64,000 nt of DNA from Methylocella tundrae (GTDB taxonomy: Bacteria; Pseudomonadota; Alphaproteobacteria; Rhizobiales; Beijerinckiaceae): NCBI RefSeq assembly GCF_038024855.1, contig NZ_CP139089.1, positions 3,561,501 through 3,625,500 on the forward strand. The letters run 5' to 3'. The position numbers and the translations under genes are program-made. Below the pieces are notes generated by a model. It had not been told where the DNA came from. It did not search any database and saw only the letters and a list, made by a program, of their open reading frames with translations. This document shows positions 1-64,000 of the stretch, piece after piece (position 1 is the stretch's first letter; each line of letters opens with the position of its first letter).

Positions 1-2
1 CG

Positions 3-389
3 ATCCTTTATTTCGCCCATCGCGGCATCGAGTCGATCACGCTCGATCGCGGCGCGGCGCATCTCAAGGACGAGCTGATGCCGAAATATGCCGAATTGAT
101 CTACAACGGCTTCTGGTTTTCGCCGGAGCGCGAGATGCTGCAGGCGCTGATCGACAAAAGCCAGGAGTTCGTGGCGGGCCGCGTGCGCGTGAAACTCTAT
201 AAGGGTTCGGCCGCCGTGGTTGGCCGCTCGAGCCCCTATTCGCTTTACGATCAGGACCTTGTGACTTTCGAGGAAGGCGCTGTCGCCTATGATCATCGCG
301 ACGCGGCCGGCTTCATCAAGCTCAACGCGCTGCGGCTGCGAACGCTGGGCAAGAGAGCGCGCAAAATTGCCGGAAAAGGCAAAATCTGA
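3..389 (+). CDS. argG: Argininosuccinate synthase, C-terminal part (5' end outside window)
   Basis: The frame is open from the window edge and gives the last 128 residues of argininosuccinate synthase, which joins citrulline and aspartate with ATP in cytoplasmic arginine synthesis. Recognisable C-terminal family features are the HRGIES segment, the tyrosine-rich [10 protein letters not shown] stretch, and the [19 protein letters not shown] core that takes part in tetramer formation. The tail is basic ([12 protein letters not shown]). It ends normally at a TGA, so the gene is cut only by the window. The next gene on this strand starts 142 bases later and looks unrelated. Confidence 0.93.
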
Positions 390-531
390 CGCGAGGGCGT
401 TGGAAAATCATTGGCTTTTAAGCTTCGCCGCCGAACCGATCATTTTCCATTCATCTTCAATGCGGCATATAGAGACGCGCGCAAAGCGCTGGGGGCGGGC
501 TGTTTGGATAGTGAAGCTTGAAGGAAAGCAA

Positions 532-1023
532 ATGCAGCCATGGAAGAGGATGGTCACCGCGGTCGCGCTGATGGCGAGCGTCGCCGCGAGCGGGGTAAGC
601 GAGGCGGCGGCGACTCCGATCGCCAATCTCGGCGCGATCGCTTACGGCGATAGCGTCCTGCCGCTCGACGAAGCTCAATTTGTCTGGGGCGGACGCCGTT
701 ATTGCTGGTATCCCGGCGGGTGGAGAGGACCCGGCTGGTATTGGTGCGGCTACGCTTGGCGGCGCGGCTTTGGCTGGGGTGGCGGCGCGGGCTGGCGCGG
801 CTGGCGCGCGCCTCCTCGCCATATCCACCACCGTCCAGTCGCGAGGCCGGGCGGCGGCCATGTGGTTAGACCGGGTGGAAGGCCAGGTGGCGGCCAGATG
901 ATCAGGCCCGGCGGCAGACCCGGGGGCGGACAGGCCGTGAGGCCCGGTGGAGGCAGACCCGGCGGCGCGCACGGCGGTGGGCGCCCGGGTGGAGGCGGAT
1001 CGGGCGGCGGTCGTCGCGGCTAA
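532..1023 (+). CDS. Secreted Gly/Trp-rich protein, first of a tandem pair
   Basis: Predicted 163-residue exported protein of unknown function. The frame is open further upstream, but ATG 532 is preferred because AAGGAAAG lies just before it and it opens directly into a signal peptide (hydrophobic to about residue 27, ending in a run of Ala). A mature motif FVWGGRRYCWYPGGWRGPG followed by WYWCGYAWRRGFGWGGG (about residues 45-85) has two cysteines in a Trp/Tyr/Gly context. The remainder is Arg-Pro-Gly-Gly repeats. The paralogue at 1267-1740 shares the same leader pattern and Trp-Cys motif but has a different tail, so the pair looks like a tandem duplication. It is probably a cell-envelope or surface protein; nothing indicates an enzyme. 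Confidence 0.75.
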   Translation: MQPWKRMVTAVALMASVAASGVSEAAATPIANLGAIAYGDSVLPLDEAQFVWGGRRYCWYPGGWRGPGWYWCGYAWRRGFGWGGGAGWRGWRAPPRHIHHRPVARPGGGHVVRPGGRPGGGQMIRPGGRPGGGQAVRPGGGRPGGAHGGGRPGGGGSGGGRRG

Positions 1024-1266
1024 GCCGCTCGACTTGGCGCCGTCCGTCTCAAAATGAGGTGTTCGCGTCGGCGAAATGGCGCGGCGCTTAAGGCGCCACG
1101 CTTCCAAAAACGAGCGTTTTGATCGGCCGCCATGACGAATCGCTCAAAAATTGATTGAACATGGTTCATATTTCTTCGTTTCCGCGCATGATCCCGCACC
1201 GGGCGACCGGGTTTTTCGAAGATCCAAGCAGGTCGGCGTCGGGGACGGAACATCAAGGAGAGGCAA

Positions 1267-1740
1267 ATGCGTCGATTGATGAGCATGACGGCCGCTGTTG
1301 CGCTGGCCGCGGGCGCGGCGGCAAGCGGGAGCGCCGTAGCGGCGCCGTCGTTCAACGGCCTTGGCGCCATCGCCCAAAGGGATGGCTCTTTGCCCCTTGA
1401 GCATGTTCAGTATTTTTGGGGTGGCCGCAACTATTGCTGGTACCCCAATGGCTGGAGAGGCCCGGGCTGGTACTGGTGCGGTTATGCCTTCAGGCCGGGC
1501 TTTGGCTGGGGCGGCGGCTATGGCTGGCGTGGCTGGGGCGTTCCCGGCGGCTGGGGCGGTGGCGGCTATGGCTGGCGCGGCGGCGGTTGGCATGGCGGCG
1601 GCTGGCACGGCGGTGGCTGGCACGGCGGCGGTGGCGGCTGGCACGGCGGTGGTGGCGGCTGGCACGGCGGCGGGTTCCACGGCGGCGGCCATGGTGGCGG
1701 CTTCCACGGCGGGGGAGGCCATGGCGGCGGTCGGCGCTAG
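1267..1740 (+). CDS. Secreted Gly/His/Trp-rich protein, second of a tandem pair
   Basis: 157-residue predicted exported protein with a strong AAGGAGAGG ribosome site before ATG 1267. It has a signal peptide of about 27 residues (MRRLMSMTAAVALAAGAAAS...). The segment FWGGRNYCWYPNGWRGPG followed by WYWCGYAFRPGFGWGGG closely matches the upstream paralogue. The C-terminal half is a run of W/F-H-G-G-G units, a composition able to bind metal or self-associate, though this is inference. Function unknown. The extreme GGC codon bias produces long open shadow frames on both strands. Confidence 0.8.
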   Translation: MRRLMSMTAAVALAAGAAASGSAVAAPSFNGLGAIAQRDGSLPLEHVQYFWGGRNYCWYPNGWRGPGWYWCGYAFRPGFGWGGGYGWRGWGVPGGWGGGGYGWRGGGWHGGGWHGGGWHGGGGGWHGGGGGWHGGGFHGGGHGGGFHGGGGHGGGRR

Positions 1741-1805
1741 GGCATGACGCCGAAGAGCCAGCGTTTTTAGGCCGACATCAGGCGGTAAAACAAAGGCCTT
1801 GCGGA

Positions 1806-1837
1806 GCGGAATGCGATTCTGCCTGAACGCATTCCGC
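1806..1837. repeat. Intergenic hairpin, 10-bp perfect arms
   Basis: GCGGAATGCG (1806-1815) and its exact reverse complement CGCATTCCGC (1828-1837) are separated by 12 bases. It lies between the convergent ends of the Gly-rich gene and the small minus-strand gene at 1882. It could be a terminator without a T-run or a copy of a dispersed palindromic element. Confidence 0.6.
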
Positions 1838-1881
1838 GCTGGGTCGTGGCGACGATTTCAGAGCTGGCGACATTCGAGCGT

Positions 1882-2079
1882 TCACCACCGCCGACGCCAT
1901 CTCCAGCGGCGACGCCAGCCCCAATGGCGCCGCCACCACGCTTTCTCGACGTCTTGATCGCCCGTCTGCCGCGCATGGTCGGGTGGCGCGACCCCTGTCA
2001 GCGCGTGCGCCGCTCCCGCGGCGATGGCGAGAAACCCGGCCGATAGCAGGCCGGATGTCACAAATGCCCGTCGATTCAT
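1882..2079 (-). CDS. Small twin-arginine-signal protein with Arg/Trp-rich tail
   Basis: 65 residues starting MNRRAFVTSGLLSAGFLAIAAGAAHA: a short twin-arginine (NRRAF) leader, a hydrophobic core and an AxA-type cleavage site near residue 27. The mature peptide is about 40 residues and ends in a run of Arg and Trp (WWRRHWGWRRRWRWRRRW). GGAGAG precedes ATG 2079, which is why it is chosen over an upstream in-frame start. Small exported proteins of this build are common in Rhizobiales, sometimes annotated protamine-like. Function unknown. The start and leader are better supported than the low-complexity tail. Confidence 0.5.
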   Translation of the reverse strand: MNRRAFVTSGLLSAGFLAIAAGAAHALTGVAPPDHARQTGDQDVEKAWWRRHWGWRRRWRWRRRW

Positions 2080-2343
2080 GGCGTCACTCTCCGTTGAGGC
2101 GGCCAAAAAGAAATAGGGCTCACTTGAGCGAATGTGGCAGCATTATGGCGAGCGCCAATGGTGTCAAATCACAAATTTCATTTGTCGATAACCAATATCC
2201 CCGGCCCGATCGTCGCCGGGCGTTGGGAGCGCCGTGGCGCGACATTCCAATGCCGGCCTCGCCTGTCTTGACGGTAAGCGCGTAAGCGGTTTCCTTGGGC
2301 TGCGTGGTCCAGCGCCGTCACTTCATCGGTAACATTGCAGACA

Positions 2344-3705
2344 ATGCGGCAGAAAAGCGGAGGGCCTCCCGAACACAGCCCAGCCGGGACGGATGGCCGC
2401 ATACCCGCCACCTTGAGGCATCCCGGGGCGGCGACCTTTTGGACCGCCGTCATCCTGACTGGAATTGGCGCCGGACTCAGCGCGGCGGCGCTGATAACGC
2501 TGCTATCGGCTGTCCAGCATCTGGCGTGGCCGCCAAACCTGGACCTTCTTGAGGCGGCGACGCGGACCGACCCTTGGCGGCGCGTATTGATTCTGTTGGG
2601 CGCCGGGCTTCTGACCGGCGTCGGTCAGATGGTTCTCGTGAAATTGACCGCGGGCAACGGCATTGAAATCACCACGGCGCTCTGGTTCACCGCCGGCCGG
2701 GTTCCTGTTTGGCGCAGCATCGGCAGCGCCGTCCTGTCGGAAGTGATTGTCGGACTCGGCGCGTCGCTCGGACGGGAGGGCGCGCCGAAGCAGGCTGGCG
2801 CGGTGATCGCAAATGTCCTGTCAGACCGGGGCGGCTTCTCCGATGAGCAGCGCAGGCTCCTCGTCGCATGTGGCGCGGGCGCTGGAATGGCGGCCGCCTA
2901 TGATGTTCCCCTGGGCGGCGCTTTATTCGCCATTGAAGTGCTTCGCGGCGTCCTCGCCCTGCGTCTCGTGCTGCCGGCGCTGGCGGCCTCGGTGGTCGCC
3001 GCCATGGTGTCATGGGTCGCCCTTCCCAACGCGCCCACCTATATCATTCCAGCCTACCGAAGCGGCTCGTCGATTATTTGCTGGGCGCTGATTGCTGGAC
3101 CGATCGCGGGGGTCGTGTCGGTAGGTTTTGTGCGGATGATCGCGCTGGCCGATCGCGCCAGGCCGAAGGGCTGGTTGCGCCTGGTCGTCCCATCTTTTGT
3201 GTTGGCGCTGCTTGGAGCGGCTTCGATCTGGTTCCCGCAGCTGTTGGGCAACGGCAAGGACCTTGCGCAACTTACCTTCAATGGCGAAGTGGCGCCGCCG
3301 CTGCTTCTGGCGTTGCTGTTGTTGAAACCCATTGCAACCGCCATGTGTCTGGGCAGCGGCGCGCCCGGCGGCCTGTTTACGCCTTCACTCACGCTCGGCG
3401 CGCTTCTGGGCGCTGTTCTGGGCCATCTCTCAACATGGTTGTTTCCCGGCGTGCCGTCGGGGCTCTGCGCGCTGATCGGCGCGGGCGCGGTGATCGCCGC
3501 CACCACTCAAGGCCCGATCTCGGCGGTGGTTTTGATGATCGAGCTAACCGGCCATGATCGCACGTTCATTGCGCCGCTGTTGGTGGCGGCGATCACCGCG
3601 ACGATAGTCTCGCGAACGATCGACTCGCGCTCTATTTACGACGCGCGCCTGACCGATGAAGAGCTCGCGGAACGGGAGAAGCTTCGTGAGCCGGCGTCAA
3701 TTTAG
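2344..3705 (+). CDS. ClC-family chloride channel/antiporter
   Basis: About 453 residues with ten or more hydrophobic segments, typical of the ClC family of chloride channels and Cl-/H+ exchangers in the inner membrane. Selectivity-filter landmarks are visible: LGREGAPKQ near residue 145 carries the gating glutamate, and GSGAPGGLFTPS near residue 337 matches the GxFxP filter motif. The C-terminal TTQGPISAVVLMIELTG motif is also typical. The protein ends soon after the membrane domain, so there are no CBS domains. ATG 2344 is chosen over TTG 2335; neither has a clear ribosome site. It stands alone, so its physiological role (acid tolerance, halide export) cannot be read from neighbours. Confidence 0.88.
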   Translation: MRQKSGGPPEHSPAGTDGRIPATLRHPGAATFWTAVILTGIGAGLSAAALITLLSAVQHLAWPPNLDLLEAATRTDPWRRVLILLGAGLLTGVGQMVLVKLTAGNGIEITTALWFTAGRVPVWRSIGSAVLSEVIVGLGASLGREGAPKQAGAVIANVLSDRGGFSDEQRRLLVACGAGAGMAAAYDVPLGGALFAIEVLRGVLALRLVLPALAASVVAAMVSWVALPNAPTYIIPAYRSGSSIICWALIAGPIAGVVSVGFVRMIALADRARPKGWLRLVVPSFVLALLGAASIWFPQLLGNGKDLAQLTFNGEVAPPLLLALLLLKPIATAMCLGSGAPGGLFTPSLTLGALLGAVLGHLSTWLFPGVPSGLCALIGAGAVIAATTQGPISAVVLMIELTGHDRTFIAPLLVAAITATIVSRTIDSRSIYDARLTDEELAEREKLREPASI

Positions 3706-3716
3706 ACCGGCAGATT

Positions 3717-3943
3717 TTATAACGATCGAACAAAGAGAGAACAAGCGGCGCGAGCCGCGCGTCCGATCGTGTTGCGTTCGACCGATAAAATATAGCCGAC
3801 GAGCCGTCCCTTCTCGAGCACAGATCTTTTATTTCGCCAACCCGGTCGCCGGCGCCGGCTTGAATGCTAAGTCCGATCAGATTGTAGGTCGCCGCATCGA
3901 CTGGCGGCTGGCAGCAGGCGCTGTGCGCGGTGTTAACCGACAT
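3717..3943 (-). pseudogene. Possible frameshifted PRC-barrel-like fragment
   Basis: On the minus strand from ATG 3943 the frame reads ...DAATYNLIGLSIQAGAGDRVGEIKDL. After a shift of one frame it continues VLEKGRLVGYILSVERNTIG and stops at 3717-3719. Joined, the two pieces resemble the start of a PRC-barrel domain (LIG...G..VGEIKDL.L..G...). The resemblance is judged by eye and the fragment is short, so this is tentative. Apart from it, the stretch 3706-4106 holds nothing recognisable. Confidence 0.3.
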
Positions 3944-4106
3944 CCCGATACCGCGCCCTGCGGCGCGGCATGATGAAATTCCACGACATGGCGCGTCGTG
4001 CTGTCCACGCCAGTATGACTGGGGATCGCCGGAGCCCGTTGATCTTATCGAGGCGCGGGGCCGGTGAGGGTGAGGGCCGCGCGCAAATGGCGCGGCGCCC
4101 CCTTTT

Positions 4107-4559
4107 TTACTGACAAACGTAGCGGTTGCCGTCATAGGCAAGATAGGTCCCGCTCGACGGATCAAAGGACCTGTATTTTCGAGCGCAATAAGAAAGCCAG
4201 TTCGGATCGCCAACGCGAGCCGAAGCCGCAGCGGAATTTGCCGCCGAGCCGGCGATGATAGCTCCCGTCGCCAGGCCTAAAATACCGCCAGCAATTGCAG
4301 CGCCCGCCGCATTGCCGCCATTGTAGTAACCGCCGCCGCCGTAGTAGCGCCTGCCGCCGCCGTAGTAGCGCCCGCCGCCGCCGTAGTGGCGCCCGCCGCC
4401 GCCATGCCAGCCGCCGCCATGAACGCCCCCGCCATGAACGCCCCCGCCGTGCCAGCCACCGCGTCCGCCTCCATGCCCGCCGCCACGCGCCGATGCGTCG
4501 CCTGGAGTCAGCATCGCAGAGCAGAGTAACGCCGCCGTCACGACTATTGATTTCCGCAT
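4107..4559 (-). CDS. BA14K-family secreted protein
   Basis: 150 residues. AAGGAGAG lies upstream of ATG 4559, preferred to an in-frame ATG 15 bases earlier that overlaps this site. A signal peptide (to about residue 24) is followed by a Gly/His/Tyr repeat region, then a hydrophobic GAAIAGGILGLATGAIIAGSA segment, then a C-terminal domain WLSYCARKYRSFDPSSGTY...YVCQ. This last piece matches the BA14K signature (Trp-x-x-Tyr-Cys ... RSFDP.SGTY), known from a Brucella immunoreactive surface protein with lectin-like activity. The two cysteines probably pair in the periplasm. No operon partner. Confidence 0.82.
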   Translation of the reverse strand: MRKSIVVTAALLCSAMLTPGDASARGGGHGGGRGGWHGGGVHGGGVHGGGWHGGGGRHYGGGGRYYGGGRRYYGGGGYYNGGNAAGAAIAGGILGLATGAIIAGSAANSAAASARVGDPNWLSYCARKYRSFDPSSGTYLAYDGNRYVCQ

Positions 4560-4722
4560 TGGGCTCTCCTTCATTTTGTAGACGCCGATTGCCCGGCAAT
4601 AATGGCGTGCGCCGCGTCAGCTATCGGCGCGGGAGCCAAACATTGATTACCACTCGCGCCGCGTCGATACGGTTTGCGGGGGTGGAGTGCGATCGTATGG
4701 CGAATAAGCTATTGAAAACATT

Positions 4723-4799
<77 letters not shown>

Positions 4800-5129
4800 G
4801 CGAGAGCCAAGCTTTTTGATTTACGGGTTTCGATCTATCATGTTCTGCCGCGCCGGCAAATGGCGGGAACGGCGCTATTTTCTGATTTCCTTGACTTTGG
4901 CGCCCTGACGCGCAAAGAAACGGTTTCGGCCTTCAAAAAAGGTTCGAATGCGCGAGCTGACTTGGCCTTGGGACCGAGCGGTGAACGTCCGGCAGCGCTT
5001 GGCGCCCCCGGGCGCGATGCGCGTTGGGTGTTTTGTGATTATAGACGGAAAATCGCTCATTTTCGGGCGTTGATCGATAGGCCGCCGCGGGAAATGGTTT
5101 CGCGCGGCGCTCATGATGGGACAAAACGC
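4800..5129. other. Non-coding gap between tRNA-Arg and ffh
   Basis: About 330 bases. The ffh frame stays open backwards through this gap, but the translation there has no resemblance to SRP proteins, so it is not called coding. It presumably holds the promoters of ffh (rightward) and tRNA-Arg (leftward). No convincing -35/-10 pair was identified. Confidence 0.5.
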
Positions 5130-6749
5130 ATGTTCGAAGGGCTTTCGGAAAAGCTCTCTGGCATATTCGACGCCCTGACCCGTCGCGGCTCGCTCTCGGA
5201 GGAGGACGTCAACGTCGCCTTGCGCGAGGTCCGCCGCGCCCTGCTCGAAGCCGACGTGGCGCTCGACGTCGTGCGGTCCTTCGTCGACAAGGTGCGTTCG
5301 CGCGCGGTCGGCGCCAATGTCATCAAATCGGTGACGCCCGGCCAGATGGTCGTCAAGATCGTCAATGACGTCCTCATCGAGACGCTGGGGGCGGAAGCCG
5401 AGCCGATCAATCTCGACGCCGCCCCGCCAGTCGCGATCATGATGATCGGCCTGCAGGGCGCCGGCAAGACGACGACGACGGCGAAGATAGCCAAGCGCCT
5501 CAGCGAGCGCATGAAGCGCAAGGTGCTGATGGCCTCGCTCGACGTCAAGCGGCCGGCGGCGCAGGAGCAGCTCGCCGTGCTCGGCCGCCAGATTGGCGTC
5601 GAAACGCTGCCGGTCATCGCCGGCCAGACCCCCGTGCAGATCGCGGTCAGGGCCGAGCAGGCGGCGCGCCTGCAAGGCTTTGACGTCGTCCTGCTCGACA
5701 CCGCCGGGCGCACCCATATCGACGAAGCCCTGATGCAGGAGATGGCCGAGATCAAGGCGGCTTCAAAGCCGCATGAGATCCTGCTCGTCGCCGACAGCCT
5801 CACCGGCCAGGACGCGGTCAATCTCGCGAAAAGCTTCGACGATCGCGTCGGCATCACCGGCATCGTGCTGACGCGCGTTGATGGCGATGGACGCGGCGGC
5901 GCGGCGCTCTCCATGCGCGCCGTCACCGGCAAGCCGATCAAGCTTCTCGGCGCCGGCGAAAAAATGGACGCGCTGGAGGACTTCCATCCCTCGCGCATCG
6001 CCAATCGCATCCTTGGCATGGGCGACATCGTCTCGCTCGTCGAGAAAGCCGCCGAGTCGATCGACGCTGAAAAGGCCCAGCGCATCGCCGATCGCATGCG
6101 CAAGGGCAAGTTCGATCTCGAGGACCTCTCCGAGCAGCTGGCGCAGGTCGAGAAGATCGGCGGCCTTGGCGGCATCATGGGCATGCTGCCCGGCATGGCC
6201 AAAATCAAGGATCAGCTCGCCGCCGCCAACCTCGACGACCGCATCATCAAGCGCCAGCGCGCCATTATTTCGTCGATGACACGGCAGGAGCGCCGCAACC
6301 CCGATATCCTTAAAGCCTCGCGCAAGAAGCGCATCGCGTCAGGCTCCGGTGTGAAGGTCGAAGACGTCAACAAGCTTTTGAAGCAGCACCGCCAGATGGC
6401 CGATATGATGAAATCGCTTGGCGGCGCCAAGCGCGGCGGCGGCGCGCTCGGCAAAATGGCCTCGATGTTCGGCATGCCGGGCGCCGGCATGGGCGGGATG
6501 CCGCAGCCGAGCCCCGAACAGATCGCCGCCTTGCAGAAGCAATTGGGGCCGATGCCCGGTGGTCCGGCGCCAAAGCCGGTCGCCGCGCCAAAGCCGCTGG
6601 CCCCGCCGCCGGCGGGCGTCTCCGCCGCGCCAAAGCTGCCGGGTCTTGGCGGCGGCGCGGGCGGGGGGCTTGGCGCGCAGCCGGGCAAGCTGCCCGGCCT
6701 CGGCGGAGGCCTCCTGAGCGGGCTCAATCCGTTCGGAAAAAAGAAGTAA
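5130..6749 (+). CDS. ffh: Signal recognition particle protein Ffh
   Basis: 539 residues. The GTPase of the signal recognition particle binds 4.5S RNA and signal sequences and delivers ribosomes to FtsY/SecYEG. The N domain (MFEGLSEKLSGIFDALTRRG) sets the start at 5130. The G domain shows GLQGAGKTTT (about 107-116), DTAGRTH (about 190) and TRVDGDGRGG (about 248). The M domain has the flexible Met/Gly loop GGLGGIMGMLPGM and the RNA-binding RIASGSGVKVEDV (about 401). The last ~105 residues are a Gly/Pro/Ala-rich extension with repeated LPGLGGG, longer than the classical C terminus but common in Rhizobiales. rpsP follows after 65 bases, probably co-transcribed. Confidence 0.97.
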   Translation: MFEGLSEKLSGIFDALTRRGSLSEEDVNVALREVRRALLEADVALDVVRSFVDKVRSRAVGANVIKSVTPGQMVVKIVNDVLIETLGAEAEPINLDAAPPVAIMMIGLQGAGKTTTTAKIAKRLSERMKRKVLMASLDVKRPAAQEQLAVLGRQIGVETLPVIAGQTPVQIAVRAEQAARLQGFDVVLLDTAGRTHIDEALMQEMAEIKAASKPHEILLVADSLTGQDAVNLAKSFDDRVGITGIVLTRVDGDGRGGAALSMRAVTGKPIKLLGAGEKMDALEDFHPSRIANRILGMGDIVSLVEKAAESIDAEKAQRIADRMRKGKFDLEDLSEQLAQVEKIGGLGGIMGMLPGMAKIKDQLAAANLDDRIIKRQRAIISSMTRQERRNPDILKASRKKRIASGSGVKVEDVNKLLKQHRQMADMMKSLGGAKRGGGALGKMASMFGMPGAGMGGMPQPSPEQIAALQKQLGPMPGGPAPKPVAAPKPLAPPPAGVSAAPKLPGLGGGAGGGLGAQPGKLPGLGGGLLSGLNPFGKKK

Positions 6750-6814
6750 CGCCTGCGAATTTCATCCTGAATGTCTGACGCCGAAGCAATCGGCAAAATT
6801 GGAGAACAACTCAT

Positions 6815-7180
6815 ATGTCCCTGAAAATTCGTCTATCGCGCGGCGGCGCCAAGAAGCGCCCCTTCTATCGCGTCGTGGTCGCCGACTCGCGGATGCCGCG
6901 CGATGGCCGTTTCATTGAGCGTCTCGGTATTTTTGATCCGCTGAAGGCGAAGGATTCCGCCGATCGCGTCGTGCTCGACGCCGAGAAGGCGAAGGCCTGG
7001 ATCGCCAAGGGCGCCCAGCCGACAGACCGCGTCGCGCGCCTGCTCGATGGTCTCGGCGTGATCGCGCGCGAGGCGCGAACGAATCCGACCAAGGCGCAGC
7101 CGAAGAAGAAGGCGCAGGAACGCGCCGCCGCGACGGCCGCCGCCGCCGAAAAGGCCGCCGCTGCTTCCGCCGAAGCGTGA
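6815..7180 (+). CDS. rpsP: 30S ribosomal protein S16
   Basis: 121 residues, beginning [26 protein letters not shown], the invariant S16 N terminus. The [13 protein letters not shown] segment is also canonical. S16 is a primary assembly protein of the small subunit. The core is about 80 residues; the rest is an Ala/Lys/Glu-rich tail typical of alphaproteobacterial S16. GGAGAACAAC precedes ATG 6815. The usual downstream partners rimM and trmD are absent; a strong hairpin follows 11 bases after the stop and the next gene is convergent. Confidence 0.97.
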
Positions 7181-7191
7181 TCGGCTTGAGA

Positions 7192-7219
7192 GCGCGCGAA
7201 AGGGCTTCTTTTCGCGCGC
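7192..7219 (+). terminator. Hairpin after rpsP
   Basis: GCGCGCGAAA (7192-7201) pairs perfectly with TTTCGCGCGC (7210-7219) around an 8-base loop, 11 bases past the rpsP stop. There is no T-tract, so it may act with Rho or simply protect the 3' end. Confidence 0.55.
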
Positions 7220-7392
7220 CCCAAAGGCCGGTTTGCGCCCATTCCAGCCGTCGCAGCGGCGACAGCGCGAGAGTCGTCGTCCGCCATTATTGAGTTGGCG
7301 GGGCGAGCCGGGTTGATGGTCGGCGCAACTTTCCGCGCCGCGCTCTCACCCTCCTCGACGCGAGACAAACCGCTCTCATTCAAGCGGTTAAA

Positions 7393-7435
7393 GCATTTTC
7401 GGACGCAGAACCTCCGTCCGCTTTGCTGAAAATGC
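7393..7435. repeat. Two-tier palindromic element between convergent genes
   Basis: Outer arms GCATTTTC (7393-7400) and GAAAATGC (7428-7435) enclose inner arms CGGAC (7400-7404) and GTCCG (7416-7420). It sits one base past the stop of the minus-strand tlde1 gene. The GCATTTTC...GAAAATGC layout resembles dispersed intergenic palindromes of Rhizobiales and could serve as a bidirectional terminator. Confidence 0.5.
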
Positions 7436-7436
7436 C

Positions 7437-8498
7437 CTAGTTTAGACGAGCCACGACGACGAGACGTCTGACTTCGCCGTTTTGAAACGCCTGCAAGAAT
7501 GCATTGTAGTTCCTGAAGGACACGCATCCGTTGGAATCGCCCCTCGGGCCTAGCATGTAAGTGTGCGCGAGGAGACCTGTCCGTCCATAGACGTCGCCGC
7601 CGCCAACGGGTTTGAGGCGCAACGCCTGCACCCCGTGGAAAAGCTGTTCCCGGGGCGTGAGCTCGTAGACATTTGGAGGCGTCGCCCCGCGATTGCGCTC
7701 GTGGACGTAATGTGGATCGTCCAGCCTGTCGCCCAGCCCCGAGTGCGCCTCCAGTCTCGTTCCATTGGGCATGTAGACAGTATGAGCGGCGACGTCGTAA
7801 ATGGCTGTCCAGCGATCGTAGCGGGGCAAGGTGCCGGTGGTGACTTTTGGCGCGTCGCTTACAACGTCGTCCTCCGGCGCAGCGTAGGCGAGGACAGTCC
7901 GGGGCGTTTGCGGCATGCCAAACAGCTTCTCGAAGAAATTGCGATTATCAGAAGAAGCGCTCGGAGAAGCGTTCCGTCTGTTCTGCTGCGCTAACTGGCG
8001 GCCTGCTATGCCTGGAACACGGATCGGGCCACGGCTTGCGGGCGCTCCCAGTTCGGCGGGACGCGGCGCCGGCAAAGGCGCGCTCTCGCCGATTTGGAGA
8101 TCTGCTGCCGGCGGCGTCGGCATGACGTCGTCCGGCTCTGCGATCGCGGCGGATTGCGCCGGCGCAACGGACCCAAGGTCCGATTGAAGTGGAAAACTTT
8201 GAGACAGCAAAACCGGTGGCGAGCCGGAGGAAAAACCGGGGTCGAACAGCGCGCCATAGGCATTCGAGGCGACGTTTGCCGGGGGCGTCGCCGCGGCGGC
8301 CTCCGCCACTGGCGCCGCCGCGGGCGCTTTAGCCGCGTTGGGGGCTGGGTCGGGACGCGTGTATAGCATCAAGGCGCCCACCAAGGCGCTCAAAGCGAGG
8401 ATGGCCGCGCCTGGAACGGTGTGGGAAAAAATCTTCCGGGATAAACGACCGCGATTCAATGGAATGAAATCAAGTGGTCTGTCGAACACCTGTGTCAT
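7437..8498 (-). CDS. tlde1-domain (DUF2778) L,D-transpeptidase-like protein
   Basis: 353 residues with a single N-terminal membrane segment (about 29-46), a Pro/Ala-rich periplasmic linker (about 47-225) and a C-terminal tlde1/DUF2778 domain. The domain shows HSGLGDRLDDPHYV, RGATPPNVYELTPREQLFHGV and the active-site GDSNGCVSF with Cys near residue 325. The family is related to L,D-transpeptidases acting on peptidoglycan tetrapeptides; it includes the Salmonella type VI effector Tlde1. Here the transmembrane anchor and absence of secretion genes favour a housekeeping envelope enzyme. ATG 8498 is chosen because it leads straight to the anchor and GAGAG lies upstream; the frame itself extends to 8585. 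Confidence 0.82.
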   Translation of the reverse strand: MTQVFDRPLDFIPLNRGRLSRKIFSHTVPGAAILALSALVGALMLYTRPDPAPNAAKAPAAAPVAEAAAATPPANVASNAYGALFDPGFSSGSPPVLLSQSFPLQSDLGSVAPAQSAAIAEPDDVMPTPPAADLQIGESAPLPAPRPAELGAPASRGPIRVPGIAGRQLAQQNRRNASPSASSDNRNFFEKLFGMPQTPRTVLAYAAPEDDVVSDAPKVTTGTLPRYDRWTAIYDVAAHTVYMPNGTRLEAHSGLGDRLDDPHYVHERNRGATPPNVYELTPREQLFHGVQALRLKPVGGGDVYGRTGLLAHTYMLGPRGDSNGCVSFRNYNAFLQAFQNGEVRRLVVVARLN

Positions 8499-9007
8499 TC
8501 GTCCCACTCTCGCAATGAAATCATGACACTTGCCTTTTGAATCAACCAACGTCCTCCGCGCGCCAGAAGGCGCGATCAACCGCAAGAGCCGCGCAGGGAG
8601 CGCCTCACCGGTCCTCTGAAGGTCCAGACACAGAGCTTCGCAGCATTGCTGGAGTTACATTGAGGCGATTTTTAGTTAATTGCGGATTAAAGCCTTCATT
8701 TTCGATGTCGCGCATGGCCGGGCGCAGAGTGGGTGGATATAGGCGAAACGAGCTGTAGCGTTTGAAAAAGGCCAGCATGAGGCGCAACACGGCCGGCGAA
8801 TTTCAGCAGCGAGGAAAAATCAGCCGGACTTTTGAAGCGAGGCATGACGCCATCGCGATGATAAGGCCGCTCTCGTTCTGAACATCCGCGTGTGGAGACC
8901 CGCGCGGATGTTCGCGCCGGCGCGGCGGCCTTGTTGGAATTGTCATGAATGACGGCTGTCCGGCGCGGGCGGCCTCGATTATAAGGCCCCGTAAGGAGGC
9001 GCTTCCA
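8499..9007. other. Intergenic region with 11-bp inverted repeat
   Basis: About 500 bases with no credible gene; short open frames here lack ribosome sites and family resemblance. The notable item is a perfect inverted repeat GAACATCCGCG (8880-8890) / CGCGGATGTTC (8903-8913) with a 12-base loop, 95 bases before the asparaginase start, which may be an operator or an attenuator-like hairpin. The region must hold the divergent promoters for the tlde1 and asparaginase genes. Confidence 0.45.
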
Positions 9008-10012
9008 TTGAATGTTTCTCGGCGTCCGCGCCTCATCATCTTGTCGACGGGCGGCACGATCGCCATGACCGCGCAGGCGGCGAGCGGGGGCGCCGCTCCC
9101 GAAGGCGCGGCGCTTCGCCTCGGGGCCGCGGCGCTCGTCGCCGCCTTGCCGCAGCTTCAGGACATCGGGGACATTTTTGCGCGGGATGTTCTGGCCAAGC
9201 CCAGCGCCAGCCTCACGCTGCCGGATCTCGCGGAAATCGCCAAAGCCGCCGCGGAGGCCGCGACATCGGCCGATGGCGTGCTCATCACGCATGGCACGGA
9301 TACGCTGGAGGAGACCGCCTTCGCGCTTTCTGTTCTCGTGCAGGTCGATGTTCCGATCGTCCTGACGGCGGCGATGCGCCGGCCTGATCAGCCAGGCGCG
9401 GATGGCGCGGCCAATTTACTCGCCGCCGCGCGCGTGGCGGTTTCCGGGTCGGCGCGGAAAAAAGGCGTTCTCGTTGTGACCGACGATGAGATTCACGCGG
9501 GGCCGCTGATCCGCAAGACCCATAGTTTTCGCACGCATGCCTTTTCGTCGCTGCCTTTCGGTCCGATCGGCTACGTCGCCGAAGATCGCGTGCGCTTTGC
9601 GCTTTCGCCAGCCGTAGCCCCGCCGCTTTTGACCTTTGGCGCCGGCGCGCCGATCGTGCCCATCCTCGAGGCTGGGCCGGGCTTCGAGCGCGAGAGCCTC
9701 AAAGCTCTTGGCGCCGGCGCGATCGAGGGGCTGGTGCTGAGCCTGCCCGGAGCAGGGCATGTCGCGGCGGCGGCGGCGGGGGATCTCGGGCTTCTCGCCG
9801 AACGTATCCCTGTCGTCTTCGCAAGCCGCACAGGCGCCGGCGAGACCTTGCGCGCCTCTTATGGCTATGCCGGCGGAGAGATTGATCTGATCGCCCGCGG
9901 GTTGATCCCCGCCCAGAGCCTCGACGCTCGCAAGGCGCGGATCGCCTTGCAGATCTTATTGTCAGGCGGCGCGCGCCAGCCTGACGTCAGAGCAATGTTC
10001 CAGAACTTTTGA
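9008..10012 (+). CDS. Asparaginase (type I/II family)
   Basis: 334 residues. Hydrolyses L-asparagine to aspartate and ammonia. The catalytic signatures are STGGTIA near residue 14 (first active-site Thr) and THGTDTLEET near residue 96 (second Thr with Asp). LTAAMRRPDQPGADGAANLLAAA is also typical. The start is set at TTG 9008 because AAGGAGG lies 8 bases upstream and the protein then opens directly into the first strand; ATG 8945 in the same frame has no such site. No signal peptide is seen from this start, which suggests a cytoplasmic enzyme. Confidence 0.85.
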   Translation: MNVSRRPRLIILSTGGTIAMTAQAASGGAAPEGAALRLGAAALVAALPQLQDIGDIFARDVLAKPSASLTLPDLAEIAKAAAEAATSADGVLITHGTDTLEETAFALSVLVQVDVPIVLTAAMRRPDQPGADGAANLLAAARVAVSGSARKKGVLVVTDDEIHAGPLIRKTHSFRTHAFSSLPFGPIGYVAEDRVRFALSPAVAPPLLTFGAGAPIVPILEAGPGFERESLKALGAGAIEGLVLSLPGAGHVAAAAAGDLGLLAERIPVVFASRTGAGETLRASYGYAGGEIDLIARGLIPAQSLDARKARIALQILLSGGARQPDVRAMFQNF

Positions 10013-10236
10013 CGCCCTGCGCAATCTTGCCCGAGAGCTGGGAGTCCATCGGGCAATCGCCAGCGCAATAAATGGCGCCAACCAGAGCCGTCAGTCTCGC
10101 TTTGCCAATCTGAGTCGGCTTGAAACGGACGGCGAATACGGCCCCCGGTTGAAAAATCAGGCGTGAGCGCCACAAAAGGTTCGCGCAAGTTCGGTACGAA
10201 GCTGGCCTTTCCAATAGAGCATGGGGGATAAAAGCT

Positions 10237-11547
10237 ATGAAAAGACGCGCTGCGGGGCTCGCCCTGTTGATGTCATGCGTTGCCAACGGCGGGTTCGCCG
10301 CGGAGGGGGTCACTCCGACAGGCATTCCGCATCTGGACCATGTGTATGTAATCATGATGGAAAATCATGGCTACAGCCAAATTCTGAATAATCCGAATGC
10401 GCCCTTCACCAACAGGCTGGCGCTCGCTGCGAATCATGCGACCAATTATTTCGCTGTTGGTCATCCAAGCTTCACGAACTACCTGGAGGTCGTAGGCGGC
10501 TCGAACTTCGGCGTGCAAAGCGATAATGCGCCAAACTGGCACAACACGACTTGCACGGCCAACCTCGCCTCGCACGTGCCGGCGACCGACAATCCGCCAT
10601 CGCCGACAATTTGCCCGATTGCAGGCGAAGGAGTCGATGCGGCTACGCCCGTCATCGACACGACAAACGAGACTCAGGGACTGCCGGGCGATATCAACAT
10701 CGACGGACATCTCTCATTCCCGGCGGCCAGCCACACATTCGGCAAGACGATCGCCGACCAGCTCGTCGCGCGGCGGCTCACCTGGAAAAGCTATCAGGAG
10801 AATCTGCCTGCGAGCGGCGCCGATCAGGTCAACACGAGCGACGGCGTTTTCACCAACAACACGGATTTCAGCAAGATCCTGCCGACGCTCAATCCTCCGC
10901 TGACGTCAAGCAACATGGTTGCTCTCTATGCGGTGAAGCACAATCCCTTCGCCTACTTCAAGAATGTTCAAGAGGGATATGATCCAAACAACAGTCTGCA
11001 GAATATGGCCGGCTTCGACGGCGCAAGGGGCCTGTTTGCTGACCTTGGCGCAGGCGCTTCGCCGAACTTCTCGTTCATCGCGCCCAATCAATGCAACGAC
11101 CAGCATGGCCAAGGCAACGCCGGCGCGTTGTGCAATTATGACCCGAGCGACGTCGGCCTCCAGTCCGGCCTGAACCCGGCTCTGATCCAGCGCGGGGACG
11201 TTGCGTTACAAACGCTCGTCACGGCCATCCACCAGTCGCCCGCCTGGCGGCGGGGCAACAATGCGATTGTGATCGTGTGGGATGAAAACGACTATAGCAC
11301 GGCGCCGAACACCAACCAGGTTCTCCTGATTGTCGACACCAACTACGGGGCCGCAGGCGTCAAGAGCTCGCGCTTCTATACGCATTTCTCTTTGCTTAAA
11401 ACGCTTGAGGCGGGCTTCGGGCTTCCCTGTCTGAACCATGCCTGCGACTCGAACGCGGCGGTGATGTCGGATCTGTTCGCCGCTGGTCATAATCGCGGCC
11501 ACGACCACGACCACGACCACGACGACCACGATCACGACCGCTATTGA
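10237..11547 (+). CDS. Secreted phosphoesterase (acid phosphatase / phospholipase C-like) with His-Asp tail
   Basis: 436 residues with a cleavable signal peptide (about 1-21, ending GGFA). Family marks of the PF04185 phosphoesterases are HVYVIMMENHGYSQIL near the N terminus (metal-binding Glu-Asn), DGHLSFPAASHTFGKT, and VIVWDENDYS near the C terminus. Related proteins are metal-dependent acid phosphatases or phospholipases C in the periplasm or outside the cell. GGGGGATAAAAGCT precedes the ATG. The last 19 residues are almost only His and Asp (HDHDHDHDDHDHD), an addition beyond the conserved domain that looks metal-binding. Substrate not determinable. Confidence 0.83.
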   Translation: MKRRAAGLALLMSCVANGGFAAEGVTPTGIPHLDHVYVIMMENHGYSQILNNPNAPFTNRLALAANHATNYFAVGHPSFTNYLEVVGGSNFGVQSDNAPNWHNTTCTANLASHVPATDNPPSPTICPIAGEGVDAATPVIDTTNETQGLPGDINIDGHLSFPAASHTFGKTIADQLVARRLTWKSYQENLPASGADQVNTSDGVFTNNTDFSKILPTLNPPLTSSNMVALYAVKHNPFAYFKNVQEGYDPNNSLQNMAGFDGARGLFADLGAGASPNFSFIAPNQCNDQHGQGNAGALCNYDPSDVGLQSGLNPALIQRGDVALQTLVTAIHQSPAWRRGNNAIVIVWDENDYSTAPNTNQVLLIVDTNYGAAGVKSSRFYTHFSLLKTLEAGFGLPCLNHACDSNAAVMSDLFAAGHNRGHDHDHDHDDHDHDRY

Positions 11548-11566
11548 GCGAACGTAAGGCTTAAGG

Positions 11567-11598
11567 GCGGCGCGCGCCTTGCACCAGGCGCGCGCCGC
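11567..11598. terminator. Bidirectional terminator-like hairpin
   Basis: Perfect 12-bp arms GCGGCGCGCGCC (11567-11578) and GGCGCGCGCCGC (11587-11598) around an 8-base loop, lying between the convergent phosphoesterase and cyclopropane synthase genes. No T-tract, but extremely stable. Confidence 0.65.
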
Positions 11599-12863
11599 TA
11601 TTCGCCGGCCTCCGACAAGGTGGACGCAGCTTCGCGGCGGCGCAGATCCGCTTCCGCGCGCGTGATGTAGTCGCGCGTCAGCGGCACGGCGTCCAGCCTC
11701 TTTGCGAGCTGGACCTGAAAAACGACAAGGCCTTCATATCGGAAGGCGGCTTCCGACCCCGCGAGGTAAAGCTCCCACATGCGGCAGAAGCGTTCATCAT
11801 AGATCGCTTTTGCCTGTTCGCGCCGCGCCAGAAAGCGCTCCCGCCAGGCTTTGAGTGTTTCGGCATAATGGAGCCGTAAAACTTCAAGGTCCGTGACGAT
11901 GAGAGAGCTTTGCTCGATCGCCGGCAGGATTTCGGAAAGCGAGGGGATATAGCCCCCTGGGAAAATATATTTGCCGATCCATGGATTGGTCGCGGCGGGG
12001 CCCGGTGCGCGGCCGATCGTGTGCACCAGGGCGACGCCATCCTCATTGAGAAGCTGCGCGATCTTGCGGAAATACGCGTCGTAATTGGCAATGCCCACAT
12101 GCTCGAACATGCCGACCGAAACGACGCGGTCGAAACGCCCCTCGACCTCGCGATAATCCAGCATGCGGAAGTCCGCCGCCAGGGGACCGAGAGCCGCGGC
12201 GCGCTGCCGGCTCACCTCGAACTGCGCCTTGGACAGTGTGAGGCCCGTGACGCTGGCGCCGCAAAAACGCGCGAGATAATTGGCAAGCCCGCCAAAGCCG
12301 CTGCCGATGTCGAGAACGCTCGCGCCGGGACCGGCGACGAGCTTTGCCGCGATGTGCCGTTTTTTTGCAAGCTGCGCATCCTCGAGACTTTCGCCGTCGC
12401 TCTCGAAATAGGCGCAGGAATACTGCATGTCGCCGTCCAGAAAGAGCTCGTAGACGCGAACGTCGAGATCGTAATGATGCGCGACGTTTCGCCTCGCGCG
12501 CAGGGCGTCGTTCGCCCGCGCGAGCCGGCGCAGAGCCGCGCGCGCTTCCTGCAGAAGGCGGACCCAGCCAAACCCGGCGGGCGAAGGGCCAGCGTCCGCG
12601 CGCATCAGATTTTCGGAGGCGAGCGCCACCACGTCGTAGAGGGAGCCCTCGATCACCTCGACGCGGCCGTCCGTGAAGAGTTCGCCGAAGCGCAATTCAG
12701 GATCGATCATGAAGAGGATTTGCGCGTTGCGATCGTTGAACCGCACCGCCAACTTTTTGCCCGAACCGTCGCCGACGGTGAAGCGGCGTCCGTTCGCTGC
12801 GACAACATCGAGCGTCCCGAATTTGATCAGACCAGCAAAAAAAGCGCCAAATATCTTGTCCAT
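11598..12863 (-). CDS. Cyclopropane-fatty-acyl-phospholipid synthase family methyltransferase
   Basis: 421 residues. Uses S-adenosylmethionine to add a methylene bridge across double bonds of membrane phospholipid acyl chains. An N-terminal lipid-binding-like region (about 1-115) precedes the methyltransferase domain: HHYDLDVRVYELFLDGDMQYSCAYF, the SAM site VLDIGSGFGGLANYLA, GLTLSKAQ, and VGMFEHVG before the bicarbonate-site region. IGKYIFPGGYIPSLSEI is characteristic. The length fits the CFA family. It is convergent with the phosphoesterase and not in an operon. Confidence 0.9.
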   Translation of the reverse strand: MDKIFGAFFAGLIKFGTLDVVAANGRRFTVGDGSGKKLAVRFNDRNAQILFMIDPELRFGELFTDGRVEVIEGSLYDVVALASENLMRADAGPSPAGFGWVRLLQEARAALRRLARANDALRARRNVAHHYDLDVRVYELFLDGDMQYSCAYFESDGESLEDAQLAKKRHIAAKLVAGPGASVLDIGSGFGGLANYLARFCGASVTGLTLSKAQFEVSRQRAAALGPLAADFRMLDYREVEGRFDRVVSVGMFEHVGIANYDAYFRKIAQLLNEDGVALVHTIGRAPGPAATNPWIGKYIFPGGYIPSLSEILPAIEQSSLIVTDLEVLRLHYAETLKAWRERFLARREQAKAIYDERFCRMWELYLAGSEAAFRYEGLVVFQVQLAKRLDAVPLTRDYITRAEADLRRREAASTLSEAGE

Positions 12864-13179
12864 TCGTCTGACCCGGGTTCACGTGGATCCGATTGAGCCC
12901 GCACGATGAGCCGACCCGCCATTCGAGACCGCATAGCAAAACGTGCGCCGTCACGACCGCCGAGCTTTGGCTTGAGTGACAGGCGCGCCTCTAGTGTTAA
13001 TACAATCAGCGCGATAGCAAAAAAGTTCCGGTCCCGCCTGTCAAAATCACGCAGCCAGAATTTGGCTCCCTCCGTCTGCTCGATCCAGGGGCCGAGTATG
13101 TCGAGGCGCGCAACGCCGGCCGGGCAGATGCGGCCGGCCCGGCTCCGGTCGCCGCTCACAATCGTCGCTGAGCGATCGC
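12864..13179. other. Left edge of the accessory region
   Basis: About 316 bases without an intact gene. The part nearest the methyltransferase holds its promoter. From about 13019 rightward there is a minus-strand transposase remnant (described separately), and the plasmid replication-initiator relic starts at 13180. No direct repeat marking an insertion boundary was found by eye. Confidence 0.4.
13019..13105 (-). mobile_element. IS256-type (mutator) transposase remnant
   Basis: On the minus strand the translation from about 13102 reads DILGPWIEQTEGAKFWLRDFDRRDRN. WIEQTEGAKFWL is a hallmark of IS256/mutator transposases just after their catalytic-core region. The similarity fades at both sides after about 25 codons, and no catalytic residues or terminal repeats are left. 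It is a scrap only. Confidence 0.55.
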
Positions 13180-13983
13180 GTGCCGATGTCCGCACACCGC
13201 GACCCTGCCGAGCGCCAGCAGCTCGACCTGTTTCGCGCCTTGCCTGGCCGCATGGCGCCGCGCGACGCGCAGGACCTGTTGTCCTGGCCGTTCTTCAGCC
13301 TGTCCAAGTCGCGACGCATCCAGCCGATCGATTTCCGGACGATCGAGGTGACAATCCGAGTCGAGGCGACGCAAGAACACGGCATGGCGACCATCTGGGA
13401 CGCCGACGTGCTGATCTGGGCCGCTTCCCAGATCGTCGAGGCGCCATGGCCTGATGACCTCCCGCCTGATGACGGCGACGCCCTATGAAATCCTCGCCTT
13501 CATCGGGCGTGGGGACTCGCTTCGCGACGATGATCGCCTGAAGGCCGCATTGGACCGGCTGCAGGCCACGACGATCGCGACCTCCATCCGCCAGCCGACC
13601 GGGCGTCGCCGGCGCCGCTTCTCCTGGATCAACGAATGGAAGGAGCGGCTCGACGCCAATGGCCGCCCACGTGGGATCGAATTGATCCTGCCGGAGGTTC
13701 TACGCCGGCGTCATGAACGACGCCTTCGTGCTCACCATCGACCGCGCCTATTTCGATCTGACGGGCGGATTGGAGCGCTGGCTCTATCGCCTGGCGCGCA
13801 AGGCGGCCGTCAATAGAAGGGCTGGAGCTTCGACCTCCCGCATCTGCGTCTCAAATCCGGCGGCCTGTCTTCTCTGCGGCGCTTCGCCTTTGAACTGCGT
13901 CGAATCGTCAGCCGCCAACCGCTACCCGCTATCGGCTCGGCCTCGAAGCCGCCGCCGACGGGACACCGCGCCTCAGCTTCGCA
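13180..13983 (+). pseudogene. Plasmid replication initiator protein A (RPA/RepA family), frameshifted relic
   Basis: Opens as a normal initiator: DPAERQQLDLFRALPGRMAPRDAQDLLSWPFFSLSKSRR...HGMATIWDADVLIWAASQIVE (frame 1, to about 13440). It then continues in frame 2 (TSRLMTATPYEILAFIGRG...FSWINEWKERLDANGRPRGIELILPE, to about 13697), frame 3 (AFVLTIDRAYFDLTGGLERWLYRLARK, to about 13810), frame 2 (WSFDLPHLRLKSGG...RFAFELRRIVSRQPLP) and frame 1 (YRLGLEAAADGTPRLSFAP, to 13983). At least four frameshifts are needed, so it is dead, yet nearly the whole length of the family is still recognisable. These initiators belong to plasmids and integrative elements of Rhizobiales. Confidence 0.85.
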
Positions 13984-14052
13984 CCCAGCGATGAGGGCAA
14001 AGCCGCTGCCGTCCGCAAGCCGCGAGCCGATGCGGAGCGCAACCGCATTCGC

Positions 14053-14568
14053 TTGCTCGAAACGGCGAAGGCCGCTTTCGCCGAAAAGGGATCCGGCGCC
14101 AGCCTTGATGAGATCGCCCGGATCGCCGGCGTCGGGGCCGGGACTCTCTACCGCCATTTTCCCACCCGCGACGCGCTGGTCGCGGCGGTCTACCGCAACG
14201 AGACCGAGCAGCTTGTCGCCGCCGCCGGCCGCCTCGCGGAGACGCAGCCTCCAGTGACGGCGCTGCGTGAATGGCTGCTGCTGTTCGTGGACTACATCGC
14301 CGCCAAGCACGGGATGTACGAACTGCTCAATTCGATTGTTGGCGGCACGTCCGATCTGTACTCGGCGTCTACTGCGCAGGTGAAACAGGCGATCGCGAAG
14401 CTGGTCGATCGCGCGGTCGCCAGCGGCGACATTCGTCTGGACCTTGATCCGCTCGACCTGCTGCGCGCGATCGCCGGCGTTGCGAACATAGGCTTGGGGG
14501 CCGATGGCGAGCAGGCGGCCAAACGTCTGGTTGACATCCTGATCGCGGGCGTTCGGACCCGCACGTGA
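14053..14568 (+). CDS. TetR/AcrR-family regulator with damaged or missing start
   Basis: TetR helix-turn-helix ASLDEIARIAGVGAGTLYRHFPTRDALV followed by an SbtR-like ligand domain (HGMYELLNSIVGG...LDLLRAIAGVANIGLG). Family similarity begins upstream, at RKPRADAERNRIRLLETAKAAF, but that frame has no ATG or GTG back to the stop at 13891. It runs in frame into the tail of the RepA relic. The only start is TTG 14053, which would remove part of helix 1 and has no ribosome site. ATG 13991 exists one frame away, so a single-base indel after a former ATG is likely. It may be non-functional. The next gene is convergent. Confidence 0.6.
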   Translation: MLETAKAAFAEKGSGASLDEIARIAGVGAGTLYRHFPTRDALVAAVYRNETEQLVAAAGRLAETQPPVTALREWLLLFVDYIAAKHGMYELLNSIVGGTSDLYSASTAQVKQAIAKLVDRAVASGDIRLDLDPLDLLRAIAGVANIGLGADGEQAAKRLVDILIAGVRTRT

Positions 14569-14712
14569 GACGTCTCAGCATAGATCGCCGCGGCGATAAC
14601 CGGGAGCGCAAGCGCATCCGCCATAAGCCCTGCGAGTCCCGCCCTGAACCCGGCGGCATTTGCATCGAGGGTCGTGGCGAGGCCCGGCATTCAGGCGCAT
14701 CGACAACGAGGA

Positions 14713-15573
14713 TCATGATTGTTCGCCTACCGGCGCCGAACCGATCAACGAGCTGATCTTCTCTGCGTCCGCCGGCGTCGCCGGATTATAGACCACCATG
14801 CCGAGATCCGGTCTGCCGTCGACGGCGAACGCTGAATATTCGAAGGCGATCGGGCCCAGAACCGGATGCCGTATGTGCTTGACGCCCTCGCCATGGCTGT
14901 GGACGTCATTGTCGCGCCACATCGCTTTGAACTCGGGACTGAGCCGGCAGAGCTCGTCGACGAGAGGCTGCACCTCCGCCGCCGCGCCCGCACGCGCCGC
15001 GTCCACCCTGAACGCGCCCACCACGAACCGCGCCACGCTTTCCCAGTCATATTGCGCGGCGCGGACGCGCGGATCGAGGAATATGAAGCGCAGGACATTG
15101 CGTTGCTCCGGCGGCAGCGATCCATAGTCGGTCAGAATCACGGTCGCCGCCCGGTTCCAGGCGACGACGTCCCATGTGGCGGTCCGAATGAGGGCGGGGC
15201 TCGGCTCCAGCGCGTCGAGCACGCGTTGCAGTCGTGGCGTGACGCCTTCGTTTTTCTGGTACCGCGCCTCGGGCGGCCGGCCGAGGCCGAGCAGGAAGAG
15301 ATGCTCGCGCTCGACATCCGTCAGCATCAAGGCGCGGGCGATCCGGTCGAGCACGTCGGCCGACGCCGCGCCGCCGCGCCCCTGCTCCAGCCATGTGTAC
15401 CAGGTCGGGCTGATGTTGGCGCGCTGCGCCACTTCCTCGCGGCGCAGCCCTGGCGTGCGGCGACGCTCCGGCGGAAAGCCGAACGCGGCCGGATCGAGCT
15501 TGGCGCGGCGGTCCTTCAGATAGGACCCAAGCCGATTCTCGTTCGTGACGTGCTCGTCCATCCTGTTAGTCAT
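14713..15573 (-). CDS. XRE-type regulator with MmyB/MLTR ligand-binding domain
   Basis: 286 residues. The N-terminal helix-turn-helix (about 12-70) shows RRTPGLRREEVAQRANISPTWYTWLEQGR, the characteristic MmyB-like sequence. It is followed by the MLTR ligand-binding domain (LIRTATWDVVAWNRAA, EQRNVLRFIFLDP, HPVLGPIAFEYSAFAVDGRPDLGMVVYNPAT). Members typically sit divergently from an oxidoreductase gene and control it, exactly the arrangement here with the SDR gene at 15654. ATG 15573 is used; ATG 15561 is an alternative. Confidence 0.87.
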   Translation of the reverse strand: MTNRMDEHVTNENRLGSYLKDRRAKLDPAAFGFPPERRRTPGLRREEVAQRANISPTWYTWLEQGRGGAASADVLDRIARALMLTDVEREHLFLLGLGRPPEARYQKNEGVTPRLQRVLDALEPSPALIRTATWDVVAWNRAATVILTDYGSLPPEQRNVLRFIFLDPRVRAAQYDWESVARFVVGAFRVDAARAGAAAEVQPLVDELCRLSPEFKAMWRDNDVHSHGEGVKHIRHPVLGPIAFEYSAFAVDGRPDLGMVVYNPATPADAEKISSLIGSAPVGEQS

Positions 15574-15653
15574 CTTACTATGATAAGGTCACTACTTTAC
15601 CAGAATAGACCACAGGCAGATATCTGTCTCCAACGAAATCTGGAGACCTGCTC
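15574..15653. promoter_or_regulatory. Divergent promoter/operator between MmyB-type regulator and SDR gene
   Basis: 80-base intergenic region, more AT-rich than its surroundings, containing a perfect 10-bp palindrome CAGATATCTG (15617-15626) and flanking GGTC...GACC half-sites. It must contain promoters for both genes and is the natural operator for the regulator. Exact binding site not proven. Confidence 0.45.
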
Positions 15654-16538
15654 ATGCGTGTGTTTGTCACCGGCGCCACCGGTTTCATCGGCTTGCCCGT
15701 CGTCAAGGAGTTGATCGCCGCCGGACATGAAGTCCTTGGCATGGCCCGTTCGGACGAAGGGGCAAAATCCTTGGCCGCCATTGGCGCGGAAGTTCATCGC
15801 GGCTCGCTTGAAGACCTTGATGGCTTGCGTAAGGGGGCAACCGCTTCGGAGGCCGTCATTCACCTGGCCTTCATCCACGACTGGTCAAATTTTGTAGAGA
15901 GTTGTGAAGTCGATCGCCGCGCCATTGAAGCCTTGGGTTCCGTTCTGGCTGGCTCCGACAAGCCCCTCATCGTTACAGGGGGATTGGCGGGATTAGCCGG
16001 GCCCGGTCAGGTTGCGATCGAAGATGATGTGGTGCCGCCGGATTTTCCATTCCCCCGTGTTTCGGAACAGACGGCTCTGTCGCTGAAGGGCGTCCGCGCC
16101 TCGGTCGTGCGTCTTCCCCAGGTCCACGACCCGGTCAAGCAGGGTCTCACCACCCCCGCGATCGAGGTCTACCGCGAAAAGGGCGTGTGCGCCTATGTCG
16201 GCGACGGACTCAACCGCTGGCCGGCGGCCTATGTTCTCGATGTCGCGCGTCTCTACAGGCTGGCGATCGAAAAGGCTGAGCCGAACGCAAAATATCACGC
16301 GGTCGCGGAAGAGGGTGTCTCGATGCGCGATATTGCCGAAGCTATTGGCCGGCGCCTGAAGCTGCCGGTCAAATCCATCGCCCCGGAAGAGGCCCAGGCC
16401 TTTTTTGGCTGGCTCGGCATGTTTGCCACCTACGATATGCCCGCGTCCAGCGCGCAGACGCGGAAGCAGCTCGGATGGGAACCGACTGGACCTGGGTTGA
16501 TCGCCGATCTCGAACAACTGCGCGTATCCGATAGCTGA
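15654..16538 (+). CDS. NAD(P)-dependent epimerase-like SDR oxidoreductase
   Basis: 294 residues of the extended short-chain dehydrogenase type. The N-terminal dinucleotide site is VTGATGFIGLPVVKEL (about 5-20). Further marks are HLAFIHDWSNF and, near the C terminus, VSMRDIAEAIGRRLKLP and QTRKQLGWEPTGPGLIADLEQ. The classical YxxxK pair is not evident; the corresponding stretch reads RVSEQTALSL. So it may be an atypical NAD-binding reductase of the NmrA/epimerase type. GGAG precedes the ATG. It is probably the target of the divergent MmyB-type regulator. Substrate unknown. Confidence 0.82.
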   Translation: MRVFVTGATGFIGLPVVKELIAAGHEVLGMARSDEGAKSLAAIGAEVHRGSLEDLDGLRKGATASEAVIHLAFIHDWSNFVESCEVDRRAIEALGSVLAGSDKPLIVTGGLAGLAGPGQVAIEDDVVPPDFPFPRVSEQTALSLKGVRASVVRLPQVHDPVKQGLTTPAIEVYREKGVCAYVGDGLNRWPAAYVLDVARLYRLAIEKAEPNAKYHAVAEEGVSMRDIAEAIGRRLKLPVKSIAPEEAQAFFGWLGMFATYDMPASSAQTRKQLGWEPTGPGLIADLEQLRVSDS

Positions 16539-16569
16539 CGTTCGCAAGGACAATCCGAGGCAGGCAAGA

Positions 16570-17796
16570 TCAAACCGAAGGCCGTGGTCTCGGGCGGGCC
16601 AAGGCGAAAACGGCCACGATCGCCGCAGCAAAGCCCGAAGCCGCGCCGACGCCGAGCGCCCAGCGTGGCCCGTAATTGTTGGCCACCCAACCGACGATCG
16701 GCGCTCCGATCGGCGTGCCCCCAAGCGCAACGCCGACGCGTAGCGCCATCACCCGCCCGCGCATGGCGGGCTCTGTCGAAAGCTGCATCAGGCTGTTCGT
16801 GGTATTGGTGAAGGTCAGCGCGGCCACGCCGATCACGACGAGGGCGCCGGCGAACAACCAATAGTTCGGCGCAATGGCGGCCAGCGTGCAGCCGAGCCCG
16901 AATACGCCGGCGCCGACCGGCAGCAAGCCGAACCGCGGCTTATCACGACCGGCGCCCAACAGCGCACCCGCCACCGTGCCGATGGCCATGATCGACGACA
17001 ACAGGCCATATCCGCGGGCGTCGGCATGGAAAACGCTGACCGCCATGGTCGAGATGAAGATCGGGAAGTTCAGGCCGAACGTTCCGATCAGGAACAGCAT
17101 GAGCAAAACAGCCTTGAGGTCCGGGCGACCCCATACATAGCGGAATCCCTCGGTGAAACTTCCCTTGGAGCGGTGGGCCCTGGCGTTCGGACGAAGCTCG
17201 GCGACGCGCAGGAACGCGAGGGAGATCAGCACCGCAACGAAAGAGGCGCCATTGATCAGGAAAGCCCAGCCCGTGCCGATCGCGGCGATGATCACGCCGG
17301 CGAGCGCCGGGCCGATCATCCGCGCGGCGTTGAACGAGGTCGAGTTGAGCGCCACAGCATTATGCAGGTCTTCATCGCCGACCAACTCCGCGACGAAGGT
17401 CTGACGCACCGGCGCATCGAACGCCGCCGCGCTGCCGAACAAAAAGGCGAAGATGTAGACATGCCAGAGCTGGACGACGCCGGCGACGGTGAGAAGCCCC
17501 AGCATCAGAGCGAGAGCGCCCATCGTCGCCTGTGTGGCGATCAGGAGCTTACGCTGATTGAAATGGTCGGCGGCGAAGCCCGTCCAGGGTAACAGGAGGA
17601 ACTGTGGACCGAACTGCAGCGCCATCACCAGACCAACAGCCGAAGCGTCGTGATGGGTGAGCTGGGTGAACACCAGCCAGTCCTGGGCCGTCCGCTGCAC
17701 CCAGGTGCCGACGTTGGAGACGAACGCGCCGGCCGCCCAGACTTGATAGTTGAAACCTCGCAGCGATCGGAAGACGCCCCAAACAGGAGCCTTCAT
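16570..17796 (-). CDS. MFS transporter (EntS/MFS_3 type exporter)
   Basis: 408 residues with about twelve membrane segments. FVSNVGTWVQRTAQDWLVFTQLTHHDASAVGLV and LLPWTGFAADHFNQRKLLI are typical of the MFS_3 group, related to EntS and other drug or siderophore exporters. It is the last gene of a four-gene minus-strand operon (MarR, isochorismatase-like hydrolase, small membrane protein, this gene). Its ATG overlaps the preceding stop by four bases (ATGA). It probably exports a toxic small molecule sensed by the MarR protein (inference). Confidence 0.87.
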   Translation of the reverse strand: MKAPVWGVFRSLRGFNYQVWAAGAFVSNVGTWVQRTAQDWLVFTQLTHHDASAVGLVMALQFGPQFLLLPWTGFAADHFNQRKLLIATQATMGALALMLGLLTVAGVVQLWHVYIFAFLFGSAAAFDAPVRQTFVAELVGDEDLHNAVALNSTSFNAARMIGPALAGVIIAAIGTGWAFLINGASFVAVLISLAFLRVAELRPNARAHRSKGSFTEGFRYVWGRPDLKAVLLMLFLIGTFGLNFPIFISTMAVSVFHADARGYGLLSSIMAIGTVAGALLGAGRDKPRFGLLPVGAGVFGLGCTLAAIAPNYWLFAGALVVIGVAALTFTNTTNSLMQLSTEPAMRGRVMALRVGVALGGTPIGAPIVGWVANNYGPRWALGVGAASGFAAAIVAVFALARPRPRPSV

Positions 17797-18122
17797 GGAT
17801 GCTCCGGCAGGTTGCCGCCATGGAAGCGGCCAAAGTGCCGGGCGGAAAAAAGCGCGATCAGGAGCGCGCCAGCGCCGAATGCGGCGACGTCACCCGTGTT
17901 CCGCAACCCAAAATCGCCGACGCAACAAACGAGCAGATAGCCGATGACGATGTTGAAAAAGCTCCAGAGCACGTTGACAGTCGACGAGGAGAGCCCTTGT
18001 CCCGGCGGCTTGGCGAAGGGACTTTGAAACGGCCTGCCCATCATGCCGCTGACGAAATGGGGTATGGCGTTCGCGAGAAAGACGCCGCCAAAGAAATAGG
18101 ACAGGAGAACAAGCCACGGCAT
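17793..18122 (-). CDS. Small conserved membrane protein
   Basis: 109 residues starting MPWLVLLSYFFGGVFLANAIPHFVSGMMGRPF. About three hydrophobic segments (1-20, 50-70, 80-95), with FQSPFAKPPGQGLSSSTVNVLWSFFN in between. The frame extends further upstream, but ATG 18122 follows the stop of the hydrolase after one base, fitting an operon. Function unknown; proteins of this appearance are often found next to transporters or small regulators. Confidence 0.72.
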   Translation of the reverse strand: MPWLVLLSYFFGGVFLANAIPHFVSGMMGRPFQSPFAKPPGQGLSSSTVNVLWSFFNIVIGYLLVCCVGDFGLRNTGDVAAFGAGALLIALFSARHFGRFHGGNLPEHP

Positions 18123-18123
18123 T

Positions 18124-18687
18124 TCAGGCGCTCCTTGGCGGCAGGAGATCGATGATCTCTCGGCTTGTCCCGGTTTCGCCGAGCCTTGGGAAGACATTCT
18201 TGATGCTGTAATCGTGAGCCTCGGGACGCCTGTCGGTCATGACGTCGGTGGCGAGGGTGACGTTGAATCCTTGCTCATAGGCTTGTCGCGCCGTCGCCTC
18301 GACGCCGGTTCCGGTGGCCACGCCCGCGATCACAACTTGGGTGACGCCCCGCGCTTTCAACCTGGCCTCGAGATCGGTGCTCGCGAACGCGCCCCAGGTC
18401 CGCTTGGTCACCACGATGTCGCCGGGTTGCTGATTCAGCTCCGGGATGAGGTCGGTCCACCCGTCCGGACGGGGTCCCGTTGGGCGCGGCTGTTCCGTCC
18501 GGCCTGGCGCGCCTCCGGCGACGTTGACGAGCACGACCGGCAGGCCGCGCTCGCGGAAGGCGTCGGCCAGCGTGCGAGCCCGCCTGATAACTTCGCCAAT
18601 GGTGTGGCTGGCAAGCAGGCCGATGACGCCGTTCTGCAGGTCGACGATGATCAGGGCGGTATTCGGGTCGAGCGTGGTCAGCGCCAT
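18124..18687 (-). CDS. Isochorismatase-family hydrolase lacking the catalytic cysteine
   Basis: 187 residues. The fold is clear: TALIIVDLQNGV (Asp16), IVVTKRTWGAF (Lys95), and VIAGVATGTGVEATARQAYEQGFNV. In active amidohydrolases of this family the last motif is GVAT..CVE..AR; here Gly128 replaces the nucleophilic Cys, so classical hydrolysis through a thioester is not expected. A sub-group with the same loss exists to my knowledge. GAGAGGAGAC precedes ATG 18687, chosen over an extended upstream start. It lies 58 bases after the MarR gene and one base before the membrane-protein gene, so it belongs to the same operon. Confidence 0.85.
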   Translation of the reverse strand: MALTTLDPNTALIIVDLQNGVIGLLASHTIGEVIRRARTLADAFRERGLPVVLVNVAGGAPGRTEQPRPTGPRPDGWTDLIPELNQQPGDIVVTKRTWGAFASTDLEARLKARGVTQVVIAGVATGTGVEATARQAYEQGFNVTLATDVMTDRRPEAHDYSIKNVFPRLGETGTSREIIDLLPPRSA

Positions 18688-18745
18688 GAAGTCTCCTCTC
18701 AAAATCTTGGACTGCTCGATCGCGCGCGAGCCGCCAACGGCTCGC

Positions 18746-19210
18746 TCAGTCTTCGACGAGCCGTTTGAGCAGCTCGACGGCCTCCGCAAGTCTGTCCTGT
18801 TCCTCCGGCGACAGACGCGCCTGGAGAGTGCGCGTCAACCAATCCTGCCGCGCCGCGCGTCCCTCCTGGACCCATTGCCGGCAGCTGTCCGTGAGCGAGA
18901 GCAGGGTCTGCCGCCCGTCCGCTGGGTCTGGCGCTCCGCTCACCAAGCCAGCGCTCTCCAGCACGGCGATGACCGGAGCTACCGACTGCGGCCGCATTCC
19001 CTCGGCCCGTGCAAGGCTCGAAGCCGTCGCGGGGCCGTCCTTTTCGAGGCGTAGCAGCACAGAGACCTGGGATGGCGTCAGGTCGCCGACATGCGCCTGC
19101 TCGCGCAAGCGGCGTTTCAGCTTGCCCAGCAAGGCGCGGAGGTCCTGCGCCAAAACTGAGGCGCGCATGGCTTGGTGATTGTCCGGCGCGACGTCCATGT
19201 CCGACTGCAT
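18746..19210 (-). CDS. MarR-family regulator
   Basis: 154 residues with the winged helix LTPSQVSVLLRLEKDGPATASSLARAEGMRPQSVAPVIAVLESAGLV (about 43-90) followed by the wing APDPADGRQTLLSLTD. First gene of the hydrolase/membrane/MFS operon, so probably an autorepressor that releases in response to an exported compound. ATG 19210 touches a large inverted repeat and has no ribosome site; ATG 19198 is a plausible alternative. Confidence 0.88.
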   Translation of the reverse strand: MQSDMDVAPDNHQAMRASVLAQDLRALLGKLKRRLREQAHVGDLTPSQVSVLLRLEKDGPATASSLARAEGMRPQSVAPVIAVLESAGLVSGAPDPADGRQTLLSLTDSCRQWVQEGRAARQDWLTRTLQARLSPEEQDRLAEAVELLKRLVED

Positions 19211-19212
19211 AT

Positions 19213-19244
19213 CAGATAGACAGCTAAACTGTAAAGCCTATCTG
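19213..19244. promoter_or_regulatory. Nested inverted repeat, probable MarR operator
   Basis: CAGATAG (19213-19219) pairs with CTATCTG (19238-19244), and inside it ACAG (19220-19223) pairs with CTGT (19229-19232). The site abuts the MarR start codon and is AT-richer than the surroundings. Autoregulation by MarR at such sites is the family norm. Confidence 0.55.
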
Positions 19245-19460
19245 TGTAGTCTGTCTGGGCATCCTCAGTTGCCGGAGGACGCGATTGGCCGCGCCGCGGT
19301 CGAGCACGAAGCTCGCCGCTGTGACGCGCGCCCAAATCCGCGACTTACGCCCCTTCAAGTATTTTTTCGCGCCGGCTCGACCGGGTAGGAACGGGTATCC
19401 GGACGGCTTGCAATCTGCGAATTTCGATCCCGACCTCTCCTTTCAGACAAGGAGAGGCGC

Positions 19461-19615
19461 GTGTCGGCAACGAAGATTCTCTGGGGCCAGGTTCTCACCG
19501 TCTTCGCCATTGTCCTCGTGACGACATGGACCGCGACGGAGTGGACGGCTTGGCGGGGGCGCTCGGCTTTTCCAAACCGGACCTTTCGTCAGGACCACCC
19601 ATGGCCGCATCGCCG
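19461..19615 (+). pseudogene. N-terminal fragment of a TraG/VirD4-type coupling protein
   Basis: AAGGAGAGGCGC precedes GTG 19461, and the frame reads MSATKILWGQVLTVFAIVLVTTWTATEWTAWR: the conserved first membrane segment of conjugal-transfer TraG proteins of Rhizobiales elements. After about 30 codons the similarity is lost in this frame. A neighbouring frame briefly reads ALGFSKPDLSSGPP, similar to the next part of TraG, so a frameshift comes before complete truncation. The Walker motifs and the rest of the ~650-residue protein are absent; the convergent GST gene ends at 19616. Confidence 0.65.
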
Positions 19616-20428
19616 TCACGCTCTGTCGAACAGAACTCCTTTGAGCAGCCGGAGGATATGCGCCCTCGTCCAAATGTCCGCGGCGGCGAAGCTGGGGCGC
19701 GCCTGCATGGCGCGCCAATAGCGCTCAAGCGCCGGCCGCCCCGATAATTCGGCGCCAAGGCCGATGAACTCGACGCGAGCGAGGAACACAGTGAGGACCG
19801 TATCGGCGACGCCATAAGCGGGCGGCGTCAGCGTCGCGCGGCCGTCGCTGAGCGCGCGCTCCATCCGATCCAGAATGTCGATCGCCTGGGCCCGGCGGCG
19901 CTCCGCAAGCCGTCCCGCCGTGGCCGGATCGAAGATGCGGAGCCGCTCCGCGAAGACGTCGGCCCGCGCTCGATAAACCGCTGCAAGATCGGGATTCTCG
20001 GCGGCGTGCTTGAGCAGGCGGCGGTGGACCCTCGCCAGCACTTTTGGGACCATGATCCGCGCCAGCCGGCTACGGGCGAGAAAAATCCCGAAGGTCAGCT
20101 CTTCGATTGGAAGGGCGTAATGGAGATCGAGCCAGGCTTTGGCCTCCGCGCCCAGCGTCGCCTCGTTGACGCCAAGCGCATATTCGGCGATGTCGCGGCT
20201 CTGATCGAGAACGCGGTCCGCCAGCACAAGGGTCGGCACGGTCATGTTCGGATTGAGCCGCACATAGTCCGGTCGTTCCTGGCTGAGCCTGAAATGGATG
20301 TCGACGAAGATGCGCTCATAGGCGATGGCGCCCTCGGCGAGCGCGAGGCGCGCGATCATCGAATAATAGGAGGGCGGCGCGTGATAAAGGCGCGGCTTCA
20401 CGCCGCCGGTTTCGCTGGCCTCCGTCAT
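19616..20428 (-). CDS. Glutathione S-transferase family protein
   Basis: 270 residues. The N-terminal thioredoxin-like domain starts RLYHAPPSYYSMIARLALAEGAIAYE and contains LNPNMTVPTLVLADRVLDQSRDIAEY (cis-Pro in VPTL and the glutathione-contacting Ser). An all-helical C-terminal domain ends RPALERYWRAMQARPSF. Glutathione conjugation or a related thiol reaction in the cytoplasm is expected; substrate unknown. GCGAGGAGCCGCC sets the start at ATG 20428. It sits inside the accessory block but is intact. Confidence 0.83.
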   Translation of the reverse strand: MTEASETGGVKPRLYHAPPSYYSMIARLALAEGAIAYERIFVDIHFRLSQERPDYVRLNPNMTVPTLVLADRVLDQSRDIAEYALGVNEATLGAEAKAWLDLHYALPIEELTFGIFLARSRLARIMVPKVLARVHRRLLKHAAENPDLAAVYRARADVFAERLRIFDPATAGRLAERRRAQAIDILDRMERALSDGRATLTPPAYGVADTVLTVFLARVEFIGLGAELSGRPALERYWRAMQARPSFAAADIWTRAHILRLLKGVLFDRA

Positions 20429-20754
20429 GGCGGCTCCTCGCTGGAAGGGAAAAAAATCCATATTCCGCGCGGAGAAAAAACGCTAGCGCCCAGCCAGCAT
20501 TCCGCAGCTTCTGTTCAGCCGTCGTTGAAACCGGTGACCGGCATCGGCGGCTCTGCGCCGATGCCGGTCGAAGCCAATCGAAGCCGCGCAGCCTGCAAGC
20601 AGACATCCCAATTGCAACGGCGCTACTGACCACTTTCGGCATAGCGCTCGTAAGCAAGCCATAGCGTCCGTTTAGCTTCTTGGATTTCTTACGTCTTCGG
20701 ACTTAGTGACTACCTTCAACTCCCCGGACATCACCTCCTTAACGATCGCCTTGA
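20429..20754. other. Non-coding stretch with a 13-bp perfect hairpin
   Basis: No gene recognised. GACCGGCATCGGC (20536-20548) and GCCGATGCCGGTC (20557-20569) form a perfect 13-bp stem with an 8-base loop and no T-tract. From about 20640 the base composition drops visibly toward AT, continuing into the orphan ORF at 20755-21048, which suggests DNA of different origin. Confidence 0.5.
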
Positions 20755-21048
20755 CTAACGACCTACAATCGTTCGAGTTTCGGTAGTAACGTTTACGTCG
20801 TACGACATGTTGATCCCATCTATTGGAAACCGATGGCCGTTGAGCCCGATCGTGTGATTTGGCAAGGACACGTAATGGGTCAAACCACTCTCACTGGTGC
20901 TCCCATGTGGTAATGCCTGTCGGAGGTCCTCGTAGGAAAGCAATGGAGTTCCTTCTGGATCGAAGATTATCTTGTCATGGGTAGAAAAATCGGCATTCAT
21001 TTCAATACGATCGCCTTTATCGAAGCGCTTGGGTGCGAACCAATTCAT
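20755..21048 (-). CDS. Orphan hypothetical protein in a low-GC patch
   Basis: 97 residues (MNWFAPKRFDKGDRIEMNADF...). Soluble, mixed composition, no signal peptide or recognised domain. Codon use is clearly less GC-rich than the neighbours, and no strong ribosome site precedes ATG 21048. Could be a real acquired gene or a fragment of a larger one. Not recognised. Confidence 0.4.
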   Translation of the reverse strand: MNWFAPKRFDKGDRIEMNADFSTHDKIIFDPEGTPLLSYEDLRQALPHGSTSESGLTHYVSLPNHTIGLNGHRFPIDGINMSYDVNVTTETRTIVGR

Positions 21049-21238
21049 ATTGTTTGGAATTCGATGGGTTTCTCTCGGTGAACCCCGATCGAGCCATCGA
21101 AATAAATCCTTGAGCCGTGCAATTTAGCTCGGTCTCGAACGCCACCGCTGGCCGGATAGTGAGCCTGTCGAGCAGGGCGCACACAGGACAAACATGACGC
21201 AGCAGGACGCCGGTTAAATGACATAGGTCGACTTCGCA

Positions 21239-21874
21239 TCAAGTGTGCTGGTAGATGAAGGCCGCCACTGTCCGCTCAACTCTGGCGTTGACTTCCTCGG
21301 CGGTGGGCTGGGGGCGAATTCTCAGCAAGAGTTCCATCAGGAAGTCGCCGACAGCCGTAAAAAACAGCATGCTGGAAGCTTCTTCGGCATTGTCGATCTT
21401 CAACAATCCGAGAGCCGCCTGCGCGGCCAGCCACTGTTCCAGCGCCCCTTTGCCGCGTCCAAGACCCTGCCGCTCCAGGGCCGAGACGATTTCCCCGGAG
21501 CAGGACGTCTCGGCGATCAGAAGGCGCAGCATCGCCACTTGCCGCTCCGTCAGCGCGAAATTCACCTGTCGAGACAGGACATCGGTCAGTACATCCTTCG
21601 GCGAGCGGCCGTCGGAATCGATCGGGACCGTATATGGAGCGAACCAGTCTGTCAGCAGCGCGTCAAGCAGCCCGGATTTCCCCGAGAACACCTGATAGAC
21701 AGTTTTCTTTGACATGCCGGCGCACCGTGCGACGTCCTCCACAGTCGTCGCGTGATAGCCTTTGCGCAGGAAGAGCTCGGCCGCCGCGGATATGAGCTTC
21801 GCGCGGCGTTCGTCTTCGAGCATCTGGCGCGGCCGGCCGACGCCCGCCGGTTTGGTCTGCAAATCAGTCGCCAA
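21239..21874 (-). CDS. TetR/AcrR-family regulator of a lost efflux operon
   Basis: 211 residues. Helix-turn-helix: RRAKLISAAAELFLRKGYHATTVEDVARCAGMSKKTVYQVFSGKSGLLDALL (about 23-75), then a helical ligand domain of the AcrR/TetR_C type. It is divergent from the 45-codon stub of an efflux adaptor at 21982, the standard layout of an RND pump repressor, but the pump genes are gone. The regulator itself looks intact. Confidence 0.85.
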   Translation of the reverse strand: MATDLQTKPAGVGRPRQMLEDERRAKLISAAAELFLRKGYHATTVEDVARCAGMSKKTVYQVFSGKSGLLDALLTDWFAPYTVPIDSDGRSPKDVLTDVLSRQVNFALTERQVAMLRLLIAETSCSGEIVSALERQGLGRGKGALEQWLAAQAALGLLKIDNAEEASSMLFFTAVGDFLMELLLRIRPQPTAEEVNARVERTVAAFIYQHT

Positions 21875-21981
21875 GTGAGCCTCTTTTGCTGTGCGGCGCC
21901 GAAACGGGCCGAGTCGTCCCCCAACGTGCGCTGTTGCTCGAATCGTTTCGCTTGGTCATCGGCTGAATAGGGCGAAACTCC

Positions 21982-22119
21982 ATGAACATTTCTGGCGCTT
22001 CTGCACGGCCCTACGGCGTCATCGGTATGATGGCTCTCGGCCTGGGTCTGGCCGGGTGTGACGAAGCGCGGACACAGGCCGGCCCGTCGGCGCCGCCGAA
22101 GCCGTCGGTCGACGCATGA
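21982..22119 (+). pseudogene. Truncated lipoprotein start of an RND efflux periplasmic adaptor
   Basis: 45 codons: MNISGASARPYGVIGMMALGLGLAGCDEARTQAGPSAPPKPSVDA then TGA. A lipoprotein leader with lipobox LAGC (Cys 26) is followed by the Ala/Pro linker that normally leads into PPxVxV and the barrel-sandwich domain of AcrA/HlyD-type adaptors. The frame stops where that domain should start. With the TetR regulator divergent at 107 bases, this looks like the stump of a deleted efflux operon. Confidence 0.6.
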
Positions 22120-22338
22120 CGCGATTGAAGTCCACCTCCGCCATCCCCCGTCCGCGGCATTTTGCCGAGCGGTTGTTCATTTCTCTCGCACGATGTGCGT
22201 CATGGCCATCTGCCGGATCGAGACGTTCGCCATAGCGGATTCCGCGCCGCTCGCGCACACTCTCAACGGCCGTATCACAACATTGAGCCCTTCGCTGAAA
22301 ACCTTGCAACCCCTCGACAACCCCTTCGGCCCGAGGTT
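22120..22338. other. Non-coding debris
   Basis: About 220 bases between the adaptor stub and the 18-bp repeats. Open frames are present but carry no recognisable family sequence. Likely scrambled mobile-element DNA. Confidence 0.4.
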
Positions 22339-22381
22339 GTCACCCATGTCTCAGGGACGTTCCGTCATCTATGTCTCAGGG
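22339..22381. repeat. Two 18-bp near-identical direct repeats, possible IS end
   Basis: GTCAYCYATGTCTCAGGG occurs at 22339-22356 and 22364-22381, 25 bases apart with two differences. Doubled ATGTCTC(A/C)GG units followed by GGGCCGGACA resemble the terminal region of IS481-type elements as I remember them, but no transposase is left here. Confidence 0.4.
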
Positions 22382-22397
22382 CCGGACAAGGGAAATC

Positions 22398-22437
22398 TGG
22401 AGCGGGCGAAGGGATTCGAACCCTCGACGCCAACCTT
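22398..22437 (-). tRNA. 3' fragment of a tRNA-Gly(GCC) gene (attachment-site scar)
   Basis: The minus strand reads AAGGTTGGCGTCGAGGG then TTCGAATCCCTTCGCCCGCTCCA. This is the 3' side of the anticodon stem, the variable region, the T-arm, the acceptor 3' strand CGCCCGC, discriminator T and an encoded CCA. It matches the alphaproteobacterial tRNA-Gly(GCC) 3' half except for about one base. The D-arm, anticodon and 5' acceptor are missing, so it is not a functional tRNA. Such 3' fragments are left where elements integrate in tRNA genes. Confidence 0.8.
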
Positions 22438-22775
22438 ACGTGACGGGGCCGGCGCCTTGATCGGCACGCTCGCGCCCAAATCGGATCAATCTTTCGCGGT
22501 CCAGGGAAGAAATCTTGCATTCGCCAAGTTCGCGCTGCAGCAGGTCGAGGGTCGCGGCCTTCCGACCGGAAGGGCGTCTTGCCCACCGCCGCCATATCCT
22601 CCATATGGAGGTCGATCAATTCGCCGAAGGTTTTGACCCTGGCGACGCGCGAGCTTGAGGGCGTCTCGCCGCGGTCGGCTTGGACCTCCGCTTCCAGAGC
22701 CCAGCGCCGGGCGTCCCCACGCCGCAGAAACGTCTCGCTTGCATAACGTGCCTTGCGACGAATTTTGACTCGCCA
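22436..22775 (-). pseudogene. Tyrosine integrase relic truncated at the tRNA-Gly fragment
   Basis: The minus-strand translation WRVKIRRKARYASETFLRRGDARRWALEAEVQADRG...KTFGELIDLHMEDMAAVGKTPFRSE is the arm-binding and start of the core-binding domain of a tyrosine recombinase. After one frameshift it continues KAATLDLLQRELGECKISSLDRERLIRFGRERADQGAGPVT and stops at 22436-22438, inside the tRNA-Gly fragment. The catalytic domain (Arg, His-x-x-Arg, Tyr) is wholly missing. The 5' end of the frame runs into a tandem repeat and overlaps the dusA start, so its true start is uncertain. Confidence 0.72.
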
Positions 22776-22776
22776 G

Positions 22777-22806
22777 GAACTAACGATCTGAGAACTAACG
22801 ATCTGA
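22777..22806. repeat. Perfect 15-bp tandem repeat upstream of dusA
   Basis: GAACTAACGATCTGA occurs twice without spacer (22777-22791 and 22792-22806), 13 bases before the dusA ATG. It marks the junction between the integrase relic and dusA and may be a duplication scar or a recombinase arm site. Confidence 0.7.
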
Positions 22807-22819
22807 TAGTACTGAAAAA

Positions 22820-23821
22820 ATGAAGCAATATCAAGCACATAGATTTGCCGTGGCGCCTATGATGGATTGGACCGACCGTCATTGCCGGTTTTTCCATCGC
22901 CTTCTGTCGCGGCGCGCGCGGCTTTATACGGAGATGGTGACGACCGCGGCGGTGCTGCATGGTCAGCGCGAGCGCCTGCTCCGCTTCGACGGCGCCGAGC
23001 ATCAGGTGGCCGTGCAGCTCGGCGGCTCCGACCCCGCGCATCTTGCGCAATCGGCGCGGATTTGCGCCGATTTCGGCTATGACGAGATCAATCTCAATGT
23101 CGGCTGTCCGTCCGAGCGCGTGCAGAACGGCGCTTTCGGCGCCTGCCTGATGCGCGAGCCGGCGCTGGTCGGCGATTGCGTCGCCGCCATGAAGGCGCAA
23201 GTTTCCATTCCGGTGACGGTCAAATGCCGCATTGGCGTCGACGATCAGGAGCCGGCGGAGGCGCTCGGCGCGTTGGCGGAGGTCGTCATCGCCGCAGGAG
23301 CCGACGCTCTGATCGTCCATGCGCGGAAAGCATGGCTGAAGGGCCTGTCGCCTAAAGACAACCGGCATGTTCCGCCTCTTGATTATGGTTTGGTCCATGC
23401 GCTTAAACAGCGTTTTCCGCATGTGCCGATCGCGATCAATGGCGGGCTTGCGACGCTCGACCAGATGCGTGCTGAGCTCGATTTCGTCGATGGTGTGATG
23501 ATCGGCCGCGCCGCCTATCAGGACCCGGCGCTGCTGCTGGCCGTCGATCCGCTGTTTTTCGGCGAAGAGGCGCCTTTCAGTGACGCGGAGCAGGCGATTT
23601 TGGCCTTCGTTCCCTATGTCGAGGCGCGGCTCGCGGAGGGGATTCCGCTCAACGCCATGACGCGGCATGTCCTCGGCCTTTTCAACGGAAGGCCCGGGGC
23701 CCGCGCGTGGCGGCGCCACCTCTCGACGGAAGCGGTCAAGCCCGGCGCCGATGCGCGGGTTTTACGCGCGGCCCTTGTCCATATAGATCCGCGCCGGCGC
23801 CCCATGAACGAAGCGGCCTGA
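22820..23821 (+). CDS. dusA: tRNA-dihydrouridine(20/20a) synthase DusA
   Basis: 333 residues. FMN enzyme that reduces uridine 20/20a of tRNA with NADPH. Marks: VAPMMDWTDRHCRFFHRLLS near the N terminus, INLNVGCPSERVQNGAFGACLM with the catalytic Cys (about 99), and the DusA-specific HARKAWLKGLSPKDNR. The C-terminal helical domain ends KPGADARVLRAAL. The 5' end of dusA is a known integration target of some genomic islands, which fits the integrase relic directly in front. Confidence 0.95.
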   Translation: MKQYQAHRFAVAPMMDWTDRHCRFFHRLLSRRARLYTEMVTTAAVLHGQRERLLRFDGAEHQVAVQLGGSDPAHLAQSARICADFGYDEINLNVGCPSERVQNGAFGACLMREPALVGDCVAAMKAQVSIPVTVKCRIGVDDQEPAEALGALAEVVIAAGADALIVHARKAWLKGLSPKDNRHVPPLDYGLVHALKQRFPHVPIAINGGLATLDQMRAELDFVDGVMIGRAAYQDPALLLAVDPLFFGEEAPFSDAEQAILAFVPYVEARLAEGIPLNAMTRHVLGLFNGRPGARAWRRHLSTEAVKPGADARVLRAALVHIDPRRRPMNEAA

Positions 23822-23835
23822 GGCGCGGCCCGCCT

Positions 23836-24738
23836 TCACCCGATGACCTTGCCGAGCCGTCCGGCGAGGTCCTGAATATATTGCCAGGCGGTGCGCCCGG
23901 ATCGCGCGCCGCGCGTAATCGCCCATTCGAGCGCCTCCCGCTCAATGGCTTCGCGATCCTTCGCCAGCCCAAAATGCTCCGCGTAACCAAAGACCATCGC
24001 GAGATAATCGGCCTGGGAGCAGGCATGGAAACCGAGCCACAGGCCGAAACGGTCGGAGAGCGACACCTTTTCCTCTACCGCTTCGCCGGGATTGATCGCT
24101 GTGCCACGCTCATTTTCGACCATGTCCCGCGACAGAATGTGCCGCCGGTTGGAGGTCGCATAAAAAAGGACGTTGGGGGGGCGCCCTTCGATGCCGCCTT
24201 CGAGCACCGCTTTCAGCGATTTGTAATTTGTGTCGGCGGCGTCGAACGAAAGATCATCGCAGAACACGACGAAGCGATAGGGCGTCTCACGCACCAGCGC
24301 CATCAGCGCCGGCAGGCTGTCGATGTCCTCGCGGTGGATCTCGATGAGTTTCAATGGCCTGAAGCCATTGGCGGGCGTCAATCGCCCGTTCACGCTGGCG
24401 TGAGCGGCCTTCACCAGCGAGGATTTTCCCATGCCCCGCGCGCCCCATAAAAGAGCGTTATTGGCGGGCAGGCCCTTTGCGAAGCGCTCGGTGTTGTCGG
24501 TCAGAATATCGCGCAGCCGGTCGATGCCGCGCAGCAGCGCCATGTCGACGCGATTGACCTGGCGCACCGGCTGCAGATGCGGCGCGCTCGCCGAAAAGAC
24601 GAACGCGTCGGCGGCGTCCAGATTGATTCGAGCGGGCGGGGCGGGGACGAGTTTTTCCAGCGCCGCCGCGATCCGCTCCAGCGCCTCGGCGGAGCGTGGA
24701 TCGGCGGCAAAGGACATGGGCTTTTCGGTGCTTGTCAT
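23836..24738 (-). CDS. DUF815 AAA-type ATPase
   Basis: 300 residues. A single ATPase domain with Walker A GARGMGKSSLVKA (about 101-113), a Walker-B-like FVVFCDDLSF, and ATSNRRHIL resembling a sensor motif. These are the marks of the DUF815 family of P-loop ATPases, whose role is not established. Convergent with dusA, separated by 14 bases. ATG 24738 is used; ATG 24717 is possible. Confidence 0.85.
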   Translation of the reverse strand: MTSTEKPMSFAADPRSAEALERIAAALEKLVPAPPARINLDAADAFVFSASAPHLQPVRQVNRVDMALLRGIDRLRDILTDNTERFAKGLPANNALLWGARGMGKSSLVKAAHASVNGRLTPANGFRPLKLIEIHREDIDSLPALMALVRETPYRFVVFCDDLSFDAADTNYKSLKAVLEGGIEGRPPNVLFYATSNRRHILSRDMVENERGTAINPGEAVEEKVSLSDRFGLWLGFHACSQADYLAMVFGYAEHFGLAKDREAIEREALEWAITRGARSGRTAWQYIQDLAGRLGKVIG

Positions 24739-25038
24739 TGTGACGGATCATCTTTGAAGTTCATAGCGGATCGACATCATGCGCCGCGCCCGCAAGACGG
24801 AGCAAATGCGCAAGCCTTGCCGCTTTACAGCATGATTGCCCAAGCCTCGCCAGCGCATTCCAGCCTGTCGCGGATTTGTTAGGATCGCCGACTTTGCTCA
24901 AGGCGCGCCGCCACGCCGGAGCGCGCCCTTCTTTATGACGGCCGCAGGCGCCATTGCTTTCATTCCGGCACTCGCTATAGTCCGCCCGCGCTTAAAGGCC
25001 GGATGCCCGGGCGCGCACATTTTTGAGGAGAAGGGAAC
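24739..25038. other. Divergent intergenic region before yajC
   Basis: 300 bases between the divergent DUF815 ATPase and yajC genes. Only the yajC ribosome site (GAGGAGAAGGGAAC) is evident. No RNA gene or repeat recognised. Confidence 0.5.
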
Positions 25039-25377
25039 GTGTTTACACCTGCTTTCGCCCAAGCCGTCGGCGGTGCGGCCGGCGGACCGACGGACCTGAT
25101 CGTGCAGCTTATTCCCTTCGCGCTGATCCTCGTCATCATGTATTTTCTGATCATGCGGCCGCAGCAGAAGCGTGCGCGCGAACACGCTGATCTGATCAAG
25201 AACGTGCGGCGCGGCGACAGCGTCGTGACTTCGGGCGGCCTGATCGGCAAAGTTACCAAAGTCGTCGATGACGCCGAGGTCGAACTCGAAATCGCGCCGA
25301 ATGTACGGGTGCGGGTCGTGCGCTCCCTCATCACCGATGTGCGCTCCAAGGGCGAACCCGTCAAGGAACAAGCCTGA
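25039..25377 (+). CDS. yajC: Sec translocase accessory subunit YajC
   Basis: 112 residues from GTG 25039, which is preceded by GAGGAGAAGGG. One membrane segment (about 20-40: LIVQLIPFALILVIMYFLIMRPQQKR) with the hallmark RPQQKR at its cytoplasmic end, then RRGDSVVTSGGLIGKVTKVVDD. YajC associates with SecDF in the inner membrane. It leads a run yajC-secD-secF-Mth938-like-squalene synthase-like. Confidence 0.95.
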   Translation: MFTPAFAQAVGGAAGGPTDLIVQLIPFALILVIMYFLIMRPQQKRAREHADLIKNVRRGDSVVTSGGLIGKVTKVVDDAEVELEIAPNVRVRVVRSLITDVRSKGEPVKEQA

Positions 25378-25456
25378 CCGCGCCGCGATCATCGCCCTAG
25401 CCCCGCTCTTTTAACGGCGTCCCTGGCGCCCAAACTTTCGGATATTTTTCAACGCC

Positions 25457-27055
25457 ATGCTGCGTTTCGCGACTTGGAAGATCGTCTCCATCCTGGCCAT
25501 GACGGCGTTCGCGATTCTCGTGATCGTGCCGAGCCTGCTTGCCCCGGATACGCGCGCCGCGCTGATTTCGCATTTGCCGAAATGGGTTCCGGCGCGCGCC
25601 ATCGTGCTTGGCCTTGATCTTCAGGGCGGCTCGCATGTCCTCCTCGAGGTTGACAGTTCGTCGGTCGTCAAGACGATGGTCGAAAACCTGCGCGATAGCG
25701 TGCGTCGCGTGCTGCGCGATGAAAAAGTCTCGATTTCGGGCGGCATCGGCGTGCTGCCGCGCGGCGTGCAGGTGCGCATCCCCGATCCGGCCGAGCGCGA
25801 AAAGGTCATGCCGAAACTGCGGCAGTTGACGACCCCCGCCAGCGCCGGGCTGACGACCGGACCCGGCGCGTCCGTGTTCGACATCACAGAAAACAGCGAC
25901 GGCCTTGTTCAGTTCATGGTGACCGACGCCGGCATAAAGGCCAAGGTCCGCCGCGCCGTCGAGCAGTCGATCGAGGTTCTGCGCCGCCGCGTCGATGCGC
26001 TCGGCACCACCGAGCCGAACATCCAGCGCCAGGGCGATGATCGCGTCCTGGTCGAGGTGCCGGGCCTGCAGGACACCAGCAAGCTCAAGGATATTCTCGG
26101 CACGACCGCGAAGCTCGAGTTCCGCCTTGTCGGCGAACCGGGCGCCGATCCGTCCGAGACGGAAATGCTCGACGAGGTCGACAGGCCGGGAAGCAAGCTG
26201 CCCGTCGAAAAGCGCGTGATGGTGCAGGGCGAAGACCTGACCGACGCGCAGCCGGGCTTCGATAGCCGCACGCAGGAGCCGGTGGTCAATTTCCGCTTCA
26301 ACATTCGGGGCGGCCAGCGCTTTGGCGAGGTCACTTCCGAAAACGTCGGCCGGCCCTTCGCCATCGTGCTCGACGGAAAGGTCATTTCCGCGCCGCGCAT
26401 CCTTGGGCCGATTACCGGCGGGTCAGGTCAGATCTCCGGCCATTTCACCGTCGAATCGGCGAATAATCTGGCGATTTTGTTGCGCGCCGGCGCGCTTCCG
26501 GCCAAGCTCACGATCGTCGAGGAGCGCACCGTCGGACCGGGGCTGGGGCAGGATTCAATCGACGCCGGCAAGCGCGCCGCCTATGTCGGCGCCGGCCTCG
26601 TCGCGTTCTATATGCTGATTACCTACGGCGTCTTCGGCGTTTTCGCCAATATCGCGCTGCTCGTCCATATCGCGTTTATTTTCGCCGGCCTCGTCCTTTT
26701 GGGCGCGACGCTGACGCTGCCGGGCATAGCGGGCATTGTGCTGACCATCGGCATGGCGGTCGATTCCAACGTGCTGATCTACGAGCGTATTCGTGAGGAG
26801 GCTCATATGGGGCGTTCGATCGTCTCGGCGCTCGACGCCGGCTTCAACCGCGCCTTCGCCACCATCGTTGATTCCAACGTCACCATGTTCGTCGCCGCCG
26901 CGATCCTCTATTTTCTGGGATCGGGGCCCGTGCGCGGCTTTGCCGTATCGCTGGCGCTCGGCATTTTGACGACTATCGTGACAGCGGTGACGATGACGCG
27001 CATGATGATTACCTTGTGGTATCGCTACAAACGGCCGGTGCGCCTGCCCATCTAG
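25457..27055 (+). CDS. secD: Protein translocase subunit SecD
   Basis: 532 residues. N-terminal membrane segment, then GLDLQGGSHVLLEV (about 52-65), a large periplasmic domain, and C-terminal membrane segments with PGIAGIVLTIGMAVDSNVLIYERIREE and FNRAFATIVDSNVTMFVAA, the conserved SecD motifs. With SecF it uses the proton-motive force to complete export through SecYEG. 79 bases after yajC. Confidence 0.97.
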   Translation: MLRFATWKIVSILAMTAFAILVIVPSLLAPDTRAALISHLPKWVPARAIVLGLDLQGGSHVLLEVDSSSVVKTMVENLRDSVRRVLRDEKVSISGGIGVLPRGVQVRIPDPAEREKVMPKLRQLTTPASAGLTTGPGASVFDITENSDGLVQFMVTDAGIKAKVRRAVEQSIEVLRRRVDALGTTEPNIQRQGDDRVLVEVPGLQDTSKLKDILGTTAKLEFRLVGEPGADPSETEMLDEVDRPGSKLPVEKRVMVQGEDLTDAQPGFDSRTQEPVVNFRFNIRGGQRFGEVTSENVGRPFAIVLDGKVISAPRILGPITGGSGQISGHFTVESANNLAILLRAGALPAKLTIVEERTVGPGLGQDSIDAGKRAAYVGAGLVAFYMLITYGVFGVFANIALLVHIAFIFAGLVLLGATLTLPGIAGIVLTIGMAVDSNVLIYERIREEAHMGRSIVSALDAGFNRAFATIVDSNVTMFVAAAILYFLGSGPVRGFAVSLALGILTTIVTAVTMTRMMITLWYRYKRPVRLPI

Positions 27056-27183
27056 CGCCTCGGCCCGAGAAGCCGGGGCTTCGGCCAGGCCCATGCTGGA
27101 CGGACGAATAGATAAAGCCGCTAAACCATGATTCGAATGATCGCCCGGTCAATCCCGGACAGCAAGGCATAAGGCATTTTGGC

Positions 27184-28149
27184 ATGAAACTTCTGCGCCT
27201 TGCGCCAGAGAACACAAAATTCCCCTTCATGCGCTTCCGGCGCGTGAGCTATCCCTTCTCGGCCGTGCTCTCGATCATTTCCGTCGTGCTGTTCCTCACG
27301 CTCGGCATGAATTTCGGCATTGATTTTTCGGGCGGCACGCTGATCGAGCTGCGCGCCAAAACCGGCGTCGCCGACATCGCCCATCTCCGCGCGGTCGCCG
27401 AAAAGATGAATGTCGGCGACATCGAGGTGCAGGGATTCGGCTCGCCGTCGGACGTCACCTTGCGCTTCGGCGTGCAGCACGATGAGAAGGGCGACGCCGC
27501 GGCGCAGGAGTCGGCGATCGCGCGCATCAGGGCCGCGATTGGCGATGATTATGATTTCCGGCGCGTCGAGGTCGTCGGCCCGCGCGTTTCAGGCGAACTC
27601 GTGCAGTCCGGCACGCTTGGCGTCGTGCTCTCGATCATCGCCGTGCTCTGTTACCTCTGGTTCCGTTTCGAGTGGCAGTTCGCGGTCGGAGCGATCATCG
27701 CCACCATGCACGATCTTCTCCTGACGGTCGGCTTTTTCTCGCTGACCCGGCTCGAGTTCAATACGACCTCGATCGCCGCGATCTTGACCATCGTCGGTTA
27801 TTCTTTGAACGAAACCGTCGTCGTGCTCGACCGCATTCGCGAAATGATGCGCAAATATCGCAAGATGCCGACCGACGAACTGATCGACGTCTCGGTCAAT
27901 GCGGTGCTGCCAAGAACGATCATGACGGCGACGACGGTGTTCCTCGCGCTGTTCTCGCTCGTGGTTTTCGGCGGGCAGGTGATCCGCTCCTTCTCGATCG
28001 CGATGATCTGGGGCATTTTTGTCGCCACCTATTCGTCTGTCTTCATCTGCTCGCCGATGCTGATTTACCTTGGCCTGCGCAGTGAGACAGTCGGCGCCGA
28101 GCCGACGCCGGGCGGCAAGCTCGCAGGGACCTCGGCCGCAAAATCCTGA
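27184..28149 (+). CDS. secF: Protein translocase subunit SecF
   Basis: 321 residues with GIDFSGGTLIELR (about 43-55), the characteristic SecF first-loop motif, and ILTIVGYSLNETVVVLDRIREMM in the membrane domain (about 198-220). It partners SecD as a separate protein, not a SecDF fusion. 128 bases after secD. Confidence 0.97.
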   Translation: MKLLRLAPENTKFPFMRFRRVSYPFSAVLSIISVVLFLTLGMNFGIDFSGGTLIELRAKTGVADIAHLRAVAEKMNVGDIEVQGFGSPSDVTLRFGVQHDEKGDAAAQESAIARIRAAIGDDYDFRRVEVVGPRVSGELVQSGTLGVVLSIIAVLCYLWFRFEWQFAVGAIIATMHDLLLTVGFFSLTRLEFNTTSIAAILTIVGYSLNETVVVLDRIREMMRKYRKMPTDELIDVSVNAVLPRTIMTATTVFLALFSLVVFGGQVIRSFSIAMIWGIFVATYSSVFICSPMLIYLGLRSETVGAEPTPGGKLAGTSAAKS

Positions 28150-28172
28150 ACGCGCTCTCTTGGGAGCCAAGC

Positions 28173-28559
28173 ATGAGCGAAGCGAAATACGCCGGGTTTC
28201 TTCCCGGCGCGCATGTGATCGAGGGTTACGGCGCCGGCGGCTTTCGCTTCGGCGGCATGTCCCATCGCGGCGCGATCCTCGCCCTGCCGTCCGGCATTTA
28301 CGCCTGGAGCGCGATTGACCCATCAGGCATTACGATCGAGGCGCTCGGCCCCGTCTTCGATGAAAAGCCGGGTCTGATCGAGCATCTTCTGATCGGCACG
28401 GGGCGGGAGATGGTTCCGATCAGCGCCGCTCTGCGTCAGCGTCTTCGCGCGGCGGGCATCAGGGCCGAGCCCATGCAGACCGGCGCCGCCGCGCGCACCT
28501 ATTCCATTTTGCTCGGTGAAAAACGGCGGGTCGCGGCCGCGCTTCTGGCTGCGCCCTGA
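28173..28559 (+). CDS. Mth938-like (NDUFAF3-type) protein
   Basis: 128 residues of the Mth938-like/DUF498 fold: VIEGYGAGGFRFGGMSHRGAILALPSGIYAW, LLIGTGREMVPISAALRQRLRAAGI, MQTGAAARTYSILLGEKRRVAAALL. The human relative NDUFAF3 is an assembly factor of respiratory complex I. It follows secF by 23 bases (GGGAG ribosome site). Its stop TGA overlaps the ATG of the next gene by one base, indicating coupled translation. Confidence 0.88.
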   Translation: MSEAKYAGFLPGAHVIEGYGAGGFRFGGMSHRGAILALPSGIYAWSAIDPSGITIEALGPVFDEKPGLIEHLLIGTGREMVPISAALRQRLRAAGIRAEPMQTGAAARTYSILLGEKRRVAAALLAAP

Positions 28560-29428
28560 TGAATGGCCCGGCCAAAAATATGAGCGCCGACCCGAACTAT
28601 GCCTATTGCGACGCGATCGTGCGGCAGGGCGACCCGGACAGATGGCTCGCGAGCCTCTTTATTCCTGAGGCGAAGCGCCGCCATGTCCATGCGCTCTATG
28701 CCTTCAACCTCGAAGTTTCCCGCATACGCGAAATCGTGTCTGAGCCGCTGCTTGGCGAAATCCGCCTGCAATGGTGGCGCGACGCGCTCGAAAAGCCGGA
28801 CTCGGGCGACGTCAGGTCCAGCCCGGTCGCCGCGGCGCTCCTCGACACGATGGAGCGCTTCGGTCTGCCGGCGGGCGCCTTGCTCGAACTGATCCACGCG
28901 CGGGAGTTCGATCTTTATGACGACGGCATGGAAAGCGTCGAGGCGCTGACCGCCTATGTCAAAGCGACCTCCTCCACGCTCTTTCGCATGATTCCGATGA
29001 TCCTCGATGGGGAGCAGCCTGCGAGCGGGCTTGGAGTGTCGCAATATGGCGGAATTGCTTACGCCTTGACCGGATTGTTGCGGGCTTTTCCCTGGCTTAG
29101 CGCGCGGGGCCAGATGTTCATCCCGCTCGATATCCTCGAAAAGCATGGGCTCGACCGCGCCGACGTCGCCGCCGGGCAGACGACGCCTGCGATTCTCGGC
29201 GCGCTCTCTGATCTGCGTGGCCTCGCGCGCGACAATCTCGACGTTTTCCTGACGCGGATCGAGTGCCTGCCGGATGTCTGCCGCGCCGGATTTTTGCCGA
29301 TCAGCCTCTGCGAAGCCTATTTGCGCCAGATGGAAAAGCCCGGCTACGAGCCGTTCCAGACGGTGGTGCAACTGCCGCAATGGCGCCGCCAATGGATTCT
29401 TTGGCGCGCCGCCAGGCAGTGGGCATAG
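28559..29428 (+). CDS. Squalene/phytoene synthase-like protein (NDUFAF6-type)
   Basis: 289 residues. The trans-prenyltransferase helical fold is clear ([45 protein letters not shown]). The first Asp-rich metal site of true squalene or phytoene synthases is not conserved: the corresponding helix reads [15 protein letters not shown]. The protein is therefore more like NDUFAF6, a complex I assembly factor of mitochondria, than a terpene enzyme. Its ATG overlaps the stop of the Mth938-like gene. Confidence 0.85.
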
Positions 29429-29633
29429 GCGGCGCTGCGGAAATCCTTTATCCGCCGCCGTTTCATTGCTAGAACGCCTCCATGTCCAAGATCGGCCTGC
29501 GCCTCACGTCCCGAATTATGCGCCCGGCCCGCGCGTAAAAAGTTTTCGCGCGGGGCCGGGGATTTTTCGCCCATTCCGGCGGCAAAGCCGCGCCGCGCCC
29601 CAAAAGGGGCGCGATCAACATTGCAGAATCAAA

Positions 29634-32600
29634 ATGACTGAGACGGACCGGGCGCAAGGCGCGCCCCATGAGCGTGACGCCGAGGCCGGACAAAAGCCGG
29701 CGGACTATTCAAAAAGCCTTTATCTGCCGCAGACGGATTTTCCGATGCGGGCCGGATTGCCGAAGAAGGAGCCGGAGCTGCTCGCCTATTGGCGCGAGAT
29801 CGGGCTTTACGAGCGCATGCGCCAGGCGGCGAAGGGGCGCGAAAAATTCGTCCTGCACGATGGGCCGCCCTACGCCAATGGCAACATCCATATCGGCCAT
29901 GCGCTGAACAAGATCCTGAAAGACCTCGTCGCGCGCTCGCAGCAGATGCTCGGCAAGGACGCCAATTATGTGCCGGGCTGGGACTGCCACGGGCTGCCGA
30001 TCGAATGGAAGATCGAGGAGCAATATCGCGCCAAGGGGCGCAACAAGGACGAGGTTCCGATCAATGAGTTCCGGCGCGAATGCCGCGTCTTCGCCGAGCA
30101 TTGGGTCGGCGTCCAGCGCGAGGAGTTCAAGCGCTTGGGGGTCAATGGCGATTGGGACCATCCCTATCTCACCATGACCTATCCGGCGGAGGCGACGATC
30201 GCCCGCGAGATCATGAAGTTCGCCGAAAACGGGCTGCTCTATCGCGGCTCGAAGCCGGTGATGTGGAGCGTCGTCGAAAAGACCGCTCTGGCCGAGGCCG
30301 AGGTGGAATACGAGGATCACGTCAGCGACACGGTTTTCGTGGCGTTTCCGGTCGCAAGCGCCGATGAGACCAAGCGGCTCGCATTGTGGCAGTCGGAGAT
30401 GGCGATAAGAGCCGGCGTTCCTATCCCGATGGATTCTGTCTTTGCTCGCGTCGAGAGTTTGGTTGCCCATGGCGCGAAGATTGTCATCTGGACGACCACG
30501 CCTTGGACGATCCCGGCCAATCGCGCGATCAGCTTTTCATCGAAGATTGCCTACGGCCTTTATCGCGTGAGGGCGACGCCTGAAGGCAATTGGGCGAAGC
30601 CTGGTGATCTTTACATCCTCGCGGATGCGCTTGCCGACAGCGCTTTCGCTGCGGCGAAAGTCGAAGCTTTTGAACGTGTTCGCGATGTTTCTCCTTACGA
30701 GCTCTGGGTGATCGAGGCGCGCCATCCTCTTGCCGCGACCGTGCCCGGCTATGACTTCAAGGTGCCGCTGTTCGATGGCGACCACGTCACCGCCGATACC
30801 GGCACGGGCTTCGTCCATACCGCGCCGGGTCACGGCCGCGACGATTTTGACGTCTGGATGGCCCACTCTCGCGAATTGCAGGCGCGCGGCATTGAGACCC
30901 GCATCCCCTATACCGTCGACGCCGACGGCTTTTTCACCAAGGATGCGCCGGGCTTCACGGGCCGCCGCGTCCTCGACGACAAAGGCAACAAGAGCGACGC
31001 CAATGACGCGGTCATCAAGGCGCTGATCGAGGCCGGCAATCTTGTCGCTCGCGGAAAACTGAAGCACCAGTATCCGCATTCGTGGCGCTCGAAAAAGCCG
31101 CTCATTTTCCGCAACACGCCGCAATGGTTCATCGCGCTCGATAAAGATTTCGAGCCGACAGATGCGCGCACGCTCGAGGGCTCCGAGAAAACCTTGCGGA
31201 CCATCGCCCTGCGCGAGATCGCCGTCACCAAATGGCACCCGGCGTCGGGCGAAAACCGCATCACCGGCATGATCGCCAACCGGCCGGACTGGGTTGTCTC
31301 GCGCCAGCGCGCCTGGGGCGTGCCGATCGCCATCTTCGTCCATAAGCAAGGCTCCGAAAAGGGCGAGCCGCTCCGCGATCCTGAGGTCAACAAGCGGATC
31401 GCCGACGCCTTCGAGGCCGAGGGCGCCGATGCGTGGTTCGCGGAAGGGGCCGCCGCGCGCTTTCTCGGCAACGGCTACGCTCCCGAACAGTACGAGAAAA
31501 TCGACGACGTTCTCGACGTCTGGTTCGATTCCGGCTCGACGCACGCCTTCACGCTCGATGATCCGGTCCATTTTCCCGGCCTCGCCAATATCCGCCGCAA
31601 GCGCGACGGCGGCGGCGACGAGATCATGTATCTTGAAGGCTCGGACCAGCATCGCGGCTGGTTCCACTCTTCGCTTCTTGAATCCTGCGGCACGCGCGGC
31701 AGGGCGCCTTTCGACCTCGTTCTGACGCATGGCTTCGTGCTGGACGAGAAGGGCCAGAAAATGTCGAAGTCGGTCGGCAACGTCACCGCGCCGCAGACCA
31801 TCATCAAGGAGGCGGGCGCCGATATTCTGCGCCTGTGGGTCGCGGCCTCCGACTATTCCGACGATCTGCGCATCGGGCCGGAGATCCTCAAAACCTTCGT
31901 CGAGACCTATCGCAAGCTGCGCAACACGATCCGCTGGATGCTGGGTTCTCTCGCGCATTACGAGCCGGCGCGCGCGGTGGCGCATAAGGATATGGGCGAA
32001 CTCGAGCGTTTGATGCTGCATCGGCTGGCGGAGCTTGATGAGGACATCCGCGACGCCTATCAGCGCTTCGATCTGAAGCGCGTCGTCGCGCGGCTTTCCT
32101 CTTTCCTCAACACCGATCTTTCGGCGTTTTACTTCGACATTCGCAAGGATGCGCTTTATTGCGAGCCGCCATCGAGCCAGAAGCGTCTCGCGGCGCTTTC
32201 CGCGATCGAACAAATCTTTCGCGCCGTCACGCTGTGGCTTGCGCCGATTCTCGTCTTTACCTCGGAGGAGGCGTGGCGCTCGCGTTACCCGGACAAAGCC
32301 TCGGTGCATCTCGAAACCCTTCCTGATGTTCCGGCTGACTGGCGCGATGACGCTTTGGCCGCCAAATGGGAGAACATCCGCCGCATCCGCGCGGTCGTTA
32401 CCGGCGCGCTCGAGATCGAGCGGGCGCAAAAGCGCATCGGCTCCTCGCTCGAAGCCGCGCCACGGGTGTTTATTAAGGATGACGGCCTGCGGGCGGCGCT
32501 GGACGGCGTCGACTTTGCCGAAATCTGCATCACCTCCGACATCGCAATCGAGGCGGGCGAGGGACCGGCTGACGCGTTCCGTCTTGACGAGGTTCCGGGC

Positions 32601-32753
32601 GTCGCCGTTGTTCCGCATCGCGCCGAGGGCAGAAAATGCGCGCGGTCGTGGCGGATTTCGACGCTGGTCGGGTCCGATCCCGACTATCCCGACGTCACGC
32701 CGCGCGACGCCGGGGCCTTGCGCGAATTGACGGCGGCGGGACGTTGGCCGTGA
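29634..32753 (+). CDS. ileS: Isoleucyl-tRNA synthetase
   Basis: 1039 residues. Class I synthetase: the HIGH motif is in [14 protein letters not shown] (about 85-88) and KMSKS in [11 protein letters not shown] (about 709-713). [17 protein letters not shown] and the editing domain with [13 protein letters not shown] and [16 protein letters not shown] are present. ATG 29634 is chosen although the frame is open for another 360 bases upstream; the upstream part overlaps the preceding gene and is unrelated. The last four bases overlap the lspA start (GTGA). Confidence 0.96.
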
Positions 32754-33244
32754 CGCCCCGCGCGATTGGCCTCATTGTCGCCGTGCTGACGCTGGCTCTG
32801 GATCAGGCCAACAAGCTATGGCTGATTTTCGTGTTTGGCATCGAGAGGCGCCAGCCGGTCGCGCTGGCGCCCTTCCTTGATGTCGTCTACGCGAAGAATC
32901 CGGGCATTTCCTATTCGCTGTTCAGCGCCCGGACCGATCTCCAGCGTTATACCTTGCTTGCCGTCACATTGGCGGCGACGGCGTTTCTTCTCGTCTGGCT
33001 CTGGCGCTCAAAAACAATGCTTATCGCCTGCGCGCTCGGCCTCATCGTCGGCGGCGCGCTCGGCAACGCCTATGACCGCATAGCCTATGGTTTCGTCGCG
33101 GATTTCTATCATTTCCACGTCGGATCCTTCTCCTGGTATGTCTTCAACCTCGCGGACGCGGCGATTGTCGTCGGCGTCGGACTTTTGATCTGCGAGTCCC
33201 TGTTCGGCGCGAAGCCGGCGGGGGAGGGCGCCTCTGTTGGATAA
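32750..33244 (+). CDS. lspA: Lipoprotein signal peptidase (signal peptidase II)
   Basis: 164 residues from GTG 32750, overlapping the ileS stop by four bases. Four membrane segments. The catalytic aspartates are in [14 protein letters not shown] (Asp118) and FNLADAAI (Asp136), and the conserved DQANKLW motif lies near the N terminus. Cleaves prolipoproteins before the lipid-modified Cys. The ileS-lspA pairing is the usual order. Confidence 0.95.
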
Positions 33245-33386
33245 TGACATTTTAACTGTTTTCTGCCCCTAAATTGCCCCGATGGCGCCCGATGTTGCGG
33301 GATCGAACGCCGCCGCGCGGCGCGAGGCGGGTCTATGCCGCCCAGGCCTTTTTTTGCCAAGTCGATTTTGAAAAAGACGCTCGAGG

Positions 33387-34064
33387 ATGAACGCTATGGT
33401 CTCTGACAGAGTTAAGACGCGCCCGAGCGCGGCGGCGCCCTCTCTCCAGCTCATTGCCGCCATTTTCGCCCTCGCGGCGTCGATTGGCGCATCGCCGGCG
33501 TGGGCGCAGGCTCCGGAGCAGGGCGGCAATCCGGTTAACTCGGTGCTCGGCTTCTTCGGCATGCAGCCCGACAAAAGTAAGGAAGAGATCGATTATCGCG
33601 CCCGGGCGCCGCTGGTCGTCCCGCCCCGCTTCGATCTCCCAAAGCCGAAAGAAGTCGCCCACGGCGCCGACTGGCCGAACGATCCGGACATTTCCGAGCG
33701 GCGCCACGCCGCCGCGGCCGCGCAGCGGCCTGCGCCGCAAGCGCGCGGTGAAACCGCGTCTCAGGAAGAAGGCGGCCGCGCCGAAGCGCCGGGCGCAGGA
33801 GGGACGCCCGACGATTGTCAGCCGGGCGCGCTCTGCATCAATGCGCCGTGGAAAATTCTGCAAAACATGGTCGGCGGAGTGACCGGCGCAAAGCCCGAGA
33901 CGGACACAGTGGCCACGGGAGAGGAACCGCCGCGTAATTACCTGACCGAGCCGCCGTCCGGATATCGCAAGCCATTGGAGGACGCCACTGCGACGGCGGA
34001 GCCAGCGAAAGAGACGCCCGACCCGGCCAATACGAAGGCCTATGTCGGCCCGCAGCCGCATTAA
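33387..34064 (+). CDS. Conserved periplasmic protein of unknown function
   Basis: 225 residues. A signal peptide of about 40 residues ends at AWA-QAPEQ. A conserved-looking block NSVLGFFGMQ...IDYRARAPLVVPPRFDLPKP...WPNDPD (about 50-110) is followed by an Ala/Glu/Pro-rich disordered region and a short CxxxxxCI segment. No enzyme motif. It lies between lspA and the M16 peptidase pair in the same direction, so co-expression is possible. Confidence 0.68.
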   Translation: MNAMVSDRVKTRPSAAAPSLQLIAAIFALAASIGASPAWAQAPEQGGNPVNSVLGFFGMQPDKSKEEIDYRARAPLVVPPRFDLPKPKEVAHGADWPNDPDISERRHAAAAAQRPAPQARGETASQEEGGRAEAPGAGGTPDDCQPGALCINAPWKILQNMVGGVTGAKPETDTVATGEEPPRNYLTEPPSGYRKPLEDATATAEPAKETPDPANTKAYVGPQPH

Positions 34065-34288
34065 GACTTCCGTCGAGAATTGATCGGCCCGAGGCGCGGT
34101 TGCCGCCGATCGGGCGCGGCTTTGGCCGCGGCGCGGGACAAACTCGGCGCCGCAGCCGCCGCCCCGATGGCGGCTTTGACCTTGCTAAAGCCCGTAACGC
34201 TTTCTAAGTTCTGTTTAATAGAGGCGACGCGCGCCCGGCGCACGCTTCCCGCCCTCAGCATGCTTTGCCGCGGGATCTGCAGAAAGCG

Positions 34289-35665
34289 ATGTACGAAATG
34301 TCTTTTGGCCAATCCGCAGCGGCGCCCGGCGCGCTTTTTCTGAACCCCTCCGCGCAGTCCACAGCCAAGCCCGCGGGCCCCGCCATTACCGAGGCAAAGC
34401 TCGCCAATGGGCTCGACATCGTCGTCATTCCGGACCATCGCGCGCCCGTCGTCACCCACATGGTCTGGTATCGCAACGGTTCGGCCGACGATCCGCTGGG
34501 CAAATCCGGCATCGCGCATTTCCTTGAACATCTGATGTTCAAGGGCACCAGGAATAATCCGCAGGGAAAATTCTCCGAGCTTGTCGCCGATTCCGGCGGC
34601 CAGGAGAACGCCTTCACCTCAAATGACTACACCGCCTATTTCCAGCGCGTCGCCAAGGATCAACTCGCCGTCTGCATGGAATATGAGGCAGACCGCATGA
34701 AGAACCTTGTTCTTTCGGACGAGATCGTCGCGCCCGAGCGCGAAGTGGTGCTGGAGGAGCGGCGGATGCGCACGGATTCTGATCCGTCCGATCAATTGAA
34801 CGAAGCGGTGCAGGCGGCGCTGTTCACGCAGCACCCTTACGGCCGGCCGATCATCGGCTGGAACCATGAGATCGAGGGCCTCGACCGCGTTGACGCGCTC
34901 GCCTATTATGATCGTTTCTATACGCCCGAAAACGCCATTCTCGTCGTCGCCGGCGATGTCGAGCCGGCCGAGGTCATTGCGCTGGCGGAAAACATCTACG
35001 GTCAGATCCCGGCGCGCGGCAAAGCGCCGGAGCGGATGCGCCCGCGCGAGCCTTCGCCGCGCGCGCATCGCCTCGTCACCCTCGCGGATGAGAAGGTCGA
35101 GCAGCCCTCGTATCAGAGCGTCTATCTGGTGCCGTCCTATCGCACGGCGGAAAAAGGCGTCGGGGAGGCGCTCGAGGTTCTCGGCCATCTTCTCGGCGGG
35201 GGCCAGACGAGCCTTCTCTTCAAGAGCCTCGTCATGGAGCAGAAGATCGCGGTCGCGGCCGGCGCGCATTATCTCGGCACGGCGGTCGACGACACGCGCT
35301 TTTACGTCGTCGCCGTGCCGGCGCCCGGAGTTCCCCTCGATCGCCTTGACGCCGCGATCGACGCCGTCATCGCCCGTGCCGCCGCCGGCGGCGTTGATGA
35401 GGCCGATTTCCTCCGCGCCAAGACCCGCCTCATCGCCGATGCGGTCTATGCGCAGGACAGTCAGGCGTCATTGGCGCGCTGGTATGGCGCGGCTCTCGCG
35501 ACAGGGCTCAGCGTTGAGGATGTCGCAAAATGGCCGGAACGGATCGAGGCGGTGACCCTCGAGGACGTGCGCAAGGCTGCGCTTTGGCTCGACAAGAAGC
35601 GTAGCGTGACCGGATTTCTGTTGTCGGCGCCTGGTCATGATTCCGGCCTTGAGCTTGACGGCTGA
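34289..35665 (+). CDS. M16 zinc metallopeptidase (catalytic member of a pair)
   Basis: About 458 residues. The inverted zinc motif HFLEH is near residue 76 (GIAHFLEHLMFKGT), and the third ligand lies in ERevVLEERRMRTDSDP about 75 residues later. The substrate-binding C-terminal half is also present. Pitrilysin/processing-peptidase relatives in proteobacteria work in the periplasm; no clear signal peptide is seen from ATG 34289, while TTG 34265 would add eight residues. The start is uncertain. The following gene is the inactive-type partner. Confidence 0.9.
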   Translation: MYEMSFGQSAAAPGALFLNPSAQSTAKPAGPAITEAKLANGLDIVVIPDHRAPVVTHMVWYRNGSADDPLGKSGIAHFLEHLMFKGTRNNPQGKFSELVADSGGQENAFTSNDYTAYFQRVAKDQLAVCMEYEADRMKNLVLSDEIVAPEREVVLEERRMRTDSDPSDQLNEAVQAALFTQHPYGRPIIGWNHEIEGLDRVDALAYYDRFYTPENAILVVAGDVEPAEVIALAENIYGQIPARGKAPERMRPREPSPRAHRLVTLADEKVEQPSYQSVYLVPSYRTAEKGVGEALEVLGHLLGGGQTSLLFKSLVMEQKIAVAAGAHYLGTAVDDTRFYVVAVPAPGVPLDRLDAAIDAVIARAAAGGVDEADFLRAKTRLIADAVYAQDSQASLARWYGAALATGLSVEDVAKWPERIEAVTLEDVRKAALWLDKKRSVTGFLLSAPGHDSGLELDG

Positions 35666-35826
35666 TACATGACCGGGCGGCGCAGGCCGCCCAATCAAGC
35701 TCAGGATTTTTGAGTTCGCATCATTTCATCGGCGATCCGGCGTCCGGTTTTCGGAAATGATGCTTAGATATCCCCTTGTTCGCCGCATCCGGCATCGTCC
35801 CGCGCGGCCTATCGGAAGTGACGCAC

Positions 35827-37146
35827 ATGACCGCGCCTGCAACCACAACGGATGCGCCGACCCTCACGCCGGGGCTGAAGACAAACGAGCGAGGCTCCCG
35901 CGCCTCGATGGTCCAGAAAGTCGTCTCGAAAGGCGGCATTGAGGCCTGGCTCGTCGAGGATTACGCGGTGCCGCTCGTCGCGGTCGAATTCGCCTTCAAG
36001 GGCGGCGCCTCGCAGGATCCGGCCGGCAAGCCCGGCGCCGCCAATCTCCTCGCGGGCCTCATCGACGAAGGCGCCGGGCCCTATGACGCTGAAGCCTTCC
36101 ATCGCGCTCTCGACGAGGACGCGATCGAACTCTCCTTTTCGGCCGATCGCGATATACTCTCCGGGCGGCTGCAGACCCTCTCGCGCAACAGCGCGCAAGC
36201 CTTTTCTCTGCTGCGGCTCGCGGTCAATGAAGCGCGGCTCGAGGCCGAGCCCTTTGAGCGCGTCCTGAGCCAGATCGCCGCCGGCCTGAAGAGCGAGGCG
36301 AACGAGCCGGATTATGTCGCCGGCCGCACTTTTCGCGAGAAGGCTTTTCCCGGGCATCCCTACGGCCTGCCGGTGCGCGGCGATCTTTCCGTGCTGCCGG
36401 CGCTGACGCGTGGCGATCTGGTCGAGCTGCGTGGAAAGATCTTCGCGCGCGACACGCTTAAGATCGCTGTTGTCGGCGCGATCGACGCTGCGACCCTTGC
36501 CGGCCACCTCGATGACGTGTTCGGCCCTCTGCCGCAGGCTTCGCATATCGCGCCGGTCGCGGACGCGCTGCTTTCCGGCGAAGGCGATCGCTTCGTCGTC
36601 GATATTGACGTTCCGCAATCGACGATCCGTTTCGGCCGTCAGGGCCTTGCCCGCATGGACCCCGATTTCATCGCCTCGATGGTCGTCAATCATGTGCTCG
36701 GCGGCGGCGTGTTTTCGGCGCGGCTCTTTCGCGAGGTGCGCGAAAAGCGCGGCCTTGCCTATTCCGTCTATTCGCAGCTTATCACCTATGATCATGGCTC
36801 GATGCTTTACGGCGGCACCTCGACCAAGAATGAGCGCGCCGCCGAATCGATGACGGTGATCGCGGGCGAGATCGCGAGCCTTTCGGAGCAGGGGCCGACC
36901 GAGGAGGAGCTTGAGAAGGCGAAGAAATATCTCATCGGCTCCTATGCGCTGCGCTTCGACACTTCGACCAAGATCGCCTCGCAGCTCCTGCACCTTCAGA
37001 CGGACGGCTTCGGCGTCGACTATCTCGACGAACGCAACAGGCTGATCGCGGCGGTGACGATGGAAGACGCCAAGCGCGCGGCCAAGCGCCTCTTCGGCGA
37101 CGCGAAGCTTCTCGTCGCGGTGGCCGGCCGTCCCGAGGGGATGTGA
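35827..37146 (+). CDS. M16-family protein lacking the zinc motif (partner subunit)
   Basis: About 439 residues with the same fold as the preceding peptidase, but the HxxEH site is replaced (GKPGAANLLAGLIDEGA), so it cannot bind zinc in the normal way. It retains the FREVREKRGLAYSVYSQL motif characteristic of the C-terminal half of M16 partners. Bacterial M16B enzymes often act as heterodimers of an active and an inactive chain, which this arrangement matches. ATG 35827 follows GGAAGTG; a TTG at 35776 in frame is less likely. Confidence 0.88.
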   Translation: MTAPATTTDAPTLTPGLKTNERGSRASMVQKVVSKGGIEAWLVEDYAVPLVAVEFAFKGGASQDPAGKPGAANLLAGLIDEGAGPYDAEAFHRALDEDAIELSFSADRDILSGRLQTLSRNSAQAFSLLRLAVNEARLEAEPFERVLSQIAAGLKSEANEPDYVAGRTFREKAFPGHPYGLPVRGDLSVLPALTRGDLVELRGKIFARDTLKIAVVGAIDAATLAGHLDDVFGPLPQASHIAPVADALLSGEGDRFVVDIDVPQSTIRFGRQGLARMDPDFIASMVVNHVLGGGVFSARLFREVREKRGLAYSVYSQLITYDHGSMLYGGTSTKNERAAESMTVIAGEIASLSEQGPTEEELEKAKKYLIGSYALRFDTSTKIASQLLHLQTDGFGVDYLDERNRLIAAVTMEDAKRAAKRLFGDAKLLVAVAGRPEGM

Positions 37147-37200
37147 GGGGCGGCAGAGGCAAAGGCCTTAATCTCGCAGGATTGCCTCGGCGCAGTCGCT

Positions 37201-37316
37201 AGAGCGCTTTCCGATCGAATGGAGTCATTCGATCGATCAGAAATCGCTTGAGATTCATAAACTTGAGCATATTTTTGTCGATCAGATCGAACCGATCTGA
37301 TCGGATTATGCTCTAA
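37201..37316. repeat. Intergenic palindromic element with two perfect hairpins
   Basis: Starts AGAGCGC and ends GCTCTAAG. CGATCGAATG/CATTCGATCG (about 37212-37235) and GATCAGATCG/CGATCTGATC (about 37281-37303) are perfect stems. GAGCATA (from 37265) and TATGCTC (to 37315) enclose the second. The build is that of dispersed palindromic elements in Rhizobiales intergenic DNA. Confidence 0.65.
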
Positions 37317-37356
37317 GGCGGCAAACGCGTTTTATTGCTCGACCGCTGCTCACAAC

Positions 37357-37388
37357 AAAGGCGCGAGGCCGCAAGGCTCCGCGCCTTT
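37357..37388. terminator. Hairpin between convergent M16 and thaumatin-like genes
   Basis: AAAGGCGCG (37357-37365) pairs with CGCGCCTTT (37380-37388). The A/T-flanked stem suits termination from either side. Confidence 0.6.
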
Positions 37389-37410
37389 AATGGTTAAAGA
37401 CTGACCGCGC

Positions 37411-39024
37411 TCAGGGGGTCGCCCACCGGCATATGACGCCTTCGTTGCCGGCGCCGCCGGGAGAAAGATTGCAAGCCCAGGGTGAAGCTCCTGTAGGCGA
37501 GGGATGAGCGACGGCGAACGTCGCCTTATCGATATTTACAGGTACGTCACAGGGCTTGGAGTTACTGCCGGGTCCGCCATATTGGGTGGAGTAGCCATAT
37601 ATTGTCGGCAAATCGCTGCAAACTGGAATTGCGCCAGCGGGAGTGATCGGCACCGTTGTGCCTCCCGGCGCAAAGATGATCCTGTAAAGCGGTGCGTCGC
37701 CACCATAGACCTGAGGGTCGTTGGGCCAAGTATAAGCCTTGTGCATGACGTGGTGCATGACATCATCCCCTATGCAGCCTTTGGGATTGTCGCCGACGAT
37801 ATCGCTGCAATGTCCAAACGGAGGCTGCGTCGAGAAGAACTGCTGACCGGTTACGGGGTCGATATAGCCGTAAGGAAAGGTGCAGATATTTGATGGGCAG
37901 GTCGCATTTTTGATGAATGCCCGGCCTTGGCAGGTATGATCCAATTTAGAGCCTGGATTGTTCCAGCATGACGTTCCCTGCTTGCAATCGCTATCCTGCG
38001 TGCATTTCACGCCGAACACGGATCCTACAGGATATTCATTGAGGCAAAACGATTTCCAGCGATAGCAACGGGTGTTGTGGTCCGAAGAGTCGCAGTCCGC
38101 GGCCGGCACGTCGGGGAAGGCATATCTCGCACAATTCGAGAAACAGGCCACCGTGCCGTCGCCGCCTAACGGTTTGCCGTCATTTCCAACGATGACAAAA
38201 GCGTAGATCCCTGACGTGAGGTCTGAGCGTTGGAGGCGAAACTTCTCCAGGCATCGGGCGTCGCTCCGCATGTCCTGTCCGTGTTTCGTAAGGGGGTAGT
38301 TCTGGGCCAGCCACTGGATGTCATGGCCCCCCAGCGCGTCGAAAGGGTCAACGGAGTGGCCGCCAACCGGCTGAATGTCCATATTCAAGTTCACGCCATC
38401 GACCGCGCTGATGTCCGGCGAATCCTTGAAATAAGTGATGTTGCCGGCCGTGACCTGCTCATAGAATGTCCATTCGGCGACCGTCGTGCCTACCGATGCT
38501 CCAAGCTTGGCGGCGCTACAATCATATTTGCCGCCGCAGCCGCCCGTTTCGCATTGAGCCCTGTCGCTTGCGATGTCATAACGGCAACCTGTTCGCGCCC
38601 AGATCCTCGGGCCGGTCGAGCCTGGGCCGATGGTGGACTCCCATTTCGGCGGCACGTCTATGGTGAGGATATTTCCATTGGGCGTGGACGGCGGATACGG
38701 CTGCATCACCCAGGTCTTCTCTCGCGGGAAAACCGATTTCAGGGGCACGACGCCTGCCTTTCCGGCCGCGTTCGCAGCGCCAAGCACAACCTGGTTCGAA
38801 CAGTTGACCAGTTGTAGCACCCTGTGGACGGCGGGCTGCTGTGGTGTGGGCGTGGGCAGGCCCTGCAGGCACGGATCTACAACCTGCGCGTGAGCATGGG
38901 CGCCCCAAAACAACGGGATGATTGAACCGAACCCAAAAGCCAAAAGTGCAATGATAATGATTTTGTGGGTCAGGCGCGTTGCCTTCTGACCCGAAATCAA
39001 TTGTATCGGAATTGCTGCTGTCAT
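37411..39024 (-). CDS. Large secreted thaumatin-like protein
   Basis: 537 residues. An N-terminal hydrophobic leader (about 20-46, ending HAHA-QVVDPC) marks it as exported. The middle carries the thaumatin pattern: VNCSNQVV near the mature start, then PRIWARTGCRYD, CETGGCGGKYDC, TVAEWTFYEQ, and DISAVDGVNLNMDIQPVGG, with many cysteines continuing to the C terminus (CTQDSDCKQGTSC; CPSNICTFPYGY). Thaumatin-like proteins are best known from plants and fungi, where some bind glucans. Bacterial ones exist but are scarce, and this one is far longer than the ~200-residue domain. Codon use is less GC-rich than in neighbours. AGAGG lies upstream of ATG 39024. Confidence 0.7.
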   Translation of the reverse strand: MTAAIPIQLISGQKATRLTHKIIIIALLAFGFGSIIPLFWGAHAHAQVVDPCLQGLPTPTPQQPAVHRVLQLVNCSNQVVLGAANAAGKAGVVPLKSVFPREKTWVMQPYPPSTPNGNILTIDVPPKWESTIGPGSTGPRIWARTGCRYDIASDRAQCETGGCGGKYDCSAAKLGASVGTTVAEWTFYEQVTAGNITYFKDSPDISAVDGVNLNMDIQPVGGHSVDPFDALGGHDIQWLAQNYPLTKHGQDMRSDARCLEKFRLQRSDLTSGIYAFVIVGNDGKPLGGDGTVACFSNCARYAFPDVPAADCDSSDHNTRCYRWKSFCLNEYPVGSVFGVKCTQDSDCKQGTSCWNNPGSKLDHTCQGRAFIKNATCPSNICTFPYGYIDPVTGQQFFSTQPPFGHCSDIVGDNPKGCIGDDVMHHVMHKAYTWPNDPQVYGGDAPLYRIIFAPGGTTVPITPAGAIPVCSDLPTIYGYSTQYGGPGSNSKPCDVPVNIDKATFAVAHPSPTGASPWACNLSPGGAGNEGVICRWATP

Positions 39025-39603
39025 GACGCTAACCTCTGAAGCAGCCTTTTCCGGCTTACATAAGCCGATATTCTACGGGCAGCTGCATCTACTCAAGCGT
39101 GCCCCGATTCTGCACGCTTGACAAGCAGCAAAACAGGGCCGCGCCTCATGAACAGGCGCCGCCGCGGGGCCGCTCCAACATCCGGGCGGCCGGATGCGCA
39201 AGGGCGCGCCACAGAGATGGAATCAGGCCCATCCGCCGCCTCGACGGCGTCCTCGAGACCGCATCCGCCCCCGACATATTGTGCGCCGCCGTATAAGCGA
39301 TCGGCGGCGCGTTGACGCCAGGTCGGCTGGCAAGCCTGGCGCAACGGCGGATTTTCAGAATTGGAACCGATGCCGGCGCGCCGCGTGGGCAAGAACACGT
39401 GGCGGACGGATCTTTCCCGTTGAAATCATGATAGCGTAAAAACGCTTTGGAAAAGCGCCCCGCCTCAGGCCTCGCCCATTCGCTTAAGGCCGAGATACGA
39501 CTATTCTGGAGTTCCTGTTCTTGACAGGCGGCCTCGCCGTCTTCGGCTCGCCGCCGAAGCATGATCCTTGGGCGCCCGGCGCCTGCAAGCAAATGTGAGC
39601 GCC
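39025..39603. other. Long intergenic region with 9-bp inverted repeat
   Basis: About 580 bases without a recognised gene. CAAGCGTGC (39094-39102) and GCACGCTTG (39112-39120) form an inverted repeat 70 bases upstream of the thaumatin-like gene, a possible operator for it. The right part presumably holds the mutL promoter. Confidence 0.45.
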
Positions 39604-41442
39604 ATGCCCATCCGCCGCCTTGATCCCGTTCTTGTCGACCGCATCGCAGCGGGCGAAGTTGTAGAGCGGCCGGCCTCGGCTCTGAAAGAGCTGGTCGAAA
39701 ACGCGCTCGACGCCGGGGCCGCCCGCATCGACATTGCAATCGAGGCTGGCGGCAAGCGTCTCATCCGCGTCATCGACAATGGCGCTGGCATGTCGGCGGA
39801 GGATCTCGACCTCGCCGTCGAGCGACATGCGACGTCAAAACTCCCCGACGGCGATCTCTCGGCCATCGCGACCCTTGGCTTTCGCGGCGAGGCTCTACCC
39901 TCGATCGGCTCCATCGCGACGCTCGAAATCTTTTCACGCACGAAAGAAGCCACGCAAGGCGCCCGCATCCGCGTCGACCAGGGCGTCAAGCAGCCCGTCG
40001 CGCCCGCCGCGCAGCCGCAGGGCGCGCGCGTCGAAATCCGCGATCTCTTCGCCGGCACGCCAGCCCGCCTCAAATTTTTGAAAACCGATCGCGCCGAGGC
40101 GCGCGCCTGCGCCGATGTCGTCCAGCGCCTCGCCATGGCGCATCCTGGTGTGCGCTTCAGCTTTTCGGCGAGCGAGGCGGCGGGTTTCGATCTTCCCGCC
40201 TGCGCGCCGGGAGAAGATGGGCTTTTGACGCGGCTCTCTTCCATCCTCGGCGCCGAGTTCCGCCCCAATGCGCTGCGGGTCGAGGCCGCGCGCGAGGGCT
40301 TCCGGCTCGAAGGCTTCGCCGGCCTGCCGACCTGGCATCGCGCCAGCCCCTCGGCGCAATATGTGTTCGTCAACGGGCGTCCCGTGCGCGACAAGCTTCT
40401 CATCGGCGCCGTGCGCGCCGCCTATATGGATTATCTCCCCTCAGGCCGTCATCCGGCGCTCGTTCTGTTCATCGCCTGCGATCCCCACGAGGTCGACGTC
40501 AACGTCCATCCCGCCAAGGCGGAAGTGCGTTTTCGCGACGCGGGCCTCGTGCGCGGGCTTTTGATCGGCGCGCTGAAACAAACTTTGCAGGGCGCCCTGC
40601 ATCGCGCAACGCCGACCAATGGCGCGGCGGCTCTCGATCTTCTCGCGCGGCGCGGCGCGCCGCAACAGGGCGGGCGCTTTAGCGGGCAGGGCGCCCCCGT
40701 GGCCGATTGGGACTGGCGGCGCTCCCCGTTTCATCCAGATCCCGGCCAGACTGCACATGTGGGCTTCGCCGAGCCGGCGCAAGCGGCGTTCCAGGCCTTG
40801 GGCGGCGATCTCGCCCTTGCCGCGCGCGCGGAGCCTGAGGCGCCTTCCAATGAGGTCTGCGAGGCCCCGCTCGGCGCGGCGCGGGCGCAGATTCACGAGA
40901 CCTATATTGTGGCGCAAACGCGCGACGGGATTGTCATCGTCGATCAGCACGCCGCCCATGAGCGCCTCGTCTATGAGCGGCTGAAGGCGGCGCGCGCTGG
41001 CCGGGCCGCGCCGCGGCAGGCGCTGCTCGTGCCGGTGATCGTCGAAATGGCGCAAAGCGAAGTCGGCCTCATTGAAGAGGCGGCCCCGCTGCTCGCCGAG
41101 TTCGGCCTGATCGTCGAATCCTTCGGGCCGGGCGCCATCGCCGTGCAGGAAATGCCCGCCGCGCTGAAAAGCGCCGACGCGGCAAGGCTCATACGCGATC
41201 TCGCCTCGACGCTCGGGGAAGATGGCCATGCCGCTTCGCTCGAGCGGCGGCTCGATCATGTGCTCGCGACCATGGCCTGCCATCATTCCGTGCGCGCCGG
41301 GCGGCGGCTTTTAATCGAAGAGATGAACGCCCTGCTGCGCGATATGGAGCGCACGCCCGGCTCCGGCCAATGCAATCACGGGCGTCCGACCTATGTCGAA
41401 TTGAAGCTCACAGACGTCGAAAGACTATTTGGACGGCGATGA
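39604..41442 (+). CDS. mutL: DNA mismatch repair protein MutL
   Basis: 612 residues. The GHKL ATPase N terminus is MPIRRLDPVLVDRIAAGEVVERPASALKELVENALDAGA, with DNGAGM and GFRGEALPSI following. The C-terminal dimerisation domain carries DQHAAHERLVYE, fitting the DQHA(x)2E(x)4E endonuclease motif, plus ACHHSVRAGRR and GQCNHGRPT, so this is a nicking-type MutL as expected where MutH is absent. Start at ATG 39604 from the conserved N terminus. Its 3' end overlaps the convergent gene by 18 bases. Confidence 0.96.
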   Translation: MPIRRLDPVLVDRIAAGEVVERPASALKELVENALDAGAARIDIAIEAGGKRLIRVIDNGAGMSAEDLDLAVERHATSKLPDGDLSAIATLGFRGEALPSIGSIATLEIFSRTKEATQGARIRVDQGVKQPVAPAAQPQGARVEIRDLFAGTPARLKFLKTDRAEARACADVVQRLAMAHPGVRFSFSASEAAGFDLPACAPGEDGLLTRLSSILGAEFRPNALRVEAAREGFRLEGFAGLPTWHRASPSAQYVFVNGRPVRDKLLIGAVRAAYMDYLPSGRHPALVLFIACDPHEVDVNVHPAKAEVRFRDAGLVRGLLIGALKQTLQGALHRATPTNGAAALDLLARRGAPQQGGRFSGQGAPVADWDWRRSPFHPDPGQTAHVGFAEPAQAAFQALGGDLALAARAEPEAPSNEVCEAPLGAARAQIHETYIVAQTRDGIVIVDQHAAHERLVYERLKAARAGRAAPRQALLVPVIVEMAQSEVGLIEEAAPLLAEFGLIVESFGPGAIAVQEMPAALKSADAARLIRDLASTLGEDGHAASLERRLDHVLATMACHHSVRAGRRLLIEEMNALLRDMERTPGSGQCNHGRPTYVELKLTDVERLFGRR

Positions 41443-42432
41443 GTCCTTGGGCGCTTCCTGCGCCAGATAATCAAGCTTCAGATAGGGCCGTAGAACCGCC
41501 GCGGGAAAATCGCAGGCGTAGGAGCCCTCGAAATAGGCGCCCAGCGCATAAGGATCGAACGTCACCTCGGCCTTGTCGGCCGAAAAGCTCCATCGCGTCA
41601 GGTCCTTAATGCTGTCTTCGATCGTTTTCTTCTGTTCCTCCGCGCTGATGACGCCATAGGGATCGTCCGGCATTTTTTCGTGCTTTTGCTGTTTGATCTG
41701 CTCAAGGCAGGAAGCGACGAATTTTTGCCGCGCGGCGGGCTCAAACAGATCGGAGAAGGACAGCTCCTTGCCGCTTTGAAGGTCGATGGCGAAATTCGAT
41801 GTGCTCGAATTGCCATGCGCGCCGCCGGAAAAATCATAAAGCTCAATATGGCCAAAGGCGAACTTTGCCGAGGCGAAGGGCGCGCTGACGTCGAGCACAT
41901 AGGAATAGACCATATTCTGCCGGATATCGCTTTGGTCGATCTTTGGAACTTCCTTCAAAAGAGCGTCGATCTTGGCGTTGAAGAGCTTTTCGCCGGGCAG
42001 ATTCGGGTCGGAAAATTTCAGCGCCGTGACGTCGAGATCATATTGGTTCGGTTTGCCGACATGCTGGATCAGCACCGGAACGAAGGTTTGCGCGGGGGCG
42101 GGACCGCTCATGGGTTCGCCGGAAAGAAAGGCGCGGCGCGCTTGCGTCTCATCGTTGAGGCATGAGGCGATCCGATCGCCCTCGCGCCCGAGGCAAACGT
42201 CGGCGCGGCGCTTCAGCCATCGCCTTTGCGAGATCAAAAGCGCGGTTTTCTGGGGCGGCGGCAGCTTCAAAGCCAGCGCGTCATAGGCTTTGGTCATCGT
42301 CGCGTCCGCGGCCTCGGCCGCCGGATCGCCGCAGATCGCCAGTTCCGCCGGCGCCTTCGCCTTCGCGCAGTCGAGCGCCCAGGCTGGAGCCGCCGCGAAA
42401 ACGAGGGCGGAAAGATAGAATGCTGCGCGCAT
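41425..42432 (-). CDS. Secreted LprI-like / DUF3298-type protein
   Basis: 335 residues with signal peptide [19 protein letters not shown]. Residues about 20-105 look like the LprI (lysozyme-inhibitor-like) domain: [15 protein letters not shown]...YDALALKL...[12 protein letters not shown]...CLNDETQAR, with conserved cysteines and Trp. The rest (about 115-320) resembles the RsiV/DUF3298 module ([49 protein letters not shown]). Probably periplasmic; function not established. Confidence 0.75.
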
Positions 42433-42613
42433 CGCGGATCCCTTTAAGAAAGCGGCCGCTCCGAGAATATCTAAAAATAGACCGGAAATCTTGGCTCAAG
42501 CTGACCGATCCTCCCTTTCAAGGCCGAACTTGAAATCGGCGCGCCTTGCCGTGATAAGAGGGCCGGCCGAGGCCCTAGAGGGCCAGGAGAGACAACAAAG
42601 GTTTTCGCGCGGC

Positions 42614-43906
42614 ATGAACGTTCTTCTTCTGGGCTCCGGCGGGCGCGAACATGCGATCGCCATAGCGCTCGCCAAAAGCCCGCTCCTGACCCGGCTCTTC
42701 GCGGCGCCGGGCAACCCCGGCATTGCGCGCCTCGCGCGGCTGGCGGCGCTGGATCTTGCCGATCATGCCGCGATCATTGGCTTCTGCAAGGCGAACGCCA
42801 TCGCTCTCGTCATCGTTGGTCCCGAGGCGCCGTTGGTCGCTGGGCTCGTTGACGATCTCGAAGCCTGTGGCGTCAAGGCTTTCGGCCCCAGCAGGGTGGC
42901 GGCGCAACTCGAGGGCTCGAAGGCCTTTACGAAGGGCTTTTGCGCGCGCTTCAATATTCCCACGGCGGCTTTCGGACGCTTCGATGATGCGGGCGCCGCC
43001 AAGGCCTATGTACGGGAAAAAGGCGCGCCGATCGTCATCAAGGCCGATGGCCTGGCCGCCGGCAAGGGCGTCGTCGTCGCCATGACCGTCGCGGAGGCGG
43101 AGGCCGCCATAGACATGATGTTTTCGGGCGGCTTCGGCGCCGCGGGCAAGACCATTGTCGTCGAAGAGTTTCTGAAAGGCGAGGAGGCCTCCTTCTTCGC
43201 GCTCTGCGATGGCGAGCATGCGCTGAGCTTTGCGTCCGCGCAGGATCATAAGCGCGTCGGCGAGGCCGAAAGCGGCCCGAACACCGGCGGAATGGGCGCC
43301 TATTCGCCGGCGCCGATCATGGATGAGGCCATGTCCGCGCGCGTGATGCGCGACATCATCGAGCCGACGGTCAAGGGCATGGCCGCGATGGGCATGCCTT
43401 TCAGGGGGGTGTTGTTCGCGGGACTGATGATCGGTGAGGATGGCCCGAAGCTCATCGAGTATAATGTGCGCTTCGGCGATCCGGAGACGCAGGTCATGCT
43501 GCCGCGTCTCAACGATGATTTGCTGACGCTCATCATAGAATGCGTCGAAGGCCGCCTGCCGCAACGGCCGGTGCGCCTGTCGCCGAAGACGGCGCTCAGC
43601 GTCGTGCTCGCCGCGAAGGGTTATCCCGACGCGCCGCTCAAGGGCGGCGAGATCAAGGGCGCGGCGCGCGCCGAAGCCATGCCGTTCGTGACGGTGACCC
43701 ATGCCGGAACCAGGCTCGAGGGCGAGCGGCTCATCGCCGACGGCGGACGCGTGTTGAATGTGACGGCGCTCGGCAATGATATCGCCGAGGCGCAAAGCCG
43801 CGCCTATGCCGCGGTCGACGCGATCGACTGGCCGGACGGATTTTGCCGGCGCGACATTGGCTGGCGCGCTTTGAAACTTTTTCGCGAGGGCTCCCGTAAA
43901 GCCTGA
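42614..43906 (+). CDS. purD: Phosphoribosylamine-glycine ligase
   Basis: 430 residues beginning [22 protein letters not shown], the invariant PurD N terminus, which sets the start at 42614. ATP-grasp marks: [44 protein letters not shown], and [19 protein letters not shown]. Second step of purine synthesis, joining glycine to phosphoribosylamine. No purine gene next to it. Confidence 0.96.
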
Positions 43907-44085
43907 CATACCGGCGCTGCGCCGGCATGGTCGTAGGAGCGTTCTAACCTACCGTGTCGTGCCAGGTCGCCTCACCACCGAGGACCTTGGCGCGGCGATC
44001 AAGCAGGGCGGCGGAGAAGCGGCGTTCGGGATGGCCGTCGCGCGGCAGGCCGCGTCATTGTGCAGCCCAAAACAATTTGCGCGCG

Positions 44086-44640
44086 TCAGCCGGCGCTCGC
44101 AAAAACCACTTGCGTATCGCCGAACTGGCGAATTTCGCGCGGCGCAAAACCGTCCGGCAGCGCCACTTCGCTCTGTGTTGTTTCCTCAATCAGAACGAGG
44201 GCGCCTTTTTCGAGCCAGCCGCCCTCGCGCAGGGCCGTGAGCGCGGGCGCGGCGAGACCCCTGCCATAAGGCGGATCAAGGAAGGCGATATCATAGCGCT
44301 CGTCCTTCGGCGCGGCGCCGAGTTTGCGTGCGTCCCTCCGCAGCACCCGCGTTGTCTGGCCTAGCCCCAAAGCCTCGATGTTGGCGCGGATGATCGCCGC
44401 CGCCTGCGCGCTCTGATCAACGAAGAGCGCAAAGGCCGCGCCGCGCGAAAGAGCTTCGATCGCCAGCGCGCCCGTGCCGGCGAAAACGTCGATCACACGC
44501 GCCCCCTCGACGGGCGCGCCATAGCCGTGCTCCAGAATATTGAACAGGCTTTCGCGCAGACGGTCCGATGTTGGCCGAATGGAGTCGGAGGCTGGTCCCT
44601 TGAGCGTGCGGCCTTTCAGCCGGCCGCCGACGATACGCAT
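44086..44640 (-). CDS. rsmD: 16S rRNA (guanine(966)-N2)-methyltransferase RsmD
   Basis: 184 residues starting MRIVGGRLKGRTLKGPASDSIRPTSDRLRESLFNIL, the RsmD signature. The SAM site is VIDVFAGTGALAIEALSRGA and the catalytic motif is FLDPPYGRG (D/NPPY). The start codon lies four bases after the stop of the upstream pseudouridine synthase gene, so the two rRNA modification enzymes are probably co-translated. The longer open frame upstream is a shadow of that gene. Confidence 0.94.
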   Translation of the reverse strand: MRIVGGRLKGRTLKGPASDSIRPTSDRLRESLFNILEHGYGAPVEGARVIDVFAGTGALAIEALSRGAAFALFVDQSAQAAAIIRANIEALGLGQTTRVLRRDARKLGAAPKDERYDIAFLDPPYGRGLAAPALTALREGGWLEKGALVLIEETTQSEVALPDGFAPREIRQFGDTQVVFASAG

Positions 44641-44644
44641 GGAT

Positions 44645-46525
44645 TTAAGGTTTTCCGCGCGGGCGCCCTTTGCCGGGACGCCCTTTCCCTGCATCGCCCG
44701 TGCCCCTCGACGCGCCCGTGGGCTTGCCGGGGCGCTTGCCGCCAAAAGACGGTTTGCCGCCGCGGCCGCCCGGACCTTGATCCTTGCCGCGAAAATGCGA
44801 AGCTGCGCCGCTTGGCGGCGTCTCCGGCTGAGCGCCGCGCTTTCTCTTATCCGACGGCGCCCCGGTCCGCGCGCCGGGGGTCCGTTGCCCCTGGGCTTTG
44901 CCGGGGGCGCCGCCAAAGCGCTTCGCGGCCCCCCGGTCTGCTGGCCGCGAGTCAGTGCGGGCACCGGAGGTTTTCGTTCCGCGATAGGGTTCGCCAGAGC
45001 GCTTCGCCGCCGCGCTCCGCGCGGGCCGGGCGTCGGTCCGTGAGCGGTCCTTGTCGCCGTCATAGGGGCGTCGGACTTTTGCCGCTGGCGCGCCGCCTTC
45101 TGCCCGCCTTTGCGGACGCGCGGCGGCTGCGTCCGTCGTGGCGCGATGCTCCTTCGCCTCAAAGGGCGCGCGTACGCGGCCGGGGCCGCGCATGGGCCGC
45201 TCCGATACGCCGTGACGCTGCTGGCGCTCCGCCTCGAAACGGCGGCTGTTGCGCGTGTTCGGCGGCGGGTTCTCGCCTTTTCGCTCCTCAAATCGGGCTT
45301 TCGCCTTGCCGCGCGCGGCTCGCTCGACGGGGACGAGACGTTCGACGGGGACGGTTCGCCCGCTGCGGTCGGCGGTCTCGCTGCGCTCGATCCGTTTGCG
45401 CGCGCTGCCTGGCTCCGCGCCATCCTCGCGCAATGCCGAAATATGTTTGCGCGGGGCTGGCGCCGGTTTTTTGCGAGCCTCGGGCCGAGGCGACAAAACC
45501 AGCGGCTGCCGTTCACCTCGGCGCATCGGGCGGTCCGGCGGCGCTCTGCGCGCGCCATCATCGCTCTGCCGTGCTGCGCGGGCGGGCTTTCCGCGCGGCG
45601 ACTCAACGGGGGCGTCGGGCTCCGCCGCGGCGCCGGCAAAATCGACGCCGGCCGCCTCGGCCAGCGCCGGCCCCAATTGGTCGCGCAGGACGCGGGTTCG
45701 GATCTCCTCAAAGCCGCCCTCAGGAAGGTCGGCCAGCTGGAACGGCCCGAACGACAGCCGGATCAACCGATTGACCTCGAGCCCCAGATGTTCGAGCACG
45801 CGCTTGACTTCACGGTTCTTGCCTTCGCGCAGGCCCATGGTCAGCCAGCTATTGGCGCCTTGCACGCGATCGAGCTTCGCCTCGATCTCGGCGTAATTCA
45901 CGCCATCGATAGTAACGCCGTGGCGCAGCTGATCCAGCACGGCTTGATCGGTCGAACCCTTTGCGCGCACGCGATAGCGGCGCACCCAGCCGGTCGAGGG
46001 CAGCTCCAGAACGCGGGCGAGACCGCCGTCATTGGTCAGCAGCAACAGCCCTTCGGTATTGATATCGAGGCGACCGATGCTGACGAGACGGGGCGCATCC
46101 GGCCAATGCTCGCGCAGATAATCGAAAATGGTCTGCCGCCCTTCGGGATCGCGCTCCGTCGTGACGAGGCCGCGCGGCTTGTGGAACAGGAAGAGCCGGG
46201 TCGGCGCGCGCTGCGCGAGCGGGGCGCCGTCGATGGTGATCTCGTCGTCATCGCCGACATTGACCGCCGGACTGGCGAGGACAACGCCATTGAGGGCGAC
46301 GCGGCCCTCGCTGATCCAGGCTTCCGCATCGCGCCGCGAACAGGCGCCGGCTCTCGCTATGACCTTGGCGATGCGCTGCGGGCCGGCGGCGACCGCAGGA
46401 GCTTCGGTTCTGGTCTTTCGCTCAGGTTCGGCAAGGGGCGCGATTTTTTTCCGCGCCGGACGGGCCGCTGGTCCGCGGGAAGAATGAGAAGAGGGTGGAT
46501 GGTGTTTCGTCGGGTCATCGCGCAT
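44645..46525 (-). CDS. RsuA/RluB-family pseudouridine synthase with long basic tail
   Basis: 626 residues. The S4 RNA-binding domain (about 51-100: RIAKVIARAGACSRRDAEAWISEGRV) and the catalytic domain with FLFHKPRGLVTT and GRLDINTEGLLLLTNDG (Asp154) are followed by GLREGKNREVKRVLEHLGL. That completes a normal RluB/RsuA enzyme by about residue 300. The remaining ~320 residues are Arg/Lys/Pro/Gly-rich, repetitive and probably disordered, likely RNA-binding. ATG 46525 is chosen over an earlier in-frame start. rsmD follows after four bases. Confidence 0.92.
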   Translation of the reverse strand: MRDDPTKHHPPSSHSSRGPAARPARKKIAPLAEPERKTRTEAPAVAAGPQRIAKVIARAGACSRRDAEAWISEGRVALNGVVLASPAVNVGDDDEITIDGAPLAQRAPTRLFLFHKPRGLVTTERDPEGRQTIFDYLREHWPDAPRLVSIGRLDINTEGLLLLTNDGGLARVLELPSTGWVRRYRVRAKGSTDQAVLDQLRHGVTIDGVNYAEIEAKLDRVQGANSWLTMGLREGKNREVKRVLEHLGLEVNRLIRLSFGPFQLADLPEGGFEEIRTRVLRDQLGPALAEAAGVDFAGAAAEPDAPVESPRGKPARAARQSDDGARRAPPDRPMRRGERQPLVLSPRPEARKKPAPAPRKHISALREDGAEPGSARKRIERSETADRSGRTVPVERLVPVERAARGKAKARFEERKGENPPPNTRNSRRFEAERQQRHGVSERPMRGPGRVRAPFEAKEHRATTDAAAARPQRRAEGGAPAAKVRRPYDGDKDRSRTDARPARSAAAKRSGEPYRGTKTSGARTDSRPADRGAAKRFGGAPGKAQGQRTPGARTGAPSDKRKRGAQPETPPSGAASHFRGKDQGPGGRGGKPSFGGKRPGKPTGASRGTGDAGKGRPGKGRPRGKP

Positions 46526-46645
46526 ATAGCCCAATAGCAGACTCTGCGCCGAAAGGGGAACCGAAGGCGGTGGGAAAAGGCGCCATTTGTTCAAAAGCGC
46601 CTGGCGGCGCGGCAAATGAATTTATCGATATGAGGCGGCGATCCC

Positions 46646-47116
46646 ATGCGGCGAGGCGAGACTGATTCCAAATCCCTGGCCGATCCGATGTCCTGCGCGT
46701 TCCTGGAGGCGGAAGCGGCCTTCGCGCGCGGAGAAGTTCCGGTCGGGGCGGCGATTGCGCGGCATGGGGAGGTGATCGCGCGCGCCGGCAACCGGACTTT
46801 GGAGGCCCATGATCCGACCGCCCATGCGGAAACTCTCGTGATCCGCGAAGCCTGCCGCAGGCTCGGCTCGCAAAGACTGACAGACTGCGACCTTTACGTG
46901 ACGCTCGAGCCTTGCGCCATGTGCGCCGCGGCGATCTCCTTCGCCCGCGTGCGGCGGCTCTATTTCGCGGCCCCTGATCCGAAAGGCGGGGCGGTCGAGC
47001 ATGGTCCGCGTTTCTTCGCGCAGGCGACCTGCCATCATGCCCCCGAGTTTTATGGCGGCATTCGCGAAAGCGAAGCCGCGGAGCTGCTGCGGCGGTTTTT
47101 TCAAGAGAGGCGGTGA
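46646..47116 (+). CDS. tadA: tRNA-specific adenosine deaminase TadA
   Basis: 156 residues. Zinc deaminase signature: HAE (His60-Ala-Glu62) in DPTAHAETLVIREA and PCxxC in LEPCAMCAAAI (Cys90, Cys93). VPVGAAIARHGEVIARAGNR and KGGAVEHGPRFF are typical of TadA. Converts A34 to inosine in tRNA-Arg(ACG). Divergent from the pseudouridine synthase gene across 120 bases. ATG 46688 is an alternative shorter start. Confidence 0.94.
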   Translation: MRRGETDSKSLADPMSCAFLEAEAAFARGEVPVGAAIARHGEVIARAGNRTLEAHDPTAHAETLVIREACRRLGSQRLTDCDLYVTLEPCAMCAAAISFARVRRLYFAAPDPKGGAVEHGPRFFAQATCHHAPEFYGGIRESEAAELLRRFFQERR

Positions 47117-47152
47117 TCGCGAACCGCCGAAGGCGGCCGCCGCGCGCGCAAT

Positions 47153-47581
47153 CTATGAGCGAAGATGCGCCGGCGCCTGAGGGTTGTTCGCTGGGTTCGT
47201 GTCGTGCTTGGACAATCGCGTGACAAGCGCGCCGCCGACCAGGGGCTGGAGGTCCGTCTCCAGCGCATCCGCAATCTCTTTCGCGTAGACTTCCTTGCCG
47301 TCGACATAGAGCGTGAAGGATTTGATGTGCTTTTCCTTCTTTGCGGGATCCTCGATCGTGACCTTGGTCCATTTGTAAAGCGGAAAATGCTCGACGCCAT
47401 GCTTTTCAGCTTCGGCGACATAGTCGGCGAAGGCGTCGAACTGACTTTTCAACTTCGCGTGATGCCTCGTGAGAATGTCTGTCAGCGGCTTGATCGCCGC
47501 ATTGCCGGGATCGCTTCTCGCCACTTCCGCGAATTCACCGGCGAGATTGACACGAATCTGATACTCCCATTGATCGCTCAC
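47153..47581 (-). CDS. Conserved hypothetical protein
   Basis: 142 residues. Starts VSDQWEYQIRVNLAGEFAEVARSDPGNAAIKPLTDIL, from GTG 47581 with AAGGGG upstream; the frame is open further but lacks a site. The middle (LKSQFDAFADYVAEAEKHGVEHFPLYKWTKVTIED) and FTLYVDGKEVYAKEI look like a compact soluble alpha/beta protein. No known domain recognised. Convergent with tadA. Confidence 0.65.
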   Translation of the reverse strand: MSDQWEYQIRVNLAGEFAEVARSDPGNAAIKPLTDILTRHHAKLKSQFDAFADYVAEAEKHGVEHFPLYKWTKVTIEDPAKKEKHIKSFTLYVDGKEVYAKEIADALETDLQPLVGGALVTRLSKHDTNPANNPQAPAHLRS

Positions 47582-47825
47582 CGAGATCCCCTTTGGCTGT
47601 TGCGGCCATTCCGCGGCGCCGCCTTTGGCAACCACGCGGCTTTCAATCGACTATATGGTCGAATTCAGAACGGCTTTCCATGGCTCTTTGAACCGGCGCC
47701 GCGCGGATGGTCGACGCATGCCAAATCTGACGCGGGCGCGCCAGGCGCGAAATCAACACAAAAAACTGCGCCTCCAAGTCGTGCGGAGGCGCAGTCATCA
47801 GTAACGGAACTTCGAAAAGGCGCTT

Positions 47826-47903
47826 CTAATGCCATAAGAAGTATAGAAGAATAATAATCGGAATCGGGACCCCGACAAGCCAAAGTAAAGCGCTGCGTGC
47901 CAT
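47826..47903 (-). CDS. 25-residue hydrophobic mini-protein
   Basis: GCGGAGGAAGTGAA gives a strong ribosome site before ATG 47903. The peptide MARSALLWLVGVPIPIIILL continues with YFLWH and stops at TAG 47826. One basic residue at the N terminus followed by a single membrane span is typical of bacterial small membrane proteins. Function unknown. Well below the usual gene-calling cutoff. Confidence 0.6.
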   Translation of the reverse strand: MARSALLWLVGVPIPIIILLYFLWH

Positions 47904-48016
47904 TTCACTTCCTCCGCAAAAGTATCAGGTTTTGCGGGCTAACGTAACGGCGTTGGAAAAAGTTCCAGACTGTGCTTGCTTGGCGGCGACGCGGCCTTTC
48001 GCTCCTCCATGAAAAC

Positions 48017-48283
48017 TCAATGGACGCTCACCATTTCAAGTTCCTGCTCCATCGCATTGGCCACCGCCGCGTCGCGCGACTGGGTGACGGCGATCGGCGA
48101 TCCATCCGCGGCAAGAAGCGCAAAAAGCTTGAGGCCCGGCTGCATCGCAGGTGCCTGGGGAAACAAGCGGTTCACCTCTTCGGACCGCATCGCCTTCAGG
48201 TAAGCGACGCGGCCGCCGCCAAGGCTTGCCAGCTGATCATTGGTCAGCGGCGCCAAAACTTCATTGTCGCCATCATTGAACAT
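48017..48283 (-). CDS. DUF1150-family protein
   Basis: 88 residues with GAAGGAGAA upstream of ATG 48283. APLTNDQLASLGGGRVAYLKAMRSEEV is the DUF1150 signature, followed by LFALLAADGSPIAVTQSRDAAVANAMEQELEMV. In alphaproteobacteria this family is frequently adjacent to a small heat-shock protein gene, as here. Possibly a stress-related accessory; mechanism unknown. Confidence 0.87.
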   Translation of the reverse strand: MFNDGDNEVLAPLTNDQLASLGGGRVAYLKAMRSEEVNRLFPQAPAMQPGLKLFALLAADGSPIAVTQSRDAAVANAMEQELEMVSVH

Positions 48284-48360
48284 CAGAATTCTCCTTCGCT
48301 GCTACGCATTGTCTGCCCTGAGCGATCATCGGGGTTCTCGCCCCTGTCCGCCCTCGATCG

Positions 48361-48753
48361 CTATTCCGCCTCGCGCGGCGCCAGTTCGACAGAGAGGAGG
48401 CCGCGATCCAATGTCGCGAGCGCCACCTGCATCGCCTCGGCTAGAATGAAGACGCGCTGGAACTGCCTCGTCGCGATGCCCCGATGAAGATGGAATCGCT
48501 CTCGCTCATCTTGCTGACGCCCGCGAATGACGAGTTGCTCGCGCCCATGGACGATCTCAATCTGGTCGACGGAGAAGCCTGCGACGGCCAGTGTAATGCG
48601 CAGCCGCGCGGTTCCCGGCCCGTCTCCCGAAAATCTTTCAACGTTAAAGGGTGGGTAGCCATCGAAGGGAGCGTTGGCGGCTCTGGAAAAGCCCCGCTCG
48701 ATCTCGCTGAAAGCAAGAACGAAAGGGATATGTGAATTCGATCCGCGCGCCAT
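48361..48753 (-). CDS. Hsp20-family small heat-shock protein
   Basis: 130 residues. The alpha-crystallin domain is visible: YPPFNVERFSGDGPGTARLRITLAVAGFSVDQIEIVHGREQLVIRGRQ, RFHLHRGIATRQFQRVFILAEAMQVALATLDRGLLSVELA. Holdase chaperone that binds unfolding proteins. ATG 48753 is preferred to the in-frame TTG 48768, whose ribosome site would be too close. A heat-shock-type promoter may lie upstream; DUF1150 follows in the same direction after 77 bases. Confidence 0.9.
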   Translation of the reverse strand: MARGSNSHIPFVLAFSEIERGFSRAANAPFDGYPPFNVERFSGDGPGTARLRITLAVAGFSVDQIEIVHGREQLVIRGRQQDERERFHLHRGIATRQFQRVFILAEAMQVALATLDRGLLSVELAPREAE

Positions 48754-48824
48754 CAGCGAAGCTTTCAAAAGCCTTCGACAAGGGACCCTTCAAAAGGCGT
48801 CCCGCGGCCATCGCCGTTCCTTCG

Positions 48825-48852
48825 ATATGGCGAGCGGCGGCGCCGATTCAAG
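48825..48852 (-). promoter_or_regulatory. Possible RpoH-type promoter for the Hsp20 gene
   Basis: On the minus strand CTTGAA (48852-48847) and CCATAT (48830-48825) are 16 bases apart, about 70 bases upstream of the Hsp20 start. This fits the heat-shock sigma-factor consensus (CTTGAA, then CCCCAT-type -10) reasonably well. Confidence 0.4.
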
Positions 48853-48967
48853 AGGGCGACAAGCGCGGCTGCGACAGGCCGCCAACCGGAAACAACGCTG
48901 AAATCCGCGTTCGGGTCTCGGTCTAAATGGGCGAGCGTCCGAGGGAGAGTTGACGCCAGCGCAAAAA

Positions 48968-48994
48968 AAAAGCCCGACGCTTTGCCGGGCTTTT
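48968..48994 (-). terminator. Rho-independent terminator of the CarD gene
   Basis: AAAAGCCCG (48968-48976) pairs with CGGGCTTTT (48986-48994). On the minus strand it is followed by a run of eight T (48970-48963), 70 bases past the stop of the CarD-like gene. Textbook intrinsic terminator, usable from both sides. Confidence 0.88.
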
Positions 48995-49063
48995 CGTCAG
49001 GTCCCGCGCAAGGCGGGCGTATCGCAGGGTAGAAAGAAACGGCCGGGCGGCTGGCGCGACGGC

Positions 49064-50431
49064 TCAGGCGGCCTCTTCGATATCCGCATCGACGTCTTCG
49101 ACGTCGATCTCTTCAGCTTTGCCGCGGCGGGGGCCTTTTTGAAGCTGCGCTTCAATGGTCTTGAGCGATTCCGTTTCCGTCAGCTTCTGCACGATGACGA
49201 CTTCGCGCGCCATGCGATCGAGGGCGGCTTCATAGAGCTGGCGCTCGGAATAAGACTGCTCCGGCTGCGCATCCGAGCGATAAAGGTCGCGAACAACCTC
49301 GGCGATCGCGATCAGATCGCCCGAGTTGATCTTGGCTTCATACTCCTGCGCGCGGCGCGACCACATGGTCCGCTTGATGCGCGCCCGGCCGGCCAGGGTG
49401 TCGAGAGCCTTCTTGACCACATCGGCCTCAGCCAGCTTGCGCATTCCAACGCTCGCCACTTTCGGAACCGGCACCTTCAGGATCATCTTGTCCTTAACGA
49501 AGCTGATCACGTATAATTCGAGTTTGAAGCCGGCGACTTCCTGATCCTCGATGGCGACGATCTGACCGACCCCGTGCGCGGGGTAGACGATGAACTCATT
49601 CGGCTTGAATCCCTGCCGCCCAGCGCTGGGGGCCTTGGCCGCCTTGCTGATCGTCGCCGCCGCTTTTTCGGCCGGCTTCGGCTCGCTCTGCTTTTGTCCT
49701 GCGCTAAGGGCCGATGTCGCGGCCGTCGTCTCGATATCTGCTGTAAAATCCACAGGTGCTCTCTTTTCGATTTTCTTGGTCACTATCTTTTGCTCGTCTG
49801 CGCCCGGGATCGAATTCAGGAATGCCGCAGCCCGTCCCGGGGTCACTGCTCGGCCAATTTTCGGCGGATTTTCCGCCTCGATAGGATCGCCGCCCTCCGA
49901 AACGATGGCCACGTCCAGTCGAGCGGACGAAGATTCGACGATGACCTGGCGCTGAGCGCCGGTCGCCAGGAATGCTTCGGGTAGCGGCTCAACCGAAACG
50001 GCAGATCGTCTCCCTTTCGATGAATCTTTCGCTTTCGGCGAATCCGTCAATTTCTCCATCGCAGCGGCAGGGCTGGCGGCGAAAATCTCGACCGACGTCT
50101 CCTCGCCATCCGTTTCGATCTCCAACCTAAGCCGAGCCTTCAGCGCGGACGCCTTGCGGTCCAAAGGCTTGAACGCCGCGTCGGAAGCCTGAGCGACATT
50201 CGGACGCTTTGGCTGGCGAATTCCTTTTGCGTTTCCCGCCGCTTGCGCATCTCCGGCCTGCAGCGGGTCTTTCGACTGCGCGGCGAATGGCTCGGCGACT
50301 GACTTCGTTTCGCCGCCGCATTTTGGTTTTTTCGTCCCAGTCTTTCGATTTTCCGATTGCCTCGCTGAGTCGCGGGCGATATCTGCTGCTTCTGTCTCGA
50401 ACGGCTTTCCGGTCTTCTTGGCGGACCTCAT
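49064..50431 (-). CDS. CarD-family transcription regulator with long N-terminal extension
   Basis: 455 residues. The C-terminal ~175 residues are a normal CarD protein: FKPNEFIVYPAHGVGQIVAIEDQEVAGFKLELYVISF (RNA-polymerase-interacting Tudor-like domain, from about residue 277), then MWSRRAQEYEAKINSGDLIAIAEVVRDLYR and SYSERQLYEAALDRMAREV (DNA-binding helices). CarD binds the RNA polymerase beta subunit and stabilises open promoter complexes. The first ~275 residues are Lys/Ala/Glu-rich, poorly ordered in appearance and without a known domain. Most Rhizobiales CarD proteins are under 220 residues. The frame is continuous, so the extension is real if ATG 50431 is used; no internal ribosome site was evident. 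Confidence 0.87.
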   Translation of the reverse strand: MRSAKKTGKPFETEAADIARDSARQSENRKTGTKKPKCGGETKSVAEPFAAQSKDPLQAGDAQAAGNAKGIRQPKRPNVAQASDAAFKPLDRKASALKARLRLEIETDGEETSVEIFAASPAAAMEKLTDSPKAKDSSKGRRSAVSVEPLPEAFLATGAQRQVIVESSSARLDVAIVSEGGDPIEAENPPKIGRAVTPGRAAAFLNSIPGADEQKIVTKKIEKRAPVDFTADIETTAATSALSAGQKQSEPKPAEKAAATISKAAKAPSAGRQGFKPNEFIVYPAHGVGQIVAIEDQEVAGFKLELYVISFVKDKMILKVPVPKVASVGMRKLAEADVVKKALDTLAGRARIKRTMWSRRAQEYEAKINSGDLIAIAEVVRDLYRSDAQPEQSYSERQLYEAALDRMAREVVIVQKLTETESLKTIEAQLQKGPRRGKAEEIDVEDVDADIEEAA

Positions 50432-50847
50432 CGGCGTCCCTTTCAGGCCCCGCTTTGGAGACGGAGCAATTTGATCATCGGCGGACCGGGAATCCGCCGA
50501 CGAATGACTTCACGATAAATCGTGAATGCCCCTATAGGGCGAATTGTGATCGAGGATCATCCAATTATGAGCTGGCGAACTTCAAGAGGCGAGACTTACA
50601 CATTGAGCAGCATCATAAATTGACGTCCTGACGCACAATGGCCTCGTCAGGACGACGGATGACGGCGAAAATCGTAAAATCCCATAGTTCCGATTGATTT
50701 TTTGAGTATAACACGGAAAGTGACAAGAATCAAAAGATTCGATCCGTGTCCGGCTTCTCCTCCAGCTGGGGCGCCACGCGCCATCTGTCAGTCAATCAGA
50801 GAATTCGGACCGTGCTAATGCGTCGCTGGGCGGCGCTCGACCTTCCC
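50432..50847. other. AT-richer intergenic region with 10-bp inverted repeat
   Basis: About 415 bases. CGTCCTGACG (50624-50633) and CGTCAGGACG (50645-50654) form a perfect 10-bp stem with an 11-base loop, between fdxA (ending) and the CarD gene (starting) on the minus strand, so it may terminate fdxA or regulate carD. Otherwise AT-richer than its surroundings; likely the CarD promoter region. Confidence 0.5.
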
Positions 50848-51186
50848 CTAATCGCCCTTGCCGGGATCGGCGGAGAAAAACTCTTTGAATTTGCCAGGTC
50901 TTCCGTCGAACGCCTTGGCGTCAGGAGCCTCCTCGCGCTTCACTGTGATGTTCGGCCAGGATTGCGCCATTTCTGCGTTCAGCTGAATCCACTGTTCGAT
51001 CCCTTGCTCGGTATCCGGCTTGATCGCTTCGGCGGGGCATTCGGGTTCGCAGACGCCGCAGTCAATGCATTCGTCCGGATGGATAACGAGCATGTTTTCG
51101 CCTTCATAGAAGCAGTCTACCGGACACACCTCCACGCAATCCATGTATTTGCACTTGATGCAATTCTCCAGGACGACATAGGCCAT
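50848..51186 (-). CDS. fdxA: Seven-iron ferredoxin FdxA
   Basis: 112 residues. [51 protein letters not shown]: cysteines at 9, 12, 17, 21, 25 and 40, 43, 46, 50 give one 3Fe-4S and one 4Fe-4S site, the FdxA/FdI pattern. Of three consecutive ATGs, the third (51186) has the best spacing from AAGGAG. A cytoplasmic electron carrier. It lies between the S4 protein and CarD genes, an arrangement frequent in Rhizobiales. Confidence 0.95.
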
Positions 51187-51455
51187 CATCATGCTCCTTC
51201 GCGGCCAAAGCCAGCGAACCTACGGCGATGCAACCAGGATTCGCTCAACGCCAAATCACGGCGCCGTCGAGCTTGGCGCGAACCTTTGATTCCGGCAAAA
51301 TCACCACAATGACTGATTGAAAGATCGATTAACTCGCCACGCGGGCGGGATGGACCCACTAGCGTTTTTGCGCCAGATAATCAAGGCATGGTTGCAGGCC
51401 AATCGCCGCAGCGTACCGAGGCGTTCGTCGCGACGCCGCCCTGCAGCCCCATAGA

Positions 51456-51737
51456 TCAGTCTTGCGCGGCGATTCCGCCGGTCAAATCCTCAAATAGAAG
51501 GCGCGCTTCAGGATATCCGCCGCGCCGGGTTCCCGGATGCAGCACCTTCAGCACACGAACCTGCTGTTCCAGCGCGATGGTCAGAACGTCTCCGGGAGCG
51601 ACTGGCTTGGCTGGCGCATCAATACGCTGCGCATTGATGCGAACATGCCCGGACGAGATGAGGCGAGCCGCAAGCGTCCGAGTCTTCACCACTCGGGCGA
51701 ACCACAGCCATTTATCGACTCGCTGCGTCCCGGCCAT
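51456..51737 (-). CDS. S4-domain RNA-binding protein (Hsp15-like)
   Basis: 93 residues: MAGTQRVDKWLWFARVVKTRTLAARLISSGHVRINAQRID is the S4 fold as in Hsp15, which binds free 50S subunits carrying nascent chains. GGGAAAGGC before ATG 51737 decides the start over one 27 bases earlier. fdxA follows in the same direction after about 270 bases. Confidence 0.88.
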   Translation of the reverse strand: MAGTQRVDKWLWFARVVKTRTLAARLISSGHVRINAQRIDAPAKPVAPGDVLTIALEQQVRVLKVLHPGTRRGGYPEARLLFEDLTGGIAAQD

Positions 51738-51802
51738 GCCTTTCCCGGATAAGCCGCCAATCACCTCACTTAGTCATTGCGCGCCGGGTTTCAAGCGGCG
51801 AT

Positions 51803-53068
51803 TTATGCTAGGAGCCCGATCTTTGTCGGCGCGAGAGGATTATTTTCCAGCGCCGCAGCGTCGGCGCGGTCAAGATCGGGGACGCCGGCAAAGGCCTTCC
51901 ACATCCCCTCGACGAACGCCGGATCCATGTCCCGCAGGATGAAGACGATGCGCGTTGTGTGGTCGTCATCCGGCCACGCCGGCAGCCGCGCGGGCGGATG
52001 AAACACGTGCTGCACGCCATGAATGACGACCGGCCGCGACAAATCATCGTCAAGGGCGACGATTCCCTTGACGCGCAGCAGACTCGGCCCATGCGCATTG
52101 CGCAGGAGCTCGAGAAAGAGATCGAAGGCGGCGGGCGCGATCGGCGCGTCGGAACGCATGCAGAAGGCGCGGATGCGGGCGTCGTGACGGTTGACGTCGC
52201 GCGGCTCGTGACCGCCATGATCGTGATGATGGTGTTCCCCATCATCATCGTGATGATGCGCGGCCGCGCCTTCGGACCGCGGGGAAAACGCCTCGGCGTT
52301 CAGCCATCGCCGAACCTCGAGCGTCTTGCGCTCCGGATCATAGAGTCCCGCGTCGAGGAGCGCCGCGGCGGTCGCCTCGCCCTTCGCCGCGTCGATGACG
52401 CGGGCGCCGGGATTGAGCCGTGACAGGCGCGCGCGAAGGTCGGCGGAGGCGCGGGCGCCGGTCTCGCCCTCAAGGAGGTCGGTCTTGGCGATAACCAGCC
52501 GGTCGGCCATGGCGGCCTGCTTGACCGCTTCTTCATGCGCGTCGAGCGTCGCGGCTCCGTTCACCGCGTCGATCAGGGTTACGACGCCGTCGAGCCGGAA
52601 CCGCAGCATGAGATAGGGATGATACATGATGGTATGGAGGACCGGCGCCGGATCGGCTAGCCCCGTCGTCTCGATGATGACGCGTTTGAACGGGGTGATG
52701 CGCCCATTGTCGCGCCGGCGCAAGACGTCTTCGAGCGTCGTTATGAGGTCGCCGCGAATGGAGCAGCAAACACAGCCCGATGTCATGACGAGCATGTCGT
52801 CGCCGGCCTGTTCGACCAGGAGGTGATCGAGGCCGATTTCACCAAATTCATTGATGATGACCAGCGTGTCCGAAAGGGCAGGATCCCGCAGCAGACGATT
52901 TAACAATGTGGTTTTGCCGGCGCCGAGAAACCCGGTGATGACGGTCAGCGGAAATGGCGCCGGCGGTCGGCGCGCCTCGGGACCGGCGTGATTCGCGCTT
53001 CGCTGAGCGACGTCCTGACCGGCGCTCGACCCCGGCGCTCCCGACGTCATGACGGATGGTTCGTTCAT
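51803..53068 (-). CDS. CobW/G3E-family GTPase metallochaperone
   Basis: 421 residues. P-loop GFLGAGKTTLLNRLL (46-60), IINEFGEIGLDH, the metal-binding CVCC (99-102), and TKTDLL for guanine recognition. A His/Asp-rich insert (HHHDDDGEHHHHDHGGHE, about 272-290) and the CobW C-terminal domain follow. COG0523 members deliver zinc, cobalt or other metals to client enzymes. The ATG overlaps the stop of the upstream D,D-carboxypeptidase gene by four bases, so both are translated together; the client cannot be named. Confidence 0.91.
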   Translation of the reverse strand: MNEPSVMTSGAPGSSAGQDVAQRSANHAGPEARRPPAPFPLTVITGFLGAGKTTLLNRLLRDPALSDTLVIINEFGEIGLDHLLVEQAGDDMLVMTSGCVCCSIRGDLITTLEDVLRRRDNGRITPFKRVIIETTGLADPAPVLHTIMYHPYLMLRFRLDGVVTLIDAVNGAATLDAHEEAVKQAAMADRLVIAKTDLLEGETGARASADLRARLSRLNPGARVIDAAKGEATAAALLDAGLYDPERKTLEVRRWLNAEAFSPRSEGAAAHHHDDDGEHHHHDHGGHEPRDVNRHDARIRAFCMRSDAPIAPAAFDLFLELLRNAHGPSLLRVKGIVALDDDLSRPVVIHGVQHVFHPPARLPAWPDDDHTTRIVFILRDMDPAFVEGMWKAFAGVPDLDRADAAALENNPLAPTKIGLLA

Positions 53069-54765
53069 TCGGAGGTTTCAGCCTTTTTGCCGCCGGCCTG
53101 GCCTGCTTTTGGCGCGGCTTCGGCGCTGTTCGCTTTCGCCGAAGATGTTTTCGCCGGCTGTTGCTTGAGATGGCCCTGCGCCTTCGCTTTACCAGACGGC
53201 GCCGGCGCTTCGGCGCTCTTTATGTGAGCCGCTTTGTCCCTGCCGTGTTTGCCCTTTGCGGCCCGGCCCGGCTTGACCGCGCTCGCCGCGTCGGCGTCGC
53301 CAACCGCATCAGCCGTCTGCGCCGCGCCTGCGTGGCCGTGATGCGCTATTTTTGTCTTTTTGGAGGACGCCTCGGCGATTTTGCCGTGCGTTTCCTTTCG
53401 CGCCGCGTGCGCCGCAGCCAGATGGCGCGCCGCCAGGGCTCTGGCATGGCGAGAAGGCTTCGCGCCTCCCTTCATGGGCAGAGCCTGGTCGTCCGGCTTC
53501 AACTGTGCGCTGGTCGCCGCCAGCGCGGGGCTGACGGCCGGCGCGTAGGCGCTGACCGCCGGCGGGGTCTGCATGTTGGCGGGGGCGCCGCGCGCGACCG
53601 ACGCTGGCGCGGCATAGCCAGCGATCGCGATCGGCACGGGCTCGAACGTTGGCGCTGGCACGAGAGTGATGCGGGTCGCCATCGGCGACATCCTCGAAAG
53701 CGCGCTTGAACTGTAAAAGGCGCTTCCTTGGGTGGAGGCGAAAGCCTGGCTGTTGGCGGCCTCAAGCGGCGCGATCAGTTGCTCATTTTCGGCGCTGAAC
53801 TCGGCAATCGCCCGGCCGCGATTGCGGCACACCGCGTTGCCCATGTCCGGCGGCGCGCCACCCTGCAGGGAAAGCCCTGCGAGCGTTCCCGAGGGCCGAT
53901 CGATCCCGGCAAAGCCGCGATCGAACAGGGCCGCCGCCTTGATGGTGCGCAAGGCGACGTTCGGCGCTCCGAGAACGACGGCGATCAGCTTTTTGCCGCC
54001 CTGGGTCGCGCTGGCGACGACGTTGAAGCCGGCGGCGCAGGTAAAGCCGGTCTTCATGCCGTCAACGCCGGGATAGCGCCCCAGCAGATTGTTGTGATTG
54101 GTGATGACTCTCCCGTCCATCTCCAGGGCGCCGATGTCGAAGAGATCGGCATGTTCCGGGAAGGACAGATAGAGCGCCCGCGCCAGCACCGCGAGGTCGC
54201 GCGCCGAGGAATAATGGTTGGGATCCGGCAGGCCGTTTGGATTGACGAAATGGGATTGCTGCAGGCCGAGCGAAGAAGCGGCGGCGTTCATCTCGCCGGC
54301 GAAGGCCTCGACGGAGCCCGAAACGCCTTCGGCGACCGTGACCGCGACGTCATTGGCCGACTTCACCATCAATATCTTCAAGGCTGTATCGAGCGTAACA
54401 AGCGTGCCGGGCCGGAACGCCATCTTGGACGGCGGCATCGCGCTCGCCCGCGCGGAAACGGTCAGCGGCGTATCAAGCGAGATGCGATGGTCCTGCACGG
54501 CTTTCAGCGCGACATAGACTGTCATCAGCTTTGTCAGCGAGGCTGGAAACCAGGGCTGCGTCGCGTGATCCTGGTAGAGCACGTCGCCGGAGTTCAATTC
54601 GATCAGCAAGGAGGGCGCGGCGACAGCGCGAAGGGCCGCGAGGCACGCCAATGCGGCGAGGATCAGGGCGGCGGCCGAATGGCGCAATCCGCTCTTTTCC
54701 CTGCGCACGCGCCCGCCAGCCGATTGCGCGAGGCCTTGGATCTTGAGGTCCATCGGTTTCGACAT
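53065..54765 (-). CDS. D-alanyl-D-alanine carboxypeptidase (S11) with Lys/Ala-rich tail
   Basis: 566 residues from ATG 54765 (an in-frame TTG lies nine bases upstream). A hydrophobic leader (about 30-50) is followed by the penicillin-binding active site: SLTK (Ser76, Lys79), SAN (136-138) and KTG (238-240). It trims peptidoglycan pentapeptides in the periplasm. After the catalytic domain (about residue 300) comes a long Ala/Lys/His/Pro-rich region to the end, unlike the short amphipathic anchor of DacA-type proteins; it may bind the wall. It overlaps the CobW-type GTPase gene. Confidence 0.9.
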   Translation of the reverse strand: MSKPMDLKIQGLAQSAGGRVRREKSGLRHSAAALILAALACLAALRAVAAPSLLIELNSGDVLYQDHATQPWFPASLTKLMTVYVALKAVQDHRISLDTPLTVSARASAMPPSKMAFRPGTLVTLDTALKILMVKSANDVAVTVAEGVSGSVEAFAGEMNAAASSLGLQQSHFVNPNGLPDPNHYSSARDLAVLARALYLSFPEHADLFDIGALEMDGRVITNHNNLLGRYPGVDGMKTGFTCAAGFNVVASATQGGKKLIAVVLGAPNVALRTIKAAALFDRGFAGIDRPSGTLAGLSLQGGAPPDMGNAVCRNRGRAIAEFSAENEQLIAPLEAANSQAFASTQGSAFYSSSALSRMSPMATRITLVPAPTFEPVPIAIAGYAAPASVARGAPANMQTPPAVSAYAPAVSPALAATSAQLKPDDQALPMKGGAKPSRHARALAARHLAAAHAARKETHGKIAEASSKKTKIAHHGHAGAAQTADAVGDADAASAVKPGRAAKGKHGRDKAAHIKSAEAPAPSGKAKAQGHLKQQPAKTSSAKANSAEAAPKAGQAGGKKAETSE

Positions 54766-54961
54766 TCGCTTCAACGTGACAGCGCCAAACAGCCAAGGCC
54801 AGGCTTTTCGTCCCCGGCCGCCGACGCTATCAGGGCCTCTCTTTTCCTATCCCGCGCGGGCGCAATTGGGAAGGGCCATGCTCAAGCGCCCAATGTTGCG
54901 CGACGATGCAGCGAGATTATGGCGCAAGCCTGGCCGATCGACCCTCCTCCAAAGGAAACCA

Positions 54962-56245
54962 TCAAGCTGAGCGCCGTTCTTGCGAGGCTGCCGGCGAGGC
55001 GACGCGCTCCGGCCTGACGCCGAGGCCGATGACATGCGCCGGCAGGCGCCGCAGCAGCGGCGCGATAATGAAGAGGCGCAGGAACCAGGCAGGCCGCATC
55101 TTGCCGCTTCCCGCCAGAACGCGCGAAATCACCTTGCTTTGGATGAAGACTTGCAGCGCCTGCGTCGCTTTGGTCGGAAATTCGCGCCTTGCCTGAACCT
55201 TGGCGAGACATTCATCCGGCGGACGAGGCTGGTCGAGCAAAGGAACCGAAAGGAGATTGGCCGTTGCGATGGCGTCCTGGATCGCCAGATTGACGCCGAC
55301 GCCGCCGACCGGAGACATGGCGTGAGCGGCGTCGCCGATGCACAAAAGCCCCGACCTGTGCCAGAGCGGCAGGCGATCGACCGCGACGCTCAAAAGCTTG
55401 ACGTCATCGAAGCTTGCGAGCTCCGCGACCCGGTCGCCGAGGAAAGGCGCAAGCGCTGCGATTCTTTTGCGCAGATTGTCGATGCCGGCGGCCTTGAGAG
55501 CGTCAGCTGTGCCTTTGGGAATGACATAGCCGCATTGCCAATGGGCGCCGCGATTGATCAGGACGAGAATTTGTCCGGCGTCCATCCGGCCGAACGCCTC
55601 GCTCTCGTCGTCGGCGCGGCGCGAAAGCCTGAACCACAGCACGTCCATCGGCGCTCCGATGTTCAGCGGGACGAAACCGGCCGCGTCCCGAATGCGCGAA
55701 TGGCGCCCATCCGCGCCGATCGTGAGATCCGCGCGGATCGTCAGCGCGCCGGTTTGGTTCTTGGCGGCGACGCCCGCGATCCTTGAACCATCCTTGAGGA
55801 GGCCCACCGCTTCCGTCGACATGAGGAGCCTAAAATGCGGGTAGAGCGACGCTTTTTTGGCGAGAAAATCGAGAAAATCCCATTGCGGCATAAAGGCGAT
55901 GAATTTCGCACGCGTCGGCAGATGCGAAAAATCGGCGATGGGGATTGTGACGTCGCCGACGCGGCCTTCGAGGCGGCGCGCTTCCTGATGCGGCAGGGTG
56001 AGGAACTCGTCGAGGAGGCCGAGATCGTTCAGGGCCTCGAGCGTTGAAGGATGGATGGTGTCGCCGCGAAAATCGCGCAGAAAATCAGCGTGCTTTTCGA
56101 TGACGACAACATCGACCCCCGCGCGGGCAAAGAGAAGGCCGAGCATCATGCCCGCCGGGCCGCCGCCGACGATGCAGCACCGGCACGTCAGATCTTGCGG
56201 GGGTGGAGGGCGTTGCGGCGTCGGGGTCTGCGTGGCGTCGTCCAT
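54962..56245 (-). CDS. FAD-dependent monooxygenase/oxidoreductase
   Basis: 427 residues of the PHBH/UbiH type. Dinucleotide site CCIVGGGPAGMMLGLLFARAGVDVVVIEK (about 23-51), the DG motif GADGRHSRIR, and the second FAD motif LLCIGDAAHAMSPVGGVGVNLAIQDA. Hydroxylates an aromatic or quinone-like substrate using NAD(P)H and oxygen; the specific substrate is unknown. No quinone biosynthesis genes adjoin. Confidence 0.88.
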   Translation of the reverse strand: MDDATQTPTPQRPPPPQDLTCRCCIVGGGPAGMMLGLLFARAGVDVVVIEKHADFLRDFRGDTIHPSTLEALNDLGLLDEFLTLPHQEARRLEGRVGDVTIPIADFSHLPTRAKFIAFMPQWDFLDFLAKKASLYPHFRLLMSTEAVGLLKDGSRIAGVAAKNQTGALTIRADLTIGADGRHSRIRDAAGFVPLNIGAPMDVLWFRLSRRADDESEAFGRMDAGQILVLINRGAHWQCGYVIPKGTADALKAAGIDNLRKRIAALAPFLGDRVAELASFDDVKLLSVAVDRLPLWHRSGLLCIGDAAHAMSPVGGVGVNLAIQDAIATANLLSVPLLDQPRPPDECLAKVQARREFPTKATQALQVFIQSKVISRVLAGSGKMRPAWFLRLFIIAPLLRRLPAHVIGLGVRPERVASPAASQERRSA

Positions 56246-56490
56246 CTTCTGCGTCCGATCGTTGTCTCAGCCGAAGATCAGCAGTCCCGGACGCAAAACC
56301 GCGCGGCCGTCTCGCCAGCACGGCTCAACCTCAGGGCGCTTCGAGATCGAGCGGCCGCGAGGCCGGGTGGCGCGAAACCGCCGCTGGCGTCAGTGACGCC
56401 CGTAGGCCGCCGCTCTTTGGCGCCAAGACCCCGGCCTCGAGGCTTTGCGCAGGCGTCGATTTTCTGGCGCCGAAATAAACGCCGCAGCGC

Positions 56491-56712
56491 TCAGCTGTCG
56501 TCGCCGTGAGCGGCTTCGTTGATGGTTATCGTTTTCATCTTCGAGAAGTCGACCGCGACCGGCATTTTCTCCTTAATGATCATCAATTGATAGGTTTTGA
56601 TCACATGTTCGAGCCGGCGATAGACTTCCTTATATTCTCCCGACGAAGTCGGAAGGTTCAAAGGCTTCAGGCAGAATTCTATGATTTCGCGCGGTCGATC
56701 GAATTTGTCCAT
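56491..56712 (-). CDS. Small hypothetical protein
   Basis: 73 residues (MDKFDRPREIIEFCLKPLNLP...). AAAAGGAGC lies nine bases before ATG 56712, a strong ribosome site. Amphipathic, likely helical (GEYKEVYRRLEHVIKTYQLMIIKEKMP), cytoplasmic. Codon use is less GC-rich than in flanking genes. No domain recognised. Confidence 0.62.
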   Translation of the reverse strand: MDKFDRPREIIEFCLKPLNLPTSSGEYKEVYRRLEHVIKTYQLMIIKEKMPVAVDFSKMKTITINEAAHGDDS

Positions 56713-56896
56713 TTCTGGCGCTCCTTTTAATCAGATCAGTATACAGGAACTGGCGTCGAGGTGAATGCCGATCAGGCGGGGGCTCGGACTGTTTGATTTT
56801 GCGGGACTGAAGCTGAGCGGCGGCGCTGAAGGGGCCTGCATCATCCGTGCCGGCGCCGCGAAGTCAACGTCGGATTCTGCGTTTTTCCGTCGCTCG

Positions 56897-58408
56897 TCAG
56901 CTTCGCGTCAGACCGCGCTCCGCAGAGGGCGTCAGCCTCCCGCCCACGCCGCGTCCGCGCGTGAAAGCCGAGACCACGACAGCGACCAGTATATTGGCCG
57001 CGAGAGCAAGCAGTCCCGAATAGACGGAGAACTTCGAGCCGTCGTAAACGAAACCATGCAGCGGCTTGAAATCATCCGTCCAGGCGAGCCATGTGCCGCC
57101 GACAAATCCTATCGCCCAGCCGGCAAGAAGGCCTGGCGCCCGGAACCAGTTGGTGAAAAGGCCGAAAATCAGCGCGGGAAAGGTCTGCAGGATCCACAAG
57201 CCGCCGAGCAGTTGCAGATCGAGGGCGAATTGCGTCGGCAGGAACAAGATCACCATCAGCGCGCCGACCTTGACGAGCATGGAGGTGATCTTCGCGACCT
57301 TTGCTTCGCCCGCGGGGCTGATTTCGGGATCAACGTAGGCTTTCCAGAAATTGCGCGTGAAGAGATTGGCCGCGCCAATGCTCATGACCGCGGCTGGAAC
57401 CAGCGCGCCGATGACGATGGCGGCGAAGGCGAAGCCGGCGAACCAGCCGGGAAACAGCGTCTTGAACAACACTGGAACGACGTCATTGTTGTTGGTGAGC
57501 TTGAGGCCCGCCGCATGGCCCATGTAGCCCAGCAGCGCGAGCAGGCCGAGGAGCAGGGTGTAGGCCGGCAGCAGCATGGCGTTTTTGCGAATCGTGTTCG
57601 CGCCGGAACTCGCAAAGATCGCAGTCAGCGTATGCGGATACATGAAGGCGGCCATCGCGGAGCCGAAGGCAAGGCTCGCATAGGCGATATACTGGCTCGG
57701 CGCCAACAAAATGCCGCCAGATCCCTTCGCTTTGAAAGCTGCCTCGGCTGATTCGAATACGGCGCGATAGCCGCCGAGTTTCAGCGGGATGAAGGCGATC
57801 GCCACGAACACGACGATATAGATCATCGCATCCTTGACGAAAGCGATGAGGGCGGGCGCGCGAAGGCCCGACGAATAGGTGTAGACGGCGAGTACCAGAA
57901 AGGCCGCGATGAGCGGAATTTCGCCGGGAATGCCGAGCGCGTGGATCGCCGCCGCCATGCCGATCAGCTGTAGCGCGATATAAGGCATGGTCGCGACGAC
58001 GCCTGTCGCCGCGACGGCGAGTTCAAGCGCGCGGGATTTATAGCGGCCGTGCACAACATCGGCGGCGGTGACGTAATTGTGGCGCTTCGCGACCTTCCAA
58101 AGCAGCGGCATGACCGCGAAGACAAAGGGAAAAACGATGATCGTGTAGGGCAGGGCGAAGAAGCCATAGGCGCCGACGGCATAGACCAGCGCCGGCACCG
58201 CGATGATCGTATAGGCGGTGTAGAAATCGCCGCCGACGAGGAACCAGGTGATCCAGGTGCCGAACTGGCGCCCGCCGAGGCCCCACTCGTCGAGGTGGGC
58301 GAGCGTTTTGGGCCGCCGCCAGCGCGCCGCCACGAAGCCCATGACGGTCACGAGCGTAAACATGACCAGAAAGACGATGAGAGCCGGGTAATCGAGCTCA
58401 GGGTTCAT
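56897..58408 (-). CDS. mctP: Monocarboxylate uptake permease MctP (sodium:solute symporter family)
   Basis: 503 residues with about thirteen membrane segments. WGLGGRQFGTWITWFLVGGDFYTAYTIIAVPALVY and SGLRAPALIAFVKDAMIYIVVFVAIAFIPLKLGGY are typical of the MctP branch of the SSS family, which takes up lactate, pyruvate, acetate or alanine in rhizobia. The start overlaps the small DUF3311 gene by 11 bases, the usual partner. Conserved GALVPAAVMSIGAANLFTRNFWKAYV is also present. Confidence 0.9.
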   Translation of the reverse strand: MNPELDYPALIVFLVMFTLVTVMGFVAARWRRPKTLAHLDEWGLGGRQFGTWITWFLVGGDFYTAYTIIAVPALVYAVGAYGFFALPYTIIVFPFVFAVMPLLWKVAKRHNYVTAADVVHGRYKSRALELAVAATGVVATMPYIALQLIGMAAAIHALGIPGEIPLIAAFLVLAVYTYSSGLRAPALIAFVKDAMIYIVVFVAIAFIPLKLGGYRAVFESAEAAFKAKGSGGILLAPSQYIAYASLAFGSAMAAFMYPHTLTAIFASSGANTIRKNAMLLPAYTLLLGLLALLGYMGHAAGLKLTNNNDVVPVLFKTLFPGWFAGFAFAAIVIGALVPAAVMSIGAANLFTRNFWKAYVDPEISPAGEAKVAKITSMLVKVGALMVILFLPTQFALDLQLLGGLWILQTFPALIFGLFTNWFRAPGLLAGWAIGFVGGTWLAWTDDFKPLHGFVYDGSKFSVYSGLLALAANILVAVVVSAFTRGRGVGGRLTPSAERGLTRS

Positions 58409-58580
58409 CGCGCACTCGCCGATAAACGAGATAGATCAGAAACGACGTGATCGGCACAAACAGCAGCTGGTACCAATAGAAAAAGGGGAAGCCGAACAGC
58501 TCAGGCGTCATCCGGTTGTAGAACGGAACCCAGAGAAGGCCGATGTAGGGGATGAGGAGAAGGAGCCATAATGGGCGCAA
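58398..58580 (-). CDS. DUF3311 small membrane protein
   Basis: 60 residues from TTG 58580, chosen because GGAGGAG lies six bases upstream; an in-frame TTG at 58595 would fall inside that site. Two membrane spans: LRPLWLLLLIPYIGLLWVPFYN and FFYWYQLLFVPITSFLIYLVYRR. DUF3311 proteins accompany MctP-type permeases and may be a small subunit. Overlaps mctP by 11 bases. Confidence 0.85.
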   Translation of the reverse strand: MRPLWLLLLIPYIGLLWVPFYNRMTPELFGFPFFYWYQLLFVPITSFLIYLVYRRVRDEP

Positions 58581-58751
58581 GGTGGTCTCCTCCAATTTAT
58601 TCTTCTTAATTTAAGGTTTCGTCATGCTACCCCAGCGGCGGCCGAAATCAATCGGCAAGGCGGGATTGCGCGGCGGAAAACGACAATAAAATCCGGAACT
58701 CTCAGCATGCGAACGGCGGGCGCCGCGCCGCCGGGGCCGTTGCGAGAGCGT

Positions 58752-60371
58752 CTATTCCTGTTCAATGACAATCTTGTAGCGTTCGCCCGGCGCGACTGTC
58801 GCGTCGGCCTCGAGCCCATTGATCAGCAGGAAAAATTCGAGCTTACGATCAGGCGTCGCCATCTTGTCCGCCAGATCGCCTGGCGTCTGGCCCGGCGTCG
58901 CCGTCACGATGCTGATTCGCATCGGGCGCACCTCCCGGATCTCTTCGGGAGAGGCGCGGTGAAACGAATTGAGCGCGCCGCGAAAGCGCTTTTCGTTCGC
59001 GTCGGTCTGCGCCCGCATGGCGAAAATCAGACGATAGATCTGCGTCGGGTCGAAACGAATCACGGCGAGGCGGAAGTTCCAGTCGCCCGCCCTGGCGCTG
59101 GCGATCACGGCCGGCATGCCGTTGAGGTCGACCGATTCGATCGAGCTTTGCATCAGGCCGTCGATCCAGTCGGACGCCATATAGGCCTCAAGCGACATGC
59201 CGGGCGGCGCCTTGACGCTGTCGAGCCGGAGCGCCTCGTTTCCGTCGCCGGAAACTCCGAGCAGGGCTTTCGAGGCGTTCTCGAGAGCAAATCCTTCCGG
59301 GGCGACGAAGGCAAAGCCGAGCCGCGCCTGCAGGAACGAGCGGCCGCGCACGACGCCTTCGGAGGGGCTGTCGCCGAAAATCATGCCGTCGATCGCCGCG
59401 AGATAGGAATCGCGATCGGTCACCCCGATGCCGGGCGCGCCGATCTGACGGGCGGCGGCGATCGCTTGCGTCACCCGCTCCGGCGTCGAGGGATGCGTCG
59501 CAAGAATATCTGGCTTGTCGGCGCTGGCGTTCTGGCCGATCAGCGAGGTGCGCATGGCGGCGGAGCGTCCGAGCGCGCTGAGGAAACGCGATGCGCCGTA
59601 AGGATCAAAGCCCGCCCTTGCGATCGCCTTGATGCCGATCTGGTCGGCGTCGAGCTCCTGCTGGCGCGAGAAGGTCGCGATGGTGCGCCGCGCCGTGGCC
59701 TCAATCTCCGCGCCTTTCTGCTTGTTCTGAATGACGGTCGCGGCCTGACTGATCACGGCGGCGCGCTTTTCTTCTTCCTCGCGCTGCACGGCGTGCCTGG
59801 CGGTGAGATGGGCGATCTCATGCGCCATCACCGCCGCGACCTCGGAGGCGTCATTGGCGAGCGCCAGCAGGCCTCTTGTGATGAACAGGTCGCGCGGAGG
59901 CAAAGCGAAGGCGTTGACGATGGGCGAATTGAGGATCGTGACCTTGTAAGGCTCGCTCGGCTTGTCGTCGGCCTTGGCGAGCTTTGCCAGGATCTCGTTG
60001 AGATAGCGCTCGGCGGCGGGGTCTTTATATTCGCCGTCGAACAGCGCGACCATGCGGTTATGCTCCGCCAGCGCCTTGTTTTCGGGCGCTGGCGGATGAG
60101 GCGGCAACGGCGGCGCCTCCATCTTGAACGATTGGTCGCCCTGCGGCTCTATCGAGGCGCAGGCCGCAAGCGCGAGGGCGGCCGCGAGAACGCAGAAAAC
60201 GCCGAAGCGTCGCGCGATTTCGTCCGACCGGAGCTTCGCCCACCCCTGACGAAATGCGGCGCCATCCTTGACCGCAAGAGGCTCCGTCACGCGCGATAAT
60301 GACCCGGCGAGGTCTCGGCCGCTGAGGGCCATCGACCGCAGCATGCCGGCCATATCCGCGAAAAGCTTCAT
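58752..60371 (-). CDS. M48-family metallopeptidase, lipoprotein
   Basis: 539 residues. Zinc motif HEIAH (184-188, in VMAHEIAHLTARHAV), followed by the third ligand region RQQELDADQIGIKAIARAGFDP; THPSTPERV is also characteristic of the BepA/LoiP branch. A lipobox (ALAAC, Cys71) follows a hydrophobic stretch, so the mature protein should start at Cys71, which makes the ~50 residues in front oddly long: the true start may be later, e.g. GTG 60290. The C-terminal half includes a LysM-like piece (VTATPGQTPGDLADKM...ERYKIV). Likely envelope quality control. Confidence 0.87.
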   Translation of the reverse strand: MKLFADMAGMLRSMALSGRDLAGSLSRVTEPLAVKDGAAFRQGWAKLRSDEIARRFGVFCVLAAALALAACASIEPQGDQSFKMEAPPLPPHPPAPENKALAEHNRMVALFDGEYKDPAAERYLNEILAKLAKADDKPSEPYKVTILNSPIVNAFALPPRDLFITRGLLALANDASEVAAVMAHEIAHLTARHAVQREEEEKRAAVISQAATVIQNKQKGAEIEATARRTIATFSRQQELDADQIGIKAIARAGFDPYGASRFLSALGRSAAMRTSLIGQNASADKPDILATHPSTPERVTQAIAAARQIGAPGIGVTDRDSYLAAIDGMIFGDSPSEGVVRGRSFLQARLGFAFVAPEGFALENASKALLGVSGDGNEALRLDSVKAPPGMSLEAYMASDWIDGLMQSSIESVDLNGMPAVIASARAGDWNFRLAVIRFDPTQIYRLIFAMRAQTDANEKRFRGALNSFHRASPEEIREVRPMRISIVTATPGQTPGDLADKMATPDRKLEFFLLINGLEADATVAPGERYKIVIEQE

Positions 60372-60390
60372 AGCGTGACGAAGACCTGTC

Positions 60391-61248
60391 TCAACGCTGC
60401 GGGGCCGTCTTCGGCGCGGCTGCGTCCTGTCCTTGCGGTAGCATTTCAATCTCATCCGGGTTTGAGACTTCGATCTGCGGTCCGAAACGCATGTCAAGGA
60501 GGCCGCGCACGCGAATCGTCTGGCCCTGAAACTTTTCGACGTCGACCCCGGCGGCGGTGAATATCTTGACGTTGCGTTGCAATATCGTGACCGAAAAATC
60601 GAAACCGCGGCGATCCCCGAATAAAAGGGTCGTACGAAACCCATCCTTGGCGACGCCGGTGACGCGGCCTTCGACAATGACGGAGGTTGCGGCCTTCTCG
60701 GCGAAGGACTCGTGATCGCCGGCCGCGATAATCGCATAATACGGATCGGCCCAAAGTCCAAGCGCGCCCGCGCGGGCGGCGGTTTCGGCGGCGAGCAGAA
60801 AAGTGCGGCACGGCCGCGCCGCGGCGCCGGGTTCAAAGCGCGCGAGGCCGGCGTCGAGCGCGGCCTGCGCGACGGGCACGGCTGAGGGCGCCGCCGCCTG
60901 TGCGGGCGCGAAGGCCTCAACGCTGTAGCGGCCCCAGCGGTCCGGGCGTGGTGCGGTCAGGCGAAAGACAATATCCTTGCCGGCAAGCCAGGCCGCGAGC
61001 CTTTCTCCCGACCTGACGTCGAGGTCGGGATTGTCCGGCGTCGGCCGTGGCGGATCGAGGCCCGCGATCTTCAGCCGCCTGCCATCATCGAGCGTCAGTT
61101 CGAGCCTTTCATTGACGGCTTGGACGCGTCCTTGCGCGGCGCCCTCGCGGCCCGCGGGGTCGAGGGCGGGCGGTCGCGCGCAAGCATCTTCGGCGCGCGC
61201 CGTGGCGACGAAGGCCAGCGCCAGACCGGCGAAACCGGCTCGCAGCAT
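60391..61248 (-). CDS. Secreted thermonuclease-like (SNase-fold) protein
   Basis: 285 residues from ATG 61248 (AGGAAAAG upstream, then signal peptide MLRAGFAGLALAFVATARA). About 35-190 look like a staphylococcal-nuclease-type OB fold: GRVQAVNERLELTLDDGRRLKIAGLDPPRPTP, LAAWLAGKDIVFRLTAPRPDRWGRYSVEAF, GLARFEPGAAARPC. The catalytic Arg/Glu set is incomplete, so activity is doubtful. A second OB-like region (VIVEGRVTGVAKDGFRTTLLFGDRRGFDFSVTI) follows. It precedes the M48 gene by 19 bases, probably the same transcript. Confidence 0.75.
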   Translation of the reverse strand: MLRAGFAGLALAFVATARAEDACARPPALDPAGREGAAQGRVQAVNERLELTLDDGRRLKIAGLDPPRPTPDNPDLDVRSGERLAAWLAGKDIVFRLTAPRPDRWGRYSVEAFAPAQAAAPSAVPVAQAALDAGLARFEPGAAARPCRTFLLAAETAARAGALGLWADPYYAIIAAGDHESFAEKAATSVIVEGRVTGVAKDGFRTTLLFGDRRGFDFSVTILQRNVKIFTAAGVDVEKFQGQTIRVRGLLDMRFGPQIEVSNPDEIEMLPQGQDAAAPKTAPQR

Positions 61249-61528
61249 CGCGCTTTTCCTACGCTTTTCCCGAGTTTTAGCGCGGCGCGGCCTCACGCGG
61301 CCGCCCCGTCCCGGCCCAGAGGCGGGACGCGGCGCATCTTGCGCGCGGCGCGGCGAAACATCATCTGCGGTCATTTCCCGGTCATAAGGCGGTCGGGCGC
61401 CATTAAACTAGGCTTTCACTCAAACAGCGATGACATTTGTGTTTCGTTGCGGCTAAATGGGCGCGGTCTTGACCGTGACTTCTCCGGGGGCGGCGAGACC
61501 GCACCATCTTGAACGGCAGTGAGAGACT
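61249..61528. other. Divergent intergenic region before pyc
   Basis: 280 bases between the divergent thermonuclease-like gene and pyc. Promoters for both are expected here; no clear elements, RNA or repeat recognised. The pyc start is preceded by AGTGAGAGACT. Confidence 0.5.
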
Positions 61529-64000
61529 ATGGCCCGAATTCGTCGTCTATTGGTCGCCAACCGATCCGAAATCACGATCCGCGTATTCCGCGCGGCGACG
61601 GAGCTCGGCATCCGCACGGTTGCGATTTATGCTGAGGAAGACAAGCTTTCGCTGCATCGATTCAAAGCCGACGAAGCCTATCAGATCGGCGTCGGCAAAG
61701 GCCCGCTCGAGGCCTATCTTTCGATCGAAGACGTCATCCGGGTCGCGATTGAAGCCAAAGTCGACGCCATCCATCCCGGCTATGGCTTCCTCTCGGAAAG
61801 TCCCGAATTCGCGGAAGCCTGCGCGAAGGCCGGAATCATCTTCATCGGTCCCTCGCCGCAGACGATGCGCGACCTCGGCAACAAGGTGGCGGCCCGCAAC
61901 ATCGCGGTCAGTTCCGGCGCGCCGGTGATGCCGGCGACGGCGCCGCTCCCCGATGATCCGGACGAGATCAAGCGCCTCGCCCGCGAGATCGGCTATCCGG
62001 TCATGCTGAAAGCCTCCTGGGGCGGCGGCGGGCGCGGTATGCGCCCGATCGAGAGCGAGGACAAGCTCGCCGACGCGGTGGTCAGCGCCAAGCGCGAAGC
62101 CAAAAACGCTTTCGGCAAGGACGAGGTTTATCTCGAAAAGCTGGTGCGCCGGGCTCGCCACGTCGAGGTTCAGATTCTCGGCGATACGCATGGCAATCTG
62201 GTGCATCTCTTCGAGCGTGACTGTTCCATACAGCGGCGCCATCAGAAGGTTGTCGAACGCGCTCCCGCTCCCTATCTCGACGAGTTGACGCGTCTTGAAC
62301 TGTGCGAGGCGGCGCTGAAAATCGGACGCGCGACGAATTATGTCGGCGCCGGCACCGTCGAGTTTCTGCTCGACGCAGACACCAACAAATTCTACTTCAT
62401 CGAAGTCAATCCGCGCATCCAGGTCGAGCATACGGTGACGGAGGTCGTGACCGGCCTCGACATCGTCAAAGCCCAGATTAAAATTGCCGAAGGCAAGCAC
62501 ATCGGGCGGCTCGACGAAACCGGAATCCCCGAGCAAAAAGACATTCGTCTCTCCGGTCACGCGCTGCAATGCCGGATCACGACGGAAAATCCGGAAAACA
62601 ACTTCATTCCGGATTACGGCCGCATCACCGCCTATCGCGGCGCCATGGGCTTTGGCATTCGCGTCGACGGCGGCACCGCCTATTCGGGCGCCATCGTCAC
62701 GCGCTTCTACGATCCCCTGCTGGAGAAGGTGACCGCATGGGCGCCGACGCCGGAAGAGGTGATCCGCCGGATGGATCGCGCGCTGCTTGAATATCGCATT
62801 CGCGGCGTCGCCACCAATCTCGCCTTCCTGCACAACATCATCAACGACCCGCATTTCATATCGAACGACTATACGACGCGGTTCATCGACGACACGCCGT
62901 CCCTGTTCGACTTCAAGAAACGCAAGGACCGCGCGACCAAGCTGCTCACCTGGATCGCCGACGTCACGGTCAACGGCCATCCGGAAACGCGCGGACGGGC
63001 GAAGCCCCCCGCGACGGCGCGCCCGCCGATCTCGCCTTATTTTCCGGACAAGCCTGTTCCGCCCGGAACGCGGCAGCGGTTCGATGCGCTTGGGGCCAAA
63101 GCCTTCGCCGAATGGATGCGCAATGAACAGCGCGTGCTCGTCACCGACACCACCATGCGGGACGCCCATCAATCGCTGATCGCGACCCGCATGCGCACGC
63201 GCGACATCGTCGCCGCCGCGGAGGCCTACGCCAAGGGGCTGCCGCAGCTGCTTTCGCTGGAGTGCTGGGGCGGCGCGACCTTCGACGTCTCGATGCGGTT
63301 CCTTTCCGAAGACCCGTGGGAGCGGCTGGCGCAGGTGCGCGAACGCGCGCCAAATCTGCTGACGCAAATGCTGCTGCGCGGCGCGAACGGCGTCGGCTAC
63401 ACCAATTATCCCGACAATGTGGTGAAATATTTCGTGCGCCGCGCCGCCAGCGGCATCGACCTGTTTCGCATTTTCGACTGCCTCAACTGGGTCGAGAACA
63501 TGCGCGTCTCAATCGACGCCGTATGCGAGACCGGCAAGCTGGCCGAAGGCGCGATCTGCTACACCGGCGACATCCTCGATCCCGCCCGCGCCAAGTTCTC
63601 GCTGAATTATTACGTCGGCGTCGCCAAGGAGCTGGAGCGGGCGGGCTGCCACATCCTCGCGATCAAGGACATGGCGGGCCTTTTGCTGCCGGAGGCGGCG
63701 CGCGTTCTCGTCAGAACCTTGCGTGAAGAAGTCGGCCTGCCGCTGCATCTGCACACGCACGACACCTCCGGCATTTCGGCGGCGACCGTGCTCGCCGCCA
63801 TCGACGCGGGGGTCGACGCCGTCGACGCGGCGATCGACTCCATGTCCGGCATGACCTCGCAGCCCTGCCTCGGCTCGATCGCGGCGGCGCTGCGCAACAG
63901 TCCGCGCGACACCGGACTCGACGCGGAAACCATCCGCCAGCTGAGCTTCTACTGGGAGGCGGTGCGCCAGCAATACGCCGCCTTCGAGAGCGACCTCAAG
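61529..64000 (+). CDS. pyc: Pyruvate carboxylase, N-terminal 824 codons (3' end outside window)
   Basis: Open to the window end. The biotin carboxylase domain starts ARIRRLLVANRSEITIRVFRAATELGI and has KASWGGGGRGMRP, the FIEVNPRIQVEHTVTE ATP-grasp motif and IHPGYGFLSE. The carboxyltransferase domain begins DTTMRDAHQSLIATRMRT, with LECWGGATFDVSMRFL and AIKDMAGLL (the carbamylated Lys site). The biotinyl domain (AMKM) would lie beyond the window. A single-chain PYC of about 1150 residues forms oxaloacetate from pyruvate, refilling the TCA cycle. The start is ATG 61529. Confidence 0.96.
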   Translation, partial: MARIRRLLVANRSEITIRVFRAATELGIRTVAIYAEEDKLSLHRFKADEAYQIGVGKGPLEAYLSIEDVIRVAIEAKVDAIHPGYGFLSESPEFAEACAKAGIIFIGPSPQTMRDLGNKVAARNIAVSSGAPVMPATAPLPDDPDEIKRLAREIGYPVMLKASWGGGGRGMRPIESEDKLADAVVSAKREAKNAFGKDEVYLEKLVRRARHVEVQILGDTHGNLVHLFERDCSIQRRHQKVVERAPAPYLDELTRLELCEAALKIGRATNYVGAGTVEFLLDADTNKFYFIEVNPRIQVEHTVTEVVTGLDIVKAQIKIAEGKHIGRLDETGIPEQKDIRLSGHALQCRITTENPENNFIPDYGRITAYRGAMGFGIRVDGGTAYSGAIVTRFYDPLLEKVTAWAPTPEEVIRRMDRALLEYRIRGVATNLAFLHNIINDPHFISNDYTTRFIDDTPSLFDFKKRKDRATKLLTWIADVTVNGHPETRGRAKPPATARPPISPYFPDKPVPPGTRQRFDALGAKAFAEWMRNEQRVLVTDTTMRDAHQSLIATRMRTRDIVAAAEAYAKGLPQLLSLECWGGATFDVSMRFLSEDPWERLAQVRERAPNLLTQMLLRGANGVGYTNYPDNVVKYFVRRAASGIDLFRIFDCLNWVENMRVSIDAVCETGKLAEGAICYTGDILDPARAKFSLNYYVGVAKELERAGCHILAIKDMAGLLLPEAARVLVRTLREEVGLPLHLHTHDTSGISAATVLAAIDAGVDAVDAAIDSMSGMTSQPCLGSIAAALRNSPRDTGLDAETIRQLSFYWEAVRQQYAAFESDLK

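Follow-up and report, generated by a model that had tools for sequence, protein, structure and literature searches.

Features between the cyclopropane synthase gene and dusA

The window, that is, the whole 64,000-nucleotide stretch of DNA that was analysed, contains between a cfa-type gene and dusA all six kinds of mobile debris named in the original prediction: RepA, traG, IS256, IS481, a tRNA-Gly fragment and an integrase (Table 1).

Table 1. Features of the block and its flanks (window coordinates)
Feature	Position	Strand	Basis
cfa-type cyclopropane synthase gene, left flank, outside the element	11598..12863	-	PF02353, E 1.3e-83; collinear in G014 contig C86
IS256-family transposase scrap, 53 bp	13050..13102	-	DNA match to relatives' genomes
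RepA (RPA, PF10134) initiator fossil, broken in three frames	13209..13961	+	Pfam, DNA identity
ICE-backbone TetR regulator (ORF 14053-14568)	13990..14621	+	95% identical to L121 (G014 C82) 10753-10122; TetR_N, E 3.3e-12
Cargo block, whole (probable insertion)	14622..19250	.	absent from L121; protein-family assignments
Cargo: XRE/MmyB-like regulator	14713-15573	-	
Cargo: NAD epimerase/SDR	15654-16538	+	
Cargo: MFS exporter	16570-17796	-	
Cargo: small protein	17793-18197	-	
Cargo: isochorismatase-like hydrolase	18124-18789	-	
Cargo: MarR	18746-19210	-	
traG leader and N-terminal stub (coding part 19462-19570)	19251..19569	+	87% to G014 C82; coding part 76% to pCHQ1 traG (initial ~105 bp)
Glutathione S-transferase-like gene and flank	19606..20559	-	GST_N
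Putative remnant of tRNA-Gly-associated island, with TetR gene 21239-21874	21008..22289	-	collinear with G004 C1
Right end of IS481-family element, candidate tRNA-homing lineage	22294..22388	+	part of 82% match 22294-22423 to Methylocystis rosea L007 2501-2632
tRNA-Gly(GCC) 3' fragment	22398..22437	-	97.5% to intact tRNA-Gly(gcc) L002 1501-1540
Tyrosine-recombinase (dusA-targeting) N-terminal relic, two frames	22441..22838	-	protein comparison
dusA, target gene	22820..23821	+	Dus, E 5.6e-80

The IS256 scrap was recognized by DNA search, which gave 77-82% matches at four sites spread over the genomes of three relatives and a shorter one in its own genome; two Mesorhizobium IS256 proteins, and Pfam on one frame, gave no match. 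In two of three fetched relatives' loci the match falls within an ORF carrying Transposase_mut (PF00872), and no transposase ORF was seen in the third. The RPA model matches the next feature in three different frames of the plus strand (13180-13485, E 1.4e-17; 13454-13813, E 2.7e-21; 13713-13991, E 2.5e-10), and these pieces contain in-frame stops. At the DNA level this RepA fossil is 75% identical to pCHQ1 repA over 742 alignment columns, and window 13097-13961 is 85% identical to the RepA region of contig C82 in the same-species genome G014. Further right, residues 1-26 of the TraG stub match at 85%.

Beyond the traG stub, the GST-like region (19605-20438) is 92% identical in DNA to G005 and 85% to G001. 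The segment at 21.0-22.4 kb is collinear with G004 C1 in four pieces (86-93%), and G004 C1 also has a tRNA-Gly 3' fragment; by this comparison the segment appears to belong with a separate tRNA-Gly-associated island, not with the dusA element. The intact tRNA-Gly(gcc) whose presence elsewhere was to be checked does exist at G000:C3:2851165 and is 97.5% identical to the fragment; another 3' fragment is found at C3:1452251.

Integrase, dusA and the related backbones

The integrase relic retains residues about 41-163 of 383, split over two frames. The catalytic domain, which occupies residues 205-371 in an intact relative, has no match at 22441-22838, and PF00589 was found in all three relatives scanned. 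Because the relic ends before the catalytic domain, the window integrase is a remnant, not a functional member of the dusA-specific (DAI) elements; excision and circularisation would not be expected with it.

We fetched six integrase loci, chosen from 40 other genomes with a match to the integrase: in five the gene lies ~150 bp from dusA, and the sixth is a 12.7-kb contig without dusA in view. On a Mesorhizobium plasmid, a stretch resembling the dusA 5' end comes after the integrase copy, and G014 carries an integrase and trbB beside its dusA. Since the window stub abuts the dusA 5' end, likewise its relatives at all five loci with dusA in view, the element appears to be a dusA-targeting one of an already known kind. 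Attachment of dusA islands is placed in the dusA 5' end (PMC4482086); here the attachment region would be at about 22850-22890 in dusA. As a side observation, dusA is a repeatedly used insertion site in the genus, and window DNA matches integrase remains at the dusA loci of 4 of 14 relatives.

The tRNA-Gly gene was considered as the integrase attachment site and rejected, the integrase relatives being at dusA in five of the six fetched loci. The integrase and the tRNA-Gly fragment had been predicted to be pieces of one element; the integrase belongs to dusA instead.

Islands at dusA normally carry two 21-bp repeats (PMC4482086). A substitution-tolerant search and blastn gave no significant second (left) repeat in window 1-22790, the 22.8 kb that precede the integrase, so no repeat marks a left border; the regions fetched from G252 and G014 gave no convincing one either. 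Comparison of relatives upstream of dusA shows no general conservation, only island remains, one 4-kb match (G014/G012) and a few short matches. The left-flank genes can be hundreds of kilobases from dusA in G001 and G013, so rearrangement also took part at the locus, and the flanks are not one undisturbed core region as had been supposed.

Relatives of this RepA/TraG backbone include pCHQ1, pMpar-1, G014 C82 and G252. In the window, pCHQ1 and pMpar-1, repA and traG lie on the same strand in the same order. By blastn against the fetched pCHQ1/pMpar-1 stretches, 12.8-23.0 kb has matches to repA and the 5' end of traG and to nothing else; ParA, relaxase, complete TraG and the Trb genes have no such match. 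Within about 31 kb, G252 carries RepA-DUF2840-S26-LT-relaxase-TraG-TrbB-integrase-dusA, arranged and oriented as one would expect of the element ancestral to the one in the window.

The G014 genome is a draft with contig breaks within the element, and its layout there is partly inferred. Both the RepA fossil and the cargo at 14.6-19.2 kb recur in it at 96-98% DNA identity, and a tRNA-Gly fragment lies directly beside its integrase. Its contig C82 also carries a largely complete RepA...TetR-TraG backbone, a copy in which traG is matched from residue 43 on and ParA is in two pieces, so that intactness is not implied. This backbone explains both the RepA-TetR and the TetR-traG junctions of the window. 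In C82 the TetR homologue adjoins the traG leader at a single base, where the window has its insert: window 14621 and 19251 both map to base 10122 of L121. Because the 4.6-kb regulator/efflux block is absent from this sister element, we regard it as a later insertion between TetR and traG. Elsewhere in relatives it occurs over 4.5 kb at 85% in G001 and in parts in G013 and G005. Different DNA now separates RepA from traG in the window, which makes their near-native spacing coincidental. The expectation that the cargo genes are intact held for their reading frames, all open, with the exception of the first (backbone) TetR, whose first codons and own start region were apparently lost and replaced by the RepA 3' end.

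The IS481 end and its tRNA neighbours

The window retains the terminal part of an IS481-family element (C-terminus plus right end), which lies 9 bp away from the TGG in the tRNA-Gly fragment. Only these last ~95 bp match; the complete transposase and left end were not found in the window. In related copies elsewhere, the right end stands 9-11 bp from a CCA-end motif in 64 of 71 judged. A whole tRNA gene is faced in 48 of the 71 (46 at the 9-11 bp spacing), some copies lie beside tRNA fragments only, and 11 of 65 labelled entries of the clade have no tRNA motif, at least one of which (L259) is mislabelled. The IS481 end and the tRNA fragment, which had been counted as separate kinds of debris, are not independent, since this lineage very probably homes to tRNA 3' ends.

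On the intact relative L007, the IS481 model NF033577 scores 216 bits (E 7.1e-64), below its cut-off of 224, and LZ_Tnp_IS481, rve and rve_3 are above theirs. Foldseek, run on a mediocre transposase model (mean pLDDT 68.5, pTM 0.55), matched TnsB (7svw, E 1.5e-8) best and also IstA (8q4d), with TM-scores of about 0.2-0.3; because the model is mediocre, the fold match would support the transposase class only.

Among the open-access literature matches listed, we found no description of IS481 targeting tRNA ends, and the word tRNA does not occur in the main text of PMC10045372 or PMC9208149. In Methylobacterium, ISMex2 is present in 16 copies, all chromosomal (PMC2680597).

Origin of the block and known systems

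We consider the block very probably a composite graveyard around dusA, made of a decayed RPA/TraG ICE, a tRNA-Gly island piece and the end of a tRNA-homing IS481. The parts, their order, the junctions, the adjacency to dusA and the IS-tRNA spacing are read from sequence comparison, and the succession of events is a reconstruction. An ICE of the RepA(RPA)-ParA-relaxase-TraG-Trb type would have entered the dusA 5' end via its own tyrosine recombinase, reading away from dusA, and decayed in place. One deletion would have brought the 3' end of RepA up against the TetR gene of the element, the 4.6-kb cargo would have come in between TetR and traG, and further deletions would have eliminated the trb genes, the integrase's catalytic half and traG save for its 5' end. 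Between the traG and integrase stubs lies a tRNA-Gly-associated island piece with the tRNA-Gly 3' fragment at its end and the IS481 right end beside that fragment.

It had been proposed that one ancestral eroded element explains all of the debris and the cargo. RepA, TetR, traG and integrase do fit a single ICE, and the tRNA-Gly fragment may have travelled with it, given its place beside the integrase in G014. Nevertheless, we think a single origin for everything unlikely: the 21.0-22.4 kb piece has its counterpart in a different island of G004, the sister element lacks the cargo, which turns up at other places in G001, G013 and G005, and the IS481 and IS256 scraps would most simply be later hits. 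What stands of the proposal is the decay of an integrative conjugative element that had an RPA-type RepA and a TraG, to which the RepA fossil, cargo, trbB and integrase at dusA in G014 point; what falls is the inclusion of the right part, apparently a separate island, and of the cargo, apparently an insertion. At the other extreme, unrelated scraps might have gathered independently at a tolerant site with no resident ICE ever, as the several kinds of scrap and the repeated use of dusA (integrase remains at 4/14 loci) could suggest. This is scarcely credible, since order, strand and exact junctions agree with the related backbone and G014 has the same RepA fossil and cargo; the TetR-traG junction common to both already strongly disfavours it.

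The adjacency of IS481 to tRNA could itself reflect survival, other insertions being harmful, or capture of islands that already had tRNA ends, and not target choice. Transfer RNA ends are classic island sites, and the copies that adjoin tRNA fragments only would fit. This is very unlikely, in our judgement, as the 9-11 bp spacing holds across many isotypes and a tRNA in opposite orientation occurs within 200 bp downstream in 0 of 72 copies. Three-base target duplications were found in 14 of 39 true pairs versus 30 of 1482 mismatched pairs, and one IS locus has a relative without the IS, the element being 1.29 kb with one known gene. More distant IS481 relatives from the same bacterial order are near tRNAs in none of 19 judged (four of 23 loci were excluded as having too little DNA beyond the match). 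A same-genome control with distant copies is weak, four of its six loci having too little DNA beyond the match and two being judged; the main evidence for tRNA homing does not rest on it.

A bolder reading, which we favour with moderate confidence, is that a widespread single-gene IS481 clade is a self-contained tRNA-homing integrator. Its one DDE transposase, with no TnsC/TnsD helpers or guide RNA, would recognize the acceptor/T-psi-C part common to almost all tRNA genes and insert the element with its right end at 9-11 bp past the CCA, with a target duplication of about 3 bp, even at tRNA fragments left by islands; insertions would then mark and erode island junctions, as in the window.

The ICE fossil is ordinary in kind and unusually readable, in that a same-species sister element reveals which deletions and insertions dismantled it. 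The IS481-tRNA side is the more important one. DDE transposons that insert strictly at specific sites are best known from systems relying on helper proteins or guides, Tn7-like elements among them; if the reading is true, a single-gene element able to locate almost any tRNA 3' end would be a simple model of target recognition. It could also explain IS scraps at island boundaries, and would represent a safe-site strategy comparable to that of yeast and amoeba retrotransposons near tRNA genes.

Of the known systems, pCHQ1 and pMpar-1 represent the RPA-RepA/ParA/TraG/Trb plasmids and ICEs, with repA followed by traG on one strand, both homologous to the window genes; in the window, by contrast, the stretch between parA and the relaxase gene (both included), the bulk of traG and the trb genes are all missing, and cargo occupies their place. 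Tn4371-like ICEs are presumably further relatives of this type. The dusA-specific islands (PMC4482086) likewise have a tyrosine recombinase beside the dusA 5' end, some with conjugation cargo, and include alphaproteobacteria. The window differs in its integrase stub without a catalytic domain, in the second repeat not being found and in an RPA-RepA backbone decayed in place, and it is likened to them by position.

With the IS481 family and the IS481 of P. fluorescens SBW25, the candidate clade shares the HTH, IS481 leucine zipper and rve core, a length of about 1.3 kb and a site preference. The SBW25 element enters REP sequences (PMC11708052), whereas the clade would target the tRNA gene 3' end at 9-11 bp, and its duplication of about 3 bp contrasts with surveyed IS481 target duplications, most of 6 bp with a range of 2-15 (PMC10045372). 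Tn7-like/CAST elements with tRNA attachment sites (PMC11406308) also combine a DDE (TnsB-like) transposase with insertion beside tRNA genes, but in the 1.29-kb IS481 element, with its one known gene, no helper gene was seen, and many tRNA types are targeted. Dada transposons (PMC3706591) are also DNA transposons specific for tRNA genes (and, in their case, snRNA genes); they are eukaryotic, insert inside the gene and use one tRNA type per family, whereas the IS481 clade is bacterial, lies outside the gene and appears to use many types.

Layout of the block between cfa and dusA

The genome comprises 4.42 Mb in three contigs, and the window corresponds to G000:C3:3561501-3625500.

Features of the block in window coordinates
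Feature	Position	Strand	Remark
cfa	11598-12863	-	left flank
IS256 scrap	13050-13102		53 bp
RepA fossil	13209-13961	+	Pfam RPA in three frames
TetR gene, then cargo block			between RepA fossil and traG leader
traG leader and stub	19251-19569	+	
GST gene, hypothetical ORF, second TetR			in this order, between traG stub and IS481 end
IS481 right end	22294-22388		
tRNA-Gly 3' fragment	22398-22437		
Integrase stub	22441-22838	-	
dusA	22820-23821	+	

ARAGORN and Rfam report a single tRNA in the window, a tRNA-Arg at 4723-4799; the tRNA-Gly piece is therefore a fragment. An intact tRNA-Gly(gcc) is present elsewhere in the genome, at C3:2851165. The genome contains one further tRNA-Gly 3' fragment, at 9252-9290 of locus L130 (G000:C3:1452251); it has a short ORF near it that looks regulator-like by eye and is possibly another island end. 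Window 4304-4492, with matches of ~70-75% at many scattered places in many relatives, looks like a dispersed intergenic repeat.

An IS481 end beside tRNA genes

The IS481 end has an intact relative in Methylocystis rosea (L007), whose 395-aa transposase possesses HTH, IS481 zipper, and rve domains. In the window, 9 bp separate the final IS base from the point where the tRNA-Gly fragment shows TGG, the complement of CCA. The end occurs in 18 genomes, our own included, of a 199-genome order sample, and a whole tRNA lies beside it in 20 of 30 fetched loci (among them the window's own), the gap being 9-10 bp in 17 of the 20 and 18, 7, and -16 in the remaining three.

When genome contigs were scanned, keeping the best 80 of 165 IS relatives, 71 copies could be judged; 48 of these had a complete tRNA gene facing them no more than 200 bp away, the spacing being 9-11 bp in 46, and the targets covered 23 isotype-anticodon classes. 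TGG stood at 9-11 bp in 64 of the same 71, as against a roughly estimated chance of ~1/7 of searched windows. Among these best 80, no tRNA of opposite orientation was found within 200 bp downstream of the IS in 72 loci (one more than the 71 judged). The copies are partly non-independent, as some share a genome or a single insertion, with 64 of 72 downstream sequences being distinct.

Three-base target duplications were seen in 14/39 flank pairs versus 30/1482 mismatched pairs, after loci without a clear left end (15) and repeated flank pairs had been dropped. In Rhizobium leguminosarum (L250), the 1288-bp IS sits between ...ACACTT and CTTGAAAAATGG; a relative without the IS at this site (G337) reads ...ACACTTGAAAAATGG. 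The G337 junction holds a tRNA-Arg 3' fragment only, with the whole tRNA 43 kb off on the same contig, as if the site had been split by an island.

Two loci seem, by eye, to carry an additional IS right end: in L249 it follows the transposase stop, between IS and tRNA, and in L235 it is in the left flank, just outside the IS. These look like repeated landings at one tRNA gene. CP030885 (Rhodospirillaceae) has seven near-identical copies (L229-L233, L235, L237); six of them each adjoin a different tRNA gene, and the seventh lies at a truncated end.

In a first control, across eight genomes of IS relatives, a tRNA lay within 60 bp at 19/23 loci of at least 50% identity (two being one place) and at 0/6 below 40%; in only two of these six did the sequence past the match exceed 38 bp, and a seventh locus could not be aligned. 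A second control, seeded from one distant IS481 protein, covered 30 loci. Of the seven with at least 60% identity to L007, five faced a complete tRNA and another faced a fragment; the remaining 23 had none, and 19 of them, with 700 bp or more of sequence past the match, could be judged (0/19). In a FastTree of 86 proteins, which carries a long-branch warning and at least one row (L259) mislabelled owing to the 200-bp limit, all 54 tRNA-labelled rows fall in a single 70-member clade (support 100), whose other members are 11 rows lacking the motif and five not judged; outside it are 13 without the motif, three not judged, and none with it.

Fixed spacing, single orientation, and many isotypes point to recognition by the IS of a feature common to all tRNA genes. 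The conserved alignment columns are the CCA, which itself anchored the alignment, and the T-psi-C arm. IS copies also adjoin fragments, namely the window tRNA-Gly and a 3' fragment on an M. rosea plasmid that we take to be tRNA-Glu; this suggests that 40 bp of DNA from the tRNA 3' end may suffice as target, although these tRNAs could still have been whole when the IS inserted. Targeting would be performed by the transposase itself or a host factor; the longer ORFs of the 1288-bp element included no helper gene, and a transposase structure model (pLDDT 68.5) was too weak for naming a targeting domain.

Probable decay of a conjugative element at dusA

Plasmid pCHQ1 and Methylocystis parvus pMpar-1 carry repA and traG on the same strand, separated by genes for DUF2840, a signal peptidase, a lytic transglycosylase, and a relaxase (in pCHQ1 also by parA); in pMpar-1 the relaxase is annotated as a DUF3363 protein. 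The window retains this order and strand, its repA being 75% and 73%, and its traG 5' end 76% and 74%, identical to pCHQ1 and pMpar-1, respectively. Contig C82 of G014, a strain of the same species, matches RepA, ParA, DUF2840, S26, LT, relaxase, TetR, and TraG in this order, a backbone that is largely complete though perhaps not intact.

On C82, TetR (95% DNA identity to the window's) gives way to the traG leader at L121 base 10122. Window 14621 and 19251 both map to this base; the window thus carries a 4.63-kb insert there. Relative G001 has 4.5 kb of this insert at another place, and G013 and G005 have portions of it (all ~85%). The small protein at 17793-18197, in the MarR-isochorismatase-MFS block, is also found in these three and has no match in Pfam or NCBIfam. 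Approximately 7.7 kb of C82 (RepA to TetR) is absent from the window, where the RepA-TetR join falls within the first codons of TetR. At 13930-14020, the RepA 3' end continues into the TetR frame, replacing the sister element's TetR start region; the codon at which TetR begins today may be TTG 14053, or the gene may be dead. The steps of decay would be those implied by these junctions.

Contig C86 of G014 shares window 4000-19411 (96-98% identity) and, 124 bp before its end, enters sequence identical to the integrase on dusA contig C80 (exact overlap, 127 bp). C80 runs from trbB and further same-direction ORFs (identity checked for trbB alone) through a thiolase-like ORF (by eye) and a tRNA-Gly 3' fragment to an integrase broken across two frames and dusA. 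One reading of these draft contigs is two dusA elements in tandem. Under either layout, the RepA fossil, TetR fusion, and cargo predate the split of the two strains; the right-hand ends of the block differ between them.

Relative G004 matches window 21008-22289 at 86-93% in four segments, whose alignments have 61, 861, 163, and 191 columns; after them comes the tRNA-Gly fragment at 95% over 44 columns. The window order is kept throughout, with the matches extending across 16 kb of G004. Being collinear and ending in that fragment, this stretch is a tRNA-Gly-associated island that has shrunk. Relatives have the left flank remote from dusA (e.g., ~440 kb in G001), so rearrangement also helped form the present neighbourhood.

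The integrase stub aligns to part of a tyrosine recombinase (residues 41-163 out of 383), with matches in 41 genomes, our own included, of a 297-genome order sample. Six were fetched: five share the divergent layout, with dusA ~150 bp from the integrase, whereas no dusA was seen on the 12.7-kb contig of the sixth. A Mesorhizobium plasmid integrase matches one fetched relative (94%) over residues 1-316, then continues in a second frame, followed by 72 bp resembling the dusA 5' end. With window DNA as query, integrase remains were found at 4/14 relatives' dusA loci within the genus. In G005 (L074), N-terminal stubs stand twice in tandem before dusA (14200-14350 and 14620-14892), indicating that the site was reused. 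Relative G252 has RepA, TraG, TrbB, and integrase-dusA in that order within ~31 kb, which is how the window's ancestor should have looked.

Comparison with known systems

Searches of an open-access library turned up no description of tRNA homing by an IS481 clade. PMC11708052 describes a different IS481, which has REP sequences as its target, so a preference for particular targets is in itself already known in the family. The element at dusA belongs to the known class of dusA-specific islands, as described in PMC4482086; itself new, the ICE is a decayed example of an already known kind of element.
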